In this document: positions 1 through 64,000 of the stretch, piece after piece
Numbering within the stretch: the stretch's first letter is position 1
Layout of the letters: every line of letters begins with the position of its first letter
Virus record (IMG/VR): IMGVR_UViG_3300044732_001952
Span: 62,001-126,000 of that record
Length of the DNA: 64,000 bases
Source: a virus
Direction: 5' to 3' (one strand)
The notes under the pieces: generated by a model
Seen by the model: only the letters and a program-made list of their open reading frames with translations
Told to the model about the DNA's origin: nothing
The model's database searches: none
Translations under genes and position numbers: made by a program

Positions 1-80
1 CCAACTACTATTTGAGTTTTTTCGTAGGTTTGTTTGTAGTAATTATTTTCACCTAAAAGATATGATATTTCGTTAATCAT
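1..80 (-). CDS. 5' part of an unidentified gene cut by the window edge
   Basis: Reading the minus strand from an ATG at 78-80, the frame stays open to the window edge and gives MINEISYLLGENNYYKQTYE followed by a few more residues. Its start overlaps the stop of the upstream gene in a TAATG arrangement (shared base at 80), the same coupling seen at 4491, which supports it being real although only about 26 codons are visible. No function can be assigned from so short a piece. Confidence 0.55.
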   Translation of the reverse strand, partial: MINEISYLLGENNYYKQTYEKTQIVV

Positions 81-1039
81 TAACCTAATCTATCGATAGT
101 GTTATTTTTTTTGATTATTCTATTCCAACTTTTAGTTAATTCATCACCCAAAGTTTTTCCAGCTTTAATATCTGTTCCAACTTCAACTACTCTAGTGTCT
201 CCTGTCATGGGAATAATTATTTCATCTTCAGGATTTTCTTCTTCAACTAACAATGGTTGTTCATCATCCTCCTCATTAATTTCTTCTAGTCTATATTCAG
301 AATTAGCTAAAGTGGTAGGTTCAGATGAATCATCCTCTTCTGTTGTTTCAGGTAATTTACTTTCTTCTCTTAATTCCTCAACTTTTGCCCAAACTTTTTT
401 AACCTCTTTATTAAGAGTCTCATTTATTTCGATTAAAGCCTCTTCCTTTGTAGGTAAATAAACCTCTTCTTGAAACAAGTTTTCATCTTCTTTTGGGGAA
501 TTGGTTTCTTCAATTTGTACTTGATTTACAGTAATTACCTCTTCATTTGGAGAAATCTCTTCCTTTTTTGGGGAATTAGATTTTTCATACTTAACAAAGA
601 AATGTAGTGAGGTTAGTGATATAATAGGTAGTAATCCACCCTCTAAAAATGCCAACCATCTTTTCATGGAAACAACATCGGTAGAATCTGAACCAATCAT
701 ATCCCAAAGTGGACCCGTAAGTTCAACCCAAGATTTAAATAAAGAACCGTTTGCGTCAATTTCTTTAAATGAGAAGAATATGTTACCAATCATTTGGATT
801 AGTGTAATCAATCCAAACATAAACCAAACCCCACCTTTCATTTTATTTGTTGCTGCGACCAAAGCTGTCATAGCACCTATTTCAATAGCGACTGATAAGT
901 AAACTGCCCAACTAAATGGGTTAGTAATATCATACCAAGAAACAACGTGTGAAATAGAAATTCCTGCTACCAATATAATAGGTAACAAGAACATACTTCT
1001 GTTTGGGTTGTCCTTAACCCAATTAATTATTTTTCTCAT
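80..1039 (-). CDS. membrane protein with four predicted helices and a long acidic tail
   Basis: A 319-residue protein not recognised as a named family. Four hydrophobic segments are visible at about residues 17-35, 42-64, 71-91 and 128-149, so the N-terminal half should sit in the inner membrane. Residues 150-319 are hydrophilic and very rich in Glu, ending in a short basic stretch, and are probably cytoplasmic. It overlaps the preceding gene (1036-1365) by ATGA, and that partner also has one membrane helix, so the two may act together at the envelope, for example in lysis or superinfection exclusion. That role is inferred from topology and pairing only. Confidence 0.85.
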   Translation of the reverse strand: MRKIINWVKDNPNRSMFLLPIILVAGISISHVVSWYDITNPFSWAVYLSVAIEIGAMTALVAATNKMKGGVWFMFGLITLIQMIGNIFFSFKEIDANGSLFKSWVELTGPLWDMIGSDSTDVVSMKRWLAFLEGGLLPIISLTSLHFFVKYEKSNSPKKEEISPNEEVITVNQVQIEETNSPKEDENLFQEEVYLPTKEEALIEINETLNKEVKKVWAKVEELREESKLPETTEEDDSSEPTTLANSEYRLEEINEEDDEQPLLVEEENPEDEIIIPMTGDTRVVEVGTDIKAGKTLGDELTKSWNRIIKKNNTIDRLG

Positions 1040-1365
1040 TTTTCTAGTTCTTTAATATTTTTTTTCACAACCATATGGAGTTCCATTAATTGGTCACCCC
1101 TGTCTTTAGAAGAAATATAATTATCATAATTTCTATGGACTCTAATTTTTTCCATTCTAATTACTTCAGAAATATTATTAATAGTGTCTTTTTGTCCGTT
1201 AACAACAGAAGTTAAACTATCAATAACTCTTTCATTTTTAGTTTTAATTTTATCCAACTTTCTTACCTCACCTGATTTAATACAAGAACGGAAAAAGAAG
1301 ATAAATAATAATCCCGATAAAATGTAGATTTTATATTTTTTTACAAACTCAATAATTTTTTTCAT
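1036..1365 (-). CDS. small single-pass membrane protein with a coiled-coil-like tail
   Basis: A 109-residue protein with a basic N-terminus, one hydrophobic segment at about residues 12-27 followed by RSC, then a charged, heptad-like region to the end. This N-in, one-helix, periplasmic coiled-coil plan is the plan of inner-membrane spanins (Rz type) that act in phage lysis, but it is also common in unrelated small phage proteins. I do not see an embedded or adjacent o-spanin lipoprotein with a lipobox. Its stop overlaps the start of the four-helix membrane protein at 1039 (ATGA), so the two are translationally coupled. Upstream sequence to 1442 is A/T-rich with no Bacteroidota-type promoter. 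Confidence 0.8.
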   Translation of the reverse strand: MKKIIEFVKKYKIYILSGLLFIFFFRSCIKSGEVRKLDKIKTKNERVIDSLTSVVNGQKDTINNISEVIRMEKIRVHRNYDNYISSKDRGDQLMELHMVVKKNIKELEK

Positions 1366-1424
1366 AGCCTTTTTATTTTTAATTTTAATTAATTTTATTT
1401 TAAAAGTATATCGTTTAATACTTA

Positions 1425-1432
1425 TATAAATA
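1425..1432 (+). promoter_or_regulatory. TATAAATA box before the only plus-strand gene
   Basis: An exact TATAAATA lies 10 nt before the ATG at 1443, on the same strand as that gene. It overlaps its own reverse complement (TATTTATA at 1431-1438). The sequence equals the T4 late-promoter consensus. Finding it on the opposite strand at the same spacing as before minus-strand genes argues against chance strand bias. Confidence 0.5.
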
Positions 1433-1442
1433 TTTATAAAAT

Positions 1443-1838
1443 ATGAATATTAAATCTTTAATAAAAGAAACTATCTTAAGGGAAGAAAAATTTCATGAGT
1501 TAAGTAGTGAAATTACTTTTACTTTTGACTTATATCATGATACAGGTGGTCATACAGCACAAAGAAAATGGAGACACGGGAGTGGTGAAAAAATATATGA
1601 TTATGACATTATTAACCTACTTGAGGATGCTAAAGATGAAATAATTTATAGTATTATAGATAATGAAATAAGACCTAATAGAAGATTTATAGTTTCAAGA
1701 GAAGGTGGTGATAATTTAAATGTTATTATTAATCCTGAAAAATTAGAAACAAATCATTGGAATCTGGTCACAATCACCGTGATGAAAAAACCTGATTTTA
1801 CTGTAAGTGCTGGACAATTACAAATATTTGTTCCATAA
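1443..1838 (+). CDS. hypothetical protein, only gene on the plus strand
   Basis: A 131-residue protein of unknown function. The N-terminus MNIKSLIKETILREE is amphipathic and basic; the rest is a mixed alpha/beta, soluble-looking chain with no cysteines and no membrane helix. It is the only convincing plus-strand gene in the window. It has its own TATAAATA box 10 nt before the start and a bidirectional hairpin terminator directly after the stop (1841-1873), which it shares with the convergent fibre gene at 1878. The isolated, self-contained transcription unit suggests a late-expressed or accessory (moron-like) gene. Start chosen because it is the first ATG after the box and an A-rich leader. 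Confidence 0.85.
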   Translation: MNIKSLIKETILREEKFHELSSEITFTFDLYHDTGGHTAQRKWRHGSGEKIYDYDIINLLEDAKDEIIYSIIDNEIRPNRRFIVSREGGDNLNVIINPEKLETNHWNLVTITVMKKPDFTVSAGQLQIFVP

Positions 1839-1840
1839 TA

Positions 1841-1873
1841 AAAAAAACCACAACATTAATTGTGGTTTTTTTA
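1841..1873. terminator. bidirectional intrinsic terminator between convergent genes
   Basis: Stem ACCACAA (1847-1853) pairs with TTGTGGT (1860-1866) around a six-base loop. It has an A-run on the left and a T-run on the right, so transcripts from either strand end in a U-run. It separates the plus-strand gene 1443-1838 from the opposite promoter-distal side of the minus-strand gene 1878-2369. Confidence 0.85.
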
Positions 1874-1877
1874 TATT

Positions 1878-2369
1878 TTAATCATACAACCTTATTTCTA
1901 TTCCTTGTTCATATAAAACATTATTAATGTAATCAACATTGTCCATTGTTACAACAGTAATACTCTCATCACTGCCCCTATACGCAACAACATCTTTACC
2001 ACCTCCTGCGGCAGAAAGAGATAGATACCTTTGTACAAACACAACTGTTTTGTCATAAGTAAAAGCACTACTAGAAGGTGTAAAAGCACTAGTTAATGTC
2101 CCATAATATATACCTGCATCGATATACTCCCAAGTTATAACACCTAAAGTATTCTCTAATACCCTAGCTGTCGGAGCAATACCAACACCACCCTGATTTA
2201 ATAAAGCCGTATAAACTTTATAAGGTTGGCTAACTCCTATGTTACTTAAACCAGAACCATCACCATAATATGTTGTGGCTGATAAAGAATTAGTTACCGT
2301 TAAATCTCCACTAATTGTTTGTCCAGATAATAGACCGTCGTTATTATTAATAATGTATTGTGTAGACAT
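1878..2369 (-). CDS. tail fibre-type structural protein (short)
   Basis: A 163-residue protein whose N-terminus (YIINNNDGLLSGQTISGDL, then VTN and YYGDGSGL) is of the phage-fibre type, where GDL-VTN and YGDGSGL steps build trimeric beta-structure. Residues 50-163 are a different, possibly globular, receptor-facing domain ending in EQGIEIRLYD. The protein at 3185-3607 has a near-identical first 40 residues, so the two are paralogs that share an attachment segment and differ in the tip. It lies last in a three-gene fibre cluster and ends at the bidirectional terminator. Fibre role is inferred from these repeats; the host receptor cannot be read from the sequence. Confidence 0.8.
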   Translation of the reverse strand: MSTQYIINNNDGLLSGQTISGDLTVTNSLSATTYYGDGSGLSNIGVSQPYKVYTALLNQGGVGIAPTARVLENTLGVITWEYIDAGIYYGTLTSAFTPSSSAFTYDKTVVFVQRYLSLSAAGGGKDVVAYRGSDESITVVTMDNVDYINNVLYEQGIEIRLYD

Positions 2370-2392
2370 AATTTTCTTTTTATTAATAAATT

Positions 2393-3139
2393 TTATGCTG
2401 CTGTTACAGTCAATGCACCACCATTCGATACTGTTACTCTATATCTAGTACCATTAGAAGATTGTAATATTATACCAAAACCAACTGATGTCACTTCTAG
2501 TTCTGGTACATAAACTGTGTTTGATGTTGACCCTGTAATATTATTACCACCTATAATAGCACTATTTGTAGCTGTATTAGTTAAAATATTACTTGTACCA
2601 CCCAAAACGGCTCCAGCAATAGCATCAACAGTACCAGAATTACAATGAATAAATGAAGATGTATTACTAGCAATAGTAGCAGAACCACTCGCGTGTGAGT
2701 AATCACCTCCCGCTGTTGTTTGGTATCCTTGTGAATGTGAATAATTTCCCGATGCTATTGTAGTTTTACCTTCAGCGTGTGAAGAAGTACCTGAAGCTAC
2801 ACTATCCTCCCCTTCAGCGTGTGAAGAAGCACCAGAAGCTATAGTTTGTTCCCCTTCAGCGTGTGCGTTATTTCCTGAAGCTAAAGTTTGTGAACCCTCA
2901 GTGTGTGATGATTGTGTTGTTGCTGAAGTTTGATACCCCTCAGCATGTGAACCAAAATTTCCTGAAGCTAAAGTTTGCCATCCTTCAGCATGTGAACCAG
3001 AACCTGTTGCTGTAACAGAACTTCCTATAGCTGAAGAACTACCACCTGTAGCTACTGATGATGAATATCTAAACGGAACACTTATTGATATACTTGGGTC
3101 TCCAGCTGAATTTATTGTATTTACATTAATTTGACTCAT
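2393..3139 (-). CDS. YadA-head-like repeat protein, probable fibre or adhesin
   Basis: A 248-residue protein with about eight 14-residue repeats of the form SHAEG-x2-T-x-ASG-x2 between residues 49 and 163. This is the Hep/Hag (YadA head) left-handed beta-roll repeat of trimeric autotransporter adhesins, also found in phage fibres. The C-terminus (residues 170-248) continues with head-like segments (AGAVLGGTSN, AIIGGNN) and ends in a beta-rich cap. There is no signal peptide and no membrane anchor of an autotransporter, so this is a virion protein rather than a secreted bacterial adhesin. It lies between two paralogous fibre proteins. Confidence 0.85.
   Translation of the reverse strand: MSQINVNTINSAGDPSISISVPFRYSSSVATGGSSSAIGSSVTATGSGSHAEGWQTLASGNFGSHAEGYQTSATTQSSHTEGSQTLASGNNAHAEGEQTIASGASSHAEGEDSVASGTSSHAEGKTTIASGNYSHSQGYQTTAGGDYSHASGSATIASNTSSFIHCNSGTVDAIAGAVLGGTSNILTNTATNSAIIGGNNITGSTSNTVYVPELEVTSVGFGIILQSSNGTRYRVTVSNGGALTVTAA
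2651..2995 (-). repeat. tandem 42-bp coding repeats (YadA-head type)
   Basis: About eight imperfect 42-bp units encode the 14-residue SHAEG/ASG repeat. Several units keep long stretches of identity around a CCTTCAGCGTGTGA core on the plus strand, which would let the array grow or shrink by recombination or slippage. Confidence 0.8.
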
Positions 3140-3184
3140 TTTGTTTTTTTTTATTTTATTATTATTTTATTATTATTTTATATA

Positions 3185-3607
3185 TTAGATTACTGATAAT
3201 GTTGTTCCAGATGGTACTGTAACAGAAAAACCTGGGTCAACTGTTAAAGGTGTTGGATAAGTTACTGTTGAATTATAAGGTAAAACTACATTTTGATTTA
3301 TAGTTGAGGGTGCCGGTGATGTTACTGTAAACCCTAAATCGGTATAAGTAAGACCAACTACCCCAGCTAACTGAGAACCGTCCCCAATAAAATAATTGGC
3401 GTAAATTGTGTCAGCTGATAAACCACTTGTAAACTCAGTAGGTCCTGTTACAGTACCACCAGTAAAAGAACCACTAACACCAATTAAACCAGAACCATCA
3501 CCATAAAAGGTTGCTCCTGATATTATGTTAGTCACTAATAAATCACCCGTTATTATTTGTTCTGATAATAAACTGTCGGCGTTGTCGATAATATACTTTA
3601 CACTCAT
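3185..3607 (-). CDS. tail fibre-type structural protein, paralog of 1878-2369
   Basis: A 140-residue protein starting with YIIDNADSLLSEQIITGDL, then LVTN and FYGDGSGL, matching the gene at 1878-2369 over about 40 residues. A second step (TIYANYFIGDGSQLAGV) repeats the GDGS-L theme. The C-terminal third is Thr/Pro/Val-rich beta sequence. It is the first gene of the three-gene fibre cluster, with a possible one-mismatch host-type promoter at 3631-3663. Part of a trimeric fibre or its connector is the likeliest role. Confidence 0.8.
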   Translation of the reverse strand: MSVKYIIDNADSLLSEQIITGDLLVTNIISGATFYGDGSGLIGVSGSFTGGTVTGPTEFTSGLSADTIYANYFIGDGSQLAGVVGLTYTDLGFTVTSPAPSTINQNVVLPYNSTVTYPTPLTVDPGFSVTVPSGTTLSVI

Positions 3608-3630
3608 TTACTTTTTTATTAATAAATATG

Positions 3631-3663
3631 CAAGAATAAAGTATAAAAAAAATTTTATGCAAA
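3631..3663 (-). promoter_or_regulatory. weak Bacteroidota-type promoter candidate
   Basis: Read on the minus strand: TTTG, 21-nt spacer, TATTCTTG (one mismatch to TAnnTTTG), ending 23 nt before the fibre gene start at 3607. The TTTG half comes from the T-run of the terminator before it, which lowers its weight. Confidence 0.3.
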
Positions 3664-3742
3664 AAAAAACCACGGTGTTCTGACCGTGGCTGTTCTTAAT
3701 GTATTCTGACAATAAGAACATTTAATTTATTTCCTTATCTAT
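3660..3742 (-). ncRNA. candidate small RNA of about 80 nt with own promoter and terminator
   Basis: No gene covers this stretch, yet it has a Bacteroidota-type promoter just upstream (3747-3777) and ends in a strong intrinsic terminator. The predicted RNA folds into two hairpins: TGTTCTTA/TAAGAACA (plus-strand 3691-3698 with 3713-3720) and CCACGGT/ACCGTGG (3670-3676 with 3683-3689), the latter followed by a U-run. Both loops contain the same CAGAA motif within GTCAGAA. The 5' end is an estimate from the promoter position. An alternative is that it is only a double terminator after the Sir2 gene. Confidence 0.45.
3661..3690 (-). terminator. intrinsic terminator after the Sir2/sigma transcription unit
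   Basis: Minus-strand stem CCACGGT / ACCGTGG with a six-base loop, followed by nine U residues (A-run 3661-3669 on the plus strand). It would end both the candidate small RNA and any read-through from the Sir2 gene. Confidence 0.85.
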
Positions 3743-3746
3743 AATA

Positions 3747-3777
3747 CAAATATAAGGGTATTATTTTAATTAGCAAT
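3747..3777 (-). promoter_or_regulatory. Bacteroidota-type promoter for the candidate small RNA
   Basis: Minus strand: ATTG (3774-3777), 19-nt spacer, TATATTTG (3747-3754). The second element matches TAnnTTTG exactly; the first matches three of four bases of TTTG. The upstream element overlaps the 3' end of the Sir2 gene, and no coding start follows before the terminator. Confidence 0.45.
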
Positions 3778-4491
3778 AAATTTAGGCAAATAATTTTCAA
3801 TAAATTCTTTCATACCCTCAGTGGCAGGTTTTTCAATATAATTAACATCTCTAAACATACCATCTAGTTCACCTTTAGGAGGGTTGGGGTCGATGCAAAC
3901 AACGTCTATCACCCCCATATTAGGGTTATGTAAATCTTTACAAGACCTCAATAGACCAAGTGTATAACTTATAAATAATGTGGTGCCAATAACTAATAAA
4001 ACATCACAATTTCTAAGAGCTATTACAGATTCATTTATATTATTGGGGTACTCATTAAACCAAACAATGTGTGGTCTTAATTGTGAACCGTCTTCATGTT
4101 TGTCACCAATATTAGTTGGTTTATAACCAACATCAATAACTTTCTTATGGTTTAAACTACTCTGTGCTTTAGTTAACTCACCATGTAAATGTAAGATGTT
4201 TGTAGAACCCCCACGTTCATGTAAATTATCTACATTTTGTGTGATAACGGTTACCTCATGTTCTTTTTCTAATTCAGCAATAAGTTTATGTGCCTCATTG
4301 GGTTCGACACCAAGTAACTGTTGCCTTCTTTTGTTGTAAAAATCCAATACTCTTTCTCTGTCTTTTCTCCAACCTTCAGGTGTGGCAACAGCTTCAACAT
4401 CTTCATTTTCCCATGTACCACCAGCATCTCTGAATGTATCAATACCTGATTCCTTAGAAACTCCTGCCCCTGTAAAAACAACTATTTTCAT
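3766..4491 (-). CDS. sir2: Sir2-family NAD-dependent protein deacylase (CobB/SIRT5 class)
   Basis: Sir2 enzymes remove acyl groups from lysine using NAD. Visible motifs are GAGVSKESGIDTFRD (residues 8-22), TQNVDNLH (84-91), HLHGE with catalytic His103, RPHIVWFNE (139-147) and VIGTT (167-171). Tyr52-x-x-Arg55 in FYNKRR matches the YxxR pair of CobB/SIRT5, which favours desuccinylase/demalonylase activity. The small-domain zinc cysteines are absent between residues 106 and 138; related Bacteroidota enzymes also seem to lack a full set. At 241 residues it is full length. Its ATG shares a base with the stop of the sigma factor gene (TAATG), so the two are co-translated. A phage Sir2 could re-tune host proteins or NAD metabolism, or counter NAD-based defence; which one is unknown. 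Confidence 0.9.
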   Translation of the reverse strand: MKIVVFTGAGVSKESGIDTFRDAGGTWENEDVEAVATPEGWRKDRERVLDFYNKRRQQLLGVEPNEAHKLIAELEKEHEVTVITQNVDNLHERGGSTNILHLHGELTKAQSSLNHKKVIDVGYKPTNIGDKHEDGSQLRPHIVWFNEYPNNINESVIALRNCDVLLVIGTTLFISYTLGLLRSCKDLHNPNMGVIDVVCIDPNPPKGELDGMFRDVNYIEKPATEGMKEFIENYLPKFIAN

Positions 4492-5306
4492 TACTTTTGT
4501 ACAAATTCAAAAAGATTTTCACTATTATTCTTCAACTTTCTTAAAGCCTTTTCTTTAATCTGACGAATACGTTCTTTTGTAAGACCAAACTCATCACCAA
4601 TTTGTTCAAGAGTTAAAGCACCACCATCAACACCAAAATACATGTCAACAATTTTTCTTTCTCTATCACTTAAAATTGATAAAGTTTTTTCCAATTCGTT
4701 TTTTAAGATTTCATCAGACATAGTGTCCTCGTCAGGTCTAGCAAATGTTAAATCAGGAATTAAGTCCATAATCTCATCACCTTCTTCATTTATTTTATCA
4801 TTCAATGAAGTACATGTAGGGTGATTTAGTACAGATAAATCCATCTCACCGTTGATTGGCATTCTTTGATTTTCTTGTTCGAAGACAGCAATCTCTTTTT
4901 TAATTTTTGATAACTGGTTTGTGATATTAACAGGAAGTCTTACTGTTCTTGAATTTTCACACAAAGATTGTAGAATCGATTGCTTAACCCACCAAACAGC
5001 ATAAGAAATAAACCTAAAACCTCTTGTATGGTCAAATTTACCTGCAGCTTTTATCAATCCGTAGTTACCTTCAGAAATCAAATCTACCAAAGGAATCCCT
5101 TGTCCTTGATATTCTTTAGCTATTGAGATAACAAATCTAAGATTAGCTTTAACCAATTTATCTAATGCCCTTTTGTCCCCCTCAGCAATTTTTTTAGCTA
5201 ACTCCAACTCTTCTTCGGGTGTTACCAAATCAATCTTTCTAACCTCTTTTAAATAGTTAGAAATAGAGTCCTCTGTTGTGTCAATGTAACGTTTGTATGA
5301 TACCAT
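4491..5306 (-). CDS. sigma-70 family RNA polymerase sigma factor, RpoD-like
   Basis: A 271-residue sigma factor with region 1.2 (about 12-45), region 2 (about 50-117, including LVKANLRFVISIAKEYQGQG and the GFRFISYAVWWVKQSI DNA-binding helix), a diverged region 3 (118-205) and region 4 (207-263) with helix-turn-helix LEQIGDEFGLTKERIRQIKE. Length and motif wording are those of the short primary sigma factor of Bacteroidota rather than of T4 gp55, which suggests capture from a host. It should bind host core RNA polymerase and redirect it to phage promoters. It is expressed in a run of genes that carry Bacteroidota-type promoters (5731-5761, 5948-5979), so it is probably early. Which promoter class it recognises is not shown by sequence alone. 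Confidence 0.93.
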   Translation of the reverse strand: MVSYKRYIDTTEDSISNYLKEVRKIDLVTPEEELELAKKIAEGDKRALDKLVKANLRFVISIAKEYQGQGIPLVDLISEGNYGLIKAAGKFDHTRGFRFISYAVWWVKQSILQSLCENSRTVRLPVNITNQLSKIKKEIAVFEQENQRMPINGEMDLSVLNHPTCTSLNDKINEEGDEIMDLIPDLTFARPDEDTMSDEILKNELEKTLSILSDRERKIVDMYFGVDGGALTLEQIGDEFGLTKERIRQIKEKALRKLKNNSENLFEFVQK

Positions 5307-5310
5307 ATAT

Positions 5311-5733
5311 TTATTTTGTTTTTTTACCGAATATTAAATCACTGTTTTTAGTTCTAGAACTAACTATTTCTTTTTTGGTTGTCTCTTTAACTACCTTTTC
5401 TTTTGTTTTTTTAGGTTTCTCTACTTTTTTATCTTCAGCCATTTCTTTCTCAATAGCTCTTTTTTTGATGAGGTAGAAATCACCATTCAAAGTATAAGGA
5501 CAATCTTTTAAATTGTTTTTTAATGATTGTAAATAAGCTTTACGTTTATCTAAAGAAACACCTTTTAAGTCGTCTAACTCACTCTCAATTTTGTCTATTT
5601 CATGTGATAACGCGTCAGACCAAAGTCTAACTGAACTAGTTATTAGTTCATTGGGCACATTAGCGCCGTGCCAATCTACCCGTTCACCCGTTTTTAATAT
5701 CTTAGTGTATTTTTCCCTATCCATTAAATACAA
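5311..5733 (-). CDS. hypothetical protein with a lysine-rich tail
   Basis: Unknown family, 140 residues from the first ATG. Residues 20-85 look helical with an acidic patch; residues 95-140 are dominated by Lys/Glu/Thr and end in FGKKTK, a disordered, basic, possibly nucleic-acid-contacting tail. The ATG at 5724 (MDREKYTK) is the more likely start, because the annotated first codon at 5733 overlaps a Bacteroidota-type -7 box (5731-5738), and transcripts from that promoter would begin close to 5726. It ends 5 nt before the sigma factor gene and is presumably co-transcribed with it. Confidence 0.8.
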   Translation of the reverse strand: MYLMDREKYTKILKTGERVDWHGANVPNELITSSVRLWSDALSHEIDKIESELDDLKGVSLDKRKAYLQSLKNNLKDCPYTLNGDFYLIKKRAIEKEMAEDKKVEKPKKTKEKVVKETTKKEIVSSRTKNSDLIFGKKTK

Positions 5734-5761
5734 AGATAATAATTATTTAATCGATTCCAAA
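5731..5761 (-). promoter_or_regulatory. Bacteroidota-type promoter before 5311-5733
   Basis: Minus strand: TTTG (5758-5761), exactly 19 nt, TATCTTTG (5731-5738). Both elements match the Bacteroidota consensus. The box lies 6 nt before the ATG at 5724, so transcripts would be leaderless or nearly so. The upstream element overlaps the 3' end of the gene before it. Confidence 0.55.
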
Positions 5762-5937
5762 TAAAATTTTCTTAAATTTTGACCCAAGTCGTAATCGTTA
5801 GGGTATTTTTTGATTAATTTTTCAATCTCACTGAGAGTAGAAACACAATTATTGTTAACCTCATTTTTGAAAACTACGTCTTTTACTTGACGTAATTTAT
5901 TCATTTCATTTTTTAATTCCTTACTTTCCATATTCAT
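5743..5937 (-). CDS. small hypothetical protein, probable early gene
   Basis: A 64-residue, highly charged, helical-looking protein (SEIEKLIKKYPNDYDLGQNL) with no recognised domain. Two in-frame starts exist (MNMESKEL); the first is 10 nt after an exact Bacteroidota-type promoter box, and nothing decides between them. It is the first gene of the small operon leading into the sigma factor and Sir2, so early expression is likely. Small early phage proteins of this kind are often host-takeover factors, but there is no direct evidence here. Confidence 0.75.
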   Translation of the reverse strand: MNMESKELKNEMNKLRQVKDVVFKNEVNNNCVSTLSEIEKLIKKYPNDYDLGQNLRKFYLESIK

Positions 5938-5947
5938 AATTTTTTTA

Positions 5948-5979
5948 CAAATATAATGAATACTTTTTTAAAAATCAAA
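5948..5979 (-). promoter_or_regulatory. Bacteroidota-type promoter before 5743-5937
   Basis: Minus strand: TTTG (5976-5979), 20-nt spacer, TATATTTG (5948-5955). Both elements match the consensus, and the whole promoter is intergenic. Transcription would start about 5 nt before the ATG at 5937 and run into the sigma factor and Sir2 genes. Confidence 0.7.
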
Positions 5980-5982
5980 AAA

Positions 5983-6432
5983 TTAAGAACTTTTTTCTAA
6001 AATTTCAATTTCACTCTCTGTCAAACAGCCTCTATCATAGTTGTTTCTACTAAGTTTATCCAAAATATCATCAACATTATTGTATTCCTCAACCTCAACC
6101 TTTTTCTTACCTTTTCTTCTAGTTTTGACTTTAGGTTCACCTGTAAGTTCGTTTAACGTTTTTTCAATCTCAGGAAACAAACCCTTTAGATATTTCGTTG
6201 GTAGACTTATAGCACTATGTGAGGGGTCAGATATCTCAAACAATAAAAAAGCTGGTATATGAACTAAGTTTTCGTATATCTCTATAGTATTATAAACACT
6301 ATAAAAAGTACCCATAAATATACCGTTACCATCGACATAATTAACACCATCCTCACCGTTAGCTATGTTGTTTAAATCTTCCTCAATTCCTTTATAGGAA
6401 CCTAGGATAACAATCATATATCTTGCATCCAT
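5983..6432 (-). CDS. hypothetical protein
   Basis: A 149-residue protein not recognised. Residues 1-80 are a compact alpha/beta-looking domain beginning ARYMIVILGSYKG and including a Gly-rich IANGEDGVNYVDGNGIFMG turn region; residues 98-113 form a very basic linker (KVKTRRKGKKKVEVEE), followed by a small acidic helical end. Its start has both a host-type -7 box (TATCTTTG, 6464-6471) and, closer, a TATAAATA box (6444-6451), suggesting it can be read in both phases of infection. It lies between gp46 and the sigma operon and ends just before an early promoter. Confidence 0.8.
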   Translation of the reverse strand: MDARYMIVILGSYKGIEEDLNNIANGEDGVNYVDGNGIFMGTFYSVYNTIEIYENLVHIPAFLLFEISDPSHSAISLPTKYLKGLFPEIEKTLNELTGEPKVKTRRKGKKKVEVEEYNNVDDILDKLSRNNYDRGCLTESEIEILEKSS

Positions 6433-6443
6433 AACTTCTTTTA

Positions 6444-6471
6444 TTTATAAATATATACCAACAAAGATACT
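6444..6471 (-). promoter_or_regulatory. composite start region: TATAAATA box plus host-type -7 box
   Basis: On the minus strand TATCTTTG (6464-6471) comes first, then TATAAATA (6444-6451), 11 nt before the ATG at 6432. No clear TTTG is found 17-22 nt before the first box, so only the second class of element is complete. The TATAAATA is part of a 12-bp palindrome TATTTATAAATA. Confidence 0.45.
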
Positions 6472-6477
6472 AAAAAA

Positions 6478-8856
6478 TTATTGTACCATTAATGATGATA
6501 TGTTATTTTTCTTTTTAATTGTTATTATTTTAGTCGCCCAATCTTTAACAATTTCATTATGTGTTATAATAAAAATGTTAGGGAACATTTCTGAACATTT
6601 CTGAAAGAAGTTTCCAACTAACTCTAAATTAGTGTTAGCAACCTTTCCAAAAACCTCATCAAAAACAATTATGTTAGGTTTTGGTAGACAACTGACTTTT
6701 GACATTACACAACGTAAAGCTAATGATGACACTGTTTTTTCAAATCCACTACCTTCATTAATAGGGTATTTGATAGCCTCACCTTTTTCGTTTTCTTTTA
6801 CTATTAAAAATTCAACTTCTTTCTTATCGTTAATATCCACTTCTAATTTAAATGATGCCGTATCTACTAGTAATCTATCCAATTCTGAGTTAATTAAAGG
6901 CATAACACTTCTCATTATTATTTTAAGGATACCATTTTTACCAACCATTCTAGCATAAACATCAAAAATTATTTTAATTTCTTCTTCTGCTTTAATAGTT
7001 TTAATGTATTCCTCGTTCTTATTTATCTTTGTTTTATAAGTTTCAATTTCATTAGATAATCTTTCACCTAATTTAATTTTATTAGTTTTTTCCAATTCTA
7101 ATCCACTTATTTTAGAATTATAACCTATTATCTGACTCTCCAAATCTTTATTTTTTTGGATATTGTCTAGATTATCTTCATAACGTTTTTTAAGGTCTAA
7201 TTTTTCTTTTCTTTCTAATCTTAATTTTTCTAAATCCAATTCTAGTTTAGAAACCGTTAAAGAAGTTCTATCGTATTCCCAAACAGAAGATTTAATGTTA
7301 TCTTGTTCTTTAACTAGATTTGTAATCTCAACTAATTTTTCGGATAAAGACAATAAATCACTACCCAAAGTATCTAATAATACTTTATTTTCCTCAATTT
7401 CATCTGAATGGTCTACATCAGCTAAAGGTTGTTTACATAAAGAACAGAACTCACCCTCTTCTAAATTTTTAATTGTTTTTTGAGTTTCCTTTATTTTAGA
7501 TTTAGCTCTCTCTACTTCTAAACTAAATCCTCGTTCTTGTTTTACATATTCCTCATGTAAATCTTCATCATAAACTGGTTCTGTCATAGAATCAAAAGAT
7601 TTTTTAGTATCCTCATACTCACTCTTTTTCTTCTTACCGTACAATTCGATTCTATCAATTTCATTATCAATATCTTCGGGTCTTAAATTAATAACATCAG
7701 AATCTATCTCTATTTTTTTACCAATTAAATTTTCTTTTTTGACTGTGGAAGACTCAATATTAAGTTCTAGGGATTTAATTTCTAATTCATTTTCTTTAAT
7801 CGAGTTTTCATTTTCAGAAATTAAACTTTTTAGTTCACCAATCTCAGAATTTAAGTCTGTAATATTGTATTGGTCTGATTTTAATCCTTTTGACCAATTA
7901 GATTTCATTTCTTTGACAATAGTTTCTTTGTCTTCAATAACTTCTAATCCAATAAATCTAGATAGGATTCGCCCTTTTTCAGTCGGTTTGGTGTGAATGA
8001 TGTCCTCAAGATTGTCGGCATCAGCAATAATTGTTAATAAAAAATCATTCACTGAACCAACCGATTTTTTTATAAATTCTTCTGTTTCTCTTCTTTGTTC
8101 ACCTTCTAAGTTTTCAATACTACCATCAGGTAAGGTTCTATAGAAAGATAAGTCTGTTCTAGTGGTATACTCATCACCAGTCCTTTTAGCTTTACGTACA
8201 ACAGTTCTCTCGATGATATAATCTACACCATCAATAGCAACTTTACCCTTAACAACTACTTCATTTTTATCTTCTCTAAAAAGATTAAACATTTTAATTG
8301 CGGTACTACCTTTTGTGGTGGTATTAAAGAAAAGGAATAAAAGTAAATCTAAAGCAAGAGTTGTTTTACCACCCATATTTAACGGGTCTGAAGTAATCAC
8401 TGTAATACCCTCTAACTCTTTAAAAGAGATTTTATTACCATCACCATAAGAAAGGAAATTAGACCACTCTAACTCCTTTATATACCAATTACGATATCTA
8501 TAATCTGTTTCTCTTTCTTGTGATAATTTTTCGTTTACTTTATCATCTAAACGTAAGAGTCTATCCCAATCAACATCTACTTTATTATCAGTAATCCATT
8601 GTTTAAATAACTTTCTTTGATAATTAGTATCCATTACATTATCAGCAACGGTCATTTCTACTTCACCATTTTCAGTGAGTACTTTTTTAGGTTTAAAAAT
8701 AACCTGTACATTAGGGTTGTTATATTTCTCAGTAAAGTATTTAGCAATTCTTTTTGCACGTTCCTGGGTGTAATTTTCTGGACTATCATCCCATATAACT
8801 CTGATTTTAGCCTTTTCAGGCACAACAGTTTTAACTTCTTTTACCAAGTTTTCCAT
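6478..8856 (-). CDS. 46: SbcC/Rad50-like recombination nuclease subunit (T4 gp46)
   Basis: ATPase subunit of the gp46-gp47 complex that resects DNA ends for recombination-dependent replication. It has SMC-type order: a P-loop region (about 157-168), a first coiled coil, a zinc hook CSLC at Cys470/Cys473, a second coiled coil, a degenerate signature region (NEGSGFEKT), Walker B IIVFDEVFG and an H-loop IFIITHNE. Two oddities: the P-loop reads SDPLNMGGKTT, with Pro where GxxxxGKT has its first Gly; and about 125 residues precede the usual start of the family (YIKELEWSNFLSYGDG). At 792 residues it is longer than T4 gp46. The partner gp47 lies at 11339-12148, separated by small genes. A TATAAATT element 8 nt before the start may be a promoter. 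Confidence 0.9.
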   Translation of the reverse strand: MENLVKEVKTVVPEKAKIRVIWDDSPENYTQERAKRIAKYFTEKYNNPNVQVIFKPKKVLTENGEVEMTVADNVMDTNYQRKLFKQWITDNKVDVDWDRLLRLDDKVNEKLSQERETDYRYRNWYIKELEWSNFLSYGDGNKISFKELEGITVITSDPLNMGGKTTLALDLLLFLFFNTTTKGSTAIKMFNLFREDKNEVVVKGKVAIDGVDYIIERTVVRKAKRTGDEYTTRTDLSFYRTLPDGSIENLEGEQRRETEEFIKKSVGSVNDFLLTIIADADNLEDIIHTKPTEKGRILSRFIGLEVIEDKETIVKEMKSNWSKGLKSDQYNITDLNSEIGELKSLISENENSIKENELEIKSLELNIESSTVKKENLIGKKIEIDSDVINLRPEDIDNEIDRIELYGKKKKSEYEDTKKSFDSMTEPVYDEDLHEEYVKQERGFSLEVERAKSKIKETQKTIKNLEEGEFCSLCKQPLADVDHSDEIEENKVLLDTLGSDLLSLSEKLVEITNLVKEQDNIKSSVWEYDRTSLTVSKLELDLEKLRLERKEKLDLKKRYEDNLDNIQKNKDLESQIIGYNSKISGLELEKTNKIKLGERLSNEIETYKTKINKNEEYIKTIKAEEEIKIIFDVYARMVGKNGILKIIMRSVMPLINSELDRLLVDTASFKLEVDINDKKEVEFLIVKENEKGEAIKYPINEGSGFEKTVSSLALRCVMSKVSCLPKPNIIVFDEVFGKVANTNLELVGNFFQKCSEMFPNIFIITHNEIVKDWATKIITIKKKNNISSLMVQ

Positions 8857-8910
8857 ATTTCTTTAATTTATAAAAATATACTTTAAATTTTTGATTAAAT
8901 AAAGACTTGT

Positions 8911-9501
8911 TTACTCTCCATATAAATCAGTATCCCTTTCAGATTTGGATATCCAACTAATAACGTTGCTAGTTGGTGTTTTTGAATTTTCTTCTTTTGG
9001 TTTTTCTGTTTTAGTTGGTTTATAGTTTCTATTTTTTTCCAACTCTAACTCTATTTTAAGGTTTTCAACTTGTTGTTCTAATTCTTTAAATTGTTTATCG
9101 TTTTTAATTGGCACCTCAACAATTTTTTCTACTATAACCTCTTTAATAACTTCTTTTATTACTTCAACAGGTACTTCCACTCTATTTTCAGTAATACCAC
9201 CAATTTTTTCTACGATTATTTCTTTTATAACCTCAACAGGGACTTCTTTAATTACCTCAACAATCTTCTCTTTTTCGACAATAACCTCTTTAATCACCTC
9301 TTTTTCTACAATCACTTCCCTGATGATTTCTTTTTCAATAATTTCAGGTTCTTTTTGCCCCATTTTAAAAGGGGTGGCACCATATTTTTCAATATTGTAA
9401 CCTTGTTTTAACATCCTAACCATAAAAGCATTCAAATCGGTTATATCGTTTAATCTACAGTATTCCCATATTTCATCTTTTAAATCTTTAGGTAGTTCCA
9501 T
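8911..9501 (-). CDS. phage protein with VEKEVIKE-type repeats
   Basis: A 196-residue protein in three parts. Residues 1-45 are a helical domain (LPKDLKDEIWEYCRLND... with GYNIEKYG). Residues 50-135 are repeats built from units like EVIVEKEVIKEV and VPVEVIKE, with alternating Val/Ile and charged residues and regular Pro. Residues 140-196 are a coiled coil followed by a polar tail ending ERDTDLYGE. The repeat zone should be an extended or beta-type spacer. It is translated with the neighbour at 9501 (TAATG-type junction) and sits directly upstream of gp46, so a role with the recombination genes is possible but unproven. Confidence 0.85.
   Translation of the reverse strand: MELPKDLKDEIWEYCRLNDITDLNAFMVRMLKQGYNIEKYGATPFKMGQKEPEIIEKEIIREVIVEKEVIKEVIVEKEKIVEVIKEVPVEVIKEIIVEKIGGITENRVEVPVEVIKEVIKEVIVEKIVEVPIKNDKQFKELEQQVENLKIELELEKNRNYKPTKTEKPKEENSKTPTSNVISWISKSERDTDLYGE
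9097..9354 (-). repeat. coding low-complexity repeat (EVIVEKEVIKEV units)
   Basis: Imperfect tandem units encoding alternating VEK/IKEV/VPVEV segments. On the DNA level, repeated ACCTCTTTAAT/ACTTC stretches make the region prone to length change. Confidence 0.7.
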
Positions 9502-10091
9502 TAAAATTTGTGTATCAATTTACTATCACCAATAGATTTTGGTTTATTAGATTTTTCATCTGTTCTTGTATTTGAATACCTTTCAAAATATTGTTCAGGT
9601 TGTATAGGGTTATTTATTTGTTCTACGTATTGTGGGTTATACCAATAATCCATATCGATAGTACTATATCTAACTATGTATCTATAATCAGGTTCAAAAT
9701 TTATCGGGTTGAATATCCTAACGGTGTCTATTGTGTATATAAAAACTTCTTTATTACTACTTAAATCTTCCATTATTTTTATAACTAAATCATAAAAAGT
9801 ATTAAAATTTTGAGTACCAACTACTAAAGTTTTTGTTGTTGGTGTGTTAGCTAACTCAGGGTCTACCATCCTTCTTCTAGCTTCAGGGTGTGGTATTATA
9901 TTACCTGGTAAATCTAAAACATATACCTTTTCATTTTCAAGATATTCCAAAAGACCAATTATTTGTTCTCTTAAAGTTTCATAGTTTTCACGAGTAATTT
10001 GTTCACCTTGTCTTATGTTATTATCTATGTTATGAAAACTATTTGTGGTTAATTTTACTATTTTTTCTTGTAGGGTTAAATTTCTATTCAT
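9501..10091 (-). CDS. hypothetical protein
   Basis: A 196-residue soluble protein without a family I recognise. The first 60 residues are helical and polar; residues 55-150 look like an alpha/beta domain (VYVLDLPGNIIPHPEARRR, TKTLVVGTQNF, EVFIYTIDTVRIF), rich in aromatic residues towards the end (MDYWYNPQYVEQ). The C-terminal 35 residues are basic and probably disordered. It is coupled to the VEKEVIKE-repeat gene by a shared stop/start and lies among recombination genes. No catalytic signature is visible. Confidence 0.8.
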   Translation of the reverse strand: MNRNLTLQEKIVKLTTNSFHNIDNNIRQGEQITRENYETLREQIIGLLEYLENEKVYVLDLPGNIIPHPEARRRMVDPELANTPTTKTLVVGTQNFNTFYDLVIKIMEDLSSNKEVFIYTIDTVRIFNPINFEPDYRYIVRYSTIDMDYWYNPQYVEQINNPIQPEQYFERYSNTRTDEKSNKPKSIGDSKLIHKF

Positions 10092-10098
10092 ATTATTA

Positions 10099-10500
10099 TT
10101 AATACTCTATCTCTTCCCATGTTCCATTAGTATTTAGTTTATAACTACCATAACATGGTTTATTCCATTCATTAGGTTTTATGATACTTAAAAAGTTTTC
10201 ATCATTATTATTCTTATAGATATAATAAATCTCACCTAATATAGGTTGAAATGAATATTTGGTGTTGTATAATAACTTGGTTGACTCATACTCATTCAGC
10301 AACTTATCATACTCTTCCTTTAATTCTTCTAATTTTTTATTAAAATATTTATCAGCCTTTATTGCATCTGATTTATCTATCTGTAAAATTTCAAACTTTT
10401 GAGCACCCACCGTTGTTGGGTAATGCTTTAGGTTAGCATCAAATTTATCTGTCTTTTCATTAAAGACAATATTATCAGGATATTTTTTATTATTTTCCAA
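10099..10500 (-). CDS. hypothetical protein
   Basis: A 133-residue protein with no recognised domain. Residues 45-80 are a charged helix (KKLEELKEEYDKLLNEYEST); the C-terminal part is rich in Tyr and Asn and looks beta (GEIYYIYKNNNDENFLSI, SYKLNTNGTWEEIEY). It overlaps the preceding small gene by 11 nt, a typical phage arrangement for coupled translation. Confidence 0.75.
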   Translation of the reverse strand: MENNKKYPDNIVFNEKTDKFDANLKHYPTTVGAQKFEILQIDKSDAIKADKYFNKKLEELKEEYDKLLNEYESTKLLYNTKYSFQPILGEIYYIYKNNNDENFLSIIKPNEWNKPCYGSYKLNTNGTWEEIEY

Positions 10501-10711
10501 AATTAAAATTTAAATTAGTCATAGTTGGTTCTATATTATATAGACTTAATCTTTCATCACTTATTTTTATTTTTTTAATTTCACCACTAAAGTCAATAAC
10601 CCATTTACCCATTCCTTTACATTTACAAGTAGGTTGTTCTTTACTAACTATAGTACCTATCATAGTATCTGAAAAAGAATTCTCATATTTTACTTTATCC
10701 CCTATTGTCAT
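10490..10711 (-). CDS. small hypothetical protein with SH3-like N-terminus
   Basis: A 73-residue protein. It begins MTIGDKVKYENSFSDTMIGT, a pattern of short beta-barrel (KOW/SH3-like) domains, and contains CKCKG at about residues 29-33, which could bind a metal but is too little to claim. It overlaps the 3' neighbour by 11 nt and the 5' neighbour (10708-11022) by 4 nt (ATGA). Confidence 0.7.
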   Translation of the reverse strand: MTIGDKVKYENSFSDTMIGTIVSKEQPTCKCKGMGKWVIDFSGEIKKIKISDERLSLYNIEPTMTNLNFNFGK

Positions 10712-11022
10712 AATTTATGTTTTTTAACGTAATTATATGGTGTTAAACCATCTTTTTTAAATTCCACGTAATGTGACTGTAAGTCTTGAAATAATGTTCT
10801 AGGATAAATCCTTCTTACTATTGGGAACACTATAGTATCAAAACCACCAGTGCTAGGTACTTCATCCACTTCATTAATTAACTGTGATGTCTGACCCTCA
10901 AGTAATGAGGCTATATTTATTTTTGTTTCATTATTAGTGTCTAAACAATCTAACAACCCAGAGTCCATCCACTTTTTAATAATTTCTTCTCTTTGTGTTG
11001 TTAATCCTGAAAAATTTGCCAT
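10708..11022 (-). CDS. mini-protein resembling the N-terminal region of T4-type major capsid protein
   Basis: A 104-residue protein. Residues 4-80 follow the pattern of the gp23 N-terminus in T4-type phages: a helical segment with KKW-x2-SGLLD-x-L, then ASLLEGQ-x2-QL-x-NE-like, then GFDTIVFPIVRRIYPRTLF, which corresponds to the conserved VRRxxPxL region. The chain then ends with an unrelated tail (YNYVKKHKL) instead of the remaining 400 or so capsid residues. It is not a frameshifted capsid gene, because flanking genes are intact and the capsid middle part lies in the separate upstream ORF 11028-11342. A related protein is at 12767-13168. Assembly interference or regulation is conceivable; no function is proven. 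Confidence 0.7.
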   Translation of the reverse strand: MANFSGLTTQREEIIKKWMDSGLLDCLDTNNETKINIASLLEGQTSQLINEVDEVPSTGGFDTIVFPIVRRIYPRTLFQDLQSHYVEFKKDGLTPYNYVKKHKL

Positions 11023-11027
11023 TTTAT

Positions 11028-11342
11028 TTATAAAAAATAATTATTATCTGTGTTAGTGATACTAATATCCAAGTTAAGATACTGAGGTACTCTTCTAGGT
11101 CTTAATTGTATATCTTGTATAAAACTGTTATCTTCTATCCTCCAATCACCTATTTGGGATTCCATAATCATTGAGTTTATTGAATCAGCTACTTGTGGTG
11201 AACAAACAATCCAATTGGCAGGTCCCCCTCTATTACTACTTTGAATCTGTCCAGATAATTCATTTAAAAGTCTATTTAACTCCTTTTCATAATCAAAATC
11301 ACCAAAATGGTATTTTTTTATATATTTTTTAGGTTTTATCAT
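11028..11342 (-). CDS. mini-protein resembling an internal segment of T4-type major capsid protein
   Basis: A 104-residue protein starting MIKPKKYIKKYHFG. Residues 20-70 contain ELNRLLNELSGQIQSS followed by NRGGPANWIVCSPQVADSI, which matches the gp23 segment where T4 reads RGEGNFIIASRNV, a well conserved part of T4-type capsid proteins. The rest (residues 70-104) is unrelated to anything I know. It overlaps gp47 by 4 nt (ATGA at 11339) and is followed after 5 nt by the mini-protein resembling the capsid N-terminus. Order on the transcript is internal segment first, then N-terminal segment, so they are not one broken gene. Confidence 0.65.
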   Translation of the reverse strand: MIKPKKYIKKYHFGDFDYEKELNRLLNELSGQIQSSNRGGPANWIVCSPQVADSINSMIMESQIGDWRIEDNSFIQDIQLRPRRVPQYLNLDISITNTDNNYFL

Positions 11343-12148
11343 ACTAACCTTTCTATTTCATTTTCAATATCCTCTATTGAGCTTATTTTAAAAGTATAAA
11401 ACCCATAATCGGATTCTAAGTTAATATGTTTATGTTTTTTAGTTTCTACATTCCATATAACAAACCCGTGTTTATCTACAGACTCACCAAAATCTTGTTG
11501 TATCATTGATGAGGGTTGTACGATAGTAGTTCCATGATAATTCATCACTTGGTATAAGTGAATATCACCACAACAAACAAAATCACAACCATCAAAAATA
11601 GAAATGTCTTGTCCGTCCTCAAATTCAAACCCAACATTTGTCTTTAAACCAATTAAAGGGTCATGATATAAACCAACGTATGTCTTATCACCAAAGTCCT
11701 CTTTGGCCTTTTCTATTTCAGGTCTCTGTGAACCTTCGATATGACCATATAAACACCAAACAATATTCTCATCCTCAAAACATCCTGTGTGTTTTAAAAA
11801 CTTAAGTCTATCATCATTCATTGTATCAATAATGGGTGTTAACGCATCCATTCTATCTAAGTTATTGGCTAAGAAATCGTGGTTACCCAAAATAACTATG
11901 GTATCACAAATGTCACAACAATTTTTAAAGAACCATGTTGTTAAATCTACTAGTTCAGGTGTTAACTGATTCTTAGAGTGTACCACATCACCAGCAATAA
12001 CAATCCTAACCTCTTCTCTGTTAAGGTTGTTTTCTTCCATATGTTCTTTAACTGAATCAAAGAACTTTTGAAATTGTTCACGGTATTCATCGTGTCTTTT
12101 ATAAAGTCTGATGTGTAAATCAGCACAGTGATAGATTATTTTTATCAT
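11339..12148 (-). CDS. 47: Mre11/SbcD-like nuclease subunit (T4 gp47)
   Basis: Metallophosphatase nuclease that works with gp46 to process double-strand ends. Metal-binding motifs are visible in order: D10-x-H12 (CADLHIR), GD54-VVH, GNHD at 88-91, H162 in LYHDP and GDIH at 194-197. At 269 residues it is compact and lacks the long C-terminal domain of bacterial SbcD, as expected of phage forms. In this genome 47 and 46 are separated by about 2.5 kb holding six small genes, whereas in T4 only two very small ORFs intervene. Start overlaps the previous stop at 12145-12148 (ATGA). Confidence 0.93.
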   Translation of the reverse strand: MIKIIYHCADLHIRLYKRHDEYREQFQKFFDSVKEHMEENNLNREEVRIVIAGDVVHSKNQLTPELVDLTTWFFKNCCDICDTIVILGNHDFLANNLDRMDALTPIIDTMNDDRLKFLKHTGCFEDENIVWCLYGHIEGSQRPEIEKAKEDFGDKTYVGLYHDPLIGLKTNVGFEFEDGQDISIFDGCDFVCCGDIHLYQVMNYHGTTIVQPSSMIQQDFGESVDKHGFVIWNVETKKHKHINLESDYGFYTFKISSIEDIENEIERLV

Positions 12149-12474
12149 AATTTAAATTTATTAATTTTTTTTATAGGTTTAAAGTCTTTTAAATCCTCTA
12201 TTGATAATCCGTGTATATTTAAAAATTGAATTACTGCCTCTGTAAGTAATTCTTTATATTCAGTTTCAACATTAAAATTAGAATGATATACGTCATCTGT
12301 GAGTTGAACTGAAATTTGTATATTAGTTTTAAAAGTATAATTACTACTTACTCGTGGATGCCTAAATAAAACTCCCCTAACGGGAGAAAAGTTATCTGGG
12401 TTATACATTATAGGTGTAACCGTGAACCCCAAATGACCAAACTCATTTTCAAACCATTGTGAAATTTCATCCAT
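12145..12474 (-). CDS. hypothetical mini-protein, GHLGF family
   Basis: A 109-residue protein paralogous to the next one upstream (12474-12767): both have W-F/L near residue 7-11, then GHLGF followed by a Pro-hydrophobic motif, a central beta region and a C-terminus of the form DF-x-PIKKI-x-x-F-x-L (here DFKPIKKINKFKL). No known domain. It is coupled to both neighbours by 1-4 nt overlaps. The shared tail also appears, in varied form, on neighbouring unrelated mini-proteins, which is discussed as a finding. Confidence 0.75.
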   Translation of the reverse strand: MDEISQWFENEFGHLGFTVTPIMYNPDNFSPVRGVLFRHPRVSSNYTFKTNIQISVQLTDDVYHSNFNVETEYKELLTEAVIQFLNIHGLSIEDLKDFKPIKKINKFKL

Positions 12475-12767
12475 TACAATTCAAATTGTTTAATTTTTTT
12501 TATTGGTATAAAATCACCATCTAATCTATAACCATAAGTTGTTAATAATGTGTCAAATATTAATTTTCTAAGTTCCTTATCACCAACAGTAAAATCTAAA
12601 ACTCTTTCCAAACTTATCCTAACCATCTGTGTTTTATTGTTATTATATAAAACACCAAAATAAAATTTTAAATCTTGTGTGTCTTGGTAAAGTGGTGATA
12701 AATCAAATCCTAAATGTCCGTAATTATCTAAAAACCAATTTTTGAATGTGGTGTATGATAAATTCAT
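12474..12767 (-). CDS. hypothetical mini-protein, GHLGF family
   Basis: A 97-residue paralog of 12145-12474 with FLDNYGHLGFDLSPLY near the N-terminus and the tail DFIPIKKIKQFEL. Pairwise identity is low outside these ends, so the duplication is old or the middle evolves fast. Function unknown. Start and stop are each shared with neighbours (TAATG-type junctions), indicating one tightly coupled operon. Confidence 0.75.
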   Translation of the reverse strand: MNLSYTTFKNWFLDNYGHLGFDLSPLYQDTQDLKFYFGVLYNNNKTQMVRISLERVLDFTVGDKELRKLIFDTLLTTYGYRLDGDFIPIKKIKQFEL

Positions 12768-13168
12768 TATAATTTATGTTTTGGTATATATTTTATTGGG
12801 TCCATTTCAGGATTGTCTTTAATCCATTCACAATAGTCTTCAGCAAAAAAACTACATAACTCAGCCTCAGCATCAAAATTTGTTCCATGTAAATCACTAA
12901 TAACCTCTCTATTATCAGTTATAAACTGGTCAAATTTTTGTATTAAATTTGGGACATTTTTAATAATTAAACCTGTTTTACAAATTCTATATATTATAGG
13001 GAATATAGTAGTTATTAAAAAATCACCACTACCAAATAAAGGACCATCACTAATTAATATAGTGGCAGCCTTTTCATAGGTTATAGCTGTATTACCTTTA
13101 AACTCTTCGGTTAACCCATCTAAAAAACCTAAGTTACCCCACTTTTCAATCACTTCCTCCAAATCCAT
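12767..13168 (-). CDS. mini-protein distantly resembling the capsid N-terminus
   Basis: A 133-residue protein. The order EKWGNLGFLDGL (residues 8-19), a helical AATIL segment, then ITTIFPIIYRI corresponds to the gp23-N-terminus-like protein at 10708-11022 (KKW..SGLLD.L, ASLLE, DTIVFPIVRRI), so I place them in one family, though this member is more diverged. It ends PIKYIPKHKL, sharing the KHKL end with 10708-11022. It overlaps the P-loop gene upstream by 23 nt. Function unknown. Confidence 0.65.
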   Translation of the reverse strand: MDLEEVIEKWGNLGFLDGLTEEFKGNTAITYEKAATILISDGPLFGSGDFLITTIFPIIYRICKTGLIIKNVPNLIQKFDQFITDNREVISDLHGTNFDAEAELCSFFAEDYCEWIKDNPEMDPIKYIPKHKL

Positions 13169-13562
13169 GTTTTTTTATTGGTTTTAATTGTACCATTTTA
13201 CCCATTTTTTGGTTAAATAGGTCTATTATATCTTGGTATTTTCCAGTGAAACCTTCTAATTTAGGTGTACCAGCATAATAAGCACTTCCGTCAATAAATA
13301 AATCTTTTTCTTTTACATAAAAAAACTCATCTACATATTGTTTCATGGTATTCATGGGTGGTAACATCTTATGTGATGTAATTACTCTGTTTATACAGTA
13401 ACCACATTTTTGAAATATCTTTTCTTTTATTAGTTTTCTACTAGCCCCTGTTGGTGAAACCACTAAAGCTGTTTTTCCACCATTTTCTTCTAAAAAAAGA
13501 ACTATGTCCTCAACCATCCTAGTTGATTTACCTGTTTGTCTACCACTTACTTCGACGTACAT
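13146..13562 (-). CDS. small P-loop NTPase-like protein
   Basis: A 138-residue protein beginning MYVEVSGRQTGKSTRMV. GRQTGKST is a Walker A of the type seen in terminase large subunits and related ATPases (T4 gp17 has RQLGKTT). A hydrophobic strand (TALVVSP) and a YVDEFFYV segment could serve as motif Ia and Walker B, but there is no room for the helicase/nuclease remainder, so it is a stand-alone mini-ATPase fold, not a terminase. Its C-terminus (QLKPIKKHGFGGSD) shares LKPIKK with neighbouring mini-proteins. The start abuts the DruA-like gene with no spacer. Confidence 0.7.
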   Translation of the reverse strand: MYVEVSGRQTGKSTRMVEDIVLFLEENGGKTALVVSPTGASRKLIKEKIFQKCGYCINRVITSHKMLPPMNTMKQYVDEFFYVKEKDLFIDGSAYYAGTPKLEGFTGKYQDIIDLFNQKMGKMVQLKPIKKHGFGGSD

Positions 13563-14714
13563 TTATCTCACCATGTCTATATCGTTATTCTCTATTCTTT
13601 CAAGAGTGTAGATTTCCATTTCGTGTCTTAGTTTATTTTCCTCAACAAGTTTCTCGTATCTTTTTTGTGCTTTCCCTTTCCACCACTCAATCATATGAGA
13701 AAGTTTGTGTTTATGGAAATTTTGTCCTTCAATTAAAGGAATTTCACCACCAGAATTAACATGTTCAATAACATTGTCGTATCCAAAGTTTGAATAATAA
13801 TATCTCTTTTTGGTTTTGGCTTTCATATGTGTTTTGGTGAAAGAATGAAACTCATTATAAGCATCGATATCATAATGTTTAAGGTGATTTTTAAGGACTG
13901 ATATTGCCTTATTAAACTCTCTCATCTTTGGTCCTGATGGTACAGGGTCTACAGTATTTCCACCCCATTCAGGGTTACCGTATAACTCTCTCATTTTAGC
14001 TCTAATCGGCCCATAAACTTCTTCTGTTGGGAATAAAAACAAATCTGATTCTGTCATGTCTTGGTAACGGATATATGGTTTTAAACCATCGTATTGACTC
14101 ATACCTTTGATGTCACCATAAAGGGAGGTTGTTTCAAAAAAACAAGTATCGATTTTATCACCATACTTTTCTTTTAACATATTTTTAATTTCGTGTGAAC
14201 ATGAAATTAAAGCTAATAGTTTACCACCTAAGTAGTTATACCCAAAAGGTTGTACAGGAACAATAATGGCCCCATTAATCATATGTCTATTAACAGCTGT
14301 AGCTCTAATTGTTTCACCAAAGAAATCATTTCTAGGTTTAATAGATAAAACAGGTGAAGCCACACGAATAAACCCAACATATTTGTTAGTGGTTTTTTCT
14401 CTAATACCCATCATGATTTGTCTACCGATTTGTGATTCTAAAGGTAGTGAAGTGATAATCTGTGTAGAAGGATTAAATAAATTACCCTCAATCACCTCGA
14501 TTTCAAATTCCATGTTTTTTGGCTCAACACTATAATCATCAAACATGTTTTTAGTGTATTTATCGTGGTTAATATCCACAATTTTTTCTTTTTTTCTAGC
14601 CAAAAAATAGTCTTGGATTGACTCAAGGTCTCGGTAAAAATTTATAAATCTATCTTTTATTCCAATTGTCTCCTCTAAAGTTAATTTAGGTTCGAATTCT
14701 ATTTTATCACTCAT
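13563..14714 (-). CDS. DruA/DUF4338-like protein
   Basis: A 383-residue protein. Residues about 107-230 follow the layout I associate with DUF4338, the domain of Druantia anti-phage protein DruA: VGFIRVASPVLSIKPRND, then an INGAIIVPVQPFGYNYLGGK core, KEKYGDKIDTCFFETTSLYG and a closing region. I identify it by pattern only. The C-terminal 130 residues are helical and basic (KTHMKAKTKKRYYYSNFGYD, then a coiled-coil-like end). It lies between a PD-(D/E)XK nuclease and the mini-protein cluster. A phage-borne copy could be a DNA-metabolism enzyme from which the defence protein derives, or an antagonist. Upstream there is an A/T-rich palindrome (TTTATTTAATAAATA) but no clear promoter. Confidence 0.6.
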   Translation of the reverse strand: MSDKIEFEPKLTLEETIGIKDRFINFYRDLESIQDYFLARKKEKIVDINHDKYTKNMFDDYSVEPKNMEFEIEVIEGNLFNPSTQIITSLPLESQIGRQIMMGIREKTTNKYVGFIRVASPVLSIKPRNDFFGETIRATAVNRHMINGAIIVPVQPFGYNYLGGKLLALISCSHEIKNMLKEKYGDKIDTCFFETTSLYGDIKGMSQYDGLKPYIRYQDMTESDLFLFPTEEVYGPIRAKMRELYGNPEWGGNTVDPVPSGPKMREFNKAISVLKNHLKHYDIDAYNEFHSFTKTHMKAKTKKRYYYSNFGYDNVIEHVNSGGEIPLIEGQNFHKHKLSHMIEWWKGKAQKRYEKLVEENKLRHEMEIYTLERIENNDIDMVR

Positions 14715-14766
14715 ATATCTGTTTATTTAATAAATAATAGACAAAAAATATTAAACACTAAAGACT

Positions 14767-15516
14767 TTATTTTTTATTTTTTTCTAACCAATAGTCCAAA
14801 ATTGCTTTGGCATCCCTACCCAAATAGGGCATATTAATTTTTTCAAAGGTATAATCTTTTTGTGGGTTTAAATAAAATATCTGTAGTTTACCAACTTTTT
14901 TTCTTGTTTGCATTTGTATCATGTATGCATATATAGATAGTTGTAGAGCGTATACGTTGTATTGACAATCTGATAAATGTGATACTGGTTTATTTAACCA
15001 TTGATTGTATTTTGATATGTAATTTAGTTCTTTATTTGTTTTAAAGTCCAATATATTAAAATAATCACCACAATCCTCTACAATATCCGCTGTTCCACAA
15101 ATTTTATATTTTTCACTAAATAAAACTGCTTCTGGGTAAACTGTACCAGACATATCATCTACTTCTTGGAATTTACTTATTACCTCTCTTTCATAATCGT
15201 TTTTAGGTATGTATATCCTATCAGCCAATAGGTACCTCTCCAATATTTCATGGACTTCAGTACCATATTCATTTGCCTCACGATTAATACGTTCCCATTC
15301 TACTAATATCTCACCCTTGGTCATACCAACATACTCAGGTTTTTTTACATCATCCGACTGTTGGGATATTGCGTAAGCCACTGAGTCACTATCGAAATGA
15401 GGTTCCAATAATGATAAAATTGTTGTTACTGATTTAAAAACTTCGTTAGTTTCCTTATGATAATATTTATGTTCTATCGGTTCTAACCAAACTTGTGTTT
15501 CCCATTTATTTGCCAT
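14767..15516 (-). CDS. PD-(D/E)XK nuclease (Cas4/RecB-type exonuclease)
   Basis: A 249-residue nuclease of the RecB/Cas4-like superfamily. Motifs: GTEVHE with His89, Glu129 in YPEAV, Asp144 in ICGTADIV, Asp157-x-Lys159 in ILDFKTN, and the QLSIYAY Q-x3-Y motif at 192-196. No iron-sulphur cysteine cluster is evident, so it is the phage-exonuclease type rather than a true Cas4. Such enzymes in T4-type phages are thought to degrade or trim DNA during replication and recombination. It follows directly on the primase block, overlapping the small gene 15506-15718 by 11 nt. Confidence 0.88.
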   Translation of the reverse strand: MANKWETQVWLEPIEHKYYHKETNEVFKSVTTILSLLEPHFDSDSVAYAISQQSDDVKKPEYVGMTKGEILVEWERINREANEYGTEVHEILERYLLADRIYIPKNDYEREVISKFQEVDDMSGTVYPEAVLFSEKYKICGTADIVEDCGDYFNILDFKTNKELNYISKYNQWLNKPVSHLSDCQYNVYALQLSIYAYMIQMQTRKKVGKLQIFYLNPQKDYTFEKINMPYLGRDAKAILDYWLEKNKK

Positions 15517-15718
15517 TTATTACTTTATTAATCTCAACATTCTTTTTAGTTGGGCAATTATCACAGTAAGTGATATCCAATATCTCCCTTATTTCATCAG
15601 TTAAACCAAGTAATGCATCAGCATTACCTATATAATTTATAATTCCTTGATAACCCTCAAGTCTAAATCTTTCTAATAAAATTTCTTTCTTAATAATTCT
15701 TTTATTAAATCCCATCAC
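15506..15718 (-). CDS. small hypothetical protein
   Basis: A 70-residue protein between the primase and the PD-(D/E)XK nuclease, overlapping both (4 nt and 11 nt). It is basic at the N-terminus (FNKRIIKKEILLERFR) and has a CDNC motif at residues 52-55 that could be half of a metal site. The second Met is an alternative start. Position suggests an accessory factor of primase or nuclease; no family recognised. Confidence 0.7.
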   Translation of the reverse strand: MMGFNKRIIKKEILLERFRLEGYQGIINYIGNADALLGLTDEIREILDITYCDNCPTKKNVEINKVINGK

Positions 15719-16680
15719 AATTCACTTTCTTTAAGAATAATACCACTTTTCATACATTCAATCACACCTTCTCTACCAAAGTCTTCATGAATTTTGGCTA
15801 TATCATAACCTTCTTTCATTTTAACAATTCTAATTCTACCAAATAATTTTCCAACATTCAACTTTGCATAATGTTTTTTAGCGTCTTCCCATGCATCATC
15901 ATCTAAGAGAATTATTACATTACCGTTTGTTTTATGGAATAAAGAATGCATTAGTTTATCAGAAATTTTTTTACCCAATAGTGGGATTGAGTTATGAACT
16001 ACAATATGGTCAAAAGGTCCTTCAACCAAATAAACATCTGAATCCCAATCTACACAACATTCGTTAAATATTAAAATTTCTTTATCCGAATCAGGATTTA
16101 AGTACTTTGGTTTTGCATTAACATAAGTTCTTGTTACCCAATAATTTAATTCATTATTAATATCATAAGAAGGAATTACAACCCTAGAGTCGTACTGTCC
16201 CCCACTAACATAACCCATTTTATATCTTTGGATTATTTCTTTTTTAATTTTTCTTTCTTTAGTAAGATAATTCCAAGCTTGTTTATATAACAGTGATTTA
16301 GGGTTACCTTCTTCAAAACTAATAAATCCTTTTGGTAAGGTTAAGTCTTCGATAACGTTGGCATCTTTTACTTTAGATTTAAAATCATCTAAAGTGTAAC
16401 CAATCATTTTTAGTTTTTTAACTTGTTGTTTGTTAGCAAAACTTCTGAATAATTTTTTAAGACTACCCTTGGTTCCATTAACCTCACCACAAGCCCAACA
16501 ATTATAAACACCCTCAGATAAGTTAACCTCTAAATTACCTTTACCATCACCTTCATATTCACCTTTTTCGGCAGAACAAACAGGACAATCAAAACTATAT
16601 TGTTGTTTAGAAACATTTGTCTTTTTAGGTTTCCCTAAGACATCCAAAATTATACCGTAAATGAGTGAGTTTTCAACCAT
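15715..16680 (-). CDS. 61: DnaG-type DNA primase (T4 gp61 role)
   Basis: Synthesises RNA primers for lagging-strand replication with the helicase at 44889-46304. A CHC2-type zinc domain is formed by CPVC (Cys32, Cys35) and CWAC (Cys61, Cys64). The TOPRIM catalytic core has VYLVEGPFDHI with Glu220 and a LLDDDAWEDA acidic triad at 260-262. At 321 residues it is short, with no helicase-binding C-terminal domain of bacterial DnaG visible. It is the second gene after an early-type promoter at 17163-17193, consistent with early replication function. Confidence 0.92.
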   Translation of the reverse strand: MVENSLIYGIILDVLGKPKKTNVSKQQYSFDCPVCSAEKGEYEGDGKGNLEVNLSEGVYNCWACGEVNGTKGSLKKLFRSFANKQQVKKLKMIGYTLDDFKSKVKDANVIEDLTLPKGFISFEEGNPKSLLYKQAWNYLTKERKIKKEIIQRYKMGYVSGGQYDSRVVIPSYDINNELNYWVTRTYVNAKPKYLNPDSDKEILIFNECCVDWDSDVYLVEGPFDHIVVHNSIPLLGKKISDKLMHSLFHKTNGNVIILLDDDAWEDAKKHYAKLNVGKLFGRIRIVKMKEGYDIAKIHEDFGREGVIECMKSGIILKESEL

Positions 16681-16681
16681 A

Positions 16682-17158
16682 TTAAATAATAGGTAAGTTA
16701 AGTTCTTCGATTACTGTACCTTCTTGGTCACAAATTATAATACCCAAGTCACTATAAGCCTCTATAAAGTTTTTTTCTTTATGTTTTTTAAGGTACGTTG
16801 ATACAGAAACATTTTCCTCTGACAATATTTTTATTGTATAACAATAGTCTTTTAGGAAATTAATGAACTCATCAAAAGTTACGATTTCTTCTGAATGTAT
16901 TTTTTCTAATAATTTTTTAGAACAGTTAGTTCTACCATTACAGTGTTCCTCTGTAACTCTACCTTCTTTGTTAAAGGCTCTTAAAGAAATAAATTCTTTT
17001 TGAAAGAATGTTGTGTTTGTTTCGTCATAGATTGGACTTCTAAAGTGTGAAACGTATTTATGTTTTTTATATTCATCTTTTGTTTCATAATATAATTTAG
17101 AATACATCTTAGCCTCTTCCCATAAACATTCTAATGCTAGTTTTTTATTTTCAGTCAT
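16682..17158 (-). CDS. hypothetical protein, first gene of an early-type operon
   Basis: A 158-residue protein of unknown function, 1 nt from the primase start. Mixed helical and beta content; features are the segment EFISLRAFNKEGRVTEEHCN and two separated cysteines (Cys93 region and Cys-Tyr near residue 120), without a complete metal site. Its ATG is only 4 nt after an exact Bacteroidota-type -7 box, so the mRNA should be leaderless or close to it. The promoter makes this gene and the primase behind it early genes. Confidence 0.8.
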   Translation of the reverse strand: MTENKKLALECLWEEAKMYSKLYYETKDEYKKHKYVSHFRSPIYDETNTTFFQKEFISLRAFNKEGRVTEEHCNGRTNCSKKLLEKIHSEEIVTFDEFINFLKDYCYTIKILSEENVSVSTYLKKHKEKNFIEAYSDLGIIICDQEGTVIEELNLPII

Positions 17159-17162
17159 AATA

Positions 17163-17193
17163 CAAATATAGTATATTTTTTCAATAAAACAAA
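17163..17193 (-). promoter_or_regulatory. Bacteroidota-type promoter before 16682-17158 and the primase
   Basis: Minus strand: TTTG (17190-17193), exactly 19 nt, TATATTTG (17163-17170). Both elements match the consensus. It lies between a terminator hairpin and a gene start, so its placement also fits. Predicted start of transcription falls at or just before the ATG at 17158. Confidence 0.75.
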
Positions 17194-17220
17194 AATATCG
17201 GTCAAAATTGGCCGATATTT
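17193..17220 (-). terminator. terminator after the resolvase gene
   Basis: AAATATCGG (17193-17201) pairs with CCGATATTT (17212-17220); the interior GTCAA/TTGGC bases can extend the stem nearly to a two-base loop. On the minus strand a T-rich stretch follows. It insulates the resolvase gene from the early promoter behind it. Confidence 0.75.
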
Positions 17221-17243
17221 AATAATTTTTTATATAATGTGGG

Positions 17244-17876
17244 TTATTTTTTGGTACAATCCCAATGGTTTTCTTTACACATAAACCCTCTGACAGCGGC
17301 GTAACTATCCGTCATATCAAAATTTTCTTTTTTAAGTTTTTGGTTTCTATCATACTCCCAAACAATTTGTGGTTCCAAATCAGCTATTTTTTCCCAAATA
17401 ATTTGTTTTTTATCAACCTCCCAAGAGAAAGCACCAAATAAAACAGGTGTAGCCCTATCAATATCTTTTTGTTTGTATGGTTCACCTTTCTTATTATGTG
17501 TTCTTAATTGAACCAATTCAGGGAAGGAGTACCTTCTAGCGTCGTTTGATGATACAAAGTCTGGTATGACATTTAATACCTCTGATACTACCTTAGATAT
17601 CATCCCATTAAACTTAAGTAATGTGGCAACAGTATATACGTTATTACTATTCAATAAAGGTTCTTCAATTATAACTTTCTCAATATCAAACTCAATATAA
17701 CGAGTTATTAATCTTTCAAAAGCATCAACCTTTTTAAACAATTCTTCTAGTTTTGTTTCAGGTTGAGGTTTAATTTTTGGTGTGATGTGCGTTAATTCTA
17801 ACAATTTTCCGTCAGCTTCAAATAAAGCCATACCAATGGTTTTTGTTGACACATCTAGTCCGAGTATTCTTGACAT
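17244..17876 (-). CDS. ruvC: RuvC-like Holliday junction resolvase
   Basis: A 210-residue RNase H-fold nuclease. Acidic catalytic positions are visible: Asp8 in LGLDVSTKTIG, Glu71/Glu72 in KVIIEEPL, and Asp187/Asp190 in DMTDSYAAVRG. It is longer than bacterial RuvC by an insertion around residues 110-180. In T4 the junction-cutting role is played by gp49 (endonuclease VII), a late protein that clears branches before packaging; a RuvC-type enzyme is the usual substitute in other T4-type phages. Here a TATAAATA box (17890-17897) 13 nt before the start and a dedicated terminator make it a single-gene, probably late, unit. Confidence 0.88.
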   Translation of the reverse strand: MSRILGLDVSTKTIGMALFEADGKLLELTHITPKIKPQPETKLEELFKKVDAFERLITRYIEFDIEKVIIEEPLLNSNNVYTVATLLKFNGMISKVVSEVLNVIPDFVSSNDARRYSFPELVQLRTHNKKGEPYKQKDIDRATPVLFGAFSWEVDKKQIIWEKIADLEPQIVWEYDRNQKLKKENFDMTDSYAAVRGFMCKENHWDCTKK

Positions 17877-17889
17877 TTAAAACATTTTT

Positions 17890-17897
17890 TATTTATA
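17890..17897 (-). promoter_or_regulatory. TATAAATA box before the resolvase gene
   Basis: Exact TATAAATA on the minus strand, 13 nt before the ATG at 17876, in the 21-nt gap after the structural gene that ends at 17898. Confidence 0.5.
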
Positions 17898-19049
17898 TTA
17901 TGATGGGTATACAGAAGTATTTACTGATGTACCCCATACAGTTCCAATTCCACCATCCAATTTAACACTAAGATTCAATACAACATAGTTGTCAGTTTTC
18001 TCAATAATACTTGTTGGTGTTCCAATAGCGGTAACTTGTCCAGCTGTATCATATAGACACACTTGTGTTACTTTAACCACTTCCTCACAATTAGTCTCAC
18101 CATTAGCAATAGCTTGTTTTCTAGATGGGTTAGTTGTGAATTTTAAAATATCTGGTGAAGCATTAATTCTAACATCTGCTGATACACTACTATCATAGTC
18201 TGTAACAACTGTGTAAGAAATATTTGGTGCGAATGTTGCTCTTGTTGTTCCCGTACCTCCTGTTGCTAAAGCAAAATTAAATCCTTGAACAATCGTTGGG
18301 TCCCAAAGAGTAACTATACCACTAATACAATCTACCATACCAGCCGCTAAATGATAACCACTACCATTAAATCTAGCAGTTAATTTACCGTTTGCGTAAG
18401 GATTTGTGACTTTATGTGCCTGACTGAATCCTGAAGTAGACCCTGTAGTTAAACTTGTATAATCATTAAATAAAAATACAATTCCACTTTCATAAGTAGG
18501 TCCGTTATTACCCCTACCAGTTTCTTGGCCCATACCTGTATCAATAACAGCCTCTTTTAGTGACTCAAATTTTCTAGTATCACCAACAGTTTTAGCACAA
18601 ACACCAGCTGTGTTTCTAGTTAAGATTTCAGGTGTATTATAAAAAGTAAAATAATTAGTTAAAGCGGTTATACCTGATAAAGTACTTCCCGTAAAGGATG
18701 TCGGTATTACAAGTGCCCCATCTCTACCAATTAAAGCTTGTCTATATGTTTCGTTATTAATTAAACCAACAATAATACCAGTACTATTATAAGCTTCATA
18801 AAGTTTTTCTAATGAGGTACCTAAATAACCACCATTATTAAAAGATATATTATAGTTATCAGCTATTTCATCTGTGTATAAACCAAGATTAGCGTAGAAA
18901 TGTGACCACACATTAGTTGTAAATCCTGAATTTGAAGAAGATGGTACGTATGTCCATTCTATTTCATTACCAGGGATTGCATAAAAATATGAACTTTCCT
19001 CTTCGGTTGTTTTTATGTTAACATTTTCTACAGGTACTAATGAACTCAT
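17898..19049 (-). CDS. tail/baseplate structural protein, fibre-like C-terminus
   Basis: A 383-residue protein, rich in Ser/Thr/Gly/Asn and beta-predicted, typical of virion parts. The C-terminal 70 residues (VCLYDTAGQVTAIGTP, then a beta strand run) match the pattern at the end of 20741-22777 (VGIYSTGGELVAIGKL), so the two share a terminal domain of the kind found in phage fibre or adaptor proteins. It is the last gene of the tail block before DNA metabolism. No enzyme signature. Exact place in the tail is unknown. Confidence 0.85.
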   Translation of the reverse strand: MSSLVPVENVNIKTTEEESSYFYAIPGNEIEWTYVPSSSNSGFTTNVWSHFYANLGLYTDEIADNYNISFNNGGYLGTSLEKLYEAYNSTGIIVGLINNETYRQALIGRDGALVIPTSFTGSTLSGITALTNYFTFYNTPEILTRNTAGVCAKTVGDTRKFESLKEAVIDTGMGQETGRGNNGPTYESGIVFLFNDYTSLTTGSTSGFSQAHKVTNPYANGKLTARFNGSGYHLAAGMVDCISGIVTLWDPTIVQGFNFALATGGTGTTRATFAPNISYTVVTDYDSSVSADVRINASPDILKFTTNPSRKQAIANGETNCEEVVKVTQVCLYDTAGQVTAIGTPTSIIEKTDNYVVLNLSVKLDGGIGTVWGTSVNTSVYPS

Positions 19050-19060
19050 TAATTTTTTAT

Positions 19061-19363
19061 TTAAATTGTTGTTATTGTTTGAGTGTTTGTGGTACTATCG
19101 TATGAAATAGCTATACCACTATTATTAACTTTTTGAACAGTGAATGAAACGGGTAATAACCTCATTCCATTAAGACCTAAAGGTATCACATCTGCTGCTC
19201 CTAAATTAATTGTTTGTAACCTATCATTAACTTTATAGTAAAGGTCGACAGAACTTGACGAAAGGAAAGCGTTGTATTCAGCATTATTGTTTCCTTCAAC
19301 TAAGTCATTAAATTTATTCTGATTATTATAATCACTTAAAGTATTGTAATATATCTTTACCAT
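19061..19363 (-). CDS. small structural protein of the tail block
   Basis: A 100-residue, cysteine-free, Asn/Ser-rich protein with a beta-predicted C-terminus (VQKVNNSGIAISYDSTTNTQ). It sits in the tail block, overlapping its upstream neighbour by one base. No family recognised. Confidence 0.75.
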   Translation of the reverse strand: MVKIYYNTLSDYNNQNKFNDLVEGNNNAEYNAFLSSSSVDLYYKVNDRLQTINLGAADVIPLGLNGMRLLPVSFTVQKVNNSGIAISYDSTTNTQTITTI

Positions 19364-20508
19364 TAGTTAACTATTAATATATTGTTATATCCTAATATTG
19401 TTGCATTAGGTTCATAAACGAAGTTTAAACTTACATTACCACCTATAATCGGTAGGTCTCCAGTATCGTTAAGTCTTAGTCTAAGATTAATTGGCATCTC
19501 CCATTTATCAAATGAAGTTTCTTTAAAATAAAACTCAACATGATTTTTAGCTTTTTCAATCATACCGATAATTAAAGATTGTTCATCTGAATTTTGGTAC
19601 CCCCAAATGGCTTGAGCCATAAAACCATTTAAATCAACTGAATTATATGTTCTAGGTTCTTTTAAATAATAAACATCTTTAGAACCATTACTTCCAAGTA
19701 ATACTGCCGGTCTAATTTCCTTATAACTAGAAGCTGTACCCATTTTGTTAAATGGAATAAAGTTTGTTAAACCATTAACAACGTACCCAAATTGTGGGGC
19801 GTTAAATGTTAAAAATGAGTTATGACCTTCTAAGTAATTATTACCTTCTATATTAGCACCAAAACCAAATAGTAATCCAGTATAGAATCTATCAAAAGAT
19901 TTATCTGATTGGGTTCTAACACCGTTATCAAAACTTATATACTTACTATTAAAGTTTACGTAGTTCTTTTTATCCTCATCACCAAAGAATTCATATGAAG
20001 TAACAAAGTTATTTGTTGTATCTAAATTAGACCAAGCATTAGTCACAAAGTCTTGTTCTTGTTTTACTAAATAAATCCCTTGGAATAATTTTAAACTTGT
20101 TTCTAGATTTTCTGTATAAGCTGAATAAGTTGTTACATCCGTTAACCAAGCAAAGTATTCGTGTAAGTTTATTGTCATTGTTAGATTACTACTAGTGTAA
20201 TCATTAACACCACAGTCTTGTTTGTAAAAATTAACAACCCATCTCTGTGCAGTCTTTACCATTTCTTGCATTGGTGGTGGTGTGACTTGTGCTTCCGTTG
20301 GGATAGCGTCAGTACATGATTTTCTTGCTGTAAATAAATTTTTAGAACCTGTTATATTCATTATGTCTTCCAGATTTGGGTCCGTAGTGACGTAATAAAG
20401 TTCATTCATATCAGATAAGCTAAAATACTTAAAACTCTGTTCAGCACCATTAGTCATTACTCTACGTAATCCGTAATTGGTTAATTTTAAACTTACATTA
20501 TTTGCCAT
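19363..20508 (-). CDS. tail structural protein, shares an N-terminal motif with two neighbours
   Basis: A 381-residue protein. The first 40 residues (SLKLTNYGLRRVMTNGAEQS, then FKYFSLSD) match the start of 20508-20741 and 20741-22777: a pattern LT-x2-G-x4-L/M-x2-NG-x4-F-x-YF/F-x-L-x-D. After that the sequence is unique, beta-rich and contains a KSCTDAIPTEAQ segment. The conserved N-terminus probably docks three different proteins to the same baseplate or fibre partner. One-base overlap with both neighbours. Confidence 0.82.
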   Translation of the reverse strand: MANNVSLKLTNYGLRRVMTNGAEQSFKYFSLSDMNELYYVTTDPNLEDIMNITGSKNLFTARKSCTDAIPTEAQVTPPPMQEMVKTAQRWVVNFYKQDCGVNDYTSSNLTMTINLHEYFAWLTDVTTYSAYTENLETSLKLFQGIYLVKQEQDFVTNAWSNLDTTNNFVTSYEFFGDEDKKNYVNFNSKYISFDNGVRTQSDKSFDRFYTGLLFGFGANIEGNNYLEGHNSFLTFNAPQFGYVVNGLTNFIPFNKMGTASSYKEIRPAVLLGSNGSKDVYYLKEPRTYNSVDLNGFMAQAIWGYQNSDEQSLIIGMIEKAKNHVEFYFKETSFDKWEMPINLRLRLNDTGDLPIIGGNVSLNFVYEPNATILGYNNILIVN

Positions 20509-20741
20509 TATTCTTTTATTTTTACTTTATATCTTGGTTCACTTTTAGTTGTAGAACTTTTATGACTACCCGTTATTTCTAGAATACCTTGTGGTTCAAC
20601 ACATAAATGATATATTACTGTATCATCCGAAAAACTAAAGTATCTAAACGTATCTTTGAACCCATTAGTTAAAAACTTTGTTTTACCATATGGAGTTAAG
20701 ATTAATTTTACTTCATCAATATTGTTATCTAAAAATCCCAT
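20508..20741 (-). CDS. short member of the LT-G-NG N-terminal family
   Basis: A 77-residue protein that consists almost only of the shared N-terminal docking motif (LTPYGKTKFLTNGFKDTFRY, then FSFSDD) plus a short tail ending PRYKVKIKE. It is either a reduced copy of its two larger neighbours or a separate adaptor. Both junctions are one-base overlaps, so it is actively kept in frame with the operon. Confidence 0.78.
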   Translation of the reverse strand: MGFLDNNIDEVKLILTPYGKTKFLTNGFKDTFRYFSFSDDTVIYHLCVEPQGILEITGSHKSSTTKSEPRYKVKIKE

Positions 20742-22777
20742 TATAAATCAAAAGCTATTTCAATTATAACCGTTGTTGTGTTATTTTTTTCTATCGGTAG
20801 GTTTAGTTTACCAATAGCAACTAATTCACCACCTGTACTATAAATACCAACTTCAGAAATGTGGACATTTTGGCCACTATTAAACCACGTTGGGTTTGTT
20901 GTTGAGTTAAATAAGGTAGGTGGTACAACAATATTAAATTTAGTTCTCCATTTTCTTGTTGTACCTGCGGAACTAACATTACCGAAGAAGAAATTTTCGT
21001 CACCAAATTGTAGTAAATTTTGTTGTATTGTTGTTGGTACTGTCAAATAGTTGTTCACAATATATTGTGTAGATGCTGACAAATACATATTTTTATTAAT
21101 TGTAAATGTTGTGTTTTCTAAATTTAACGGGTTAATAGTATCACCAACTACTTGGCCATTAATTTGGTTTGTGTAATCCATAATTACCCAACCATCAGAA
21201 ACAGGTTTTTCACCTGAAGAAACTCTTTGTGCGATTAAATATAATTTATCAGCTTCAAATCCAGTTCCACCACTAACCGTCATGTACGGTAGTCCCGAAG
21301 TCGGGAATGTGATTTGTACGTCTTTTTTAGCGTTATCAGGACATTCTTGTTCAGTTAAAACAACACATGTATAATTTTGTGCGTGTAAACCTGTTGTATA
21401 ACCAGAACTACTAGCCAACATGTATGATACATATAAATCTTGTGTTTGGCCAATTAAACCATCTGTAGCCGTAACTAAACCATATCCTAAAGTTGGTAAA
21501 GTCCAATTCCTATTAGATTTATATGACATTGCTGCCACTAATTCTTGGTCGTCTATTGTCATAACTTGTTGGTCAGGAAAAATCCTACCAACATAATTAA
21601 TACCACTACTATCAACTAAATCATAATATCTAACCTCAGTAGAAACACCACTAAAGGTTACGTATTTTTCAACACCAGTACCTGAGAATGTCTCACCAAT
21701 CATATCTGCTGTACCCGAACCTGAGAATACTCTACCATGCCACATCAATGTAGGCATATTAAGTATCGGTGATGCTGGTACTGTTGTATCGATATAAAGT
21801 CTTTGTCCGTAAACACTTTCAGATTGGTTGTTACAAGTCTGTACGTTAGTGTAGTGAACTAAAGCAATTGACCTTTCATCTTCACAATTACTAGTTATTT
21901 CAGAAGTATATCCAAAATATTCTTTTGAACCAACATAACTTTCACTTCCGTATAGATTAAAATTCTCAAAAGTACCAATACCATCATCAATACCTGCCAT
22001 AGGATATGACCATACATTGTTTTGGTTCCATACTGTTCCTGCTGAATATATTCCGTCAGTACTAAAAGTATTTCCTGTTGGGTAAAATGCTGACCAACAA
22101 TAATTGGTTCCTGTATAACCAGGGAAGTAAGCAAAATTTCTATCTAAAGTTACGTTTAAAGTATTTGCTGATAATAAACCAGTTTTATTTTGTACCCTAT
22201 ACCATAAGTAAGGTACAGGTATATTTTGGTCGATAACAGCATCTCTTTGTGTAACACTCAATTCATCATTACTCATTTTAACTAACATAAAATCACCAAT
22301 AGATGGTTCATATGTGTTAGTTCCATAAGTTGCTGATTGTAAGACAGGTATTACGGTTGTTGAACCTGTTAAACCACTTAAAGGAACAATCGTATCAGTC
22401 TGTAAAACATAATTAGTGGTTGTATAAGCACTATATTCTGTTCCACCTGATGTTATTTCAAAGAAACCCAATTCAGGTGCTTGTGTTATTGTAACCAACT
22501 CTAATGCCGTAACTTGTGTTAGACCTAAAGCCGCTTGGTTAGGTAAACTTGTTAATGTTGGTAACAAAACCGTCTTCATCTCAGGTTGATTGGCTTTGGC
22601 TCTTAAGATATTCTCTAACGTAATATCATATGTTGGCCCCAAAGTTGTGTAATCAATCTCTGAATCACCTAATTTAAAGGTGTTAAAAGTTAACGCTCCG
22701 TTAGCCAATAAATTTCTACCTTTATCTGTAAGTCTTGCACTTACTACAATATTTGAATTTTTATCTATATAACTCAC
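20741..22777 (-). CDS. large tail structural protein with fibre-type C-terminus
   Basis: A 678-residue protein starting from GTG. The N-terminus (VSARLTDKGRNLLANGALTF, then NTFKLGDSE) belongs to the family shared with the two genes downstream. The long middle is Thr/Ser/Gly-rich beta sequence with few charges. The C-terminus has EVGIYSTGGELVAIGKLNLP and ends in EIAFDL, the pattern of several phage fibre/baseplate proteins. GTG was chosen because the A-rich leader and a TATTTATAAAAA element lie 12-24 nt upstream and no ATG is nearby in frame. Confidence 0.85.
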   Translation of the reverse strand: MSYIDKNSNIVVSARLTDKGRNLLANGALTFNTFKLGDSEIDYTTLGPTYDITLENILRAKANQPEMKTVLLPTLTSLPNQAALGLTQVTALELVTITQAPELGFFEITSGGTEYSAYTTTNYVLQTDTIVPLSGLTGSTTVIPVLQSATYGTNTYEPSIGDFMLVKMSNDELSVTQRDAVIDQNIPVPYLWYRVQNKTGLLSANTLNVTLDRNFAYFPGYTGTNYCWSAFYPTGNTFSTDGIYSAGTVWNQNNVWSYPMAGIDDGIGTFENFNLYGSESYVGSKEYFGYTSEITSNCEDERSIALVHYTNVQTCNNQSESVYGQRLYIDTTVPASPILNMPTLMWHGRVFSGSGTADMIGETFSGTGVEKYVTFSGVSTEVRYYDLVDSSGINYVGRIFPDQQVMTIDDQELVAAMSYKSNRNWTLPTLGYGLVTATDGLIGQTQDLYVSYMLASSSGYTTGLHAQNYTCVVLTEQECPDNAKKDVQITFPTSGLPYMTVSGGTGFEADKLYLIAQRVSSGEKPVSDGWVIMDYTNQINGQVVGDTINPLNLENTTFTINKNMYLSASTQYIVNNYLTVPTTIQQNLLQFGDENFFFGNVSSAGTTRKWRTKFNIVVPPTLFNSTTNPTWFNSGQNVHISEVGIYSTGGELVAIGKLNLPIEKNNTTTVIIEIAFDL

Positions 22778-22813
22778 TTCTTATGTTTTTTTATAAATAT
22801 TTAAATTATTATT

Positions 22814-25246
22814 TTATTCAAAAAAATCTTTTTTTAATTTATCCAATGCCGTACTACCAGCCGTTATACCAAAGTAAAAATATACCAAATCGTAACGAGA
22901 AGCGTAATAAAGGTCAGCGTTCCAATTGTAGGGACAACCAAACAATCTATTAAGTGTTAAATCTAAATAACCCCCACTTGTTGGTGCTATAACTGGACTT
23001 GTGTTGTTACAATGTGAGACTACTGGGTTACCATCCGAACCGTATATTGGCTGGAAGTCTATCCTACAGTAATATTTTAACCAACAACCTCCGTGATTTT
23101 GTTTTAACTCTTTATCAGCGTATTGTGCATCTAAAAAAGCGTCTGTTGCCCAAATTGAAAGGTTCTTACCCCATTTACCAGGTAAATTATTGGGTAAATT
23201 ATTCATATCATTATTCTGATAAGGAAAAAAATCATTGGGGTCTAGGTAAGTTGTTGGTGATAAAAATGGTATTAGATTTTGTGTTCTAATTCCATTTTCA
23301 ACATTAGTAGTCATACAAAATCTAGCACCAGTCGGTTTAAAGAAAGGTTTTAAAACGCTACCAACATTATTAGATAAACTATCTTTTAACGTATCCAATA
23401 TTTCTTGACACATTAACATAGAACCAATATTCATAATTCTTGTGTCCGAACCCCATTTACAATAAACAAATTCTTCTGTGTCGTTAGCACCATTTAATAC
23501 ACCTGGAATTGATTTTGGTGTAATGAATGTACATCTAGTACCTTCTGGCATTTCAGTTCCATTTGCTTGAGCATTAGCCCAAGAATTCGGGTTTGTGGCT
23601 AGTACATTTGGGTATTGTGTGGTGTTTATGGTGTATTGGATATCCCCTTCCACCATAAAGTAACGGTCAACATTAGCGTTATGACCAAAACCACAACAAT
23701 CATAATCGCCATTATTTTTTGTTCTTACTTGAAATTTTGGTAAGTAACACCCACCATTTAACCATGCATCATAAAAACAAGCTTTAACTTTTTTTCTCTT
23801 AGAAAAGCCTGAAAAAGGTCTTTTTATGAAAACATTATAAGGGACATCAAGGTTTTTGTTACCACCTTCAGATTGTGTATCATCCTCATCATCCTCATTA
23901 CTTAACGAAACTGGGGTAATTACAAATTCACCACAATTTTTTAACCCAATAAAGTCAAATCTACCAGATTTCCTTTTCTTTAACTTTCTTATAAATTGTG
24001 TTGTAGTATAAACTTGTTTCCATTCAAAAGTATGAAAATCTGTATTAACATTAATCATTGCATAACTATCAATGTCGTCAGTAAATCTAACAGAACTATT
24101 TGTACTAGGTGTTATTAAACTAGCTGTTCTAAAAGTTTTTCTACCTTTAAAAGTGGCTGAATTGTCATTAAATTTTAATTTAAATCTATATTTACCTTTA
24201 GTGGGTACACCTTTGGTTTGGTCTGGTGATTTAACTAAATTACCGAATTCATCTGTTACTACCTTATCATAATACAATGGTAATGTAAATACATAAACAC
24301 CGTTTTCATCAATTTCTTTCGAGGGTAATCTTGATATGTTTATGGGGTCACCATCATCATTAACTTCTAATCTTAGAATATCTACTTGTCCTGAAGCGGT
24401 AATTAACTGTGTTTGGTCTCCCATAAATCTTTTAATTCTACAACTTTTCTTTAAATAATTCTTATCAGAATCGGTAAAGATTGAACCCATAAAAATAGCG
24501 TTAGCAACTAAATCGTTACCAATATTAAAATCAACTCTAGTAATCCCAAAATTACATCTTTCCTCATCACCCCAAAAAGGAACAACTTCAACACCTTTAT
24601 TTTGTGTTTTAATTTGTGCCAAACTATCTAGGTTAGTAGATTTTTTAAAATTTTTACCATCAAATAAAGAATCAGTGAATCCTTGTGATTTTAAATCATA
24701 AGGTCTAAGGCTTAAAAATCCTATGTCACTTATATCAACATCCATGTGTATTGTTTGTTGTCCAGGTGGAACCCCAAATATGATATAATCTCCTGCGTCA
24801 TTAGTGACTGTTGTATATCTATAATATTTATCAAATATTTCTAAATAAATTTCATTATTTAATAACGTTTCTTTTGTTGGGAAAGTTCCTACGGCCTGAT
24901 TAAGACTACAAGTTGACTGTTCTAATAATAAATTATATCTATATCCCTCACCATTAACACTAGTTACTGTTTTATAAGGGTATAAAGTATTTATTAAATC
25001 ATTTTTTTGGTCTTCGCTAGTAACAGGTATAAATATAGAAACCTTAGCATTCGGGACACCAAAACCTTCATTAGATATTACACGTCCAACTACAACACCA
25101 TAATCAGCACAAAAAGATTCATAAACATCTTGTTGTGTTATTTTTAAACTTAAGATTTCAATAAAATCAAAGTCTTGTTTTAACTCAAAACTAATATTTT
25201 TATCTACACCAGGTGTTGTTCTTATTCTTATACTCTTATTCTCCAT
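22814..25246 (-). CDS. large virion protein with carboxypeptidase-regulatory-like domain
   Basis: An 810-residue protein. Residues 50-77 (VVVGRVISNEGFGVPNAKVS) and 133-172 (TNDAGDYIIFGVPPGQQTI) carry the strand and turn pattern of a carboxypeptidase-regulatory-like Ig fold, with an insertion between the halves. Such domains are frequent in Bacteroidota surface proteins and phage tail parts. Middle and C-terminal regions contain paired cysteines (YDCCGFGHN, GGCWLKYYC) and look like further beta domains. It lies in the tail block, 3 nt before the stop of the next gene. Baseplate or fibre-network role is inferred from context. Confidence 0.82.
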   Translation of the reverse strand: MENKSIRIRTTPGVDKNISFELKQDFDFIEILSLKITQQDVYESFCADYGVVVGRVISNEGFGVPNAKVSIFIPVTSEDQKNDLINTLYPYKTVTSVNGEGYRYNLLLEQSTCSLNQAVGTFPTKETLLNNEIYLEIFDKYYRYTTVTNDAGDYIIFGVPPGQQTIHMDVDISDIGFLSLRPYDLKSQGFTDSLFDGKNFKKSTNLDSLAQIKTQNKGVEVVPFWGDEERCNFGITRVDFNIGNDLVANAIFMGSIFTDSDKNYLKKSCRIKRFMGDQTQLITASGQVDILRLEVNDDGDPINISRLPSKEIDENGVYVFTLPLYYDKVVTDEFGNLVKSPDQTKGVPTKGKYRFKLKFNDNSATFKGRKTFRTASLITPSTNSSVRFTDDIDSYAMINVNTDFHTFEWKQVYTTTQFIRKLKKRKSGRFDFIGLKNCGEFVITPVSLSNEDDEDDTQSEGGNKNLDVPYNVFIKRPFSGFSKRKKVKACFYDAWLNGGCYLPKFQVRTKNNGDYDCCGFGHNANVDRYFMVEGDIQYTINTTQYPNVLATNPNSWANAQANGTEMPEGTRCTFITPKSIPGVLNGANDTEEFVYCKWGSDTRIMNIGSMLMCQEILDTLKDSLSNNVGSVLKPFFKPTGARFCMTTNVENGIRTQNLIPFLSPTTYLDPNDFFPYQNNDMNNLPNNLPGKWGKNLSIWATDAFLDAQYADKELKQNHGGCWLKYYCRIDFQPIYGSDGNPVVSHCNNTSPVIAPTSGGYLDLTLNRLFGCPYNWNADLYYASRYDLVYFYFGITAGSTALDKLKKDFFE

Positions 25247-25248
25247 TA

Positions 25249-26853
25249 TTAATAACTGTTTTTAGCATAGTCAATGTTAACTTTAAATGATACTGTATCA
25301 CTTACACTTCTAGTTGTTACCACATTATCAAATAATATATGGTAATTTTTGAAAAAACATATCCTAAGTAAAAATTTTTCACCTACATTTGTAGGTAATT
25401 GGTCTAATGTTGTAGAATATTCGGATTGTAATCTATCAAATCCATATAATTTGGATTGTACTAAATTTAAAAATTGGGTATCATCAAAAGTAGTTACTTG
25501 TATTAGGAATTTACCATCCTCACTCTTAATAGAAGAATATGATTGTGGGGCTTCCCATAAAATAGTTGGTGTTAATGTTCTATAATACCCTAAGTCAAAA
25601 TACTTAGAACCTAAATCTGTAAAATAAAAAATAGATATAGCATCATTTATTTGTATTTGATTTAAAGGGTTTATTATTAATTTTGAGTTGTCCGTAGAAC
25701 TAAGAAAGTACTCAACATTTTCTTGTAGTTTAACCCCGTTAATTACAATTATTAAACTAGACTCACTTCTATTTAGTTTTGTTAATAATATTTCTTGTCT
25801 GTTTTTTACAGGGTTGTAATTTACTGTTAAACTTGTCACCCCTGATGTAATACCAGTTGTTATAGTATTAACAATTCCCGCATCTATATTCAAATAATTT
25901 TCATATAAATTAATACTATCAACAGTTACATCTGGATTGTTTAAATAAACAACTTGGATTACATCTTTTGTTGGTTCTATTTCACCTGAAATGATTTCAA
26001 AATAACCATTACCCAAATTACTTAAATAAACCCAATCTAAATTTTCTGTCAATAAAATACCATTAACAAATACAATAAATTTATTATTTAAAGCATATCC
26101 ACCAATTTTAAACACGGATGTGTAACCTTCTAACAAATTAGGGGTTTCTGTAATTAAGGTAGCGTTTTGTAATATATCAAAAGTATTGATTTGACCAATT
26201 GTGGGTTTATCAGGATTAACTGTTGTTACAAAATACCAACCATCATCAAATAAAGATTCTTTTGTTTGTGTAGACATATCAAAAGTGTTTACCTTAAGAT
26301 TATCTACAAGATTTTGTGTTTGGAATATATTATAATCTTTTATGATATATTCAGCATCAATAACAGGTAATGATGATTTATTTATAGTTTCATAAATTGT
26401 ATTAGCGGTTATTGTTGAATAACCAAAACAATTTGAATATGTTGAATCTATTTTTGTGACGTAATCACGATTTTTGGGTAATTTAGCTAATTGGAATGTG
26501 TGGTAACAAAAATTACCAGTGTATGCACTATACTGTGTATTACCCGTAATTTGGAATACTAAGTCTATTTCATCAACATCAGATAAGTTATAAACGGCAG
26601 TACAAGCTGACGTAGAATAAGAACTACCCGTAGTAAAACCACTACAGTTTATTGTTGTAAATCCTGATGTAGGTTTAGTTGTTCCACTTAAATTATATAA
26701 AGGATTTAAAAAAGTTTCTTCTAAAAAAGCTAAACTATTACTAATATTGTAAATGTTAGATAAACCCAAAGACCTATCAACATTAGTTTGTTCTACAGAA
26801 GTTAAATTTACTGTAGGGATATCTGTTTTTTTATTTTTACATAATATACACAT
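25249..26853 (-). CDS. tail structural protein
   Basis: A 534-residue protein beginning MCILCKNKK, a CxxC directly at the N-terminus, followed by a Thr/Asn/Leu-rich, beta-predicted chain with no recognised domain. Residues 240-420 contain repeated FxVFVNGILLTENLDWVYLS-like and IIVINGVKLQENVEYFLSS-like segments, i.e. two copies of an NG-x2-L-x-EN-x-x-Y/W unit, seen in other phage tail proteins. One-base overlap with the Cys-rich protein upstream suggests they are assembled together. Confidence 0.82.
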   Translation of the reverse strand: MCILCKNKKTDIPTVNLTSVEQTNVDRSLGLSNIYNISNSLAFLEETFLNPLYNLSGTTKPTSGFTTINCSGFTTGSSYSTSACTAVYNLSDVDEIDLVFQITGNTQYSAYTGNFCYHTFQLAKLPKNRDYVTKIDSTYSNCFGYSTITANTIYETINKSSLPVIDAEYIIKDYNIFQTQNLVDNLKVNTFDMSTQTKESLFDDGWYFVTTVNPDKPTIGQINTFDILQNATLITETPNLLEGYTSVFKIGGYALNNKFIVFVNGILLTENLDWVYLSNLGNGYFEIISGEIEPTKDVIQVVYLNNPDVTVDSINLYENYLNIDAGIVNTITTGITSGVTSLTVNYNPVKNRQEILLTKLNRSESSLIIVINGVKLQENVEYFLSSTDNSKLIINPLNQIQINDAISIFYFTDLGSKYFDLGYYRTLTPTILWEAPQSYSSIKSEDGKFLIQVTTFDDTQFLNLVQSKLYGFDRLQSEYSTTLDQLPTNVGEKFLLRICFFKNYHILFDNVVTTRSVSDTVSFKVNIDYAKNSY

Positions 26854-29165
26854 TATACAAATACTTCTTTTACTCCACCTCTAATTAAGTTATTATAATA
26901 TTCTTGTTTTTGTTTAAGTAAAGGTTCTAATTGTGGTTGTGTTAATGTAACAACATTTACTACCACGATTCCACCACCCCCTGTCGGGTCTTGTGTTGTT
27001 GAAATTACTACTGTACCATCAGTAATTATAGGTCCGTTAGTTGAATCGTGTGGTGTCCCCGAACTAGTACCAGATAAAACAGTACTATCAACATTACTAG
27101 TTACAACATCCCCACCATTAAGTGTGAATCCTGTATATGGAACAAAATTAGTGCCATATTCAATAACTGTTATTTCAGATTCAACATATTCAAAATCAAA
27201 ATCACACACATCAAATTGTGGGCAAATAAATGAATCATTATTACACCATTTTTCACCTGAGACAAATATTGTGGTTGCTGGTACAAATTGTTCAATCATC
27301 CTAACCCAAAAACTTTGGAAAACTTTTTTGTACTCTTCTAATTGTAATAGTGTGGCTGTTTTTACACAATAAGAACCTGTTGATGCTGTTACTGTTTCTA
27401 CTATCGTACTTGCAGTAGTGACTCCACTATAACAAGTTCCAGCACTTAAAGTATATCCACTAGGACAATAAGTCTCAGTTTTTGTACAATATTCAGTCCC
27501 ACCTGTAGTTGTTACAAGTGAATACCCATCAGGGCATTTACTATATTCAACACAACAATCACTACACATGTTAAATGTAAGTTCCATTTCCTTACTGATA
27601 ATAACGGAATTACTATGTGGTTCTAATATGTTAGATTGTTCAAAATAATCTGTATATCTCCACGGAATATCTGCATCAGCACTAGGTGCGAATGTTCTAT
27701 TCACATAACCATAACCTTGTATTAACCCTACCTGACCCCTATCTCTTATTAAATTATCCTGTGTTGATTCCCCGATATTTTCTAAACCTGGGTTATATAC
27801 CCAAGACCTTTTATTATCAATAACTCTTACTAAATCAAATCCAACACATTTTTTAGTATCAAAAAATAATCTATCTTCTTCTTTATAACAATCAATCCTA
27901 ATATTATCTACTCTAACATCATATTCACAGCAAGGTATTATTCCACCACCGATATTTAACATTAAATTAAAAGTTTCACCAGAATTAACAGTAAATCTAG
28001 CACTTAAATCAACCCAAGTATTAAAACCGTCTACACTTGAATCAAAGACCCCAAATTGTGAAATTACAACATTCGGGTTATTTGTTAATAACGACGCAGT
28101 TAAAAATTCAGTAAAACAAATTTCTGATGGTTGTGTAAAAAATATTTTAGCTGAAACAACTAAATCATCACAACCATCGGGTTTTATTGGTTCACTATTT
28201 AAAGTGATGTTGATGGAGTCTGGCCCACCAATAGTTAAATCAGGACTTTTTTCACAGATTCCTAGGATTGGGTTCCAAACTACATCAAAACCAACAATTT
28301 CTTTAGTACAACAAGACTCATTTAAACTTTCATTAATTTTTGAAATTGTACCGAAAACTTGTTCTACATTAGGTCTGTCAGGTATATTGGCTGGTTGTGT
28401 TGTAAAATCACTATATAAACAACCATAATTTGTTAAAGGTATTTTACATAAGTTATGGGTAGAATCCCAATAAACATTAGGTATACCAGTAACTTCAGGT
28501 GTACAACAATCAGGACTAGTTACACCAATAACAGTATCTTTACTTATTGAAATAGCAATATTTGGTGGACATGAGTTTTTTAATACTTTACAAAAACCTG
28601 TATTACCTTGTGAAATCCATATAACATCGGAACCAACAATATTCCTGTTACAACATTCTTGTGATAACGGTATTTGATTTCCGTTTGTGGTGTAAAAAAT
28701 ATCACCCGATAAAGTTATGTATATTTGTGTGGCATCTGGACAAACATTCGAAATTTCTAAAGATGGTAATGTTCCTATTGCACCACCTGCTGAAACTCCT
28801 GTTGAACCTCCCGTTCCATTATTATCACCAGGAAGCCATCTAGCTGTACAACAACCTTTTGTATAAGTAGGACCTGCTGCTGTAGTTTCTGAACCTACCA
28901 CATACGTCCATTGTGCTGCGGTACTATATGAAGTACACATAATATCTCCAGATACAGCTTGTGTACCACCATACACTCTAAGAGTTGCGGTAGTTGTAGA
29001 GTACCCTTGATTTTGATAAGAAGGTGGTAATTGGTTAATAATTTGTGGTCCTGGGATTACATTACCTATCCCTGGTTGGTATGTAAGTGTACAGGATTGT
29101 GTTAGTGGTCCTCCACCTCCCCCTCCTTTTCCACCACCTATTGCTATATTATTATTTTGTCCCAT
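26853..29165 (-). CDS. Cys-rich modular tail protein (smaller)
   Basis: A 770-residue protein. It opens with a Gly-run (GGGKGGGGGG) and then carries a module also found in its 1444-residue neighbour: CTLTYQPG..., MCTSY...QW, a GCC-containing segment with GG-x-AIG, CP-x-A/I-x-x-I, and several CC(T/N)-x2-V/IVG-x2-V-x-W-x(5-9)-C repeats (roughly residues 22-290). The middle has a beta-sandwich-like region with the ECCEYDVRVDNIRIDCYK type of ending; the C-terminal 250 residues contain more paired Cys (DCCVEYSKCPDGYSL, YCPSGYTLSAGTCYSG) similar to extracellular Cys-rich folds. Role: probably an external baseplate or fibre component. Disulphides or metal binding are both possible. Confidence 0.82.
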   Translation of the reverse strand: MGQNNNIAIGGGKGGGGGGPLTQSCTLTYQPGIGNVIPGPQIINQLPPSYQNQGYSTTTATLRVYGGTQAVSGDIMCTSYSTAAQWTYVVGSETTAAGPTYTKGCCTARWLPGDNNGTGGSTGVSAGGAIGTLPSLEISNVCPDATQIYITLSGDIFYTTNGNQIPLSQECCNRNIVGSDVIWISQGNTGFCKVLKNSCPPNIAISISKDTVIGVTSPDCCTPEVTGIPNVYWDSTHNLCKIPLTNYGCLYSDFTTQPANIPDRPNVEQVFGTISKINESLNESCCTKEIVGFDVVWNPILGICEKSPDLTIGGPDSINITLNSEPIKPDGCDDLVVSAKIFFTQPSEICFTEFLTASLLTNNPNVVISQFGVFDSSVDGFNTWVDLSARFTVNSGETFNLMLNIGGGIIPCCEYDVRVDNIRIDCYKEEDRLFFDTKKCVGFDLVRVIDNKRSWVYNPGLENIGESTQDNLIRDRGQVGLIQGYGYVNRTFAPSADADIPWRYTDYFEQSNILEPHSNSVIISKEMELTFNMCSDCCVEYSKCPDGYSLVTTTGGTEYCTKTETYCPSGYTLSAGTCYSGVTTASTIVETVTASTGSYCVKTATLLQLEEYKKVFQSFWVRMIEQFVPATTIFVSGEKWCNNDSFICPQFDVCDFDFEYVESEITVIEYGTNFVPYTGFTLNGGDVVTSNVDSTVLSGTSSGTPHDSTNGPIITDGTVVISTTQDPTGGGGIVVVNVVTLTQPQLEPLLKQKQEYYNNLIRGGVKEVFV

Positions 29166-29179
29166 TTATTTTAAATATT

Positions 29180-32100
29180 TTATAAGTAAGTATTTCCACC
29201 AAGAATATATGGATAACATTGTGATGGTTCTACATCTATTCCTGCCGTTATGTTCATACCTACAGTATAACATGATTCATTTGAAGTATTTATTGTTCTT
29301 TTGACTTGGTAACCACACTCTGTTTTTAGTGTGACATCTTGTATATCAACGTCACTAACAACAATACCTGATGAACTTGATGAGTAGTAAATTGTTTTTA
29401 CGTCACTAGGGTTAGATATTGTGTAGACTTCCAACTCAATTTTATATGAATAATTGTTTAAACCAATAAAATAGAATCCGTAACCATTATTAAAAATATT
29501 TGTTAAAGTACCTTGTGTGTTAGGTGTATTAGATAAATTTAATGGTTGTCCAGGTAGTTGTGCTTTAGAAAAATCTATACTTAAATCATTTAATGTTTTT
29601 TGTATGAAAAGTACTGAATTCCATTTATCAGGTGGTAAATAATTTGCGTCTAATACCGTACTCGGTAAATTTGAATATCCCGATAAATAATCGTAACCAT
29701 TTATTATCAATTTCTTAAGTTTGACGTACACTCTTTCATTTAAACCGTAAATACCATAATTACTACCAACATGATATTGTGGGTATAATAAGGACATGTA
29801 AGTTTCTATTAAAGTATGTCTACAAGAAGTAAATTCAGCAATTTCAGTTTTAACACATTTTTTAGTATTAACATCATAATGATAATTTAAATCACCAGTA
29901 ATTGTTGTATAATTTTTACAACAATTGGCATCTAAAGGAGAACCATCAGAACCCAATACTTCTGTTTGTATAAAAGTATCTGTACCTATTAAAACTAAAT
30001 TATCTAAAAATGTAAAAGTAGTTGGGCAATTTGTTGTGGAAACACTTATAGAAGTGTCAGCTAAATCAAGACAGACTTGATTACCAAAAGCATCTAAACC
30101 AATATAACCACCTTTAGCTTTACAACATTCAAGATTTGATATGTTCTCGTCACTAACACTCATTATAACACAAAAGTCGTTTGGTATTAAGTTACAAGAA
30201 TTACCATTCCATATAACGGGTTGTCCTACAACACTTTCTGTACAACAATCTGGTGTCGATATTCCTGAAACAAGTCCAGTTTGTAATATAGTAAAGGTAC
30301 AGTTACTAGGACTATTACTAACAACACACTCACCATTAATTGATATTGTTACGTCATTACCAACAACGTCTTTTGTACAACATTCTGCGGATAATAGTTG
30401 TGTTGTGCCATTATTGACATAATAAACAACCCCAGTTGGGCTAATTGCTATATTAGTTATATCTGGACATTTAATATTAACAGGATTTGCTAATACACAA
30501 TTAGTACCATCCCACACAACTTGTTGGCCTACCACACTTTGTGTACAACATAACTCACCTAATTTTTGGACTGTCGATGTATTTGGGTTAGCCGTGTAAT
30601 TATAATAAACAATGTTATTATTAATTATAATGTCTGAAATATTAGGACAATACACTAAACTAGCTGGACCTAATTGTACTTCACCAATAGCTCCACCAGT
30701 AGCTCCACCACCTGTATTATTATTATTTCTATATCCTCTACAACATCCCTTTTCATATAATAAAGGACTTGTACCAAGTATCGGTGTCCATTGACTTGTG
30801 TAAAAGCTAGCGCACATTTGGTATCCTGACGGAGCAGGTTCACTAGAACTACTAATGATATAACTAAACCCATCAGTATCGTTATAAGTGGTTCCAACAC
30901 CAAGAGTACAACCAAAATTAATCGGACCTCCACCCCCACCGTTACCGTTTGTACCACTTGGAACTTTTAATTGTTTATTTGAATTTATTAATAAATCATA
31001 GTATTCTGTACCACAATAAACATTTGTTGGTGGGCACCAATAACAAACAAAATTAGTATTGTTTGTTTGGATTATTGGGTCGTAAAATAATTCATCAGCA
31101 GTAAATACATCTACAACTGTGTTAGAATTTATGTCCGCTAATATACATCTAGTCCCATCCCAATAAACATCAGTACCCACAACAATATTAGTACAACAAG
31201 TTTCGTTTTCTACTCCAAAGACTAAACCACTAGGTAAAATAGAAATTTGTCCTTCTGTGGGACATATAGTAGTTATTGTTGACACACTACTAGGTAAATA
31301 ATAACCACCTATATTAGAACAACATTGTTCAGTTATTTGTGAGGCAACTATTAAATCTTGTTGGTTTGTATTTAGTAAACTATAGATATTTGTTAAATCA
31401 ACAGCTACTGGAGTTAAATCGTTGGCAAATATAATCCCATTATCGTAATATATTAAATCTGTAGGACAAGTTAATTCACAATTAGACCCACCATAACTAA
31501 ATGTTATTCTTAATGAAGCTCCACTATGACCATACGTAACATCACCAACACCACCTGCCATAACTACAGTAGCATTAGATGATATTTGATTATTGTCGTT
31601 TAGTATTTGTGCGTAATCCCCACCGTAATTTGAAACCCCGTCTTCTATGTCACCATTATTAAAATCTTTAAATAAATTATCTAAAGTAATAAATGTTGTA
31701 GTTCCTGTTGTAGTCCCTTGAAAATCTTCAACGAAACACCTAAACCTATCCAAATACATTTTACCGTAATCGTAAGGCCCAATATGTGGGTTATTACCAA
31801 TTTCGGATAAATTACCACCATTATACCAAAAACCATTCATCTGATAATAAAAAGCATCACCGTCTGCTGGTACTTTTGGAAATCCGTATTGGTCTATCGG
31901 GTATGATATTTCACCAGCGGTTAAACTAGATATAAAATCGTCTACCGGTTGGTCAAAATATTCGGCTAATAAAGTATATACCTTATCAGCATTCAATTTA
32001 TCTTTAGCTATATAAAGATATTCGTCAAGACTAACCACACACTTTTGGATTCCAAAAAGGTTTAAGAAAAATTCCAATACTTTTCTATGGCCTTTAGATT

Positions 32101-33514
32101 TAAATAGCCACCATGCGTTTATAACTAATCTTCTCCATAATTCAAAATCCATTTCTTTAGGTGAAAGGTTTCTTGAGTACCCTGAAAAAGGTACATTATA
32201 TGGATTACCATAACCTTCTTCACCAGAATTACCAGGTAAAGTATTATTAAATAGATTATTGTCAAAGAAACTTAATAACACATCTAACCCTAATTCAGAT
32301 GCTAAAACTTTAACTAATTCATCTGCGGTATTATCTTTTTTATCGTATGTTACTATTCTTGAAATGGATATCCCATCAATATATTTTTTAACCTCATCAA
32401 ATTCTCTACCGTAAATTCTTAAAAGTTTGTTAACTTTTCTACCATAAACGTCTGTGTTATCACCTTCAGTATCAAACTCTATGATTGAATCGGAAACAAA
32501 TCTTCTAGCAATAAGGTCTGTTTTATTTGCATCCATTTGAATTCCTATATCAATCCAATCATTAAGGTAGTTTGTGAATTCAGTTGAACCATTATCAAGA
32601 TTATAACCATCACTTGTTGGCCAAGTTAATCTTCTATTACTACTGAATAGTGTACCTGATTCAGTTCTTATAGGTAAATTAACAGCTATTGTATATTGTG
32701 GGGTTATAAGTCTATTTAACATGTTAGACTCAAATTCATTTAAACGGCTGAAGAAATATTTGTTTATTAATTCCTCTTTAGGTCTAACGTGGTAGACAAA
32801 ACTACCAAAACCAACACCATTTAAATTAGGCCATGGATTACCATTAACTTGTAGATAAACGTAATTATCTAAACTTGTACTACCAGTAAAACCTAAAACA
32901 TAAAAATCACCAAATATATTTGTGACTTGGTAATCCAAAAAGCTATTATTTAAGTCGGATATATCACCGTAATTATTAATATTAAATAATGGGTTTTGTG
33001 CAAAGACTAAACCAAATTTATTTTTTATTAATGATACGGGTATTTTGAATGTAGAGGTTCCTGATATACTATCATAGTTATAGTTTAATACAGTATTTCT
33101 TGGTATTCTTTCTGGGTCATCGTCTATTAAATTATCGACGTATAAAGAACCTTTCCATTTTAATAAAATTTGTTCGATATTACTTTTAATGAATTGGAAA
33201 AAACTACCAAAATAAACATAACCTTCTAATCTATTAGGGTCTATGTTTAGTGATATTTTTAAACTCTCGTTTGAAAGAACTTGTGATTCATCTATAGTTA
33301 GATTTAAATCATTTAAAGTATATGCGTCAGAAAAACTACCGGTGTTATAAACCTTACTTAAACTAGCTGAAGCATTTGTTGTAATAGCAAAATTGCCTAA
33401 TGTAAAAAGTGTTACACCATTAGTAAATTGTTGTCCTACTAGGTTTGGTGAAAAGTCACCTTGCCCTTTTTTATATGGTTCCGTTATTGAACCAGGTACT
33501 ACTTTTTTAGACAT
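29180..33514 (-). CDS. giant Cys-rich modular tail protein
   Basis: A 1444-residue protein, one of the largest in the window. Residues 1-700 form a conserved-looking structural part (segments such as INAWWLFKSKGHRKVLEFFL, NLFGIQKC) that reads like a T4-type baseplate/tail-terminus protein which anchors fibres. Residues about 720-1220 are a chain of Cys-rich modules: CP-x(2)-G/I..., CC(T/S)-x2-VVG-x2-V-x-WDGT-x-C-x-L, repeated at least five times with variations, plus the same GCC...AIG module as the 770-residue neighbour. The C-terminal 220 residues include a helical part and a beta end. Upstream gap is A/T-rich only. Placement in the tail is inferred from neighbours gp6/gp25. Confidence 0.83.
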   Translation of the reverse strand: MSKKVVPGSITEPYKKGQGDFSPNLVGQQFTNGVTLFTLGNFAITTNASASLSKVYNTGSFSDAYTLNDLNLTIDESQVLSNESLKISLNIDPNRLEGYVYFGSFFQFIKSNIEQILLKWKGSLYVDNLIDDDPERIPRNTVLNYNYDSISGTSTFKIPVSLIKNKFGLVFAQNPLFNINNYGDISDLNNSFLDYQVTNIFGDFYVLGFTGSTSLDNYVYLQVNGNPWPNLNGVGFGSFVYHVRPKEELINKYFFSRLNEFESNMLNRLITPQYTIAVNLPIRTESGTLFSSNRRLTWPTSDGYNLDNGSTEFTNYLNDWIDIGIQMDANKTDLIARRFVSDSIIEFDTEGDNTDVYGRKVNKLLRIYGREFDEVKKYIDGISISRIVTYDKKDNTADELVKVLASELGLDVLLSFFDNNLFNNTLPGNSGEEGYGNPYNVPFSGYSRNLSPKEMDFELWRRLVINAWWLFKSKGHRKVLEFFLNLFGIQKCVVSLDEYLYIAKDKLNADKVYTLLAEYFDQPVDDFISSLTAGEISYPIDQYGFPKVPADGDAFYYQMNGFWYNGGNLSEIGNNPHIGPYDYGKMYLDRFRCFVEDFQGTTTGTTTFITLDNLFKDFNNGDIEDGVSNYGGDYAQILNDNNQISSNATVVMAGGVGDVTYGHSGASLRITFSYGGSNCELTCPTDLIYYDNGIIFANDLTPVAVDLTNIYSLLNTNQQDLIVASQITEQCCSNIGGYYLPSSVSTITTICPTEGQISILPSGLVFGVENETCCTNIVVGTDVYWDGTRCILADINSNTVVDVFTADELFYDPIIQTNNTNFVCYWCPPTNVYCGTEYYDLLINSNKQLKVPSGTNGNGGGGGPINFGCTLGVGTTYNDTDGFSYIISSSSEPAPSGYQMCASFYTSQWTPILGTSPLLYEKGCCRGYRNNNNTGGGATGGAIGEVQLGPASLVYCPNISDIIINNNIVYYNYTANPNTSTVQKLGELCCTQSVVGQQVVWDGTNCVLANPVNIKCPDITNIAISPTGVVYYVNNGTTQLLSAECCTKDVVGNDVTISINGECVVSNSPSNCTFTILQTGLVSGISTPDCCTESVVGQPVIWNGNSCNLIPNDFCVIMSVSDENISNLECCKAKGGYIGLDAFGNQVCLDLADTSISVSTTNCPTTFTFLDNLVLIGTDTFIQTEVLGSDGSPLDANCCKNYTTITGDLNYHYDVNTKKCVKTEIAEFTSCRHTLIETYMSLLYPQYHVGSNYGIYGLNERVYVKLKKLIINGYDYLSGYSNLPSTVLDANYLPPDKWNSVLFIQKTLNDLSIDFSKAQLPGQPLNLSNTPNTQGTLTNIFNNGYGFYFIGLNNYSYKIELEVYTISNPSDVKTIYYSSSSSGIVVSDVDIQDVTLKTECGYQVKRTINTSNESCYTVGMNITAGIDVEPSQCYPYILGGNTYL

Positions 33515-33521
33515 TTAATTT

Positions 33522-34424
33522 TTAAATATTTCCTATATTAGTTATCGTGTCAAAATCTTTTGTGTCATCAATCTCATTAACTTCTTCTCTAATTTCATAA
33601 AGTGGTTCACTATTAAATGTATCTTGTACCTCATAAAGATTGTATTGTTTGTAAATTCTATTTTCAAAGTCGTAGATAGTATATTTACCATCAACAATAC
33701 TTTTACTTTGATTCCCAAACAAACCATAAGCAAGAGTCTCAACATCATATTCAACCATTTCTAATTCAATTGTTACGGGATTAAAAAAGGTATTTGTAAT
33801 AACAACAGCCTGACCAGGTGAACCAATAAAAGGTATTTTATTTGGTGTAACCACTGAAGGTGAAGACGGTGTTAATGTACAAAACAATAAATTTGAGTTG
33901 TCATTAAATCTATATCTAATAGCTTTTTGTGATGTATTAGATAAATTTTGATTTACTGCTTCAGTTAAATTAGCTGAAGTAACTATTCTATATAAATTAG
34001 GTATGATTTGATTTGTGTTATCAATATATTCAATTCGATACCCAACCATAGAGTCATTTTGACCCAAAACAGGTGGTAAACTATTAGTATCAAATACTAA
34101 ACCTTTAATGTCGGGGTAAGCTGATAAAACACCACAATCCGCTATTGTAACGTAATATTGTTTTGGTCTTATCATTATTGTATAAAATCCCTTTGACGAA
34201 AATAAATTCGAAGGTAGATTTAAATTATATAAACCACTCAATAATGGTTGTACCCCATTAATATTTAATGGGTTATTAAATTGTGTTAAAAAAGAGTTTG
34301 CGTCTAAAACTCTTACAGGTACAGATGGCGGTACGTCTCTACTAGGTGAATAGGTATAAAAAATATCTATATCATCTGCTGATACGTTAGCCGGTCTTAC
34401 CGTTCCATAGTTGCCTGTAGCCAT
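33522..34424 (-). CDS. tail structural protein
   Basis: A 300-residue protein, no recognised family. Beta-rich with many Pro/Asn/Ser; two cysteines. A segment GFYTIMIRPKQYYVTIADCG and the C-terminal acidic part (REEVNEIDDTKDFDTI) stand out but match no motif I know. It lies between the giant Cys-rich protein and a 146-residue gene, separated by 7 and 1 nt, so it belongs to the same late operon and probably the same complex. Confidence 0.8.
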   Translation of the reverse strand: MATGNYGTVRPANVSADDIDIFYTYSPSRDVPPSVPVRVLDANSFLTQFNNPLNINGVQPLLSGLYNLNLPSNLFSSKGFYTIMIRPKQYYVTIADCGVLSAYPDIKGLVFDTNSLPPVLGQNDSMVGYRIEYIDNTNQIIPNLYRIVTSANLTEAVNQNLSNTSQKAIRYRFNDNSNLLFCTLTPSSPSVVTPNKIPFIGSPGQAVVITNTFFNPVTIELEMVEYDVETLAYGLFGNQSKSIVDGKYTIYDFENRIYKQYNLYEVQDTFNSEPLYEIREEVNEIDDTKDFDTITNIGNI

Positions 34425-34425
34425 G

Positions 34426-34866
34426 TTATTCTATATTAAAAATATTGTAATACCCATTTTTATAATCAGTTAATTGTTCAATTGTTTCTATTTCTTCCAT
34501 TCTAAGATGTCTTTCAAAAACAGATATTGACTGTCTTTCAATAAATATCTCTGTTTTAATTTTAGGTGGAAAAGCTATACCCATTTCTGCTTCTCTTTTT
34601 ACAACATTAATGTTTTGTTGCGTTAAACCATTAGCTTCAAAAAAATAAACTGTTTGGGTTTTAAAGAAAAGGTCAGAATCTTCAAATAAAGGTTTTAATA
34701 CTGAAGTCTTGTAGTTGATACCATTTATGGTATATTCTACATAAGATAAACTATCACCCTCAGTAACAACTTCTGTAACTCCATTAATCCCTACTTGATA
34801 TGGATTATTATCGTCGTATGTCTTAACTAAATTTAATTTTGAGTCTGTAAATCCTGTTATTATCAT
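34426..34866 (-). CDS. small tail/baseplate protein
   Basis: A 146-residue protein. N-terminal half beta (SYVEYTINGINYKTSVLKPL), C-terminal half helical with IFIERQSISVFERHLRMEEI, a layout seen in small baseplate connectors, though no specific family is recognised. It overlaps the 967-residue gene upstream by 4 nt (ATGA). Confidence 0.78.
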   Translation of the reverse strand: MIITGFTDSKLNLVKTYDDNNPYQVGINGVTEVVTEGDSLSYVEYTINGINYKTSVLKPLFEDSDLFFKTQTVYFFEANGLTQQNINVVKREAEMGIAFPPKIKTEIFIERQSISVFERHLRMEEIETIEQLTDYKNGYYNIFNIE

Positions 34867-37766
34867 CCTAAATAAGTTATTCCATCACTAGGTCCATTTG
34901 AGTCCCCGTTATTACCTGTAAATATGCCAGGTTGTTTATCTTCTGAATTACATTTAAAACAAAAAAGACATTTCATACAATTGTTGTTGGGACAGTTAGG
35001 GTCATTAACAACTCTCCTACATTTAAGGGGTATTTTGGTGCCGCTTAAACAAGTACTGTTAGCTTCTGTAACCCCAATTTCATCAAACCCTAGTTGTATT
35101 GCTTCCGTAACCCCATAATTATTAGTGAAATCAGTGTTAGGTTTATATTGTACAGCCCCACCATGTAATATACCACCAACATATAAAGCGTCTGTACTAA
35201 CACCTATTTCAGATGTATCTACTAAAACACCATTTTTGTTTTTTACATCACGACAAAATTTATTTGCTTTAGAGAATGCTAATCCATACCCATTATAGGT
35301 TGGGTTTTGTGGGTCATAAAAAGGTCCGTAATAAACATCACTGTCTGTTGTTTGCATAGCTATTTTAGTTCCTCTATCTAAAACCGTTTGTGCTGACCTA
35401 GGTGTCATTTGTCCATGACAACTTGAGCACTTACTATTAAAATAAGGTCCTGATGTCGATATATCTAATGAACTACTATAAGATTTGGCACAACAACCAC
35501 CTTTAGCATTACTGAATCCATAATTCCATAAATGTGGTACTGTTGTCCCAGTACCAAAAGTAGCTTCTTTCGTTGGATTTGATGTTGTTAACGTAAAATA
35601 AGGTTGTTGTAAAAATATATTACTATTCGACTGGTCTACTAAATTAATATCAATCTCACTTAAATTATTAAATCCACCTAATTGACATGTCGGTGAGACA
35701 TTTGTAAAAGAATATGTAAGATTATTATTTAATGTGTTTATTAAATTTGTGGCAACATAAGCGTAGTTTTTCCAACCACCATGGGAACTAGGTCCAACTG
35801 GTGCGTCACTTTGTTGTACCGTAGTTTTTGTTAATGGATTATCATTTAAAAATTCTGTATTATCTTTAGTTCCAGGTTTTAAAAATATATAAGGTGAATC
35901 GTATCTAGTTTTACTAAATAAACCAATATCTACTGAACTACTATTTTCTGAATTTATTTTAGGATAACTTTTACTGTATTCAATAAACCCATCACCGTTT
36001 CTATCAAAATAAGAAACATAATTTTCTTTTACTGAACAGGTAAAAGTTAATTCTTTTAATAATTCATTAGGATTACTAAAATAATTTAAACTATTATTAC
36101 TACTATTATCGATTACTGTAGTATTAATTGAATCACCAAAATCATTTAGAACAGTAACTATAGGGTTAGCATAAAATGTACCAACAGCTATACCTGTTGT
36201 TGATGGTGCCCAAGGAACTATATTACTAGGGTTTTTATATCCCATTAAATAATCTGACCACGTTTTACCTTTAACCTCTACCGAACCATTAGATATATAA
36301 TGAAAAGTTTCACCATTATTTTGTCTGTTACTCGGTGTCCCTAAAAAAGTATTTATTTCTGATATATTTTGTGACCATACAAAACTACTCACGTCTGTTG
36401 TTGGTGTAGGTGGTGTAGGTGTGGGTGATGACGTACTACCCTTTATTAGTTGTAGTCTTAAATATTTAGCATATTTTTCGTATTCACTGATATTTTCATC
36501 AGAATTTATGTAAGTAATTTTAACTTTTGTATTAGTATTTGGTTTTAAAATAATATCCCTATAAGGTTTTGTTGTATAATATTTAGGAATAGTAGTTGTT
36601 GATTTTGCTTTCCATATTCTAACTTTATTATCTAACGTATAAGATTCCTTACTTTGATTAAAAGATATATCGTTATCTAAATTTTGTATTAAAGTATTTC
36701 CAGGTAATAATGGCATAAAACCATTACCTTCATCGATTTCTATTTTTACAGAAGCACCATACCAACCACCTTTAGTAAAGTTATTCTCACCGTCTAATTG
36801 ATTTATTAACCTTAATGTTAAGGTACAATCTGTTTTTTTAATAAATAATTGTTGTGTATCGTTTAATAAAAGATTATCATTCCAAGGGCCCCAATCAGTA
36901 TAAAATGCTAAGCAATTTAATTCATCATAACCACTGTTAGCCGATTTTTTATAATTTTCTACACTATTGTAAGTACAACAAGTATTGTCAAAACATGGTG
37001 TGTATCCATTAACACCAACTAATGAAACATCATAATTACTCGCACTTGGGTCATTACAAAATTCTACTGGTTGTAGTGTGTCACCACCATTAGATGATGT
37101 AGTAACACAAGCTTTACCACTACCTAAGACACTTATAACACCGTAATTTTCTGCGGCTGTACATAAACCATTTGTGTAATCACCTGTCTGTGTGTTAAAA
37201 TATATTGAAGTAGCTATACTCCAACTACCTAAATATGGTCCCCATATTGCAACAATATCAGTTGTTAAATTAAGGGTTGTTAAATTAGTTTCACCTTTAC
37301 ATGTTTGGTTGACTGGGGTTACATCCATACCAGATAAAATTATCTGTTGCCCAACTTGTAAATTTGCTGCGTCTATGTCTGTGGTTGTTAACCAAATTAA
37401 ATTACCCTCAGATATTGGTAAAGTGTCTCCTTGTGGCCAAGGATTAAAAACACTCCAATCTCTTATGTCAATACAAATGGGTGTTGGCGTAGTAGTGGTG
37501 TTACCAGAACTACTCGTGTTATGACCTGGATTAGATATTACAAGACCTTCATTCCATATACTACTAAAATCTACTAATTCAAATTTAGGTTTTCCTTCAC
37601 CTTTTATATAATGACCAATATTTTTAATATCTTGTTCTAAACCAAATTGTATATAATAAAAATCGGAAATAGGTCGATAGACAATGGTATCTTTAATACC
37701 ATCCCCATCACTATCAATTAATTTAAATGACTTATAATAAGGTATCTTTCTATCATAAAAACTCAT
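34863..37766 (-). CDS. large tail protein with Ca-type loops and a Bacteroidota Cys module
   Basis: A 967-residue protein. Residues 18-26 (DSDGDGIKD) and a later YFDRNGDGFIEY are EF-hand-like calcium loops. Residues 236-266 (FCNDPSASNYDVSL...CFDNTCCTYN) match the DP-x-A-x-NYD...C-x-Y module frequent in Bacteroidota secreted proteins. The C-terminal quarter is Cys-rich: KCSSCHGQM and a final NCPNNNCMKCLFCFKCN cluster, more like a zinc-binding end than a haem site. A Pro/Thr-rich linker (SPTPTPPTPTTD) divides the protein. It lies in the baseplate operon, so an outer tail or host-contact component is likely. Confidence 0.82.
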   Translation of the reverse strand: MSFYDRKIPYYKSFKLIDSDGDGIKDTIVYRPISDFYYIQFGLEQDIKNIGHYIKGEGKPKFELVDFSSIWNEGLVISNPGHNTSSSGNTTTTPTPICIDIRDWSVFNPWPQGDTLPISEGNLIWLTTTDIDAANLQVGQQIILSGMDVTPVNQTCKGETNLTTLNLTTDIVAIWGPYLGSWSIATSIYFNTQTGDYTNGLCTAAENYGVISVLGSGKACVTTSSNGGDTLQPVEFCNDPSASNYDVSLVGVNGYTPCFDNTCCTYNSVENYKKSANSGYDELNCLAFYTDWGPWNDNLLLNDTQQLFIKKTDCTLTLRLINQLDGENNFTKGGWYGASVKIEIDEGNGFMPLLPGNTLIQNLDNDISFNQSKESYTLDNKVRIWKAKSTTTIPKYYTTKPYRDIILKPNTNTKVKITYINSDENISEYEKYAKYLRLQLIKGSTSSPTPTPPTPTTDVSSFVWSQNISEINTFLGTPSNRQNNGETFHYISNGSVEVKGKTWSDYLMGYKNPSNIVPWAPSTTGIAVGTFYANPIVTVLNDFGDSINTTVIDNSSNNSLNYFSNPNELLKELTFTCSVKENYVSYFDRNGDGFIEYSKSYPKINSENSSSVDIGLFSKTRYDSPYIFLKPGTKDNTEFLNDNPLTKTTVQQSDAPVGPSSHGGWKNYAYVATNLINTLNNNLTYSFTNVSPTCQLGGFNNLSEIDINLVDQSNSNIFLQQPYFTLTTSNPTKEATFGTGTTVPHLWNYGFSNAKGGCCAKSYSSSLDISTSGPYFNSKCSSCHGQMTPRSAQTVLDRGTKIAMQTTDSDVYYGPFYDPQNPTYNGYGLAFSKANKFCRDVKNKNGVLVDTSEIGVSTDALYVGGILHGGAVQYKPNTDFTNNYGVTEAIQLGFDEIGVTEANSTCLSGTKIPLKCRRVVNDPNCPNNNCMKCLFCFKCNSEDKQPGIFTGNNGDSNGPSDGITYLG

Positions 37767-38758
37767 TATGTACTTAATATAAATTCTGTCATTGTTATTG
37801 TATTTTGTGTGTTTGCACCAATACCTGGTTCTACCCTAAACCAACGATTACCGTTATTAGTAGTAGGGTTTAAAATAGTGATTTGGCTTGTTTTCCAAGT
37901 TTGGTTATTAGCTAAATCACTTACAGTTATTGGTGACGCAATATAAATTGGTACATTAAAAAATCTATGGACTCTACCTGTTTTAGCGTTAAAAAATCTA
38001 GCCTCCATATAAATTTTTTTATTACCCGTACCTGTAATTGGGTTGTCGGACATTAACCAATAAATTTTATTTAAATTAAACGAAGGCATTGTACTACCAT
38101 TAGCAGATATATCTTCTGATGACAATAAATTTTGTTTTTTATTATTATTACTGTCATAAAAATATAACCTAAAAAAACTTTTTTTAAAGTTATTTTTAAC
38201 ACCAATATCTTGTGGTACAAATCCAGCGGTAATATAATTAGGGGTATCATACATACCACTATCCTTATTATAAAATCTAAAATTTATAGTTACAGTATTA
38301 TAATTTTCAGGGATGTATTTAACTTTTTCTCCATCTATAATTGGGTTTATGGCTTTTTTCTTTTCTCTTTCAATAAAATTATCGATATCATCAGAATAAT
38401 CTACAACCTCAAATTTAACATTTATAGGTATGTTAATATTTTTGTAATTATAATCAGGGTTTATTGTATTACCTGAAGAAATTAAAATACCACCCTCTGA
38501 TACATCAAAATATCCACCAATATTTTCAATTAATGCTGTTTTTAAATTACTAAAAGAACTTTTGGTAAAATAATTTTTACCGATATTTTTAGGTATTTGT
38601 AATTGATTGCCAGATTGCCCAGGTTTAATAGCATAAGTAGTTAAATAATCAGTAAACTGTTGTGTACCCGTAACTACGTTGACCATCGGTTCTACTGTTC
38701 CACCTGTTATTGTGGGGTAATTTAATCTTATTTTATATCTATACGTACTCATTAACAC
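37766..38758 (-). CDS. tail/baseplate structural protein
   Basis: A 330-residue protein, Asn/Ile/Lys-rich and beta-predicted, no cysteines visible and no recognised domain. It overlaps the 604-residue gene by 7 nt and the 967-residue gene by 1 nt. Two in-frame starts exist, MLM and the third-codon Met (MSTYRYKIRLNY); the later one avoids the overlap and is equally possible. Context next to gp6 suggests a baseplate wedge role. Confidence 0.8.
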   Translation of the reverse strand: MLMSTYRYKIRLNYPTITGGTVEPMVNVVTGTQQFTDYLTTYAIKPGQSGNQLQIPKNIGKNYFTKSSFSNLKTALIENIGGYFDVSEGGILISSGNTINPDYNYKNINIPINVKFEVVDYSDDIDNFIEREKKKAINPIIDGEKVKYIPENYNTVTINFRFYNKDSGMYDTPNYITAGFVPQDIGVKNNFKKSFFRLYFYDSNNNKKQNLLSSEDISANGSTMPSFNLNKIYWLMSDNPITGTGNKKIYMEARFFNAKTGRVHRFFNVPIYIASPITVSDLANNQTWKTSQITILNPTTNNGNRWFRVEPGIGANTQNTITMTEFILST

Positions 38759-40566
38759 TTAACTGTTGCTGAAGGGTTCACCGTTAAAGGTTCAATTGTT
38801 ATTTCTGGTATTTGTCTCCTAACATATATAAATTTATTTAAATATATATAGTTAGCACCATTTAAAAATGGGTAATTAACGCCATTGTCACCATTTTCTA
38901 TATAACCTGGTTCTAGAATATCCCTCCATTCAAGAGAACCATTAGGTCTTAATTCTGAATCACCAGGAATACCAACAACGTTTTGTCCAACATATGCTGA
39001 TTCAATAATATTAGAAAATTTCCTAATGTCTAATTTAGAGAAAGGGTCTATATAATAACCTTTTTCGGGTGTGTTATTAGTATTTAAAGCAAATCTATGT
39101 ATTATTTTAGAAACTGTTCTTTCTAAAATATCCCCTCTATTATATTCAACAAAGTCACCAAAATACTCACTAGTTTTGGGTATGTTTTTTTCAATAGTCC
39201 CTATACCGCTTGGGTTATTAAGTGATATTGTTTCTATTTTGTTAGAACTATCTGCGTAACTATATTCAAAATCCCAATTAGCGGTTACATCTGACCAATT
39301 AAAATTATTTGCTCCTGCTCTTTTTATTGTACCTAGGTATAGTTGGGTTAATTCACCGTCTTTATGACTGTATATAAACTTAGTATTTATGTCTTGTATA
39401 AAGGTAAATAACCAAGTATCGTTAGCTATAGCTAATTTATTAATTTTAGTTTTTGGGTAAATGTTAGTACCAAATGAAGTTGCTTTATTAACTTCGTAAT
39501 CATTACCTGTTAACAAAGTAAATTTTCTTATATAATAATCTGACGGTATACCATCCATTCTTCTAAATGGTATACTTAAATTATTAATATTTAACCCAGG
39601 TATATTACTTATTTTTAAATCAATAATAAAATTGTATCTATCAATAATTTTTTCAACCCTATATAAACCATTGAGTATAAAAGGTCCATTTACGGTTCTT
39701 ATGTCTATGTAATCAGAAACCCTTAAATTATGTGTTAATGCTGAAAAGCTGGGTGATAGGTTACCTGTAGTTACTTTGGTATAATTTGCATTAGTAGAGG
39801 TTCCACTTAAATCTGTAGATACTACTTTTATAATGTTCTGTGTGTTAAGAAAATTTATGTCGTTATCAGAAACATTTATCACTCTTTTTAAAATCAATTC
39901 ATTATCGGGACCAATATATTTAGTTGTTAACCTAAATTTTGTTTCCGAATACTGTCCGTTAACACCTAAAAAATCTACATCATGAAAACCAGTATAAATA
40001 CTATTATGTGTGTTACTGTATATGTAACAAAAATCACCCTCAACCAATTTATTTTTTTGTTGGGTCTCCAATAAAACTTGTTCTTTAGTGCCAGAAGGGT
40101 CAGTAGAAATTAAATTTTTTATAGTAATACCTTTATAAGCCTGATTGTCTCCTACTTTAGTGTATTTATCAATTTTACTAGGGTACAGTATTTGTAAAAC
40201 CCAATTATTTGGTATAGGTGGGTTTTGATTAGTTATTACATTACCAGAACCAAAAAGTGGGGTCCAATCAGAATTGTTTGGTCTTGTTATACCAATAGTT
40301 TGTGGGTTAGCCCCTGTTGTAACTGTTGTTGCTGTGTAATTAATTGAATTGTCGGTAATAATGTTTAATCTACCTAGAATTCTATATTTTGTAGAATTGT
40401 CTCTTTCATCTTGAAAAACTTGGTCTGCACTAAGGATTGAAATAATTTTATTAAAATTATTTTTTAACGGACTAAGGCTGCTATCTAAATTTAATTTATA
40501 GTTAAAATTAGTGTCAGGGGCCATTTTATATCTAGCCCTACCCAATAGTTGTTCAATTCTTTCCAT
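38752..40566 (-). CDS. baseplate-region structural protein
   Basis: A 604-residue protein directly behind gp6 (2-nt gap). The N-terminus (ERIEQLLGRARYKMAPDTNF) is helical; the rest alternates beta segments with Asn/Thr loops. In T4 the genes after 6 encode wedge proteins 7 and 8, and this protein could play such a part, but I see no sequence signature that proves it. No enzyme motifs. Confidence 0.8.
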   Translation of the reverse strand: MERIEQLLGRARYKMAPDTNFNYKLNLDSSLSPLKNNFNKIISILSADQVFQDERDNSTKYRILGRLNIITDNSINYTATTVTTGANPQTIGITRPNNSDWTPLFGSGNVITNQNPPIPNNWVLQILYPSKIDKYTKVGDNQAYKGITIKNLISTDPSGTKEQVLLETQQKNKLVEGDFCYIYSNTHNSIYTGFHDVDFLGVNGQYSETKFRLTTKYIGPDNELILKRVINVSDNDINFLNTQNIIKVVSTDLSGTSTNANYTKVTTGNLSPSFSALTHNLRVSDYIDIRTVNGPFILNGLYRVEKIIDRYNFIIDLKISNIPGLNINNLSIPFRRMDGIPSDYYIRKFTLLTGNDYEVNKATSFGTNIYPKTKINKLAIANDTWLFTFIQDINTKFIYSHKDGELTQLYLGTIKRAGANNFNWSDVTANWDFEYSYADSSNKIETISLNNPSGIGTIEKNIPKTSEYFGDFVEYNRGDILERTVSKIIHRFALNTNNTPEKGYYIDPFSKLDIRKFSNIIESAYVGQNVVGIPGDSELRPNGSLEWRDILEPGYIENGDNGVNYPFLNGANYIYLNKFIYVRRQIPEITIEPLTVNPSATVKC

Positions 40567-40568
40567 TG

Positions 40569-42440
40569 TTACCCTTCAGTTACAGTCGAACTTCTCTTAA
40601 TCCTTACTTTTATATCCCTTTCAGGGAACTTAATTTCAAACATAGAGTCTATATCACCAAATAAAGCGTAATCAGAACCTAAATCAATTAGTTTACCATT
40701 ATTAAATGGTATAACACCATTTACTAAAGATTCTGGTATGAAATTTTGTGATGTTTGGTTTAATGAATAAGGAGAACTTATTAAATTGTAAGCTCTTATA
40801 TCAATAACATTTAGTACACCACCAACATTATTAATGTTTTCAACCAATTGAGCGATATAAATATTATCACCCATTTCCCACTTCTTAACATCAAAATAAT
40901 TTTTAACACTAGTAATAACGTTATTAATTAATTCTGATTGATTAATCTGTTTATCTATAAATAAGTCTATTTCAAATCCTAGGTTAACTACTTTACCATC
41001 ACCAACTAATACGTAATCATTTATCATTCTATAATCTGATAACCAAGTTGCTATATTTTCTTTTAGAGTATTAGTAGATTGGTTTGTTAACTTACCTGAA
41101 GCATCTAAACCTAGTGTATAAATAATTACTTTATTTTGTTCCTCAGCTATTTTATGTCTATAAGGTGAGCCGTATCTACCAGGTATTTTAGCTAAAATAG
41201 CTTCATAATCTTTAATAGTAACCGCTCTATTTTGTGAGGCAAAATTATACTTTGTATATTGTCTTATTTGGTCAACTGAAGGTACCCCAGCTCCACCTAT
41301 TGCTGGAATTGGGTTATTAACTCTTAACGACCTTATTACCGATTGATTTGTTGGTGTGTTGGGTCCATTTACATTTAAAGTAACATTACCAATTGCGTTT
41401 ATAGCATTAGGTCCTATATTACTACTAGGTCCACCACCAACTCTATATCTAATAAATAAGGTTGTGTTTGGTTTAATTATTTCACCTAAAGCTGTAGTAT
41501 TTATAAAGTCACCTATTTTTATACCAGTTGTAGATATGTTTTGTAATTGTTCATCGTCTGTACTAACACCACTACCAAAAGTTAATTTACAGTAATTATT
41601 ATCAGTAAATTCTCTAACAAATTTTCTTGTTGTGTGAACATACTTACCAGGTTTAACCGCTTCATTATCAGTAGTTCTACTAGTGTCTTCAATAAAAACT
41701 TTATCTTCAGCTAACGAATCCATTTCATACCATCTTAAATCTGGGTCAATGAACTGGTCTATTGTTGGGTTATTACTATAATTTGTACCTTCAAGATTTA
41801 TTATACTTTCAATTGAAAGTACGTTTGTATCAGGTAAAAATATTTCAAAGAAAGGTACTGACTCACTTTGTGAGATACTCTTTTTAAAGATTTTCGTTAA
41901 ACCATTAATTACTAACTCTCTTTTAACTATAGTATAATTTTGTAATGTACCATTATCATCTATGTTAGGTAGAATTAATCTATTAGGTGTACCACCTACA
42001 GTATAAGGTGAAGAAAAGTCTATATCCTCTAAATTTTCAAATACTTGTCCACCACCTAAAACTTGTGAACCGTATCTAATCGTTGGTGCGTATCTAATAT
42101 CCCATGTATCACCGTATACAGGTACTACAACGGAGTAATCTACTAAAGTAATACTAGGTCTTAGACCTGGTACTTTTAACCCCAATGTTCTTGCTATAGC
42201 TAAAACATTTTTTCTTTCTTGTGCATAATCCAAAAAAGTTTCGTTAAACATTCGGTCTGTGTGATTGGATAACATATCTCCAACAGCCGCATTTAACTCT
42301 AATAACATCATCCCTACTGATGCGTCATTAAAATCAGAAAATACTTCTGGGTAATATAATTTAATGAAATTAACTAGTTCGGTTCTTACATCAGCGAAGT
42401 TCCTCGCAAAATAATTTATTTTTTTACTTTGTGTTGCCAT
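40569..42440 (-). CDS. 6: baseplate wedge protein (T4 gp6 / baseplate J-like)
   Basis: A 623-residue protein whose N-terminal 100 residues are typical of gp6: FADVRTELVNFIKLYYPEVF, then DASVGMMLLELNAAVGDML and MFNETFLDYAQERKNVLAIA. The middle holds the IKDYEAILAKIPGRYGSP segment typical of the baseplate J/gp6 fold, followed by VDLFIDK and ITSVKNYFDVKKWEMGDNIY. gp6 dimers link the wedges around the baseplate and trigger its sheath-contraction switch. It lies 12 nt after gp25, its partner in all contractile-tail systems, which supports the call. Confidence 0.93.
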   Translation of the reverse strand: MATQSKKINYFARNFADVRTELVNFIKLYYPEVFSDFNDASVGMMLLELNAAVGDMLSNHTDRMFNETFLDYAQERKNVLAIARTLGLKVPGLRPSITLVDYSVVVPVYGDTWDIRYAPTIRYGSQVLGGGQVFENLEDIDFSSPYTVGGTPNRLILPNIDDNGTLQNYTIVKRELVINGLTKIFKKSISQSESVPFFEIFLPDTNVLSIESIINLEGTNYSNNPTIDQFIDPDLRWYEMDSLAEDKVFIEDTSRTTDNEAVKPGKYVHTTRKFVREFTDNNYCKLTFGSGVSTDDEQLQNISTTGIKIGDFINTTALGEIIKPNTTLFIRYRVGGGPSSNIGPNAINAIGNVTLNVNGPNTPTNQSVIRSLRVNNPIPAIGGAGVPSVDQIRQYTKYNFASQNRAVTIKDYEAILAKIPGRYGSPYRHKIAEEQNKVIIYTLGLDASGKLTNQSTNTLKENIATWLSDYRMINDYVLVGDGKVVNLGFEIDLFIDKQINQSELINNVITSVKNYFDVKKWEMGDNIYIAQLVENINNVGGVLNVIDIRAYNLISSPYSLNQTSQNFIPESLVNGVIPFNNGKLIDLGSDYALFGDIDSMFEIKFPERDIKVRIKRSSTVTEG

Positions 42441-42452
42441 ATTTTTTTTTAT

Positions 42453-42857
42453 TTAAACTGTGATAGTTACAAAATCTACTTTATTTAATGCCCCTTCTGT
42501 TACAATATAATCTATCCTTACTACCGCGGAATGGTCTCCCTTACCATTGTATTCACTACTATCGGGTCTATCTACAGTTAATGTTGTTATTGTTAAATTT
42601 GGTATGTATTTACTAACTGCGTTTTGAACTTCGTTCCTAATGTCATCTCTAACTTGATTGTCGTTTGGTTCAAATAGAAATTGTTTTAGATTTGTACCAA
42701 AGTCGGGTAGATATAATCTATCCCCTGGTGTTGTTAATAAAAGATGTAATAAATCAGATTTAATAGCATCATAACTATTCTTATTCATTTTAAGAAAATA
42801 GTTTTTCGTATCGTCATCCCTAAATGGGAATGCTATGTTTATAAACCTTTCTGCCAT
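42453..42857 (-). CDS. 25: baseplate wedge protein (T4 gp25-like)
   Basis: A 134-residue protein with the gp25 pattern: INIAFPFRDDD at the N-terminus, DLLHLLLTTPGDRLYLPDFG, NLKQFLFEPND and RDDIRNEVQNAVSKYIPNL, ending in a beta hairpin. gp25 starts sheath polymerisation at the baseplate and binds gp6 and gp53. The EPR-type core motif is present as FEPND, a small deviation. First gene of the large tail operon, with a TATAAATA box 7 nt before the start and a terminator of the previous unit further upstream, so this is a clear late-operon head. Confidence 0.93.
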   Translation of the reverse strand: MAERFINIAFPFRDDDTKNYFLKMNKNSYDAIKSDLLHLLLTTPGDRLYLPDFGTNLKQFLFEPNDNQVRDDIRNEVQNAVSKYIPNLTITTLTVDRPDSSEYNGKGDHSAVVRIDYIVTEGALNKVDFVTITV

Positions 42858-42864
42858 TTCTTTT

Positions 42865-42872
42865 TATTTATA
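42865..42872 (-). promoter_or_regulatory. TATAAATA box at the head of the baseplate operon
   Basis: Exact TATAAATA on the minus strand, 7 nt before the gp25 start, inside the palindrome TATTTATAAATA. The gap up to the terminator at 42929 holds only A/T-rich sequence and no exact Bacteroidota-type promoter. Confidence 0.6.
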
Positions 42873-42928
42873 AATATTCAATTATACAATTTATACCATA
42901 AATATGAAATGTAAATTTTAAGCATAAA

Positions 42929-42950
42929 AAACCCCTCGTGTGAGGGGTTT
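42929..42950. terminator. intrinsic terminator after ribonucleotide reductase
   Basis: AAACCCCTC (42929-42937) pairs with GAGGGGTTT (42942-42950) around a GTGT loop. An A-run precedes and T-run follows, so it works in both directions; on the minus strand it ends the reductase transcript. Confidence 0.9.
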
Positions 42951-42996
42951 AATTTTTAACCATTACTTTTTATGATGTTATATAAAGTTATGAATA

Positions 42997-44859
42997 TTAC
43001 TTCACTTCACATCCTGCTCCACCACTACAAGCCAACTCACCACTAAGGTCAGTATTATCAGAAAGTTCTACTACTTTAGATAAATCTATGTTAGATAGAG
43101 ATTTCATCATTCTATGGTAAGTTTCCTCATCACAATCTTCAAAAGGAGCTTGTTGGTAGGTACCTCCATTATAAGGTAAAACTGACAATCCGTTATAGAA
43201 TTTACGATTAGTCCACATCCATTCACCTGCCAAATCCCAATCTTCATCCTTCAATGAAATTGTTGCTGAAACGTTATGTGTATTTTGTCCTGTTCTATGT
43301 CCAGGTTTAATCCATTCTTGTGATACTTTTTTAACTCTTTCCAAAAGTTCAAAAGGTGACTCATGTCTAAGGATTGAGCCTAGTGGTGATTTTTGTGGTA
43401 CAGAAATAACTGCTGTATCGTGTGGTCTAAATACTTCGTCCTCAACTAGTTCAGGGTGGTAGATAGAAAGGTATGTGTAAATAGCCTCATTTTTACCAAC
43501 TCTAACTCTTCTAACATAATAATCGTTATGCCAAGCGTGAATACCTGAAGAAGTTCCAAGTGTTAATGATGTTGTACCAGCTGGTTTAACAGTTGTTGTT
43601 CTTGCTGCAGGATTAATATTAATTAAATTAGCTACTCTTTCATTTTCAGCGTTAACCATTTCAGCAGCTTCAGTCATATTATAACCCAATACAACACCTG
43701 AACCAATTCCTGTCATTGATACCCCGATTAAGGCGTCTTTCTCGGTAGTTCGTTTCCATACATCTCTTAGGTAATGAAAATCTGTGTAACCAGCTTGTAA
43801 CGTACCAATAAATGCTGCCGCTTTAACTCTCTCATTCAAGTCTTCTTGTGATTCAATGTTTGATACGTTAACCTCACAAAGATTACAGAACTGATAAGGT
43901 CTAAGAGCAATTTCACAACAAGGGTTAGTTCCCCAATCTTTGTCGTAAGAAAAATAAATTCCAGGTTCACCAGCTCCAGATAACTCGACTCTTTTCCACA
44001 AATCCATAAAGAATTCTTTAGTGATTTTGTTTCTTAATAGAACTGCTGAGTTATTAGCTCTACCTCTTTGTGGATTAAGTTCCCACCAAGGTCCTGATTT
44101 ACACGAAATCATTTCATCATCGTCAGCTGAAAATAATGAGATAAGTGCTGCTCTTCTGATACCACCAGCTAATACTGCGTCAGCAATGTGACATACAATA
44201 TCATGTGTTTCTAGTGTTGTTAGTTTTTCTCTATCTACCTTAGCATCCAACACTTTTTTAATATTGTGAACACAATCTTTAAGTGGTTGTGGACCTGGTG
44301 CTTTACCACCTGATGTAACCAATAAAGCTCCTTTTGGTCTGATGTCTGAGAAATCAAAGATAGGTGTTGATGAATTAACCCCAAAATAAGATTTCATCAA
44401 AACTTTGATTGCGTCAGCCCATCCTTCAATTGAATCACTAACTACATATCGTCTAGTTCTGTTTGGGTCTGGTTTTCTAATTTCAGGTAACTTATCAACG
44501 TGGTGTTTTTGTACTGAATAACCTACACCTGTACCCCCTAACAATAAGAACATTGTTTCTGGAAATGCATCAATGTGGTCAATCGGTAAGAAAGCACAGT
44601 TATAAACTCTGTTTGGTGAGATTTCAATTGGTCTCCCCCCAAACTGTAATGAACGCATGGATGGTAAAACTTTACGGTCATAAACCATTTTATAAACGGT
44701 TTCAATTTCTTCTTTTAAATGAGAATATTTTTTTTGGTGCATTTCTTTGTTTCTTGTCACCAACTCTTCCCAAGTTTCTCTTCTTTGTTTTTCTGGTAAA
44801 TACTTAGCGTATTTCATGTAGACAGTAATGTCTGATAGAATCTGATTTGATAATTCCAT
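42997..44859 (-). CDS. nrdJ: class II (adenosylcobalamin-dependent) ribonucleotide reductase
   Basis: Makes deoxynucleotides for phage replication. The catalytic loop NPCCEIALRPYQFCNLCEV holds Asn312, thiyl-radical Cys314 and Glu316, with Cys325 at the +11 redox position; Cys88 in VYNCAF is the other active-site disulphide partner. The C-terminal shuttle pair is Cys611/Cys617 (ACSGGAGCEVK). At 620 residues, with the GTTSLTLGTSSGIHAWHNDY region, it resembles the monomeric triphosphate reductase type that needs vitamin B12 rather than class I with a separate beta subunit; no nrdB-like gene is nearby. It is oxygen-independent and so usable under any aeration. It depends on host cobalamin. A TATAAAAA element 17 nt before the start is a possible promoter. 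Confidence 0.93.
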   Translation of the reverse strand: MELSNQILSDITVYMKYAKYLPEKQRRETWEELVTRNKEMHQKKYSHLKEEIETVYKMVYDRKVLPSMRSLQFGGRPIEISPNRVYNCAFLPIDHIDAFPETMFLLLGGTGVGYSVQKHHVDKLPEIRKPDPNRTRRYVVSDSIEGWADAIKVLMKSYFGVNSSTPIFDFSDIRPKGALLVTSGGKAPGPQPLKDCVHNIKKVLDAKVDREKLTTLETHDIVCHIADAVLAGGIRRAALISLFSADDDEMISCKSGPWWELNPQRGRANNSAVLLRNKITKEFFMDLWKRVELSGAGEPGIYFSYDKDWGTNPCCEIALRPYQFCNLCEVNVSNIESQEDLNERVKAAAFIGTLQAGYTDFHYLRDVWKRTTEKDALIGVSMTGIGSGVVLGYNMTEAAEMVNAENERVANLININPAARTTTVKPAGTTSLTLGTSSGIHAWHNDYYVRRVRVGKNEAIYTYLSIYHPELVEDEVFRPHDTAVISVPQKSPLGSILRHESPFELLERVKKVSQEWIKPGHRTGQNTHNVSATISLKDEDWDLAGEWMWTNRKFYNGLSVLPYNGGTYQQAPFEDCDEETYHRMMKSLSNIDLSKVVELSDNTDLSGELACSGGAGCEVK

Positions 44860-44888
44860 TTTTTAAATTTTTTATAAACTTTTAATTA

Positions 44889-46304
44889 TTAATTAATACT
44901 TTCTTCAGTATCTTTTTGTTTTTTTCTGAGTTTTGCCATCTTCAATCTTTCACGAACATTCTCATCTTTTCTTTCCTCAACCTTTCTCTCATAACCTAAG
45001 AAAGTGTCTGAAGTTTCTGTATCAATGAATACTCGACCATTATCAAACGTACAATCCTCAAAGATAACACCATCTTTACCGAATCTAGATTTTAAAACCG
45101 CTATCGTTGCTCTATTGTTTTCTTTTTGTGTTAGAGTTCTTGCGATAGACATTATAAAGTGACCAATCTGAGCCTTTTTAATTGACCCACCCATTTGGTC
45201 CCCTGTTACTACATCAGCTGAGATTGACGCCCTGTTACCTTGAACCGCTGTCCATCCCACCATACCATATTCAGCTAACATGGATTCAAAACCTCTCATG
45301 ACGTTACCCTCACCTGACCATTCATCGTTATATCTTCTTGCCGATTCAACACAGTCAATGTAATCTAATACAATCATGTCAGGTTTAAACCCAACTGAAA
45401 TTAAATGTCTTACGTAGGTTTTAAGGTGATTAACCGTAACTCCTTCAGACGAAAACTTTCGAATAACTAAATCGTTTTCTTTACCATTTGTTCTTTCTTT
45501 AATTACTTCCATGACTCTTTCTTCTTCGTCAGATAGAGAGTTAAGTTCTATCCCACTCCAACAAGCGGCATGTTTTCTTTTGATAACATCAGGTATGTCT
45601 TCAAAAACAATTTGTAAAACATTATACCCCACATTATATGCGGTATTTGCTATTTTGGTTAGAATTGTTGTTTTACCAACACCATAAGGTGCTAGAATAA
45701 CCCCTAATTCTCCCCGTGATAAACCACCGTCAGTTAATTCGTCGATACCACTTATTCCCGTAGGAACTGGATGTCTAAAATCCTCTTGTAACACTGTATC
45801 CCAACCTTCGGTAATTGATGTCCCATCATCTTTTTCAGCTCCGATGGAAAGAGCTTCTTTCATTATATCTGCACACTCTTCATACTTATCAAAATCACCG
45901 TCATCAATAATTTTTGATATCTTATCGTTGGCTTTTTTAAGTTCTTGTTGTCTACAGAAATTTAAGGCTTTATCCTGAACAAATTCCCAATCCTCAACAC
46001 CTAGATTTCTTATTTCTTTTGTGATTTCAAACACATAATCTTGGGTTATCTTATCCTTAATTTCTACTTTTAGAATAGTTTCTAATGTATCCCAAGCAGG
46101 AACTTTTTCAAATCTTTCAAAATAATCTTTTATTGTGGCAATAATCAACCTGAAATACTCATTATCAAAATATTTCGCGTGAACAATATCGATAATTCTA
46201 TCTGAGAATTTTTTATTTGCTGGATGTAGAATTTGATTAATAAACTCTGTTTGAAACTTATATCCTAAATAACCTAATGTAACTTCTTTACTCATACCCA
46301 ACAT
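44889..46304 (-). CDS. 41: DnaB-like replicative helicase (T4 gp41)
   Basis: Hexameric 5'-3' helicase that drives the fork and recruits the primase at 15715-16680. The N-terminal half is helical; the RecA-like core starts at about residue 180 with TGISGIDELTDGGLSRGEL, Walker A APYGVGKTT (205-213), Walker B MIVLDYIDC and a Q/N sensor VQGNRAS. The second Met (codon at 46293-46295, MSKEVTLG) is a good alternative start, since a TATAAATG element lies 7 nt before it. The C-terminal 30 residues are strongly charged. It lies upstream of the reductase in a replication operon. Confidence 0.93.
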   Translation of the reverse strand: MLGMSKEVTLGYLGYKFQTEFINQILHPANKKFSDRIIDIVHAKYFDNEYFRLIIATIKDYFERFEKVPAWDTLETILKVEIKDKITQDYVFEITKEIRNLGVEDWEFVQDKALNFCRQQELKKANDKISKIIDDGDFDKYEECADIMKEALSIGAEKDDGTSITEGWDTVLQEDFRHPVPTGISGIDELTDGGLSRGELGVILAPYGVGKTTILTKIANTAYNVGYNVLQIVFEDIPDVIKRKHAACWSGIELNSLSDEEERVMEVIKERTNGKENDLVIRKFSSEGVTVNHLKTYVRHLISVGFKPDMIVLDYIDCVESARRYNDEWSGEGNVMRGFESMLAEYGMVGWTAVQGNRASISADVVTGDQMGGSIKKAQIGHFIMSIARTLTQKENNRATIAVLKSRFGKDGVIFEDCTFDNGRVFIDTETSDTFLGYERKVEERKDENVRERLKMAKLRKKQKDTEESIN

Positions 46305-46324
46305 TTATAATAATAAGTATATAT

Positions 46325-46762
46325 TTACAGTGCAATTCCACTATATTCCACACTAAAATTTTCTAAAGAAAATACTTCTTGTATTTCTTTGATTAAGGCA
46401 GGAATAATTTTACGAACATCCACAGAGTATCTTACACGTTGTGGATAAACGTTACCAGAGAACCTCTTTTTAACCACACATTTCTCATCAATCTTAATTT
46501 CAAAATCAAAAATGTCTTCATTATCATAAATGTTTTCAACTAGGATTTCTTCTTTGGTTTGTTCTTTGTAAGGGTTGTAATTTTTGTACAAGTATTCATA
46601 GGTTTTTTCTTTGAGGTCGTCCTCAATAAGTTTTACACAATCATTTACACAATCAGTTAATTCTAAAGAATTTAAAATTTTGTTATTAAAATTTTTGATT
46701 GCGAAAAATCTTTGACAGATAATGTTCCCATTAATGTACAATACAAATTCAAATTTTTTCAT
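46325..46762 (-). CDS. conserved-looking hypothetical protein in the replication operon
   Basis: A 145-residue acidic protein beginning KKFEFVLYINGNIICQRFFA with three further cysteines (one CVNDC pair). It looks like a single alpha/beta domain with a helical middle (NPYKEQTKEEILVENIYDNE). It lies between the helicase and the flap exonuclease and overlaps the latter by 4 nt (ATGA). Proteins of this type are common beside replication genes in T4-type phages, but I cannot name a function. Confidence 0.8.
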   Translation of the reverse strand: MKKFEFVLYINGNIICQRFFAIKNFNNKILNSLELTDCVNDCVKLIEDDLKEKTYEYLYKNYNPYKEQTKEEILVENIYDNEDIFDFEIKIDEKCVVKKRFSGNVYPQRVRYSVDVRKIIPALIKEIQEVFSLENFSVEYSGIAL

Positions 46763-47787
46763 TTTTTTTGGTTTTTAAAGTTTAACTTTTCTTTTTTTAA
46801 TAAATTAATAAATGGTTCCATGAAATTTAGGTAACCGTTTTCACCTCCAGGTATTACATACATTACTCCGTCTTCTATCATCATTTTTAAAACGTTTTTG
46901 TAATCTCTACCTTCGGGGTCTAATGGTAATTCTACTAAATTTCTAATTGATTCTCTAGCCTCTTCAGGTAATAAAGGGTTATTTAAATCAATTATTTTTT
47001 TATTTATTTCATAGAATGGTCCTTTATGGACTCCTCTAGATACACCGTTTAAGATGTTATCTAATGCTTTTAGTGGTGTCGTTCTTTCTTCTTGTATAAG
47101 TTTACTTGATTCGAATATTTCTTCTAATGTTACGTTACGTTCTTTTAGTTGTGGGAAGTGTGTTAAGAGTGTATTTTCAGTTACACCATCAATACCCTTA
47201 ACGTTATCACTTTTACATCCCTCAATCATCTTTATTAACCCAGCATTTGAATAATGGTGTTCAAAGAACCATTGGTAATTACCTATACCAACCTCCATTC
47301 TTTTATCTGCTAAGAATATTGTAACGTTTTCATTAATCAATTGGCAAAGGTCTCTATCATTAGTGTAAATCATAACCTCCTCCATCTTCTTTCTGTTTTG
47401 GCAATAGAAAGCTATTAAATCATCTGATTCAACATCGGGATGTTCATATTGTCTAATGAAAAGGTCCTCAGCGTATTGTTTAACTCTGAGTTTTTGGATT
47501 TCGTAATCTTGGTCAAAAAATCTAGGTCTGTTTTCTTTGTATTCAGGATAATAATCTAAACGCAAAGTACCACCTCTTTCACCGTCCCAAGTGATTACAG
47601 CTTTATCAATCTTATGTTCAGAGATTAATTTTCGTAAAGTACTATAAAAAGCAGATATACCACCAATGTGTTTGTCTTTATGGTAAACGTTCTTAGCTCC
47701 GTTATAAGAACGTTTCATAAGAACGTTACCATCGACAATTAGTGTTTTTGTTTTTTTAGGTTTACTCTTAGGAGTTCGTAGACCCAT
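46759..47787 (-). CDS. rnh: 5'-3' exonuclease / flap endonuclease (T4 RNase H role)
   Basis: FEN/PIN-fold nuclease that removes RNA primers from lagging-strand fragments. Motifs: Asp19 in LIVDGNVLMKRSY, TWDGERGGTLR, YKENRPRF (arch), VESDDLIAFY, TNDRDLCQL and GCKSDNVKGIDGV (helix-hairpin-helix DNA clamp). This is the complete metal-binding set of the family, at 342 residues about the usual size. The N-terminal 14 residues are very basic. It overlaps the small gene upstream by 20 nt. Confidence 0.92.
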   Translation of the reverse strand: MGLRTPKSKPKKTKTLIVDGNVLMKRSYNGAKNVYHKDKHIGGISAFYSTLRKLISEHKIDKAVITWDGERGGTLRLDYYPEYKENRPRFFDQDYEIQKLRVKQYAEDLFIRQYEHPDVESDDLIAFYCQNRKKMEEVMIYTNDRDLCQLINENVTIFLADKRMEVGIGNYQWFFEHHYSNAGLIKMIEGCKSDNVKGIDGVTENTLLTHFPQLKERNVTLEEIFESSKLIQEERTTPLKALDNILNGVSRGVHKGPFYEINKKIIDLNNPLLPEEARESIRNLVELPLDPEGRDYKNVLKMMIEDGVMYVIPGGENGYLNFMEPFINLLKKEKLNFKNQKK

Positions 47788-48016
47788 CTTCCGAGAATTT
47801 AAAAGGTCCTACAATATTTCTTCTATTTAATTCATCTTCGGATTCTTCAAGAACACCTACCTCAAATAATAATTTTTTTTGCATATCAGTAATTGTTTCC
47901 CCATGTAGTAATTTTTCAACTCCACTTTGGATTGTCCAAAAACAAGTCATTTGGTCACCTGATGATGTCAAAGCTTGTTCGTTAAGTACTTTCAATACAT
48001 TATAATTAATTTTCAT
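47768..48016 (-). CDS. small hypothetical protein in the replication operon
   Basis: An 82-residue protein, helical at first (NVLKVLNEQALTSSGDQMTC), with a charged C-terminus. It sits between UvsX and the flap exonuclease, with 12 nt before and 20 nt overlap after. No family recognised. Retention in this position suggests a small accessory factor of recombination or replication. Confidence 0.75.
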   Translation of the reverse strand: MKINYNVLKVLNEQALTSSGDQMTCFWTIQSGVEKLLHGETITDMQKKLLFEVGVLEESEDELNRRNIVGPFKFSEDGSTNS

Positions 48017-48028
48017 CTTTGGTATTCT

Positions 48029-49087
48029 TTAAATAAGTCCGTCAATTTCTTCGTTTTCAAAATCGTTTTCAGATTCTTCAATAGCAAAATCCAAATCGTT
48101 TTCATCAACTTCTCCAAGTCCACTTTTAATAAACATGCTAATCCAATAATCAGCGTGTTCATCTTTGTAGTCTTTTTCTGCCTCTTTAGTATCCTCAATA
48201 AAATCATGAGGTGTTACAATTACTTTACCATCCTGATACCCAATTCCATTAACGTGATTTTTAAGGATTGAAATTTTGGAACGAGTTCCGTAATTAATAC
48301 TTCTACCGTTTTTAGTAGCTTTCAATTTGTTTGTTCCAGCATTTTTTTGACTACCGAACAAGAAAATTAGAGTACTGTTAAGATAAATAGCTTCACCACC
48401 TTTCATTTTAATTCTTGGTTGACCCATTGGTGAATCAGGTAACTCTACCCAAGGCTGGTTAACAATGACTAAAGTGTTAGTATGCATACTAGTTTCTTTT
48501 CTAGAACCCGTAATTCTACCATTAAGACCCATACCGATTTTATCAGCTAATACTGAAGCGTTATGCATCTTACCACCCTTACCGTCAAAAGTCATCTTAC
48601 ATGGAATAGAACCAACTGAATCCCAAAAGAAACAAATGTCTAATGGTTTACCATCTTTTTCCCATTTCTCTTTAGCTTGAGCTTCAAGAATTTCATTCAT
48701 GTAATCAGTAATTTGTTCGATATATTCAAAGTCATCTTTAAAAATAAAGAACCCACCCCAATCACCTGGTGCAGTCTCAGTACAATCAAACCCCATCAAT
48801 TGGGCGTGTTTAAAACTCCATTTCTTTTCAGTGATAATAAAGATTGGTAAAATTCCGTTCTTCTGACACCAAATGGCACTCTTAATGAGTGCCGTGGTCT
48901 TACCTGTATCAGAATGTCCTAAGAATACATTTAAGTGTCCAATAGCGGGACCAGGAACTCCTGTCGCTTGTTGGAACACTTTACCTAAATCGATAAAAGT
49001 ATCGGGTTTATATTTGGTTTTCGATGAGAATCTATCTGAAATAGAATCCAAAGAAAACTCTTTTTTTGATATTGTTTTCTTAGCCAT
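48029..49087 (-). CDS. uvsX: UvsX/RecA-type recombinase
   Basis: Strand-exchange ATPase for recombination-dependent replication. Walker A GHSDTGKTT is at residues 57-65, Walker B-like ICFFWDSVGS follows, and KMKGGEAIYLNSTLIFLF plus VIVNQPW cover L2/strand motifs of the family. The C-terminal 40 residues are very acidic (EEIDGLI end), a regulatory feature of RecA-type proteins. 352 residues, near T4 UvsX size. It is 10 nt after the single-strand binding protein, its direct partner. Confidence 0.93.
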   Translation of the reverse strand: MAKKTISKKEFSLDSISDRFSSKTKYKPDTFIDLGKVFQQATGVPGPAIGHLNVFLGHSDTGKTTALIKSAIWCQKNGILPIFIITEKKWSFKHAQLMGFDCTETAPGDWGGFFIFKDDFEYIEQITDYMNEILEAQAKEKWEKDGKPLDICFFWDSVGSIPCKMTFDGKGGKMHNASVLADKIGMGLNGRITGSRKETSMHTNTLVIVNQPWVELPDSPMGQPRIKMKGGEAIYLNSTLIFLFGSQKNAGTNKLKATKNGRSINYGTRSKISILKNHVNGIGYQDGKVIVTPHDFIEDTKEAEKDYKDEHADYWISMFIKSGLGEVDENDLDFAIEESENDFENEEIDGLI

Positions 49088-49097
49088 GTAAATTTAA

Positions 49098-49982
49098 TTA
49101 AAACGGTTCTTCTTCATCGTAATCATCATCTTTAGCTGATGATGTTTTTGCTTTTTGTACTGGTGCTGATGGTTGTGTCTTGAAAGAAGATTCAGTTTCA
49201 CTGTCATCACCTTTAGCGATAAACTTCTCAAGATTTTTATCCCACATAGGTGTTTCACCATCTGCAATAAGTTGTACATAATCCAATGGTTGAGCTTTAT
49301 AAATCTCTTTCCATGTCAATGTATCACCCATCCATTCTTTAGCGTTTGGAGATTTGGGGTCAGTCAATACTGATGGGTCCTCTGACATAATAGAAGTAAT
49401 CTTAGCATAACCTTTATTATCTTTACCGATAATAATAGTTAAATCTCTACCTTCTCTAGGGTCAGTAATATCACCTTTCTTAGTGAAAAGAGGGATGATT
49501 TTATCTAAGGCACCTTCACCTTTGTAGTTGTGTGGGAATCTCCAAAATTTAATCCCATCTTTTTCGTTAGCTCTATCAATGATTCTAGCTAAATAGAATT
49601 TTTTAGCTGAATACTGAGTTGCCAACTCTTTGTCTGTTTTGTTACCAGTTTCTTTCCATGATTTAAACAAATCATCAGAAACATCACAAAGTGGACATTG
49701 TTCTCCGTCGTTGTGTTTTCTACAGTAGATTTTTCTCCACTTACCACCGACTTTAACACTGTGCCAATGCCCTTCATCAAAAGGAGTATCACCGTCTTTA
49801 TTAACGGGATGAACACCATTCTTAGGTGGCATAATTCTGATAGTAGACTCTCCACTATCATGTCCGTCTTCAAGTCTAACAGCAAAATATTTACTGAAGT
49901 CTTGTTCGTATGAAGTACTCCCTCCACTGTTTCCAGTTTTGTTTTTTTCATACTGTTTCGCAATTGCGTCTAGTACACCCAT
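49098..49982 (-). CDS. 32: single-stranded DNA-binding protein (T4 gp32-like)
   Basis: Coats single-stranded DNA for replication and recombination. A zinc site is formed from His72/His74, Cys87, and CPLC at Cys96/Cys99, the gp32 arrangement; aromatic and basic residues of the OB-type core follow (FYLARIIDRANE, FWRFPHNYKG). The C-terminus is the acidic tail DDDYDEEEPF used to bind partner proteins. At 294 residues it is gp32-sized. It heads the UvsX-exonuclease-helicase operon. No promoter of either class was found in the 60 nt upstream. Confidence 0.93.
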   Translation of the reverse strand: MGVLDAIAKQYEKNKTGNSGGSTSYEQDFSKYFAVRLEDGHDSGESTIRIMPPKNGVHPVNKDGDTPFDEGHWHSVKVGGKWRKIYCRKHNDGEQCPLCDVSDDLFKSWKETGNKTDKELATQYSAKKFYLARIIDRANEKDGIKFWRFPHNYKGEGALDKIIPLFTKKGDITDPREGRDLTIIIGKDNKGYAKITSIMSEDPSVLTDPKSPNAKEWMGDTLTWKEIYKAQPLDYVQLIADGETPMWDKNLEKFIAKGDDSETESSFKTQPSAPVQKAKTSSAKDDDYDEEEPF

Positions 49983-50057
49983 GTTACTTTTTTTTTAGTT
50001 AATTAATAAATTATGTTATGTGTTAATTATAGGTAAAACATTACCATTAGTAAACAA

Positions 50058-50082
50058 AAAAGAGGTCTTTTAAACCTCTTTT
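50058..50082 (-). terminator. intrinsic terminator before the gp32 operon
   Basis: AAAAGAGGT (50058-50066) pairs with ACCTCTTTT (50074-50082) around a seven-base loop, followed on the minus strand by a T-rich stretch. It ends the transcription unit of 50107-51243. Confidence 0.8.
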
Positions 50083-50118
50083 ATTTTATTACTTTTTTTT
50101 ATTTTATTACTTTTTTTT
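50083..50118 (-). repeat. perfect 18-bp tandem duplication covering a stop codon
   Basis: ATTTTATTACTTTTTTTT occurs twice in direct succession (50083-50100 and 50101-50118). The copy nearer the gene contains the stop codon of 50107-51051, so the extra copy lies just behind it and before the terminator. Confidence 0.9.
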
Positions 50119-51051
50119 AAAATTTTTCAAAACCTCATCTCTAGTAATTTCTTTACGAGACAGTGATTTTATAACTTCTTCTTTATCTTCTTTTGATAAA
50201 TTCCTGAAAATTGATTCAATTTTACTTTTAGCAATATTTTGTTCTTCTTCACCTTCTTTTAAAACTCTTTTTTTTCGATTGTAAGATTCAGGTACAAAAG
50301 AATTTTTAACATTCACATCATCAAAATCGTCAATATCTTCTGGTGTTAATTTATATTCAACTTCTTTACCATTAACATTTGATTCACCACCAGAAATATC
50401 ATAATGTTTATTTTGTGCCGCCTTTTCTGACCAATAGTCAGTAAGTTTCAAATTAAATGGATAACTATCTAATGAACGAAGTTCTAACTTTTCTTCAGGA
50501 GTTTTAATATCTTGTTCCAATTTAGAAATTTTAGAAGCTATTGTGTCCATCTTCATTATTTGTGACTCAAGATTAGATAGTTTATCAGTTAAAGATTGTA
50601 AGAACTGACCATTCTCTTGTCCAACAGTTAAAGCTTGTCTAGCAAATTCTGTTGCTTCGTCAGATTTTTTGATGATGTCTGTAACATCTACTTCTTCAAC
50701 ATCAGAATCTTCATCTTCTAATTCATCAACAGCACTAAATTCATCTGCGGTACCAAACTCATCAGTTTCTTCTTCAGGTTCTTCAGTTGGTTCTTCCGTA
50801 CCAAAATCATCAGTCCCTTCGGTATCTTCAGGATTGCCTTCATCACCAAAATCAAAATCAGTGTTTTCTTCTTCAGTACCAGCATCTTCTTCAGTATCAG
50901 TACCTTCTTCATCGTCATCAGCATAATCACCATATTCATTTATAGAATATGTGTGTCTTCTAACTTCATTTAATTCGTTACCCTTAGACGGGTTGTAACC
51001 AAAAAGTTTTTTAAACCTTTCTAAGTCTTCGTTGATTTTAGTTTTTGCCAT
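50107..51051 (-). CDS. very acidic protein with coiled coil, unknown role
   Basis: A 314-residue protein. Residues about 44-126 are almost only Asp/Glu/Thr/Gly/Pro and must be disordered; residues 140-190 form a coiled coil (QSLTDKLSNLESQIMKMDTI); the C-terminal 60 residues are helical and basic, ending LKNFKKK. Acidic-disordered plus helical plan occurs in phage scaffolding and head-assembly factors and in DNA mimics. Position before the gp32 operon, with a terminator between, points to a separate function. No family recognised. Confidence 0.8.
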   Translation of the reverse strand: MAKTKINEDLERFKKLFGYNPSKGNELNEVRRHTYSINEYGDYADDDEEGTDTEEDAGTEEENTDFDFGDEGNPEDTEGTDDFGTEEPTEEPEEETDEFGTADEFSAVDELEDEDSDVEEVDVTDIIKKSDEATEFARQALTVGQENGQFLQSLTDKLSNLESQIMKMDTIASKISKLEQDIKTPEEKLELRSLDSYPFNLKLTDYWSEKAAQNKHYDISGGESNVNGKEVEYKLTPEDIDDFDDVNVKNSFVPESYNRKKRVLKEGEEEQNIAKSKIESIFRNLSKEDKEEVIKSLSRKEITRDEVLKNFKKK

Positions 51052-51054
51052 TTC

Positions 51055-51243
51055 TTAATATCTTGTATATTCACTAAGTAATTGTCTTCCATCATTAGTG
51101 ATAATTTTTTTCTGTTCTCTTTGAACTATTTCTTGTGGGTCTTTAATTAAACATTCCTCACCGTCACAATCATTATCATTATTCTTTAGGAAGTTATTCA
51201 GTTTATCCTGAAGTTGTTTTTCTTTTTTTCTATTATCTTCCAT
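51055..51243 (-). CDS. small charged hypothetical protein
   Basis: A 62-residue, highly charged helical protein (RKKEKQLQDKLNNFLKNND) with Cys residues in CDGEECL. A TATTTATAAG element 17-27 nt before the start resembles the late-type box imperfectly. It is followed after 3 nt by the acidic protein and is presumably co-expressed with it. Confidence 0.7.
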   Translation of the reverse strand: MEDNRKKEKQLQDKLNNFLKNNDNDCDGEECLIKDPQEIVQREQKKIITNDGRQLLSEYTRY

Positions 51244-51269
51244 AACCCTTTTTTCTTATAAATATGCTC

Positions 51270-51674
51270 TTATTCAGTAATCTTCTTCTTTAGTTGTAAA
51301 ATATCTAATTCATTATTTTTAATTAAAATAATAGAGTTTTCGTATTTTGACCATTCTAAATTATATTCAGAATAGTTTACATTGCCGGAATTTAGGTTGA
51401 ATTCTTTTTCGATTAATTTATTTAGAGCATTTATGGTAAAAAATGTTGTACCTTTTTTATGTATTTGTATTGTCTTAGGTAATTCTTTTCTAATGTCTAT
51501 TTTTTGGTCGAATTCTAAAAATATTTTATAAGTTAATAATAAATCTTCTGTGTCTGTTTCAAAAACAAAAACTGAATTTTTTTTAACACCAAAGGATTTG
51601 TATATTTTATATAGGAATTTATCTAGAGATGACGAATTAATAAATGTCGCGACTAATAATATCTTCTTTTGCAT
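51270..51674 (-). CDS. hypothetical protein
   Basis: A 134-residue protein beginning KKILLVATFINSSSLDKFLY, which looks like a strand-helix (Rossmann-like) start, followed by alpha/beta content and a basic end (LQLKKKITE). No motif identifies it. It overlaps the upstream gene by 38 nt, a larger overlap than elsewhere, so the true start may be a little downstream. Confidence 0.72.
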   Translation of the reverse strand: MQKKILLVATFINSSSLDKFLYKIYKSFGVKKNSVFVFETDTEDLLLTYKIFLEFDQKIDIRKELPKTIQIHKKGTTFFTINALNKLIEKEFNLNSGNVNYSEYNLEWSKYENSIILIKNNELDILQLKKKITE

Positions 51675-52203
51675 TTAAGTACGGGATATATTTTATATCG
51701 ATTTTACCTAAATTTTTAGGTAATTCTTCGTATTTTTTTAATGTTATTAATTCTGTAATTTTATCCTTTAAATCCCAAGAAATAAAAGACAAAAGACCCA
51801 TATCTATGTGATGAATTGTTTTACCACAATAAATATAAAGTCTATTCGAATATAAATATCCGTCACATCCCGCAACGTTCTCTTTTACATAATTTAAATA
51901 ATCCTTTTCCGTATTAAAATCTAATGGATTTAAATTATTTATTTTGATTTTACTAGTCATATTTTCTAGTGAATCTTCTAAAAAAGTTTTTAAATGTTCT
52001 TCAAAAATTTTTCTCTTTTCTCTAGGTGAAAAAGTCCAGTAAGTAGTATCATTAATTATATGATTTAAAATAGAAGCACCCTTAGATTTAGCTAAATCCC
52101 AACCAACAATTATCTCAATCAAACCATTATCAAAAGACATGATATCGTTCATATATGGTTTAACCAAATCTATATCGTCTGTTGTAATTTTAATGATGTT
52201 CAT
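51637..52203 (-). CDS. hypothetical protein
   Basis: A 188-residue soluble protein with no recognised family. Features: a helical, acidic N-terminus, SPREKRKIFEEHLKTFLEDS helix, and a CDGYLYSNRLYIYCGKTIHH segment. It is coupled to 51270-51674 by an overlap. Upstream, between 52204 and 52243, only an A/T-rich leader is seen, with a one-mismatch -7 box. Confidence 0.78.
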   Translation of the reverse strand: MNIIKITTDDIDLVKPYMNDIMSFDNGLIEIIVGWDLAKSKGASILNHIINDTTYWTFSPREKRKIFEEHLKTFLEDSLENMTSKIKINNLNPLDFNTEKDYLNYVKENVAGCDGYLYSNRLYIYCGKTIHHIDMGLLSFISWDLKDKITELITLKKYEELPKNLGKIDIKYIPYLNAKEDIISRDIY

Positions 52204-52243
52204 AAAACAATTATACCAAAAAAATAACTAAGAATAAACTATT

Positions 52244-54781
52244 TTAACTCTTATTATCTTTGATTCTTTTCATTTGTTTTTTAAACCATTCATCATTACT
52301 GTTGTGAGCTTTTGTTTGTGTGTCAAAATAAGGGTCTATTTCATTACTAGAACTATTTAAAGGCCACAATAAAGTCCAACCTAAATCTGTATATTGTTTA
52401 TAATAAGATTTCATTTGACTAAGTGTAGTATTAGAAACACTTCCCCAACCACGAGTACCAGGTAAAATATATAATGTAGCGTTAGGGAATTTTTTTCTAA
52501 CCAAATCAGTATATGCTTTAATATCTTTCTTGGTACTATCCTTTGTTGGATACCCGTCATTAGTACCAATACCTACTTGGAAGAATGATTCTACACTTGT
52601 GTAAACATTACCGTCTCCATTAATTTGTTGTTTTAACCAAGAGAGTGTTTTACCACCACAGTTATAGTATACGTATATATTATTACTAGTTAAGTTACCG
52701 TAAGTACTAGATTTACTCATACCATTAAGGGTCCCAACACTTGAAGAACCAACAATAGCGTTTTTAGCGTTAGCTAAAGTACCACCACCATTAAGACCAA
52801 ATTTAACAGAACTACTACAATTTTTTGGTTCTGGTGGTTTTCCTGTACCACCCCCACCAGTTGGTGTTTTACCACAACTATCAAACACGTTTTGTGCAAA
52901 AGCACTTCTTTTTTTCCATTCAGCCTCTGTTTGACAAAATTCACATCTTTCCCATTTTTGAGCAACATATTTTGCTGCTTTATAAACTGTATCTTCACTT
53001 TTAAATTTTTCAAATTTTTTACCACCTTCTGATACAGTTAACCAATATATTAAATAACCATAATTAATTTCATCTGTTGCTGGTTTTGTTTTTAAATCAA
53101 AACCTTTAGTACTTGCATATTCTATAAAATCATTTTTTAATGTATAGAAAGTCCATTGTGCCCAACCATAACCTTCTTCATCTTCCCCACCTTTAGAAAA
53201 TGTAGTTCCATTCCATCCACCAGATTCTGTTATAAGTCCCCTTGGTTTTCTCCCTTTTCTATCTTGTATTCTATCAGGTATTAAACCTGATTCAGCAATT
53301 AAATTACCAATAATACCAGCGGCCTGTGCATCAGTTATACCCAAATCACCCTTAAGTCTTCCTATAATCTCACAACCTTTAGCGTTTGTATCAACACTAT
53401 TAAATACTGAAATATCACCACCACTATAATCACCACTATCAGTAGTACTTCCATTACCATTAGTATTAGTGGTAGTTGTATCAGTTTGTACTACTTCAAC
53501 TAAAGCTAAATCAATTAAACTCAAAGCTTCAGTTACAACAGGTACGGTTACTTTGGGTTGTCTCATACCAGTAAATTCAGTAGTAATTTTATTATTTGTT
53601 ATTGTATGGCTAACGGCATTAATTAGATAAGTACCTCTAAACATTGGTACGTTTTCTAATTTAAAATACATTAAAGGTTGTATTGACATATTACCCAAAC
53701 CTGAAACCGTACAATTATAAGCCCTTGTTAAATAAACATCATACATGTTATTACCTTTACCAATTTGTGATGGGTTTGAGCCACTATTAGGATTTGTTAA
53801 GGCATCTATTATTTGTAAAGATTCTTGTGTTTCTTTAAATTCTGTTTGGTCTAACTCTATTGAGTTAAAATGATTTTGTGCTTCTTGCCCATATCTAACT
53901 TTAAAAACAACTAAACCCTCACCTTCTTTAGTGTATTCAACCGGTAAATCTACTGTATTTGTAATATCAAAAGAGTCATCAACATATTCAAAATTACCAC
54001 CATTAACACTACAAGTATTACTATTGTCTTTTAAATCAGCTAGAGACCTAGAACTACCCCCAATATGAACACAAACAAATGATGGTCCTGGATGTACCTT
54101 ATCTATAAATGTTAATGGTCTAAAAATATCTTTTACTTGTTCATTTGTTAATGATACTGTTGATAAATCAATGTTTGCTGGTAATGGCCAAAAATCAAAA
54201 TTGTTTTTACTTAATAAACTTGTCAATGACTCATATAGTGATTGTGTTGGCCCTTGTCCGTTTTTGGTACTAGCTAAATTAGAAAGGTATGAAAAGTCTA
54301 TAACTGCTTTTTTACCCACGTCTTGATTTGCTCTATTAATAAATTTAAAATGTTCATATAACATTCTATCATCTTCTTCACCGTAATTATTAAAGAAATA
54401 ACCAGAAGATTTATTTACACTATCATAAGAATTAGATACCCATTTATCATAAAATGATTTAAATGAACGATATAATGAAAGTTTAACATCTGGGTCACTT
54501 GACATGTTATCCTCAATAGAGTTATTATTTGTATTTTGTGTAATTGATTCAATAATTTTTTTGGAATTGTCTGTCACCGCTTGAATAAACCCATCAACAT
54601 AAGAACTTAATTCATCCTCAGATATATAAAAATCTTCACCAAAATCTTCGGGGTGAATAGCAGAAAAAACTTTAGGTGAAGAAGATATGAGCCTATATTT
54701 AGAATCAGTTACAAATAATTCTTCATACAGTTCTTTGTTTTTATCTTTTTTTAATCCTACTAATCTTGTGTTATCACTCAT
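52244..54781 (-). CDS. hub-like tail protein carrying tail lysozyme and SGNH hydrolase domains
   Basis: An 845-residue protein. Residues 1-432 are shared with the next two genes upstream; the end of that part (FKLENVPMFRGTYLINAVSH, then T-x-F-x-G-x-RQP) resembles the gp27/late-control-D baseplate-hub fold. After a Thr/Asn/Gly linker (433-465), residues 468-638 look like a phage tail lysozyme: AAGIIGNLIAESGLIP with probable catalytic Glu497, then GYGWAQWT. After a second Gly/Pro linker (640-655), residues 656-840 look like an SGNH/GDSL esterase: VGSSS in place of GDS, FQVGIGTND (735-742) and DPYFDTQTKAH with Asp816/His826. Such a protein would open the host wall and trim its acyl or acetyl groups during injection. 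Context: next to the Hint-bearing baseplate protein. Confidence 0.85.
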   Translation of the reverse strand: MSDNTRLVGLKKDKNKELYEELFVTDSKYRLISSSPKVFSAIHPEDFGEDFYISEDELSSYVDGFIQAVTDNSKKIIESITQNTNNNSIEDNMSSDPDVKLSLYRSFKSFYDKWVSNSYDSVNKSSGYFFNNYGEEDDRMLYEHFKFINRANQDVGKKAVIDFSYLSNLASTKNGQGPTQSLYESLTSLLSKNNFDFWPLPANIDLSTVSLTNEQVKDIFRPLTFIDKVHPGPSFVCVHIGGSSRSLADLKDNSNTCSVNGGNFEYVDDSFDITNTVDLPVEYTKEGEGLVVFKVRYGQEAQNHFNSIELDQTEFKETQESLQIIDALTNPNSGSNPSQIGKGNNMYDVYLTRAYNCTVSGLGNMSIQPLMYFKLENVPMFRGTYLINAVSHTITNNKITTEFTGMRQPKVTVPVVTEALSLIDLALVEVVQTDTTTTNTNGNGSTTDSGDYSGGDISVFNSVDTNAKGCEIIGRLKGDLGITDAQAAGIIGNLIAESGLIPDRIQDRKGRKPRGLITESGGWNGTTFSKGGEDEEGYGWAQWTFYTLKNDFIEYASTKGFDLKTKPATDEINYGYLIYWLTVSEGGKKFEKFKSEDTVYKAAKYVAQKWERCEFCQTEAEWKKRSAFAQNVFDSCGKTPTGGGGTGKPPEPKNCSSSVKFGLNGGGTLANAKNAIVGSSSVGTLNGMSKSSTYGNLTSNNIYVYYNCGGKTLSWLKQQINGDGNVYTSVESFFQVGIGTNDGYPTKDSTKKDIKAYTDLVRKKFPNATLYILPGTRGWGSVSNTTLSQMKSYYKQYTDLGWTLLWPLNSSSNEIDPYFDTQTKAHNSNDEWFKKQMKRIKDNKS

Positions 54782-54820
54782 ATTACTTTATTATTTTTTT
54801 AACTAAAACAGATAGTATAA

Positions 54821-56806
54821 TTAAGCTTTTGTATAAGCTAAAAAATATTGTCTTAATTGTTTTTTAGGGTCTTCTAAATAACCAGTTGCCATTATATTTT
54901 TATTATAAATAATTTTTGGTGAAACCCAATTTGCGTATTCTGGGTTTTGGCTTTTTAATGTCGGTATTTGTGAATCTGCTCTGTCTGAATAGTTTCCAGA
55001 AGATATACTACCTATTGAACCTCTAGTAGCTACTCCAATGTAAGATTTTTCGTCAGTACTTTTTTCTATTGTAACTGCCCAACTAACAAAATAATTAGTC
55101 CAATCTATATTAATTTCTATTTTTGAAACTTTTACTTTAACACCCTTACTATTTATTTCTTTTATTACAGTGTTAACACCTTTTCCAGCATAAACTCCAC
55201 CCTGTGTACCAACTTTAACTCTATTACTAAAATTAGCTGGTACTGCTGATTCAGTAAACATATAACCACCAAAATTATCACTTTTTCTAGTATTAAAAGA
55301 GTGTAAGGCGTCTCCACCTAAATCTTTAGCCGTATAACATCCTTTTATGATTACTGGGAAGGACCCATCATTTTTAACACTATTTAAAGAAGTTGTTACA
55401 CAATCATCAATTCCACTGAATGTTGTTACTGTAGATTCGTCATAATTATTATCAGTTGTTGTGGTTGTTGTGGTTCCTCCACCTCCAGTGTTATTTAAAT
55501 TCGTGTCTCCTTGTACTGTTTCAACTAAAGATAAATCTAATATACTCAAAGCTTCGGTCACAATTGGTACCGTAATTATTGGTTGTCTTGTTGCTGTAAA
55601 AGTTGTTTTAGCGTTATGTGGTACGATTGTGTGTGATACATCTGTAATTAGATAAGTACCTCTAAACATTGGGATATTTTCTAATTTAAAAAACATTGTG
55701 GGTTGTATTTGCATGTTACCCAAAGTCTCAACCTTACAAGTGTAACCTCTAGTTAAGTTAACATCATATAAATTATTACCCTTACCAATTTGTGTTGGGT
55801 CCGAACCACTACTTGGGTTTACCAAAGCGTCAATTACCAAAAGTGAATCTTGTGTTTCCCTAAACTCAGCTTGGTCTAACTCCACTTTAATAAAGTGGTT
55901 TTGGGTTTCTTGTCCGTATCTAACTTTAAAAGCCACAATACCACTTGTTTTATCGTTATTAAAATCTTGGGGGTAAGTGGTTGGGTCAAATATGTCAAAA
56001 GAATCATCTTTATATTCAAAATTAGTTCCGTTAGTACCACAATAAGACCTAGGTATATCTAAACTTCTAGAACTACCACCAATAAACATACACACAAATT
56101 TAGGGTTTGCTCTCATTTTAGTTAGTGGACCATCAAAAGCTCTAAACATATCTTCTAATTCACTTGTATTTGCGTCTGAATATTTAATATACCCAGGTAA
56201 TGGTAAGAAATTAAAATTATTTTTACTTAAAACTCCAGTTATAGATTCGTATAGTGATTGTGTAGGTCCTTGCCCATTTTTGGTACTAGCTAAATTAGAA
56301 AGGTAAGCAAAATCTATAACAGCCTTTTTACCTATGTCAGTACCACATCTATTAACAAAATTAAAATGTTCGTATAACATTCTTTCGTCAGTTTTTTCTG
56401 CTGAATATGCATTATAAAAATAATTAGATGTTTGTTGTTGGTTATATTCTGAACTAGAAATCCATTTATCGTAAAGAGATTTAAATGAGCGATATAAAGA
56501 AAGTTTTAGGTCTGTGTCATTTAAAGCAGAATCAGCTATATTATCGTTATTATCTGTATTTTGTGTGATGGAATCAATGATTTTTTGAGAGTTATCGGTC
56601 ACCGCTTGAATAAATCCATCAATATAAGAACCTAGTTCATCCTCTGAAATATAAAAATCTTCTCCAAAATCTTCAGGGTGAATTGCACTAAAAACTTTAG
56701 GTGATGAAGAAATTAAACGGTATTTAGAATCAGTTACAAATAATTCTTTGTACAGTTCATCATTTTTATCTTTTTTTAATCCTACTAATCTTGTGTTATC
56801 ACTCAT
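54821..56806 (-). CDS. hub-like tail protein with an unidentified C-terminal cargo
   Basis: A 661-residue paralog of its two neighbours over residues 1-432 (same MSDNTRLVGLKKDK start, same FKLENIPMFRGTYLI hub motif). The linker is GGGGTTTTTTT. Residues about 468-661 differ from both other cargos: DALHSFNTRKSDNFGGYMFT, then VKVSKIEINIDWTNYFVSWA and ATRGSIGSISSGNYSDRADS, ending in LRQYFLAYTKA. I do not recognise this domain; its place in the set predicts a cell-wall or membrane-directed activity. A worn copy of the gene's own first codons lies in the spacer directly upstream (56817-56854). Confidence 0.83.
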   Translation of the reverse strand: MSDNTRLVGLKKDKNDELYKELFVTDSKYRLISSSPKVFSAIHPEDFGEDFYISEDELGSYIDGFIQAVTDNSQKIIDSITQNTDNNDNIADSALNDTDLKLSLYRSFKSLYDKWISSSEYNQQQTSNYFYNAYSAEKTDERMLYEHFNFVNRCGTDIGKKAVIDFAYLSNLASTKNGQGPTQSLYESITGVLSKNNFNFLPLPGYIKYSDANTSELEDMFRAFDGPLTKMRANPKFVCMFIGGSSRSLDIPRSYCGTNGTNFEYKDDSFDIFDPTTYPQDFNNDKTSGIVAFKVRYGQETQNHFIKVELDQAEFRETQDSLLVIDALVNPSSGSDPTQIGKGNNLYDVNLTRGYTCKVETLGNMQIQPTMFFKLENIPMFRGTYLITDVSHTIVPHNAKTTFTATRQPIITVPIVTEALSILDLSLVETVQGDTNLNNTGGGGTTTTTTTDNNYDESTVTTFSGIDDCVTTSLNSVKNDGSFPVIIKGCYTAKDLGGDALHSFNTRKSDNFGGYMFTESAVPANFSNRVKVGTQGGVYAGKGVNTVIKEINSKGVKVKVSKIEINIDWTNYFVSWAVTIEKSTDEKSYIGVATRGSIGSISSGNYSDRADSQIPTLKSQNPEYANWVSPKIIYNKNIMATGYLEDPKKQLRQYFLAYTKA

Positions 56807-56816
56807 TATTTTTATC

Positions 56817-56854
56817 TTATTTTTTTAATCCTATTAATTTTTTTTATCACCCAT
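56817..56854 (-). pseudogene. vestigial copy of the paralog start (duplication scar)
   Basis: Read on the minus strand from 56854, the sequence is a degenerate copy of the first 13-15 codons of the three hub paralogs: ATG-GGTGAT matches ATG-AGTGAT, and TTAATAGGATTAAAAAAA matches TTAGTAGGATTAAAAAAA. It is cut by stop codons (MGDKKN then stop). The intact start of 54821-56806 follows 10 nt later. This is what an imprecise tandem duplication would leave. Confidence 0.7.
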
Positions 56855-56860
56855 AATATT

Positions 56861-58789
56861 TTATGTACCATCTATTGACCAGTGCCAAGCCTCACCGTTG
56901 TAATTAATAAATCCGTATTTTGAGGCGTTATTAACCAACCAATTAAAACAAACATATTCGTTTGGTTTTTTAGAAGCACCATTTGCGGCACACCAAGCTG
57001 AATCGTGTTTATAACAAATTGTCGACCCATTACAACCAAAATCTATTGCAAATCCACTTTGGTGTCTTGACCTCCCTGGTGTGGCAGTATCAGGGTCACA
57101 ATTACCTTTTACATAAACACCTGTTTTATAACACCCATTAGCTTTAGCCGTATTTATTTGGTCTTCCATTGTTCTAAAGTTACTACCACAAGTTAATGGT
57201 ACACCATCCGCTTGTGCGGCATTAACCATATTATTTAAATTTTCCGCCATTTTGACGTTTATAAGTGCACCTTTTACCTTACATAACCTAATTTTAAATA
57301 ATTTACCACCGGTATAAGCGTCACCAACACCACCATCTGTTATACCGTCTATTTTAGGGCATTGTTCATTTGAACTATCTCCATAAACAGTATCGTCTAT
57401 GAATATTTGGTTGGCTGGTAATATTGTAGTTGTAGTTGTGGTTCCTCCACCTCCCCCACCAGTGTTACCTAAAGCAGCATCTCCTTGTAGTGTTTCAGCT
57501 AGAGCTAGGTCAATCAAACTCAAAGCTTCTGTTACAATAGGTACGGTGACTATTGGTTGTCTCACACCTTTAAATGTTGTTTCTACATTGTGTGGTTTTA
57601 TGGAATGACTGACGTTTGTAATTAAATAAGTTCCTTTATACATTGGGACGTTCTCTAATTTAAAGACCATCATTGGTTGTATTTGCATGTTACCAAATGT
57701 GTTAACAGTACAAGAATAGTTTCTTGTCAAATACATATCATAAATATTATTACCCTTACCAATTTGTGTTGGGTCTGAGCCACTACTAGGATTTGTTAAG
57801 GCATCAATTACCAAAAGTGATTCTTGAGTTTCTTTAAATTCGGATTGGTCTAGTTCTAAAGATTTAAAATGATTTTGGGTTTGTTGTCCGTATCTAACTT
57901 TAAAAGCTGTTATACCACCATTTTTAATAAAATCTTCTGGGTATGTAGTGGGTTTATCTATATCAAAGGTATCGTCTACATAATCAAAATTAATACCATT
58001 ATTACTACATGAAGTTTTTGGTATATCTAATGTCCTAGAATTACCCCCAATAAACATACACACAAATCCAGGTTTAGCGGGTATTCTATCTATAGGACTA
58101 TCGAAAGCTCTAAAAATATTTTCAAGAACTTCATTGCCCCCTGTAGAATACCCAATTACGTTTGGCATTGCAAAAAATTCAAAATTGTTTTTTGTTAATA
58201 AATTAGTTATAGATTCGTATAGGGATTGTGTTGGCCCTTGTCCGTTTTTGGTACTAGCTAAATTAGAAAGGTATGAAAAATCTATAACTGCTTTTTTACC
58301 CACATCACCATTACCTCTATTAACAAAACTAAAATGTTCATATAACATCCTTGTTTCAGATGGACTACTACTACCATAGTTATTATAGAAATAACCTGAA
58401 GTATTACCCGAAGTACTATCTGAACCAATTACAGAACAAGAAATCCATTTATCGTAAAGTGATTTAAATGAACGATATAAAGAAAGTTTTAGGTCTGTGT
58501 CATTTAAAGCGGAATCAGCTATATTATCGTTATTATCCGTATTTTGTGTAATTGACTCAATAATTTTTTTGGAATTGTCTGACACCGCTTGAATAAATCC
58601 GTCGACGTATGAACTTAATTCATCCTCAGATATATAAAATTCTTCATTAAAATCATCAGGATGTATGGCAGAAAAAACTTTAGGTGATGAAGAAATTAAA
58701 CGGTATTTAGAATCAGTTACAAATAATTCTTCATACAGTTCTTTGTTTTTATCTTTTTTTAATCCTACTAATCTTGTGTTATCACTCAT
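56861..58789 (-). CDS. hub-like tail protein with VanY-type D-Ala-D-Ala peptidase domain
   Basis: A 642-residue paralog with the common N-terminal part (residues 1 to about 435), linker GGGGGGTTTTTT and a C-terminal domain at about 507-642 of the VanY/D-alanyl-D-alanine carboxypeptidase family. The zinc motif SRHQSGFAID gives His576 and Asp583; GEAWHWS gives catalytic Glu633 and ligand His636. Six or more cysteines in the domain suggest disulphides. It would cut peptide stems or crossbridges of peptidoglycan. It is the first of the three paralogs on the transcript; its start touches the stop of the 1725-residue gene (58789). Confidence 0.88.
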   Translation of the reverse strand: MSDNTRLVGLKKDKNKELYEELFVTDSKYRLISSSPKVFSAIHPDDFNEEFYISEDELSSYVDGFIQAVSDNSKKIIESITQNTDNNDNIADSALNDTDLKLSLYRSFKSLYDKWISCSVIGSDSTSGNTSGYFYNNYGSSSPSETRMLYEHFSFVNRGNGDVGKKAVIDFSYLSNLASTKNGQGPTQSLYESITNLLTKNNFEFFAMPNVIGYSTGGNEVLENIFRAFDSPIDRIPAKPGFVCMFIGGNSRTLDIPKTSCSNNGINFDYVDDTFDIDKPTTYPEDFIKNGGITAFKVRYGQQTQNHFKSLELDQSEFKETQESLLVIDALTNPSSGSDPTQIGKGNNIYDMYLTRNYSCTVNTFGNMQIQPMMVFKLENVPMYKGTYLITNVSHSIKPHNVETTFKGVRQPIVTVPIVTEALSLIDLALAETLQGDAALGNTGGGGGGTTTTTTILPANQIFIDDTVYGDSSNEQCPKIDGITDGGVGDAYTGGKLFKIRLCKVKGALINVKMAENLNNMVNAAQADGVPLTCGSNFRTMEDQINTAKANGCYKTGVYVKGNCDPDTATPGRSRHQSGFAIDFGCNGSTICYKHDSAWCAANGASKKPNEYVCFNWLVNNASKYGFINYNGEAWHWSIDGT

Positions 58790-61700
58790 TATGTAACGTT
58801 ATGTACTAAAACATTATTTATGATGAAGTTATGGTTACCAGTAACGTTTTTAACGTTCCAAACCCTAACCATTTTATTTTGTTTTTCAATTATTTTAGAA
58901 ATTTTAACTTTATTAAATTTATTGTTAGAATAATAAAAACATTCATCACCACTACTAATTTGTTTTGTGGGTCCTATATGTTCAGAATCATTTACATCAG
59001 TTTGTCTATAAGAAGACCAACCTTTACCAACAACCCAAATAGGGTGGGTATCGGTACAAGTTATTTTAATTCCGTTATCAAAATTGTAAATTACAAGATT
59101 ATCTTTATAATTTATTGTAACGTTTTCAATACTACTTTCTTCAAAAATATTTGTATTTACATTATAACTTAATACAATATCACCAACTACTAAATCTTCA
59201 ATATTAATATTTTTACCACTACTTAACTTAATTTTAGAACCAGCCACAAAACATGAAACATCATAAGTAGGTGATGCTGGTTCGTAATCAGTATTACTAT
59301 TACTTTTCTTTTGTTTTTTTGGTTTTGGTTTTGTGCCAGATAATTCACCCTCATCAAGAAAAGTAAAACGTTGTGTATAGTAATTTTTCTTATCTTCTTT
59401 GGTGTATGTTAAATACTGTCTATCTTTTCTAACAGTCTGAGTTAAAAATCCTTTATACCCATTTAAAACATATGAATTATCAAAACCACCACTTGTTGTT
59501 GACCAATTATCTAAACTACCATTATCATTCCAATTTAATGGGTCTAAGCCTAATAACCATCTAGCATTTTCACCTGTTGCCCAAGATTCAAAAGCATCAA
59601 TAAATTGTATTTTTAAACTTTTTGGTATAAACATTAATTCTTTACATTCTTCTTTTAAAATAGGGTATTTATTATTTAATAAATTAGGTGTCTTATCACT
59701 GTAATTGATATTCTTATTTGTTTCAGTACTTAGATTAGTAATAACCAATGTTTTAGGACTTGTAAAATCAATACCTCTACCACTATCACTTAAAATAAAA
59801 GGCATTTGGTCGGGTCTACATTGGTCAAACCATCCTTTGGTAATATTACCTACAGCACTTCTAAATATACCATTACTAGGGACTTTATCATCATTTTTAC
59901 CAAAAATAGAACTTGATTTAGTCCATCCGGCTCGATATAATGAATTTGTAAAGTTAAAATCAGAAGCAGATAAACCAGGAGGAAAATTAATACTGTTATT
60001 AGGTCCGATAATTACTGGTTTTTGAGTTCCAAAATTTTTACTTATGGATGCTCCACCATTGGTCCATCTATCTACACCCCCTTGGGCACCTAACCATCTT
60101 CTTTGATAACTAGAATTTGTACCACCAAAAGATAAAGCATTTTGTTCTGGTTTTATTGCGTATACAGAACCACCTTTAAACCAAGGTCTAGACGTAGATG
60201 TATGGAAAAACCATACAGGGTCGTTTATGTCATCTATACCTATATTTGAATTGTCAGAAAGGTATGATTTATTTAATCTATTCCACCCTGAATTTATACT
60301 AGCGTCATAAGGAAAAGGGTCTTTTGTAGGTTTTATTTCGTCCCATAATAATAAATTAGTTTCTTTCATTCTCCATAAAATGGCTCCAATTAATAATATA
60401 TAAGCTTTAGGTGGATATGCCATAATAGCTGAAGTTGTGAAATTAGAAAATGATGATAAATCTGTATCACTATTGCCATCCCAAGGTGGAAAATGTCCTG
60501 TTCTAAATTCAGATTTTAAATTATCAAAACCAAATGACATTACCGCCATATAAGCCAATGGTTTGTATATATTATTAGTATTATCTACACCCCACTGATT
60601 TAATCCCCACCAAGTAGACCAATTTCTTCTTTGGTTTGAATCAGCTTTATTATGGTAAGATGGGTATGTACCAATATCTTCTCCAAGGTAAGTAGCAAAT
60701 TCACCAGAAGTTTTACCAGCCACTATTGAAACTACTTCATCAAGAGCCACGGTACCGTTATCACCACCAGACTCAGCGTATTGCCAAGAATTTTTCCATA
60801 AAGGATAATTAAGTAACCATAGTGGTGTGTTTATTATTGAATCCGCGGAACCAACAGAAGTATTAGTATTTGAGGCACCCATAAAATTAGACCAAAATAT
60901 ATATTTTGGAGAATAACTGTCATAAATTGTTCTCGATGAACTTAAATCTAATATTGGTCCCTCTTGTGGTAGGTCTTTTAGGTTTTCATATGTATGATAA
61001 AAATTAGGTGCAAAATAATCACCTAAAGTAAGCATATTTGTATTTTTATCTCTACTTAAATTTATGTCAGCCTCTGTCTCTATCACTTTTTTTGTATCAT
61101 AAGCGGTAGTTGGTTTGTCCCTAGGTGTTTTTGGCCTGAATTTTAATAATCTATACGCTAAAGAACCAACTTCTAAAAGATTTTCGGCTATACCACTATC
61201 AGTTTCTTCAGTACTAGCATAATATTTTTTATAACCATTTTTAATTTCTTCTATTAATGAATCACTACTAAAATCTATTTCTCTTGCTGTTAAATCAGTG
61301 TCTTTTACTAAAACAGCTCCACTTCCGTCATTATTATGTGGGTTTGCTGATATTTTTATATCTTTAGCACTATCAACCCTATCATTTAAATAAATTGGGC
61401 CTGTTAGTGTTAATACATTTTTAGCTGTAACGTATTGGAAATAGCTATTCCATATTTGTGATTGTTTATCTACAAGAGCTGGTGTACCACCAATAGCCGC
61501 GGTAGCCGAAACTTTCCACTCATCAAATTTTTGTGTTTTAAGTTTATTGGTTAAAACTCTTTTTATTTCTGTTATAATAAAATCTTTCTTTGCTGTTGTA
61601 ATATCATTTTGTAACCATTCTAGGGTCGTATTTACCCCGCCATCTAATTTAAGGGTTGTCATCAAATTTAAAGCATCAACATAACCCCAATCTTTCATTC

Positions 61701-63966
61701 TTTTTGTGGTAGCGGGAACTATTTTTCTTTTAAAAGAATCTGTATCTTTCCCTTGTGAACCGTAGGTAAATCCTTCACCACCATATCTACCTAATTGGTT
61801 ATTTGCAGCAATATTTTGTAATACTTTTGGGTTTTCTGCTAATCTTTGTGGTTTAATAGAATACTTATTACCAGTGTTAGAATATCCATTACTAGCCCCA
61901 TTACCATTAGTTAATGTTTCTACACCCCAACCATTTTTAAAACCTAATTGTGATTTCCAAACACTTAAACTATTAATCATAGTGTAGTCACCAATAATAA
62001 AAGCATTTTCACCCATTACTTTATAGATTGAATCAGCCCAAGAAGCTTGGTCACTACTACCGTTTTGTATTTTTAACCATCTATTTGGTGATTCTACTAC
62101 ACCAAATGCGTGAGTTTCGTAGGGTGTGATTGGGGCAAAATTATCATAACCAGGTAAATTTTCTAATTGTAATTCTAAAACAGCTAATTCACCTTTTAAT
62201 TTTGTTAAAGCTTTAATAAACGATTCAACAAATATTACTTCAGGCCAACTAACAAATTCGGGATTTTCCCCTGGGTATGTTTCTTTATCCCCAACTTCAC
62301 TATCAGAACCTTGTTTCTTTTCATAATATGTTGGCCAAGGATATACTTTGTTTTTTTGTTTATCGTTCTCTTCATCAGATAATTCAGCACCATTATTTTG
62401 GGTACCTTTTAAATCTAAAATTTGTTGGAGCCCAGTTTTATCTAGGCCAATATTCACATTATTTTCTTGGTGATATTTTTCTGCGTCACGAGAAGTTCTT
62501 AATAGTAATTCTAGAAATACCTCAACGTTTGTTAGAATTATAGCAAAAACATTACTAATTGTAGGTAAAAAACCTAACGTGGTCACAACTTCTTTGTTTA
62601 AGAAATTTTTAGTATTATCTTTTTCAATTATATATTTTTTATTAAGTTCTACACTAGCAACATCAATAGGTTTTAATAAACTTTCATATATATCAATATA
62701 ATAATCTCTTAAACCATCAACTATATTTATTGGTGTACCGAAAAATCCAGAAGCATTAGTTTTAATTGTATCCCAAGAAAGTATTGGTGGTCCATCAATA
62801 GCATTATTTGTGTAATAACTATTTACGGAATTATATTTTGCACCTATAGTACCACCTAATTGAGAGTTTTCCCCTGTACCAAAATAAGTTTCAACTACTT
62901 TTTTAAGTTCAACTAATACTGGATTATCATCTGATGCACTAACGTTGGGTAATTTTAAATATAATGTGTTTTTTTGGTTTGTAGTATTGGGACTAATTCT
63001 ATACCCACCATTGGGGGAATTAGCTATTTTTTCTAAAAATTTTTGTCTAAATTCTAAAACTGATTCTCGTAACCCCTTTAACTCATTTTTGGTTTTATTA
63101 ATTTTACCTAAATTGGTTACTTGTGTAGAATTTTTTAATTCACTTGTTCTTGATTCTAGTTTTTTAGAGGATTTAATTAAATCATAAACGTTTATAGGTT
63201 TTGTAGCATCAGTGAATGACGTTTGGTCTATTAATGGTGTTTCTACATTATTAACCAAAACTTTTTTATCCATTAATAATTTCCATTTTTCAGCCAAAAT
63301 ATCTTTACCATTATGTGGTTTTTCCATAAATCCAGCTGCCATAACATATCCCATAGGGATATCCGCTAAGAATGCATAAGTATAACCCACAAATTCTGCT
63401 TTCGATTCAAAGTTACCTGTGTCCGAATTAAATTTTGTATTAAATTTAGTTAAAGCTAATGTGTATGTAACTGGTCTACCATAATATCCTTTTACTGTTA
63501 ATTCAAAAACAGGGTAAGGTAAGTGAAAAAAGACTGCGTAAGGTGAACAGGGTCCTTGTTCAAATAAAGCTGCTCCACGAACATCCACAAAATCAATTAC
63601 AATTTGTGGCATGAAACTAGATTTAAATTCTATATTAATATTTGTGATACCAAATGAACCTAAATCTTCACCAAAGTTTAAGTTACCACCCCCAATGTTA
63701 GTCCAACTAGTATCAATACTATCTTTACCTGTTGGGTATGTGAAGTTAGTTTCTGATTTTACATTTCTTTGTTCTACAATATTAGTAACTTGGTCATTAG
63801 CGTCATCAAATGTTAAGATACTTCTACCTTTAGACCTAGCAACTAGTTTTACATACATCACCAAGTCTTCGTGATTAACTATTTCATCTGTTGGGTTTGG
63901 GTCAACGTATCTAATTCCGTTACCCATATCTTGAACTTTTGGTTGTGGTCCTTGATTAAGTGCCAT
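58789..63966 (-). CDS. giant baseplate protein with C-terminal Hint (intein-like) domain
   Basis: A 1725-residue protein, the largest here. The N-terminal 250 residues (IVIDFVDVRGAALFEQGPCS, then FELTVKGYYGRPVTYTLALT and KAEFVGYTYAFLADIPMGY) are of a tail/baseplate type, and helical parts follow at about 300-330 and 580-620. A long Trp- and Asn-rich middle has no domain I know. Residues 1572-1725 form a Hint domain: Cys1572-FVAGSKI (block A), CTDTHPIW (block B), and VWNVKNVTGNHNFIINNVLV ending HN (1722-1723) followed by only Val-Thr. It heads the operon of the three hub-like hydrolase carriers. The leader has A-rich sequence; a partial TAAATAA box is 16-22 nt upstream. Confidence 0.87.
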   Translation of the reverse strand: MALNQGPQPKVQDMGNGIRYVDPNPTDEIVNHEDLVMYVKLVARSKGRSILTFDDANDQVTNIVEQRNVKSETNFTYPTGKDSIDTSWTNIGGGNLNFGEDLGSFGITNINIEFKSSFMPQIVIDFVDVRGAALFEQGPCSPYAVFFHLPYPVFELTVKGYYGRPVTYTLALTKFNTKFNSDTGNFESKAEFVGYTYAFLADIPMGYVMAAGFMEKPHNGKDILAEKWKLLMDKKVLVNNVETPLIDQTSFTDATKPINVYDLIKSSKKLESRTSELKNSTQVTNLGKINKTKNELKGLRESVLEFRQKFLEKIANSPNGGYRISPNTTNQKNTLYLKLPNVSASDDNPVLVELKKVVETYFGTGENSQLGGTIGAKYNSVNSYYTNNAIDGPPILSWDTIKTNASGFFGTPINIVDGLRDYYIDIYESLLKPIDVASVELNKKYIIEKDNTKNFLNKEVVTTLGFLPTISNVFAIILTNVEVFLELLLRTSRDAEKYHQENNVNIGLDKTGLQQILDLKGTQNNGAELSDEENDKQKNKVYPWPTYYEKKQGSDSEVGDKETYPGENPEFVSWPEVIFVESFIKALTKLKGELAVLELQLENLPGYDNFAPITPYETHAFGVVESPNRWLKIQNGSSDQASWADSIYKVMGENAFIIGDYTMINSLSVWKSQLGFKNGWGVETLTNGNGASNGYSNTGNKYSIKPQRLAENPKVLQNIAANNQLGRYGGEGFTYGSQGKDTDSFKRKIVPATTKRMKDWGYVDALNLMTTLKLDGGVNTTLEWLQNDITTAKKDFIITEIKRVLTNKLKTQKFDEWKVSATAAIGGTPALVDKQSQIWNSYFQYVTAKNVLTLTGPIYLNDRVDSAKDIKISANPHNNDGSGAVLVKDTDLTAREIDFSSDSLIEEIKNGYKKYYASTEETDSGIAENLLEVGSLAYRLLKFRPKTPRDKPTTAYDTKKVIETEADINLSRDKNTNMLTLGDYFAPNFYHTYENLKDLPQEGPILDLSSSRTIYDSYSPKYIFWSNFMGASNTNTSVGSADSIINTPLWLLNYPLWKNSWQYAESGGDNGTVALDEVVSIVAGKTSGEFATYLGEDIGTYPSYHNKADSNQRRNWSTWWGLNQWGVDNTNNIYKPLAYMAVMSFGFDNLKSEFRTGHFPPWDGNSDTDLSSFSNFTTSAIMAYPPKAYILLIGAILWRMKETNLLLWDEIKPTKDPFPYDASINSGWNRLNKSYLSDNSNIGIDDINDPVWFFHTSTSRPWFKGGSVYAIKPEQNALSFGGTNSSYQRRWLGAQGGVDRWTNGGASISKNFGTQKPVIIGPNNSINFPPGLSASDFNFTNSLYRAGWTKSSSIFGKNDDKVPSNGIFRSAVGNITKGWFDQCRPDQMPFILSDSGRGIDFTSPKTLVITNLSTETNKNINYSDKTPNLLNNKYPILKEECKELMFIPKSLKIQFIDAFESWATGENARWLLGLDPLNWNDNGSLDNWSTTSGGFDNSYVLNGYKGFLTQTVRKDRQYLTYTKEDKKNYYTQRFTFLDEGELSGTKPKPKKQKKSNSNTDYEPASPTYDVSCFVAGSKIKLSSGKNINIEDLVVGDIVLSYNVNTNIFEESSIENVTINYKDNLVIYNFDNGIKITCTDTHPIWVVGKGWSSYRQTDVNDSEHIGPTKQISSGDECFYYSNNKFNKVKISKIIEKQNKMVRVWNVKNVTGNHNFIINNVLVHNVT
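58792..59253 (-). other. Hint domain (self-splicing/cleaving fold) inside 58789-63966
   Basis: Covers residues 1572-1725. All key positions are present: N-terminal Cys, TxxH-type block B, penultimate His and final Asn of the domain, then a two-residue end Val-Thr. The residue after Asn is Val, not Cys/Ser/Thr, so normal protein splicing is not expected; bacterial-intein-like N- or C-terminal cleavage is. Confidence 0.85.
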
Positions 63967-64000
63967 AAAAAACTTATTATTTATCCGTATAATCTTTTAT

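Follow-up and report, generated by a model that had tools for sequence, protein, structure and literature searches.

Three Paralogous Genes in Tandem

The window, that is the whole stretch of 64,000 nucleotides analysed here, belongs to a 163-kb viral record of IMG/VR, and its sequence is AT-rich (31% GC). Three ORFs on the minus strand extend exactly over positions 52244-58789, where the preliminary description had placed three hub-like paralogs in tandem. Gene A (56861-58789, 642 amino acids) and gene B (54821-56806, 661 amino acids) are hub-half paralogs of the A/B class, while gene C (52244-54781, 845 amino acids) belongs to the C class. These assignments are based on ORFs, BLASTP and trees, together with Pfam for A and C and a structural model for B. 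Over residues 1 to ~434 the BLASTP identity is 73% for A/B, 69% for A/C and 67% for B/C, and the similarity ends there. Residues 1 to about 432 had been described as the same protein in all three genes; the shared part is real, but its copies are diverged paralogs. The C-termini had been called unrelated, and this agrees with the BLASTP result.

The tail of A contains a VanY (M15) domain at residues 510-637 (56879-57262, minus strand), as originally proposed, with PF02557 matching above its Pfam cut-off (E 2e-13). The domain displays S574xHxxGxAxD and E633xWH, which we take to be the VanY/M15 metal motif SxHxxGxAxD...ExxH. Gene C had been assigned a tail lysozyme plus an SGNH hydrolase. The first is well founded, since PF18013 (Phage_lysozyme2) matches residues 474-634 (52880-53362, minus strand) above its cut-off at E 2.4e-20, with an AES motif at 496-498. 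The second is seen by motif only: the stretch from residue ~665 to 845 (52247-52789, minus strand) contains GSSS at 678, GTND at 739 and D820...H826, presumably the SGNH blocks, and Pfam gives no SGNH family match at E<=1. The tail of B (residues 435-661; 54824-55504, minus strand) was listed as an unknown domain, and it is still without a recognised relative. Nothing in Pfam is significant (the best, MoCoBD_2 at E 0.11, is far under its cut-off), a scan of viral sequences returned identical copies only, and the PDB holds no relative by sequence. When the modelled residues 534-599, a helix and three strands, were used for a structural search, the 50 matches listed offered for this part nothing but small alpha-beta proteins, either designed or unrelated.

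A, B and C are encoded on the same strand as an upstream gene for a 1725-residue protein, and the start codon of A overlaps the stop codon of that gene. The gaps are 54 nt between A and B and 39 nt between B and C. According to a shuffle test, the A-to-B gap (56807-56860, minus strand) carries the hub gene's opening ~46 nt in degenerate form, apparently a duplication scar (score 60, reached by 0 of 1000 shuffles). No such scar is found in the B-to-C gap, whose score was reached by 354 of 1000 shuffles. A search of the whole 163-kb record showed that A, B and C are its only hub copies. The array of 6546 bases recurs with 0 mismatches in three further IMG/VR contigs (L001-L003), and a homologous three-gene array is found in L005, which shows that the repetition is no artefact of assembly.

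The Fold of the Shared Part

The shared part was originally suggested to have a hub fold, to be checked by structure prediction, and the predicted model does match hub-type proteins. A model of B built from a 46-row alignment has a mean pLDDT of 51.6 (31.7 with a 10-row alignment). Ten-residue means are 56-77 for residues 141-240, 58-74 for 271-310 and 73-83 for 351-410, and mostly lower elsewhere. When this model was searched with VIA-align, ranks 1-41 consisted without exception of chains from tails, baseplates, injection systems or VgrG proteins (Z 5.1-8.0), aligned to model residues within 125-441, and the first other row (rank 42) matches the B tail. The best match was the pyocin hub 6u5h (Z 8.0, 143 residues, 4.0 Å), followed by injection-system hubs (Z 7.8-7.9), the hub of Anabaena phage A-1(L) (8kea chain A, Z 7.7) and T4 gp27 (1k28 chain D, Z 7.6, 158 residues, 5.1 Å), while Mu gp44 (1wru) gave Z 6.9 and VgrG1 (4mtk) Z 6.5. 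A Z below 8 may reflect a common arrangement, and the best Z of 8.0 falls in the ambiguous range; it is the uniformity of the list that makes the hub fold persuasive in spite of modest scores. Foldseek found nothing in the PDB at E<=0.001, and its best match (2.7e-3) was a hub-type tail protein.

Sequence profiles gave weak matches. In a comparison with nine gp27 sequences by hhalign, residues 355-401 aligned to gp27 309-356 with P 0.0019 and a Prob of only 14.5; the score of 33.0 is above 22.6, the best of 60 column-shuffled controls. A deeper profile gave a weaker match (Prob 4.4, score 28.4 against 23.9 for the control). PHROG 52, annotated as tail protein, was matched by four of 10 members at E 0.009-0.16, and no solved hub in the PDB was matched by sequence. 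Together the modest model and the weak gp27 profile match, which exceeds its controls, support a predicted hub-type fold for residues ~140-410.

In hubs of the gp27/gpD type the first tube-like barrel is at the N-terminus. In T4 gp27, Mu gp44 and the R-type pyocin hub, it is the middle and C-terminal part to which the fold predicted here aligns. Most structural matches begin at hub residue ~120 or later, so that for the first ~120 residues of those hubs most alignments show no counterpart. The N-terminus of the 1725-residue protein was considered as the place of the first barrel, and this found no support in profile-profile comparison or PDB search.

The Tail Module

In the direction of transcription the genes encode a tube protein, a PF12322 protein, proteins of 590, 931, 1457, 104 and 1725 residues, and then A, B and C. 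The tube protein is gp19-like (phrog_4542, E 3.9e-31, with PF06841 below its cut-off), and the T4_baseplate family protein matches PF12322 above its cut-off. The 931-residue protein is a candidate tape measure, judging from its length and position, and the 1457-residue protein bears an OmpA domain. The 104-residue gene, whose sequence was taken from the identical contig L001, has a gp53-like position and weakly matches phrog_7145, 'baseplate wedge subunit' (E 4e-4). A gp6-like wedge gene (phrog_219) is found at 40569-42440. The protein of 1725 residues (58789-63966, minus strand) is a putative baseplate protein; by profile, its homologue in related phages is the N-terminal portion of a giant hub protein. 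Judging from this gene content, A, B and C sit in a T4-like contractile tail module.

No hub relatives were found in the cellular genomes scanned, nor among INPHARED phages when three hub queries and one from the 1725-residue protein were used in tblastn. The DnaB helicase has best listed matches of ~29% identity, and all 2808 matching records are below 60%; by this protein the phage is remote from named phages.

Fused Giants and the Origin of the Split Genes

Scanning with the most conserved 71 amino acids gave 68 loci, at least nine of which repeat contigs already in the set. Hub-bearing ORFs number 72 in 65 loci, the window included; L001-L004, L068, L087-L090, L099-L102, L135 and earlier repeats were excluded from these counts as repeats, and so was L030, where the contig ends before the hub. 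In 42 loci there is one ORF of 1298-3474 residues that matches both the N-terminus of the 1725-residue protein and the hub body, and in these fused giants the shared part lies toward the C-terminus of the chain. The 42 loci count as 31 distinct ones if their hub parts are compared at 95% identity, and some of the giants are cut at the start by the contig end. The profile of the 1725-residue protein matches the giants mainly over the N-terminal ~640 positions. A further 18 hub ORFs lack a matched N-terminus and none was counted as fused; 13 of them begin less than 80 bases from the end of the sequence. The preliminary description knew the shared part as the N-termini of the three genes; by comparison with the relatives, it is one half of a larger, ancestral protein.

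Outside the clade of the window, 25 of 25 records searched whole (29-340 kb; 24 with a fused gene plus L112, three of them near-identical and many of them fragments) have one hub copy. In L112 the giant is split elsewhere, into 777 and 1480 residues, and there is one hub copy. A break in L124 resembles a frameshift in L118-type sequence.

In a tree of 46 rows (49 hub representatives minus the fragments L067, L075 and L110) the 11 split-gene rows lie on one side of a branch supported by 98/97. The 35 others are simply the rows outside the split clade, some of them incomplete, and support for the group placed next to the split clade is only 71/71. For L067, which has an amidase tail and is cut upstream, a position with the split clade is not rejected (p 0.35), while joining the A/B class is rejected (p 0.03). 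Placed on the giants, the split genes' start codon lies in the variable linker, immediately ahead of the aligned region. Given the fused giants, the single copy outside the clade, the 98/97 branch and the place of the start codon, the simplest origin of the clade is a single fission directly in front of the hub body and a subsequent duplication. A structure search of BFVD gave proteins of uncultured phages as best matches, including the 'Lysozyme' of Myoviridae sp. ctPuP5 (E 3.8e-22), which probably belongs to the same giant family.

Tails and Copy Number

Twenty tails were scanned with Pfam. L082 and L084 have lysozyme2 and VanY in tandem on a single chain, above the curated cut-off, and by these matches two enzyme families that share one chain there appear to be divided among genes in the window. 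Other tails above cut-off are VanY in L083, M23 in L074, GH25 in L107, M15_4 plus VanY in L110, lysozyme2 in L113 and Amidase_2 in L067, and below cut-off are VanY in L069, M23 in L077, GDSL in L078 and L113, M15_3 in L105 and GH19 in L114. The tails of L079, L081, L111, L112, L118, L126 and L007 gave no Pfam match, and no gp5-like needle family was recognised in A, B, C or the other scanned tails. The tail is 70 residues or shorter in 12 of the 49 distinct hub representatives. The family thus shows varied wall-enzyme tails freely borne on a common hub body, and the swapped ends noted in the window are supported as tail exchange that is general among the relatives.

In the split clade, whole-record searches found three hub copies in L002 and L005, two in L007 and L008 and one in L012, while a 226-kb contig of the window's phage has three. 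The record of L030 has none, as its contig ends before the hub place. The copies of L005 carry VanY and lysozyme2, and the third is cut by the contig end; L006 shows it whole, with lysozyme2 and an SGNH-like end. L008 has one copy with Amidase_2 and one with lysozyme2. In L007 one copy, of the A class, is bare (463 residues), and the other has a 244-residue tail without a Pfam match. L012 has a single, bare C-class copy on a contig cut upstream; the upstream gene lies outside this contig, and the split state is assigned from the place in the tree. Both classes are present in all four lineages with a readable array, a bare A-class copy included, and one C-class copy is accompanied by one or two A/B-class copies. 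With only two copies in L007 and L008, a fixed 1:1:1 trio is not general, and the bare copies of L007 and L012 also count against it.

Two Old Classes with One Homogenised Half

Over residues 1-100, A- and C-class copies within a genome are 83-95% identical (means, four genomes), while copies of one class in different genomes are 29-64% identical. A tree of residues 1-203, from which the incomplete L012 was left out, groups the copies by genome (window only 87/95, L007 99/98, L008 100/100, L005 98/97), and a C-class clade is rejected (p-AU 1.5e-7). In gene A this half corresponds to 58181-58789 (minus strand), and B and C behave likewise. There are 66 columns where the A- and C-class copies agree inside each of the four genomes and differ among genomes; strictly class-diagnostic columns are few (4). 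By these trees residues 1-203 are under concerted evolution, homogenised among the paralogs. Among fourfold sites, 37 of 124 differ within genomes over residues 1-60; over residues 204-300 the count is 50 of 106 (Fisher p 0.009, with pairs that are not independent). This contrast favours gene conversion over selection alone, and the 37 differences that still remain indicate that the conversion is not recent.

The opposite pattern is seen in residues 204-418 (57536-58180 in A, minus strand; B and C likewise). Here the tree groups the copies by class between genomes, with 100/99 for the C class, and genome clades are rejected for the window (2.3e-8), L007 (5.8e-4) and L008 (3.2e-5). Identity over residues 211-250 is 37% within genomes and 46-48% within classes. 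From residue ~300 it is 66-80% within genomes and 64-82% within classes, and there the class signal is in the tree rather than in raw identity. In the 46-row tree the C class has support of 100/98, while monophyly of the A/B class is weak (85/68). The two classes, which keep the same hub motif, are by these trees old paralogs that parted before the four lineages did, and A and B stem from a later duplication, seen in the lineages of the window and of L005.

How the Paralogs May Share a Tail Tip

The split hub with its tandem paralogs suggests a tail tip of non-identical hub chains. We consider it somewhat better than an even chance (about 55%) that the genes encode a split and duplicated contractile-tail hub whose non-identical paralogs sit side by side in one virion. 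By the sequences, the ancestor was one giant chain that joined a baseplate part at its N-terminus to the hub body, in many cases with enzyme tails; like other hubs it presumably formed a trimer of identical chains. The chain was severed directly in front of the hub body, what lay on the N-terminal side survives as the 1725-residue protein, and the freed gene for the hub body then duplicated. The paralogs would fill the hub sites of one virion together, each with its own tail, and non-identical chains may in this way bring a D,D-peptidase, a lysozyme and possibly an esterase to the tail tip, where identical chains would repeat one set three times. Residues 1-203 could be a contact common to all copies, for instance with the 1725-residue protein or a wedge, and residues 204-418 could provide contacts that keep A/B and C from replacing each other. 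Binding of all copies to one partner would lead one to expect a first half that is alike inside each genome, and non-interchangeable places for the two classes would give the lasting difference in the second half.

The near-identity of the N-terminal ~100 residues within genomes, as if all copies dock on one partner, would also fit interchangeable hubs. In that case A, B and C compete freely and give homotrimers or random mixtures, perhaps as bet-hedging on host range, and the free variation of tails among lineages agrees with this. The class-specific halves have, however, been apart since before the four lineages parted, and the enzyme-free A-class copy of L007 would be a poor alternative enzyme carrier, which makes free competition rather unlikely. 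That this bare copy has been kept rather indicates that the A class may have a structural role besides carrying an enzyme.

The old and stable class difference over residues 204-418 could instead mean that the classes occupy different sites, one being the central hub and the other or others belonging to another ring or a peripheral baseplate position; a number of A/B-class copies that varies between one and two beside a single C-class copy would then be natural. Such an arrangement is improbable, considering that each of the 25 records examined outside the clade has just one copy of the gene, that both classes have the same hub motif and that the homogenised N-terminal halves point to one common partner. 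We give very little credence to ordinary redundancy, with tandem duplicates of no distinct function on their way to loss. The tandem position and the scar between A and B are what this would leave behind, but the class split is older than the four lineages and no hub copy in the split-clade records has an internal stop. Co-assembly of the paralogs in one virion remains the preferred reading. The family offers a before-and-after pair, the same enzyme families being found on one chain in L082 and L084 and among paralogs in the window, and this makes testable whether a tail hub can use non-identical chains and why wall enzymes should be divided in such a way.

Comparison with Known Machines

A phage hub is usually described as three copies of a single protein. 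Two structural papers present it in this way (PMC10966104; PMC13252515). Like the hub genes of T4 (gp27), Mu (gp44) and R-type pyocins, those of the window are found in a tail module near a gp53-like wedge gene, but the hub body is here a separate gene, present in the clade as two to three non-identical, tailed copies. In Anabaena phage A-1(L) the hub protein gp15 is a trimer, and each chain bears a lysozyme, an endoglucanase and a peptidase domain, for two of which activity has been measured (PMC10966104). It resembles the single-chain relatives L082 and L084 and differs from the window in being one gene with identical chains, while the window's predicted enzymes are split among paralogs.

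In specialised ('evolved') VgrG proteins the gp27 and gp5 parts are fused in one chain. VgrG-1, VgrG-2 and VgrG-3 of Vibrio cholerae are paralogous spike proteins with differing C-terminal ends, VgrG-2 having virtually none (PMC10433429). Mixed VgrG trimers have been proposed for type VI secretion (PMC3166118; PMC10433429). VgrG sets are similar to the window in that several paralogs of one machine have different ends. The VIA-align matches to VgrG cover the gp27-like part. The VgrG sets differ in serving a secretion system, whereas in the phage the hub body is split from the N-terminal part and no needle family is recognised.

In the literature consulted, mostly outside subscription journals and in part as excerpts, no multi-paralog or mixed phage hub was recognised. 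The phage 'heterotrimers' described there are wedges (PMC10811340; PMC10457771; PMC10966104), capsid proteins (PMC11945409) or the accessory gp35/36/37 around a homotrimeric hub (PMC13252515). With VgrG sets and hubs of the A-1(L) type as the kindred systems, what seems to be new here are tandem, class-distinct hub chains derived from a single-chain ancestor.

A Hint Domain at the Split Point

The C-terminus of the 1725-residue protein, at the split point, contains a Hint (intein-like) domain (residues 1572-1725; 58792-59253, minus strand) according to Pfam and profile searches. Its matches to Intein_splicing (E 1.4e-6) and to Hint (E 2.9e-5) stay below the curated cut-offs. The domain is also found in L005 and L030, while in L008 it is weak with a degenerate end and in L007 it was not found; a Hint profile gave nothing at E<=0.01 among the ORFs of the giants. 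The hub genes begin with Met-Ser in the window (three of three) and in L005 (three of three), where the Hint domain looks intact, and with Met-Ala or Met-Gly in L007 and L008. Since the N-termini are homogenised within genomes, this match counts as two lineages against two only.

From the position of the Hint domain at the split and the Met-Ser pattern, a more elaborate scheme can be drawn. Three copies of the 1725-residue protein would obligately carry A, B and C once each (elsewhere the A- and C-class copies), and the Hint domain would work at the junction, perhaps by making the C-terminus of the 1725-residue protein reactive for transfer to the N-terminal Ser of A, B or C (assuming that Met has been removed). 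Three different hubs of full length would thereby be restored post-translationally. We regard this combination as very unlikely. The stretch assigned to Hint is also matched by AXH, in that case above its cut-off (E 6e-9).

Hint domains and the baseplate protein

The 1725-aa baseplate protein carries a C-terminal Hint/intein-like domain (58792-59253, minus strand), in which the terminal asparagine is followed by two residues (VLVHN-VT). In the corresponding domain of the related locus L005 the asparagine is the last residue, and the sequence ends VLVYN. It is possible that this virion protein is autoprocessed. By eye, a helicase-like protein of another related locus (L067:7729-10224) appears to contain an intein, seen as a long in-frame insertion ending in THN.

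A Hint end is likewise found on the 1812-aa homologue of the 1725-aa protein encoded by L030 (IMG/VR 3300009103_000001, 210 kb). No hub copy is present in this 210-kb record, and since the contig stops just past the 1812-aa gene, the hub copy probably lies beyond the contig end.

Hub gene arrangement and neighbouring genes

The giant hub of L112 is split at a different site, into genes at 2107-4440 and 4437-8879, representing a separate second fission, and this locus has a single hub copy. In L007 a 313-aa gene (L007:7365-8306) is situated between two hub paralogs and adjoins the bare copy, which lacks an enzyme tail. Its product has no Pfam match, and could be a detached enzyme or a partner. 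Downstream of the hub array, two small minus-strand genes overlap at their ends (51637-52203 and 51270-51674); the pair likewise comes after the hub genes in L006, L007, L008, L012, and L067.

Upstream in the window record (L017), the minus strand encodes a 1457-aa baseplate-module protein (L017:307-4680) with an internal OmpA-family domain (amino acids 834-898). An ORF on the opposite strand of the tail region (L017:15139-15828, plus strand) looks ClpP-like by eye.
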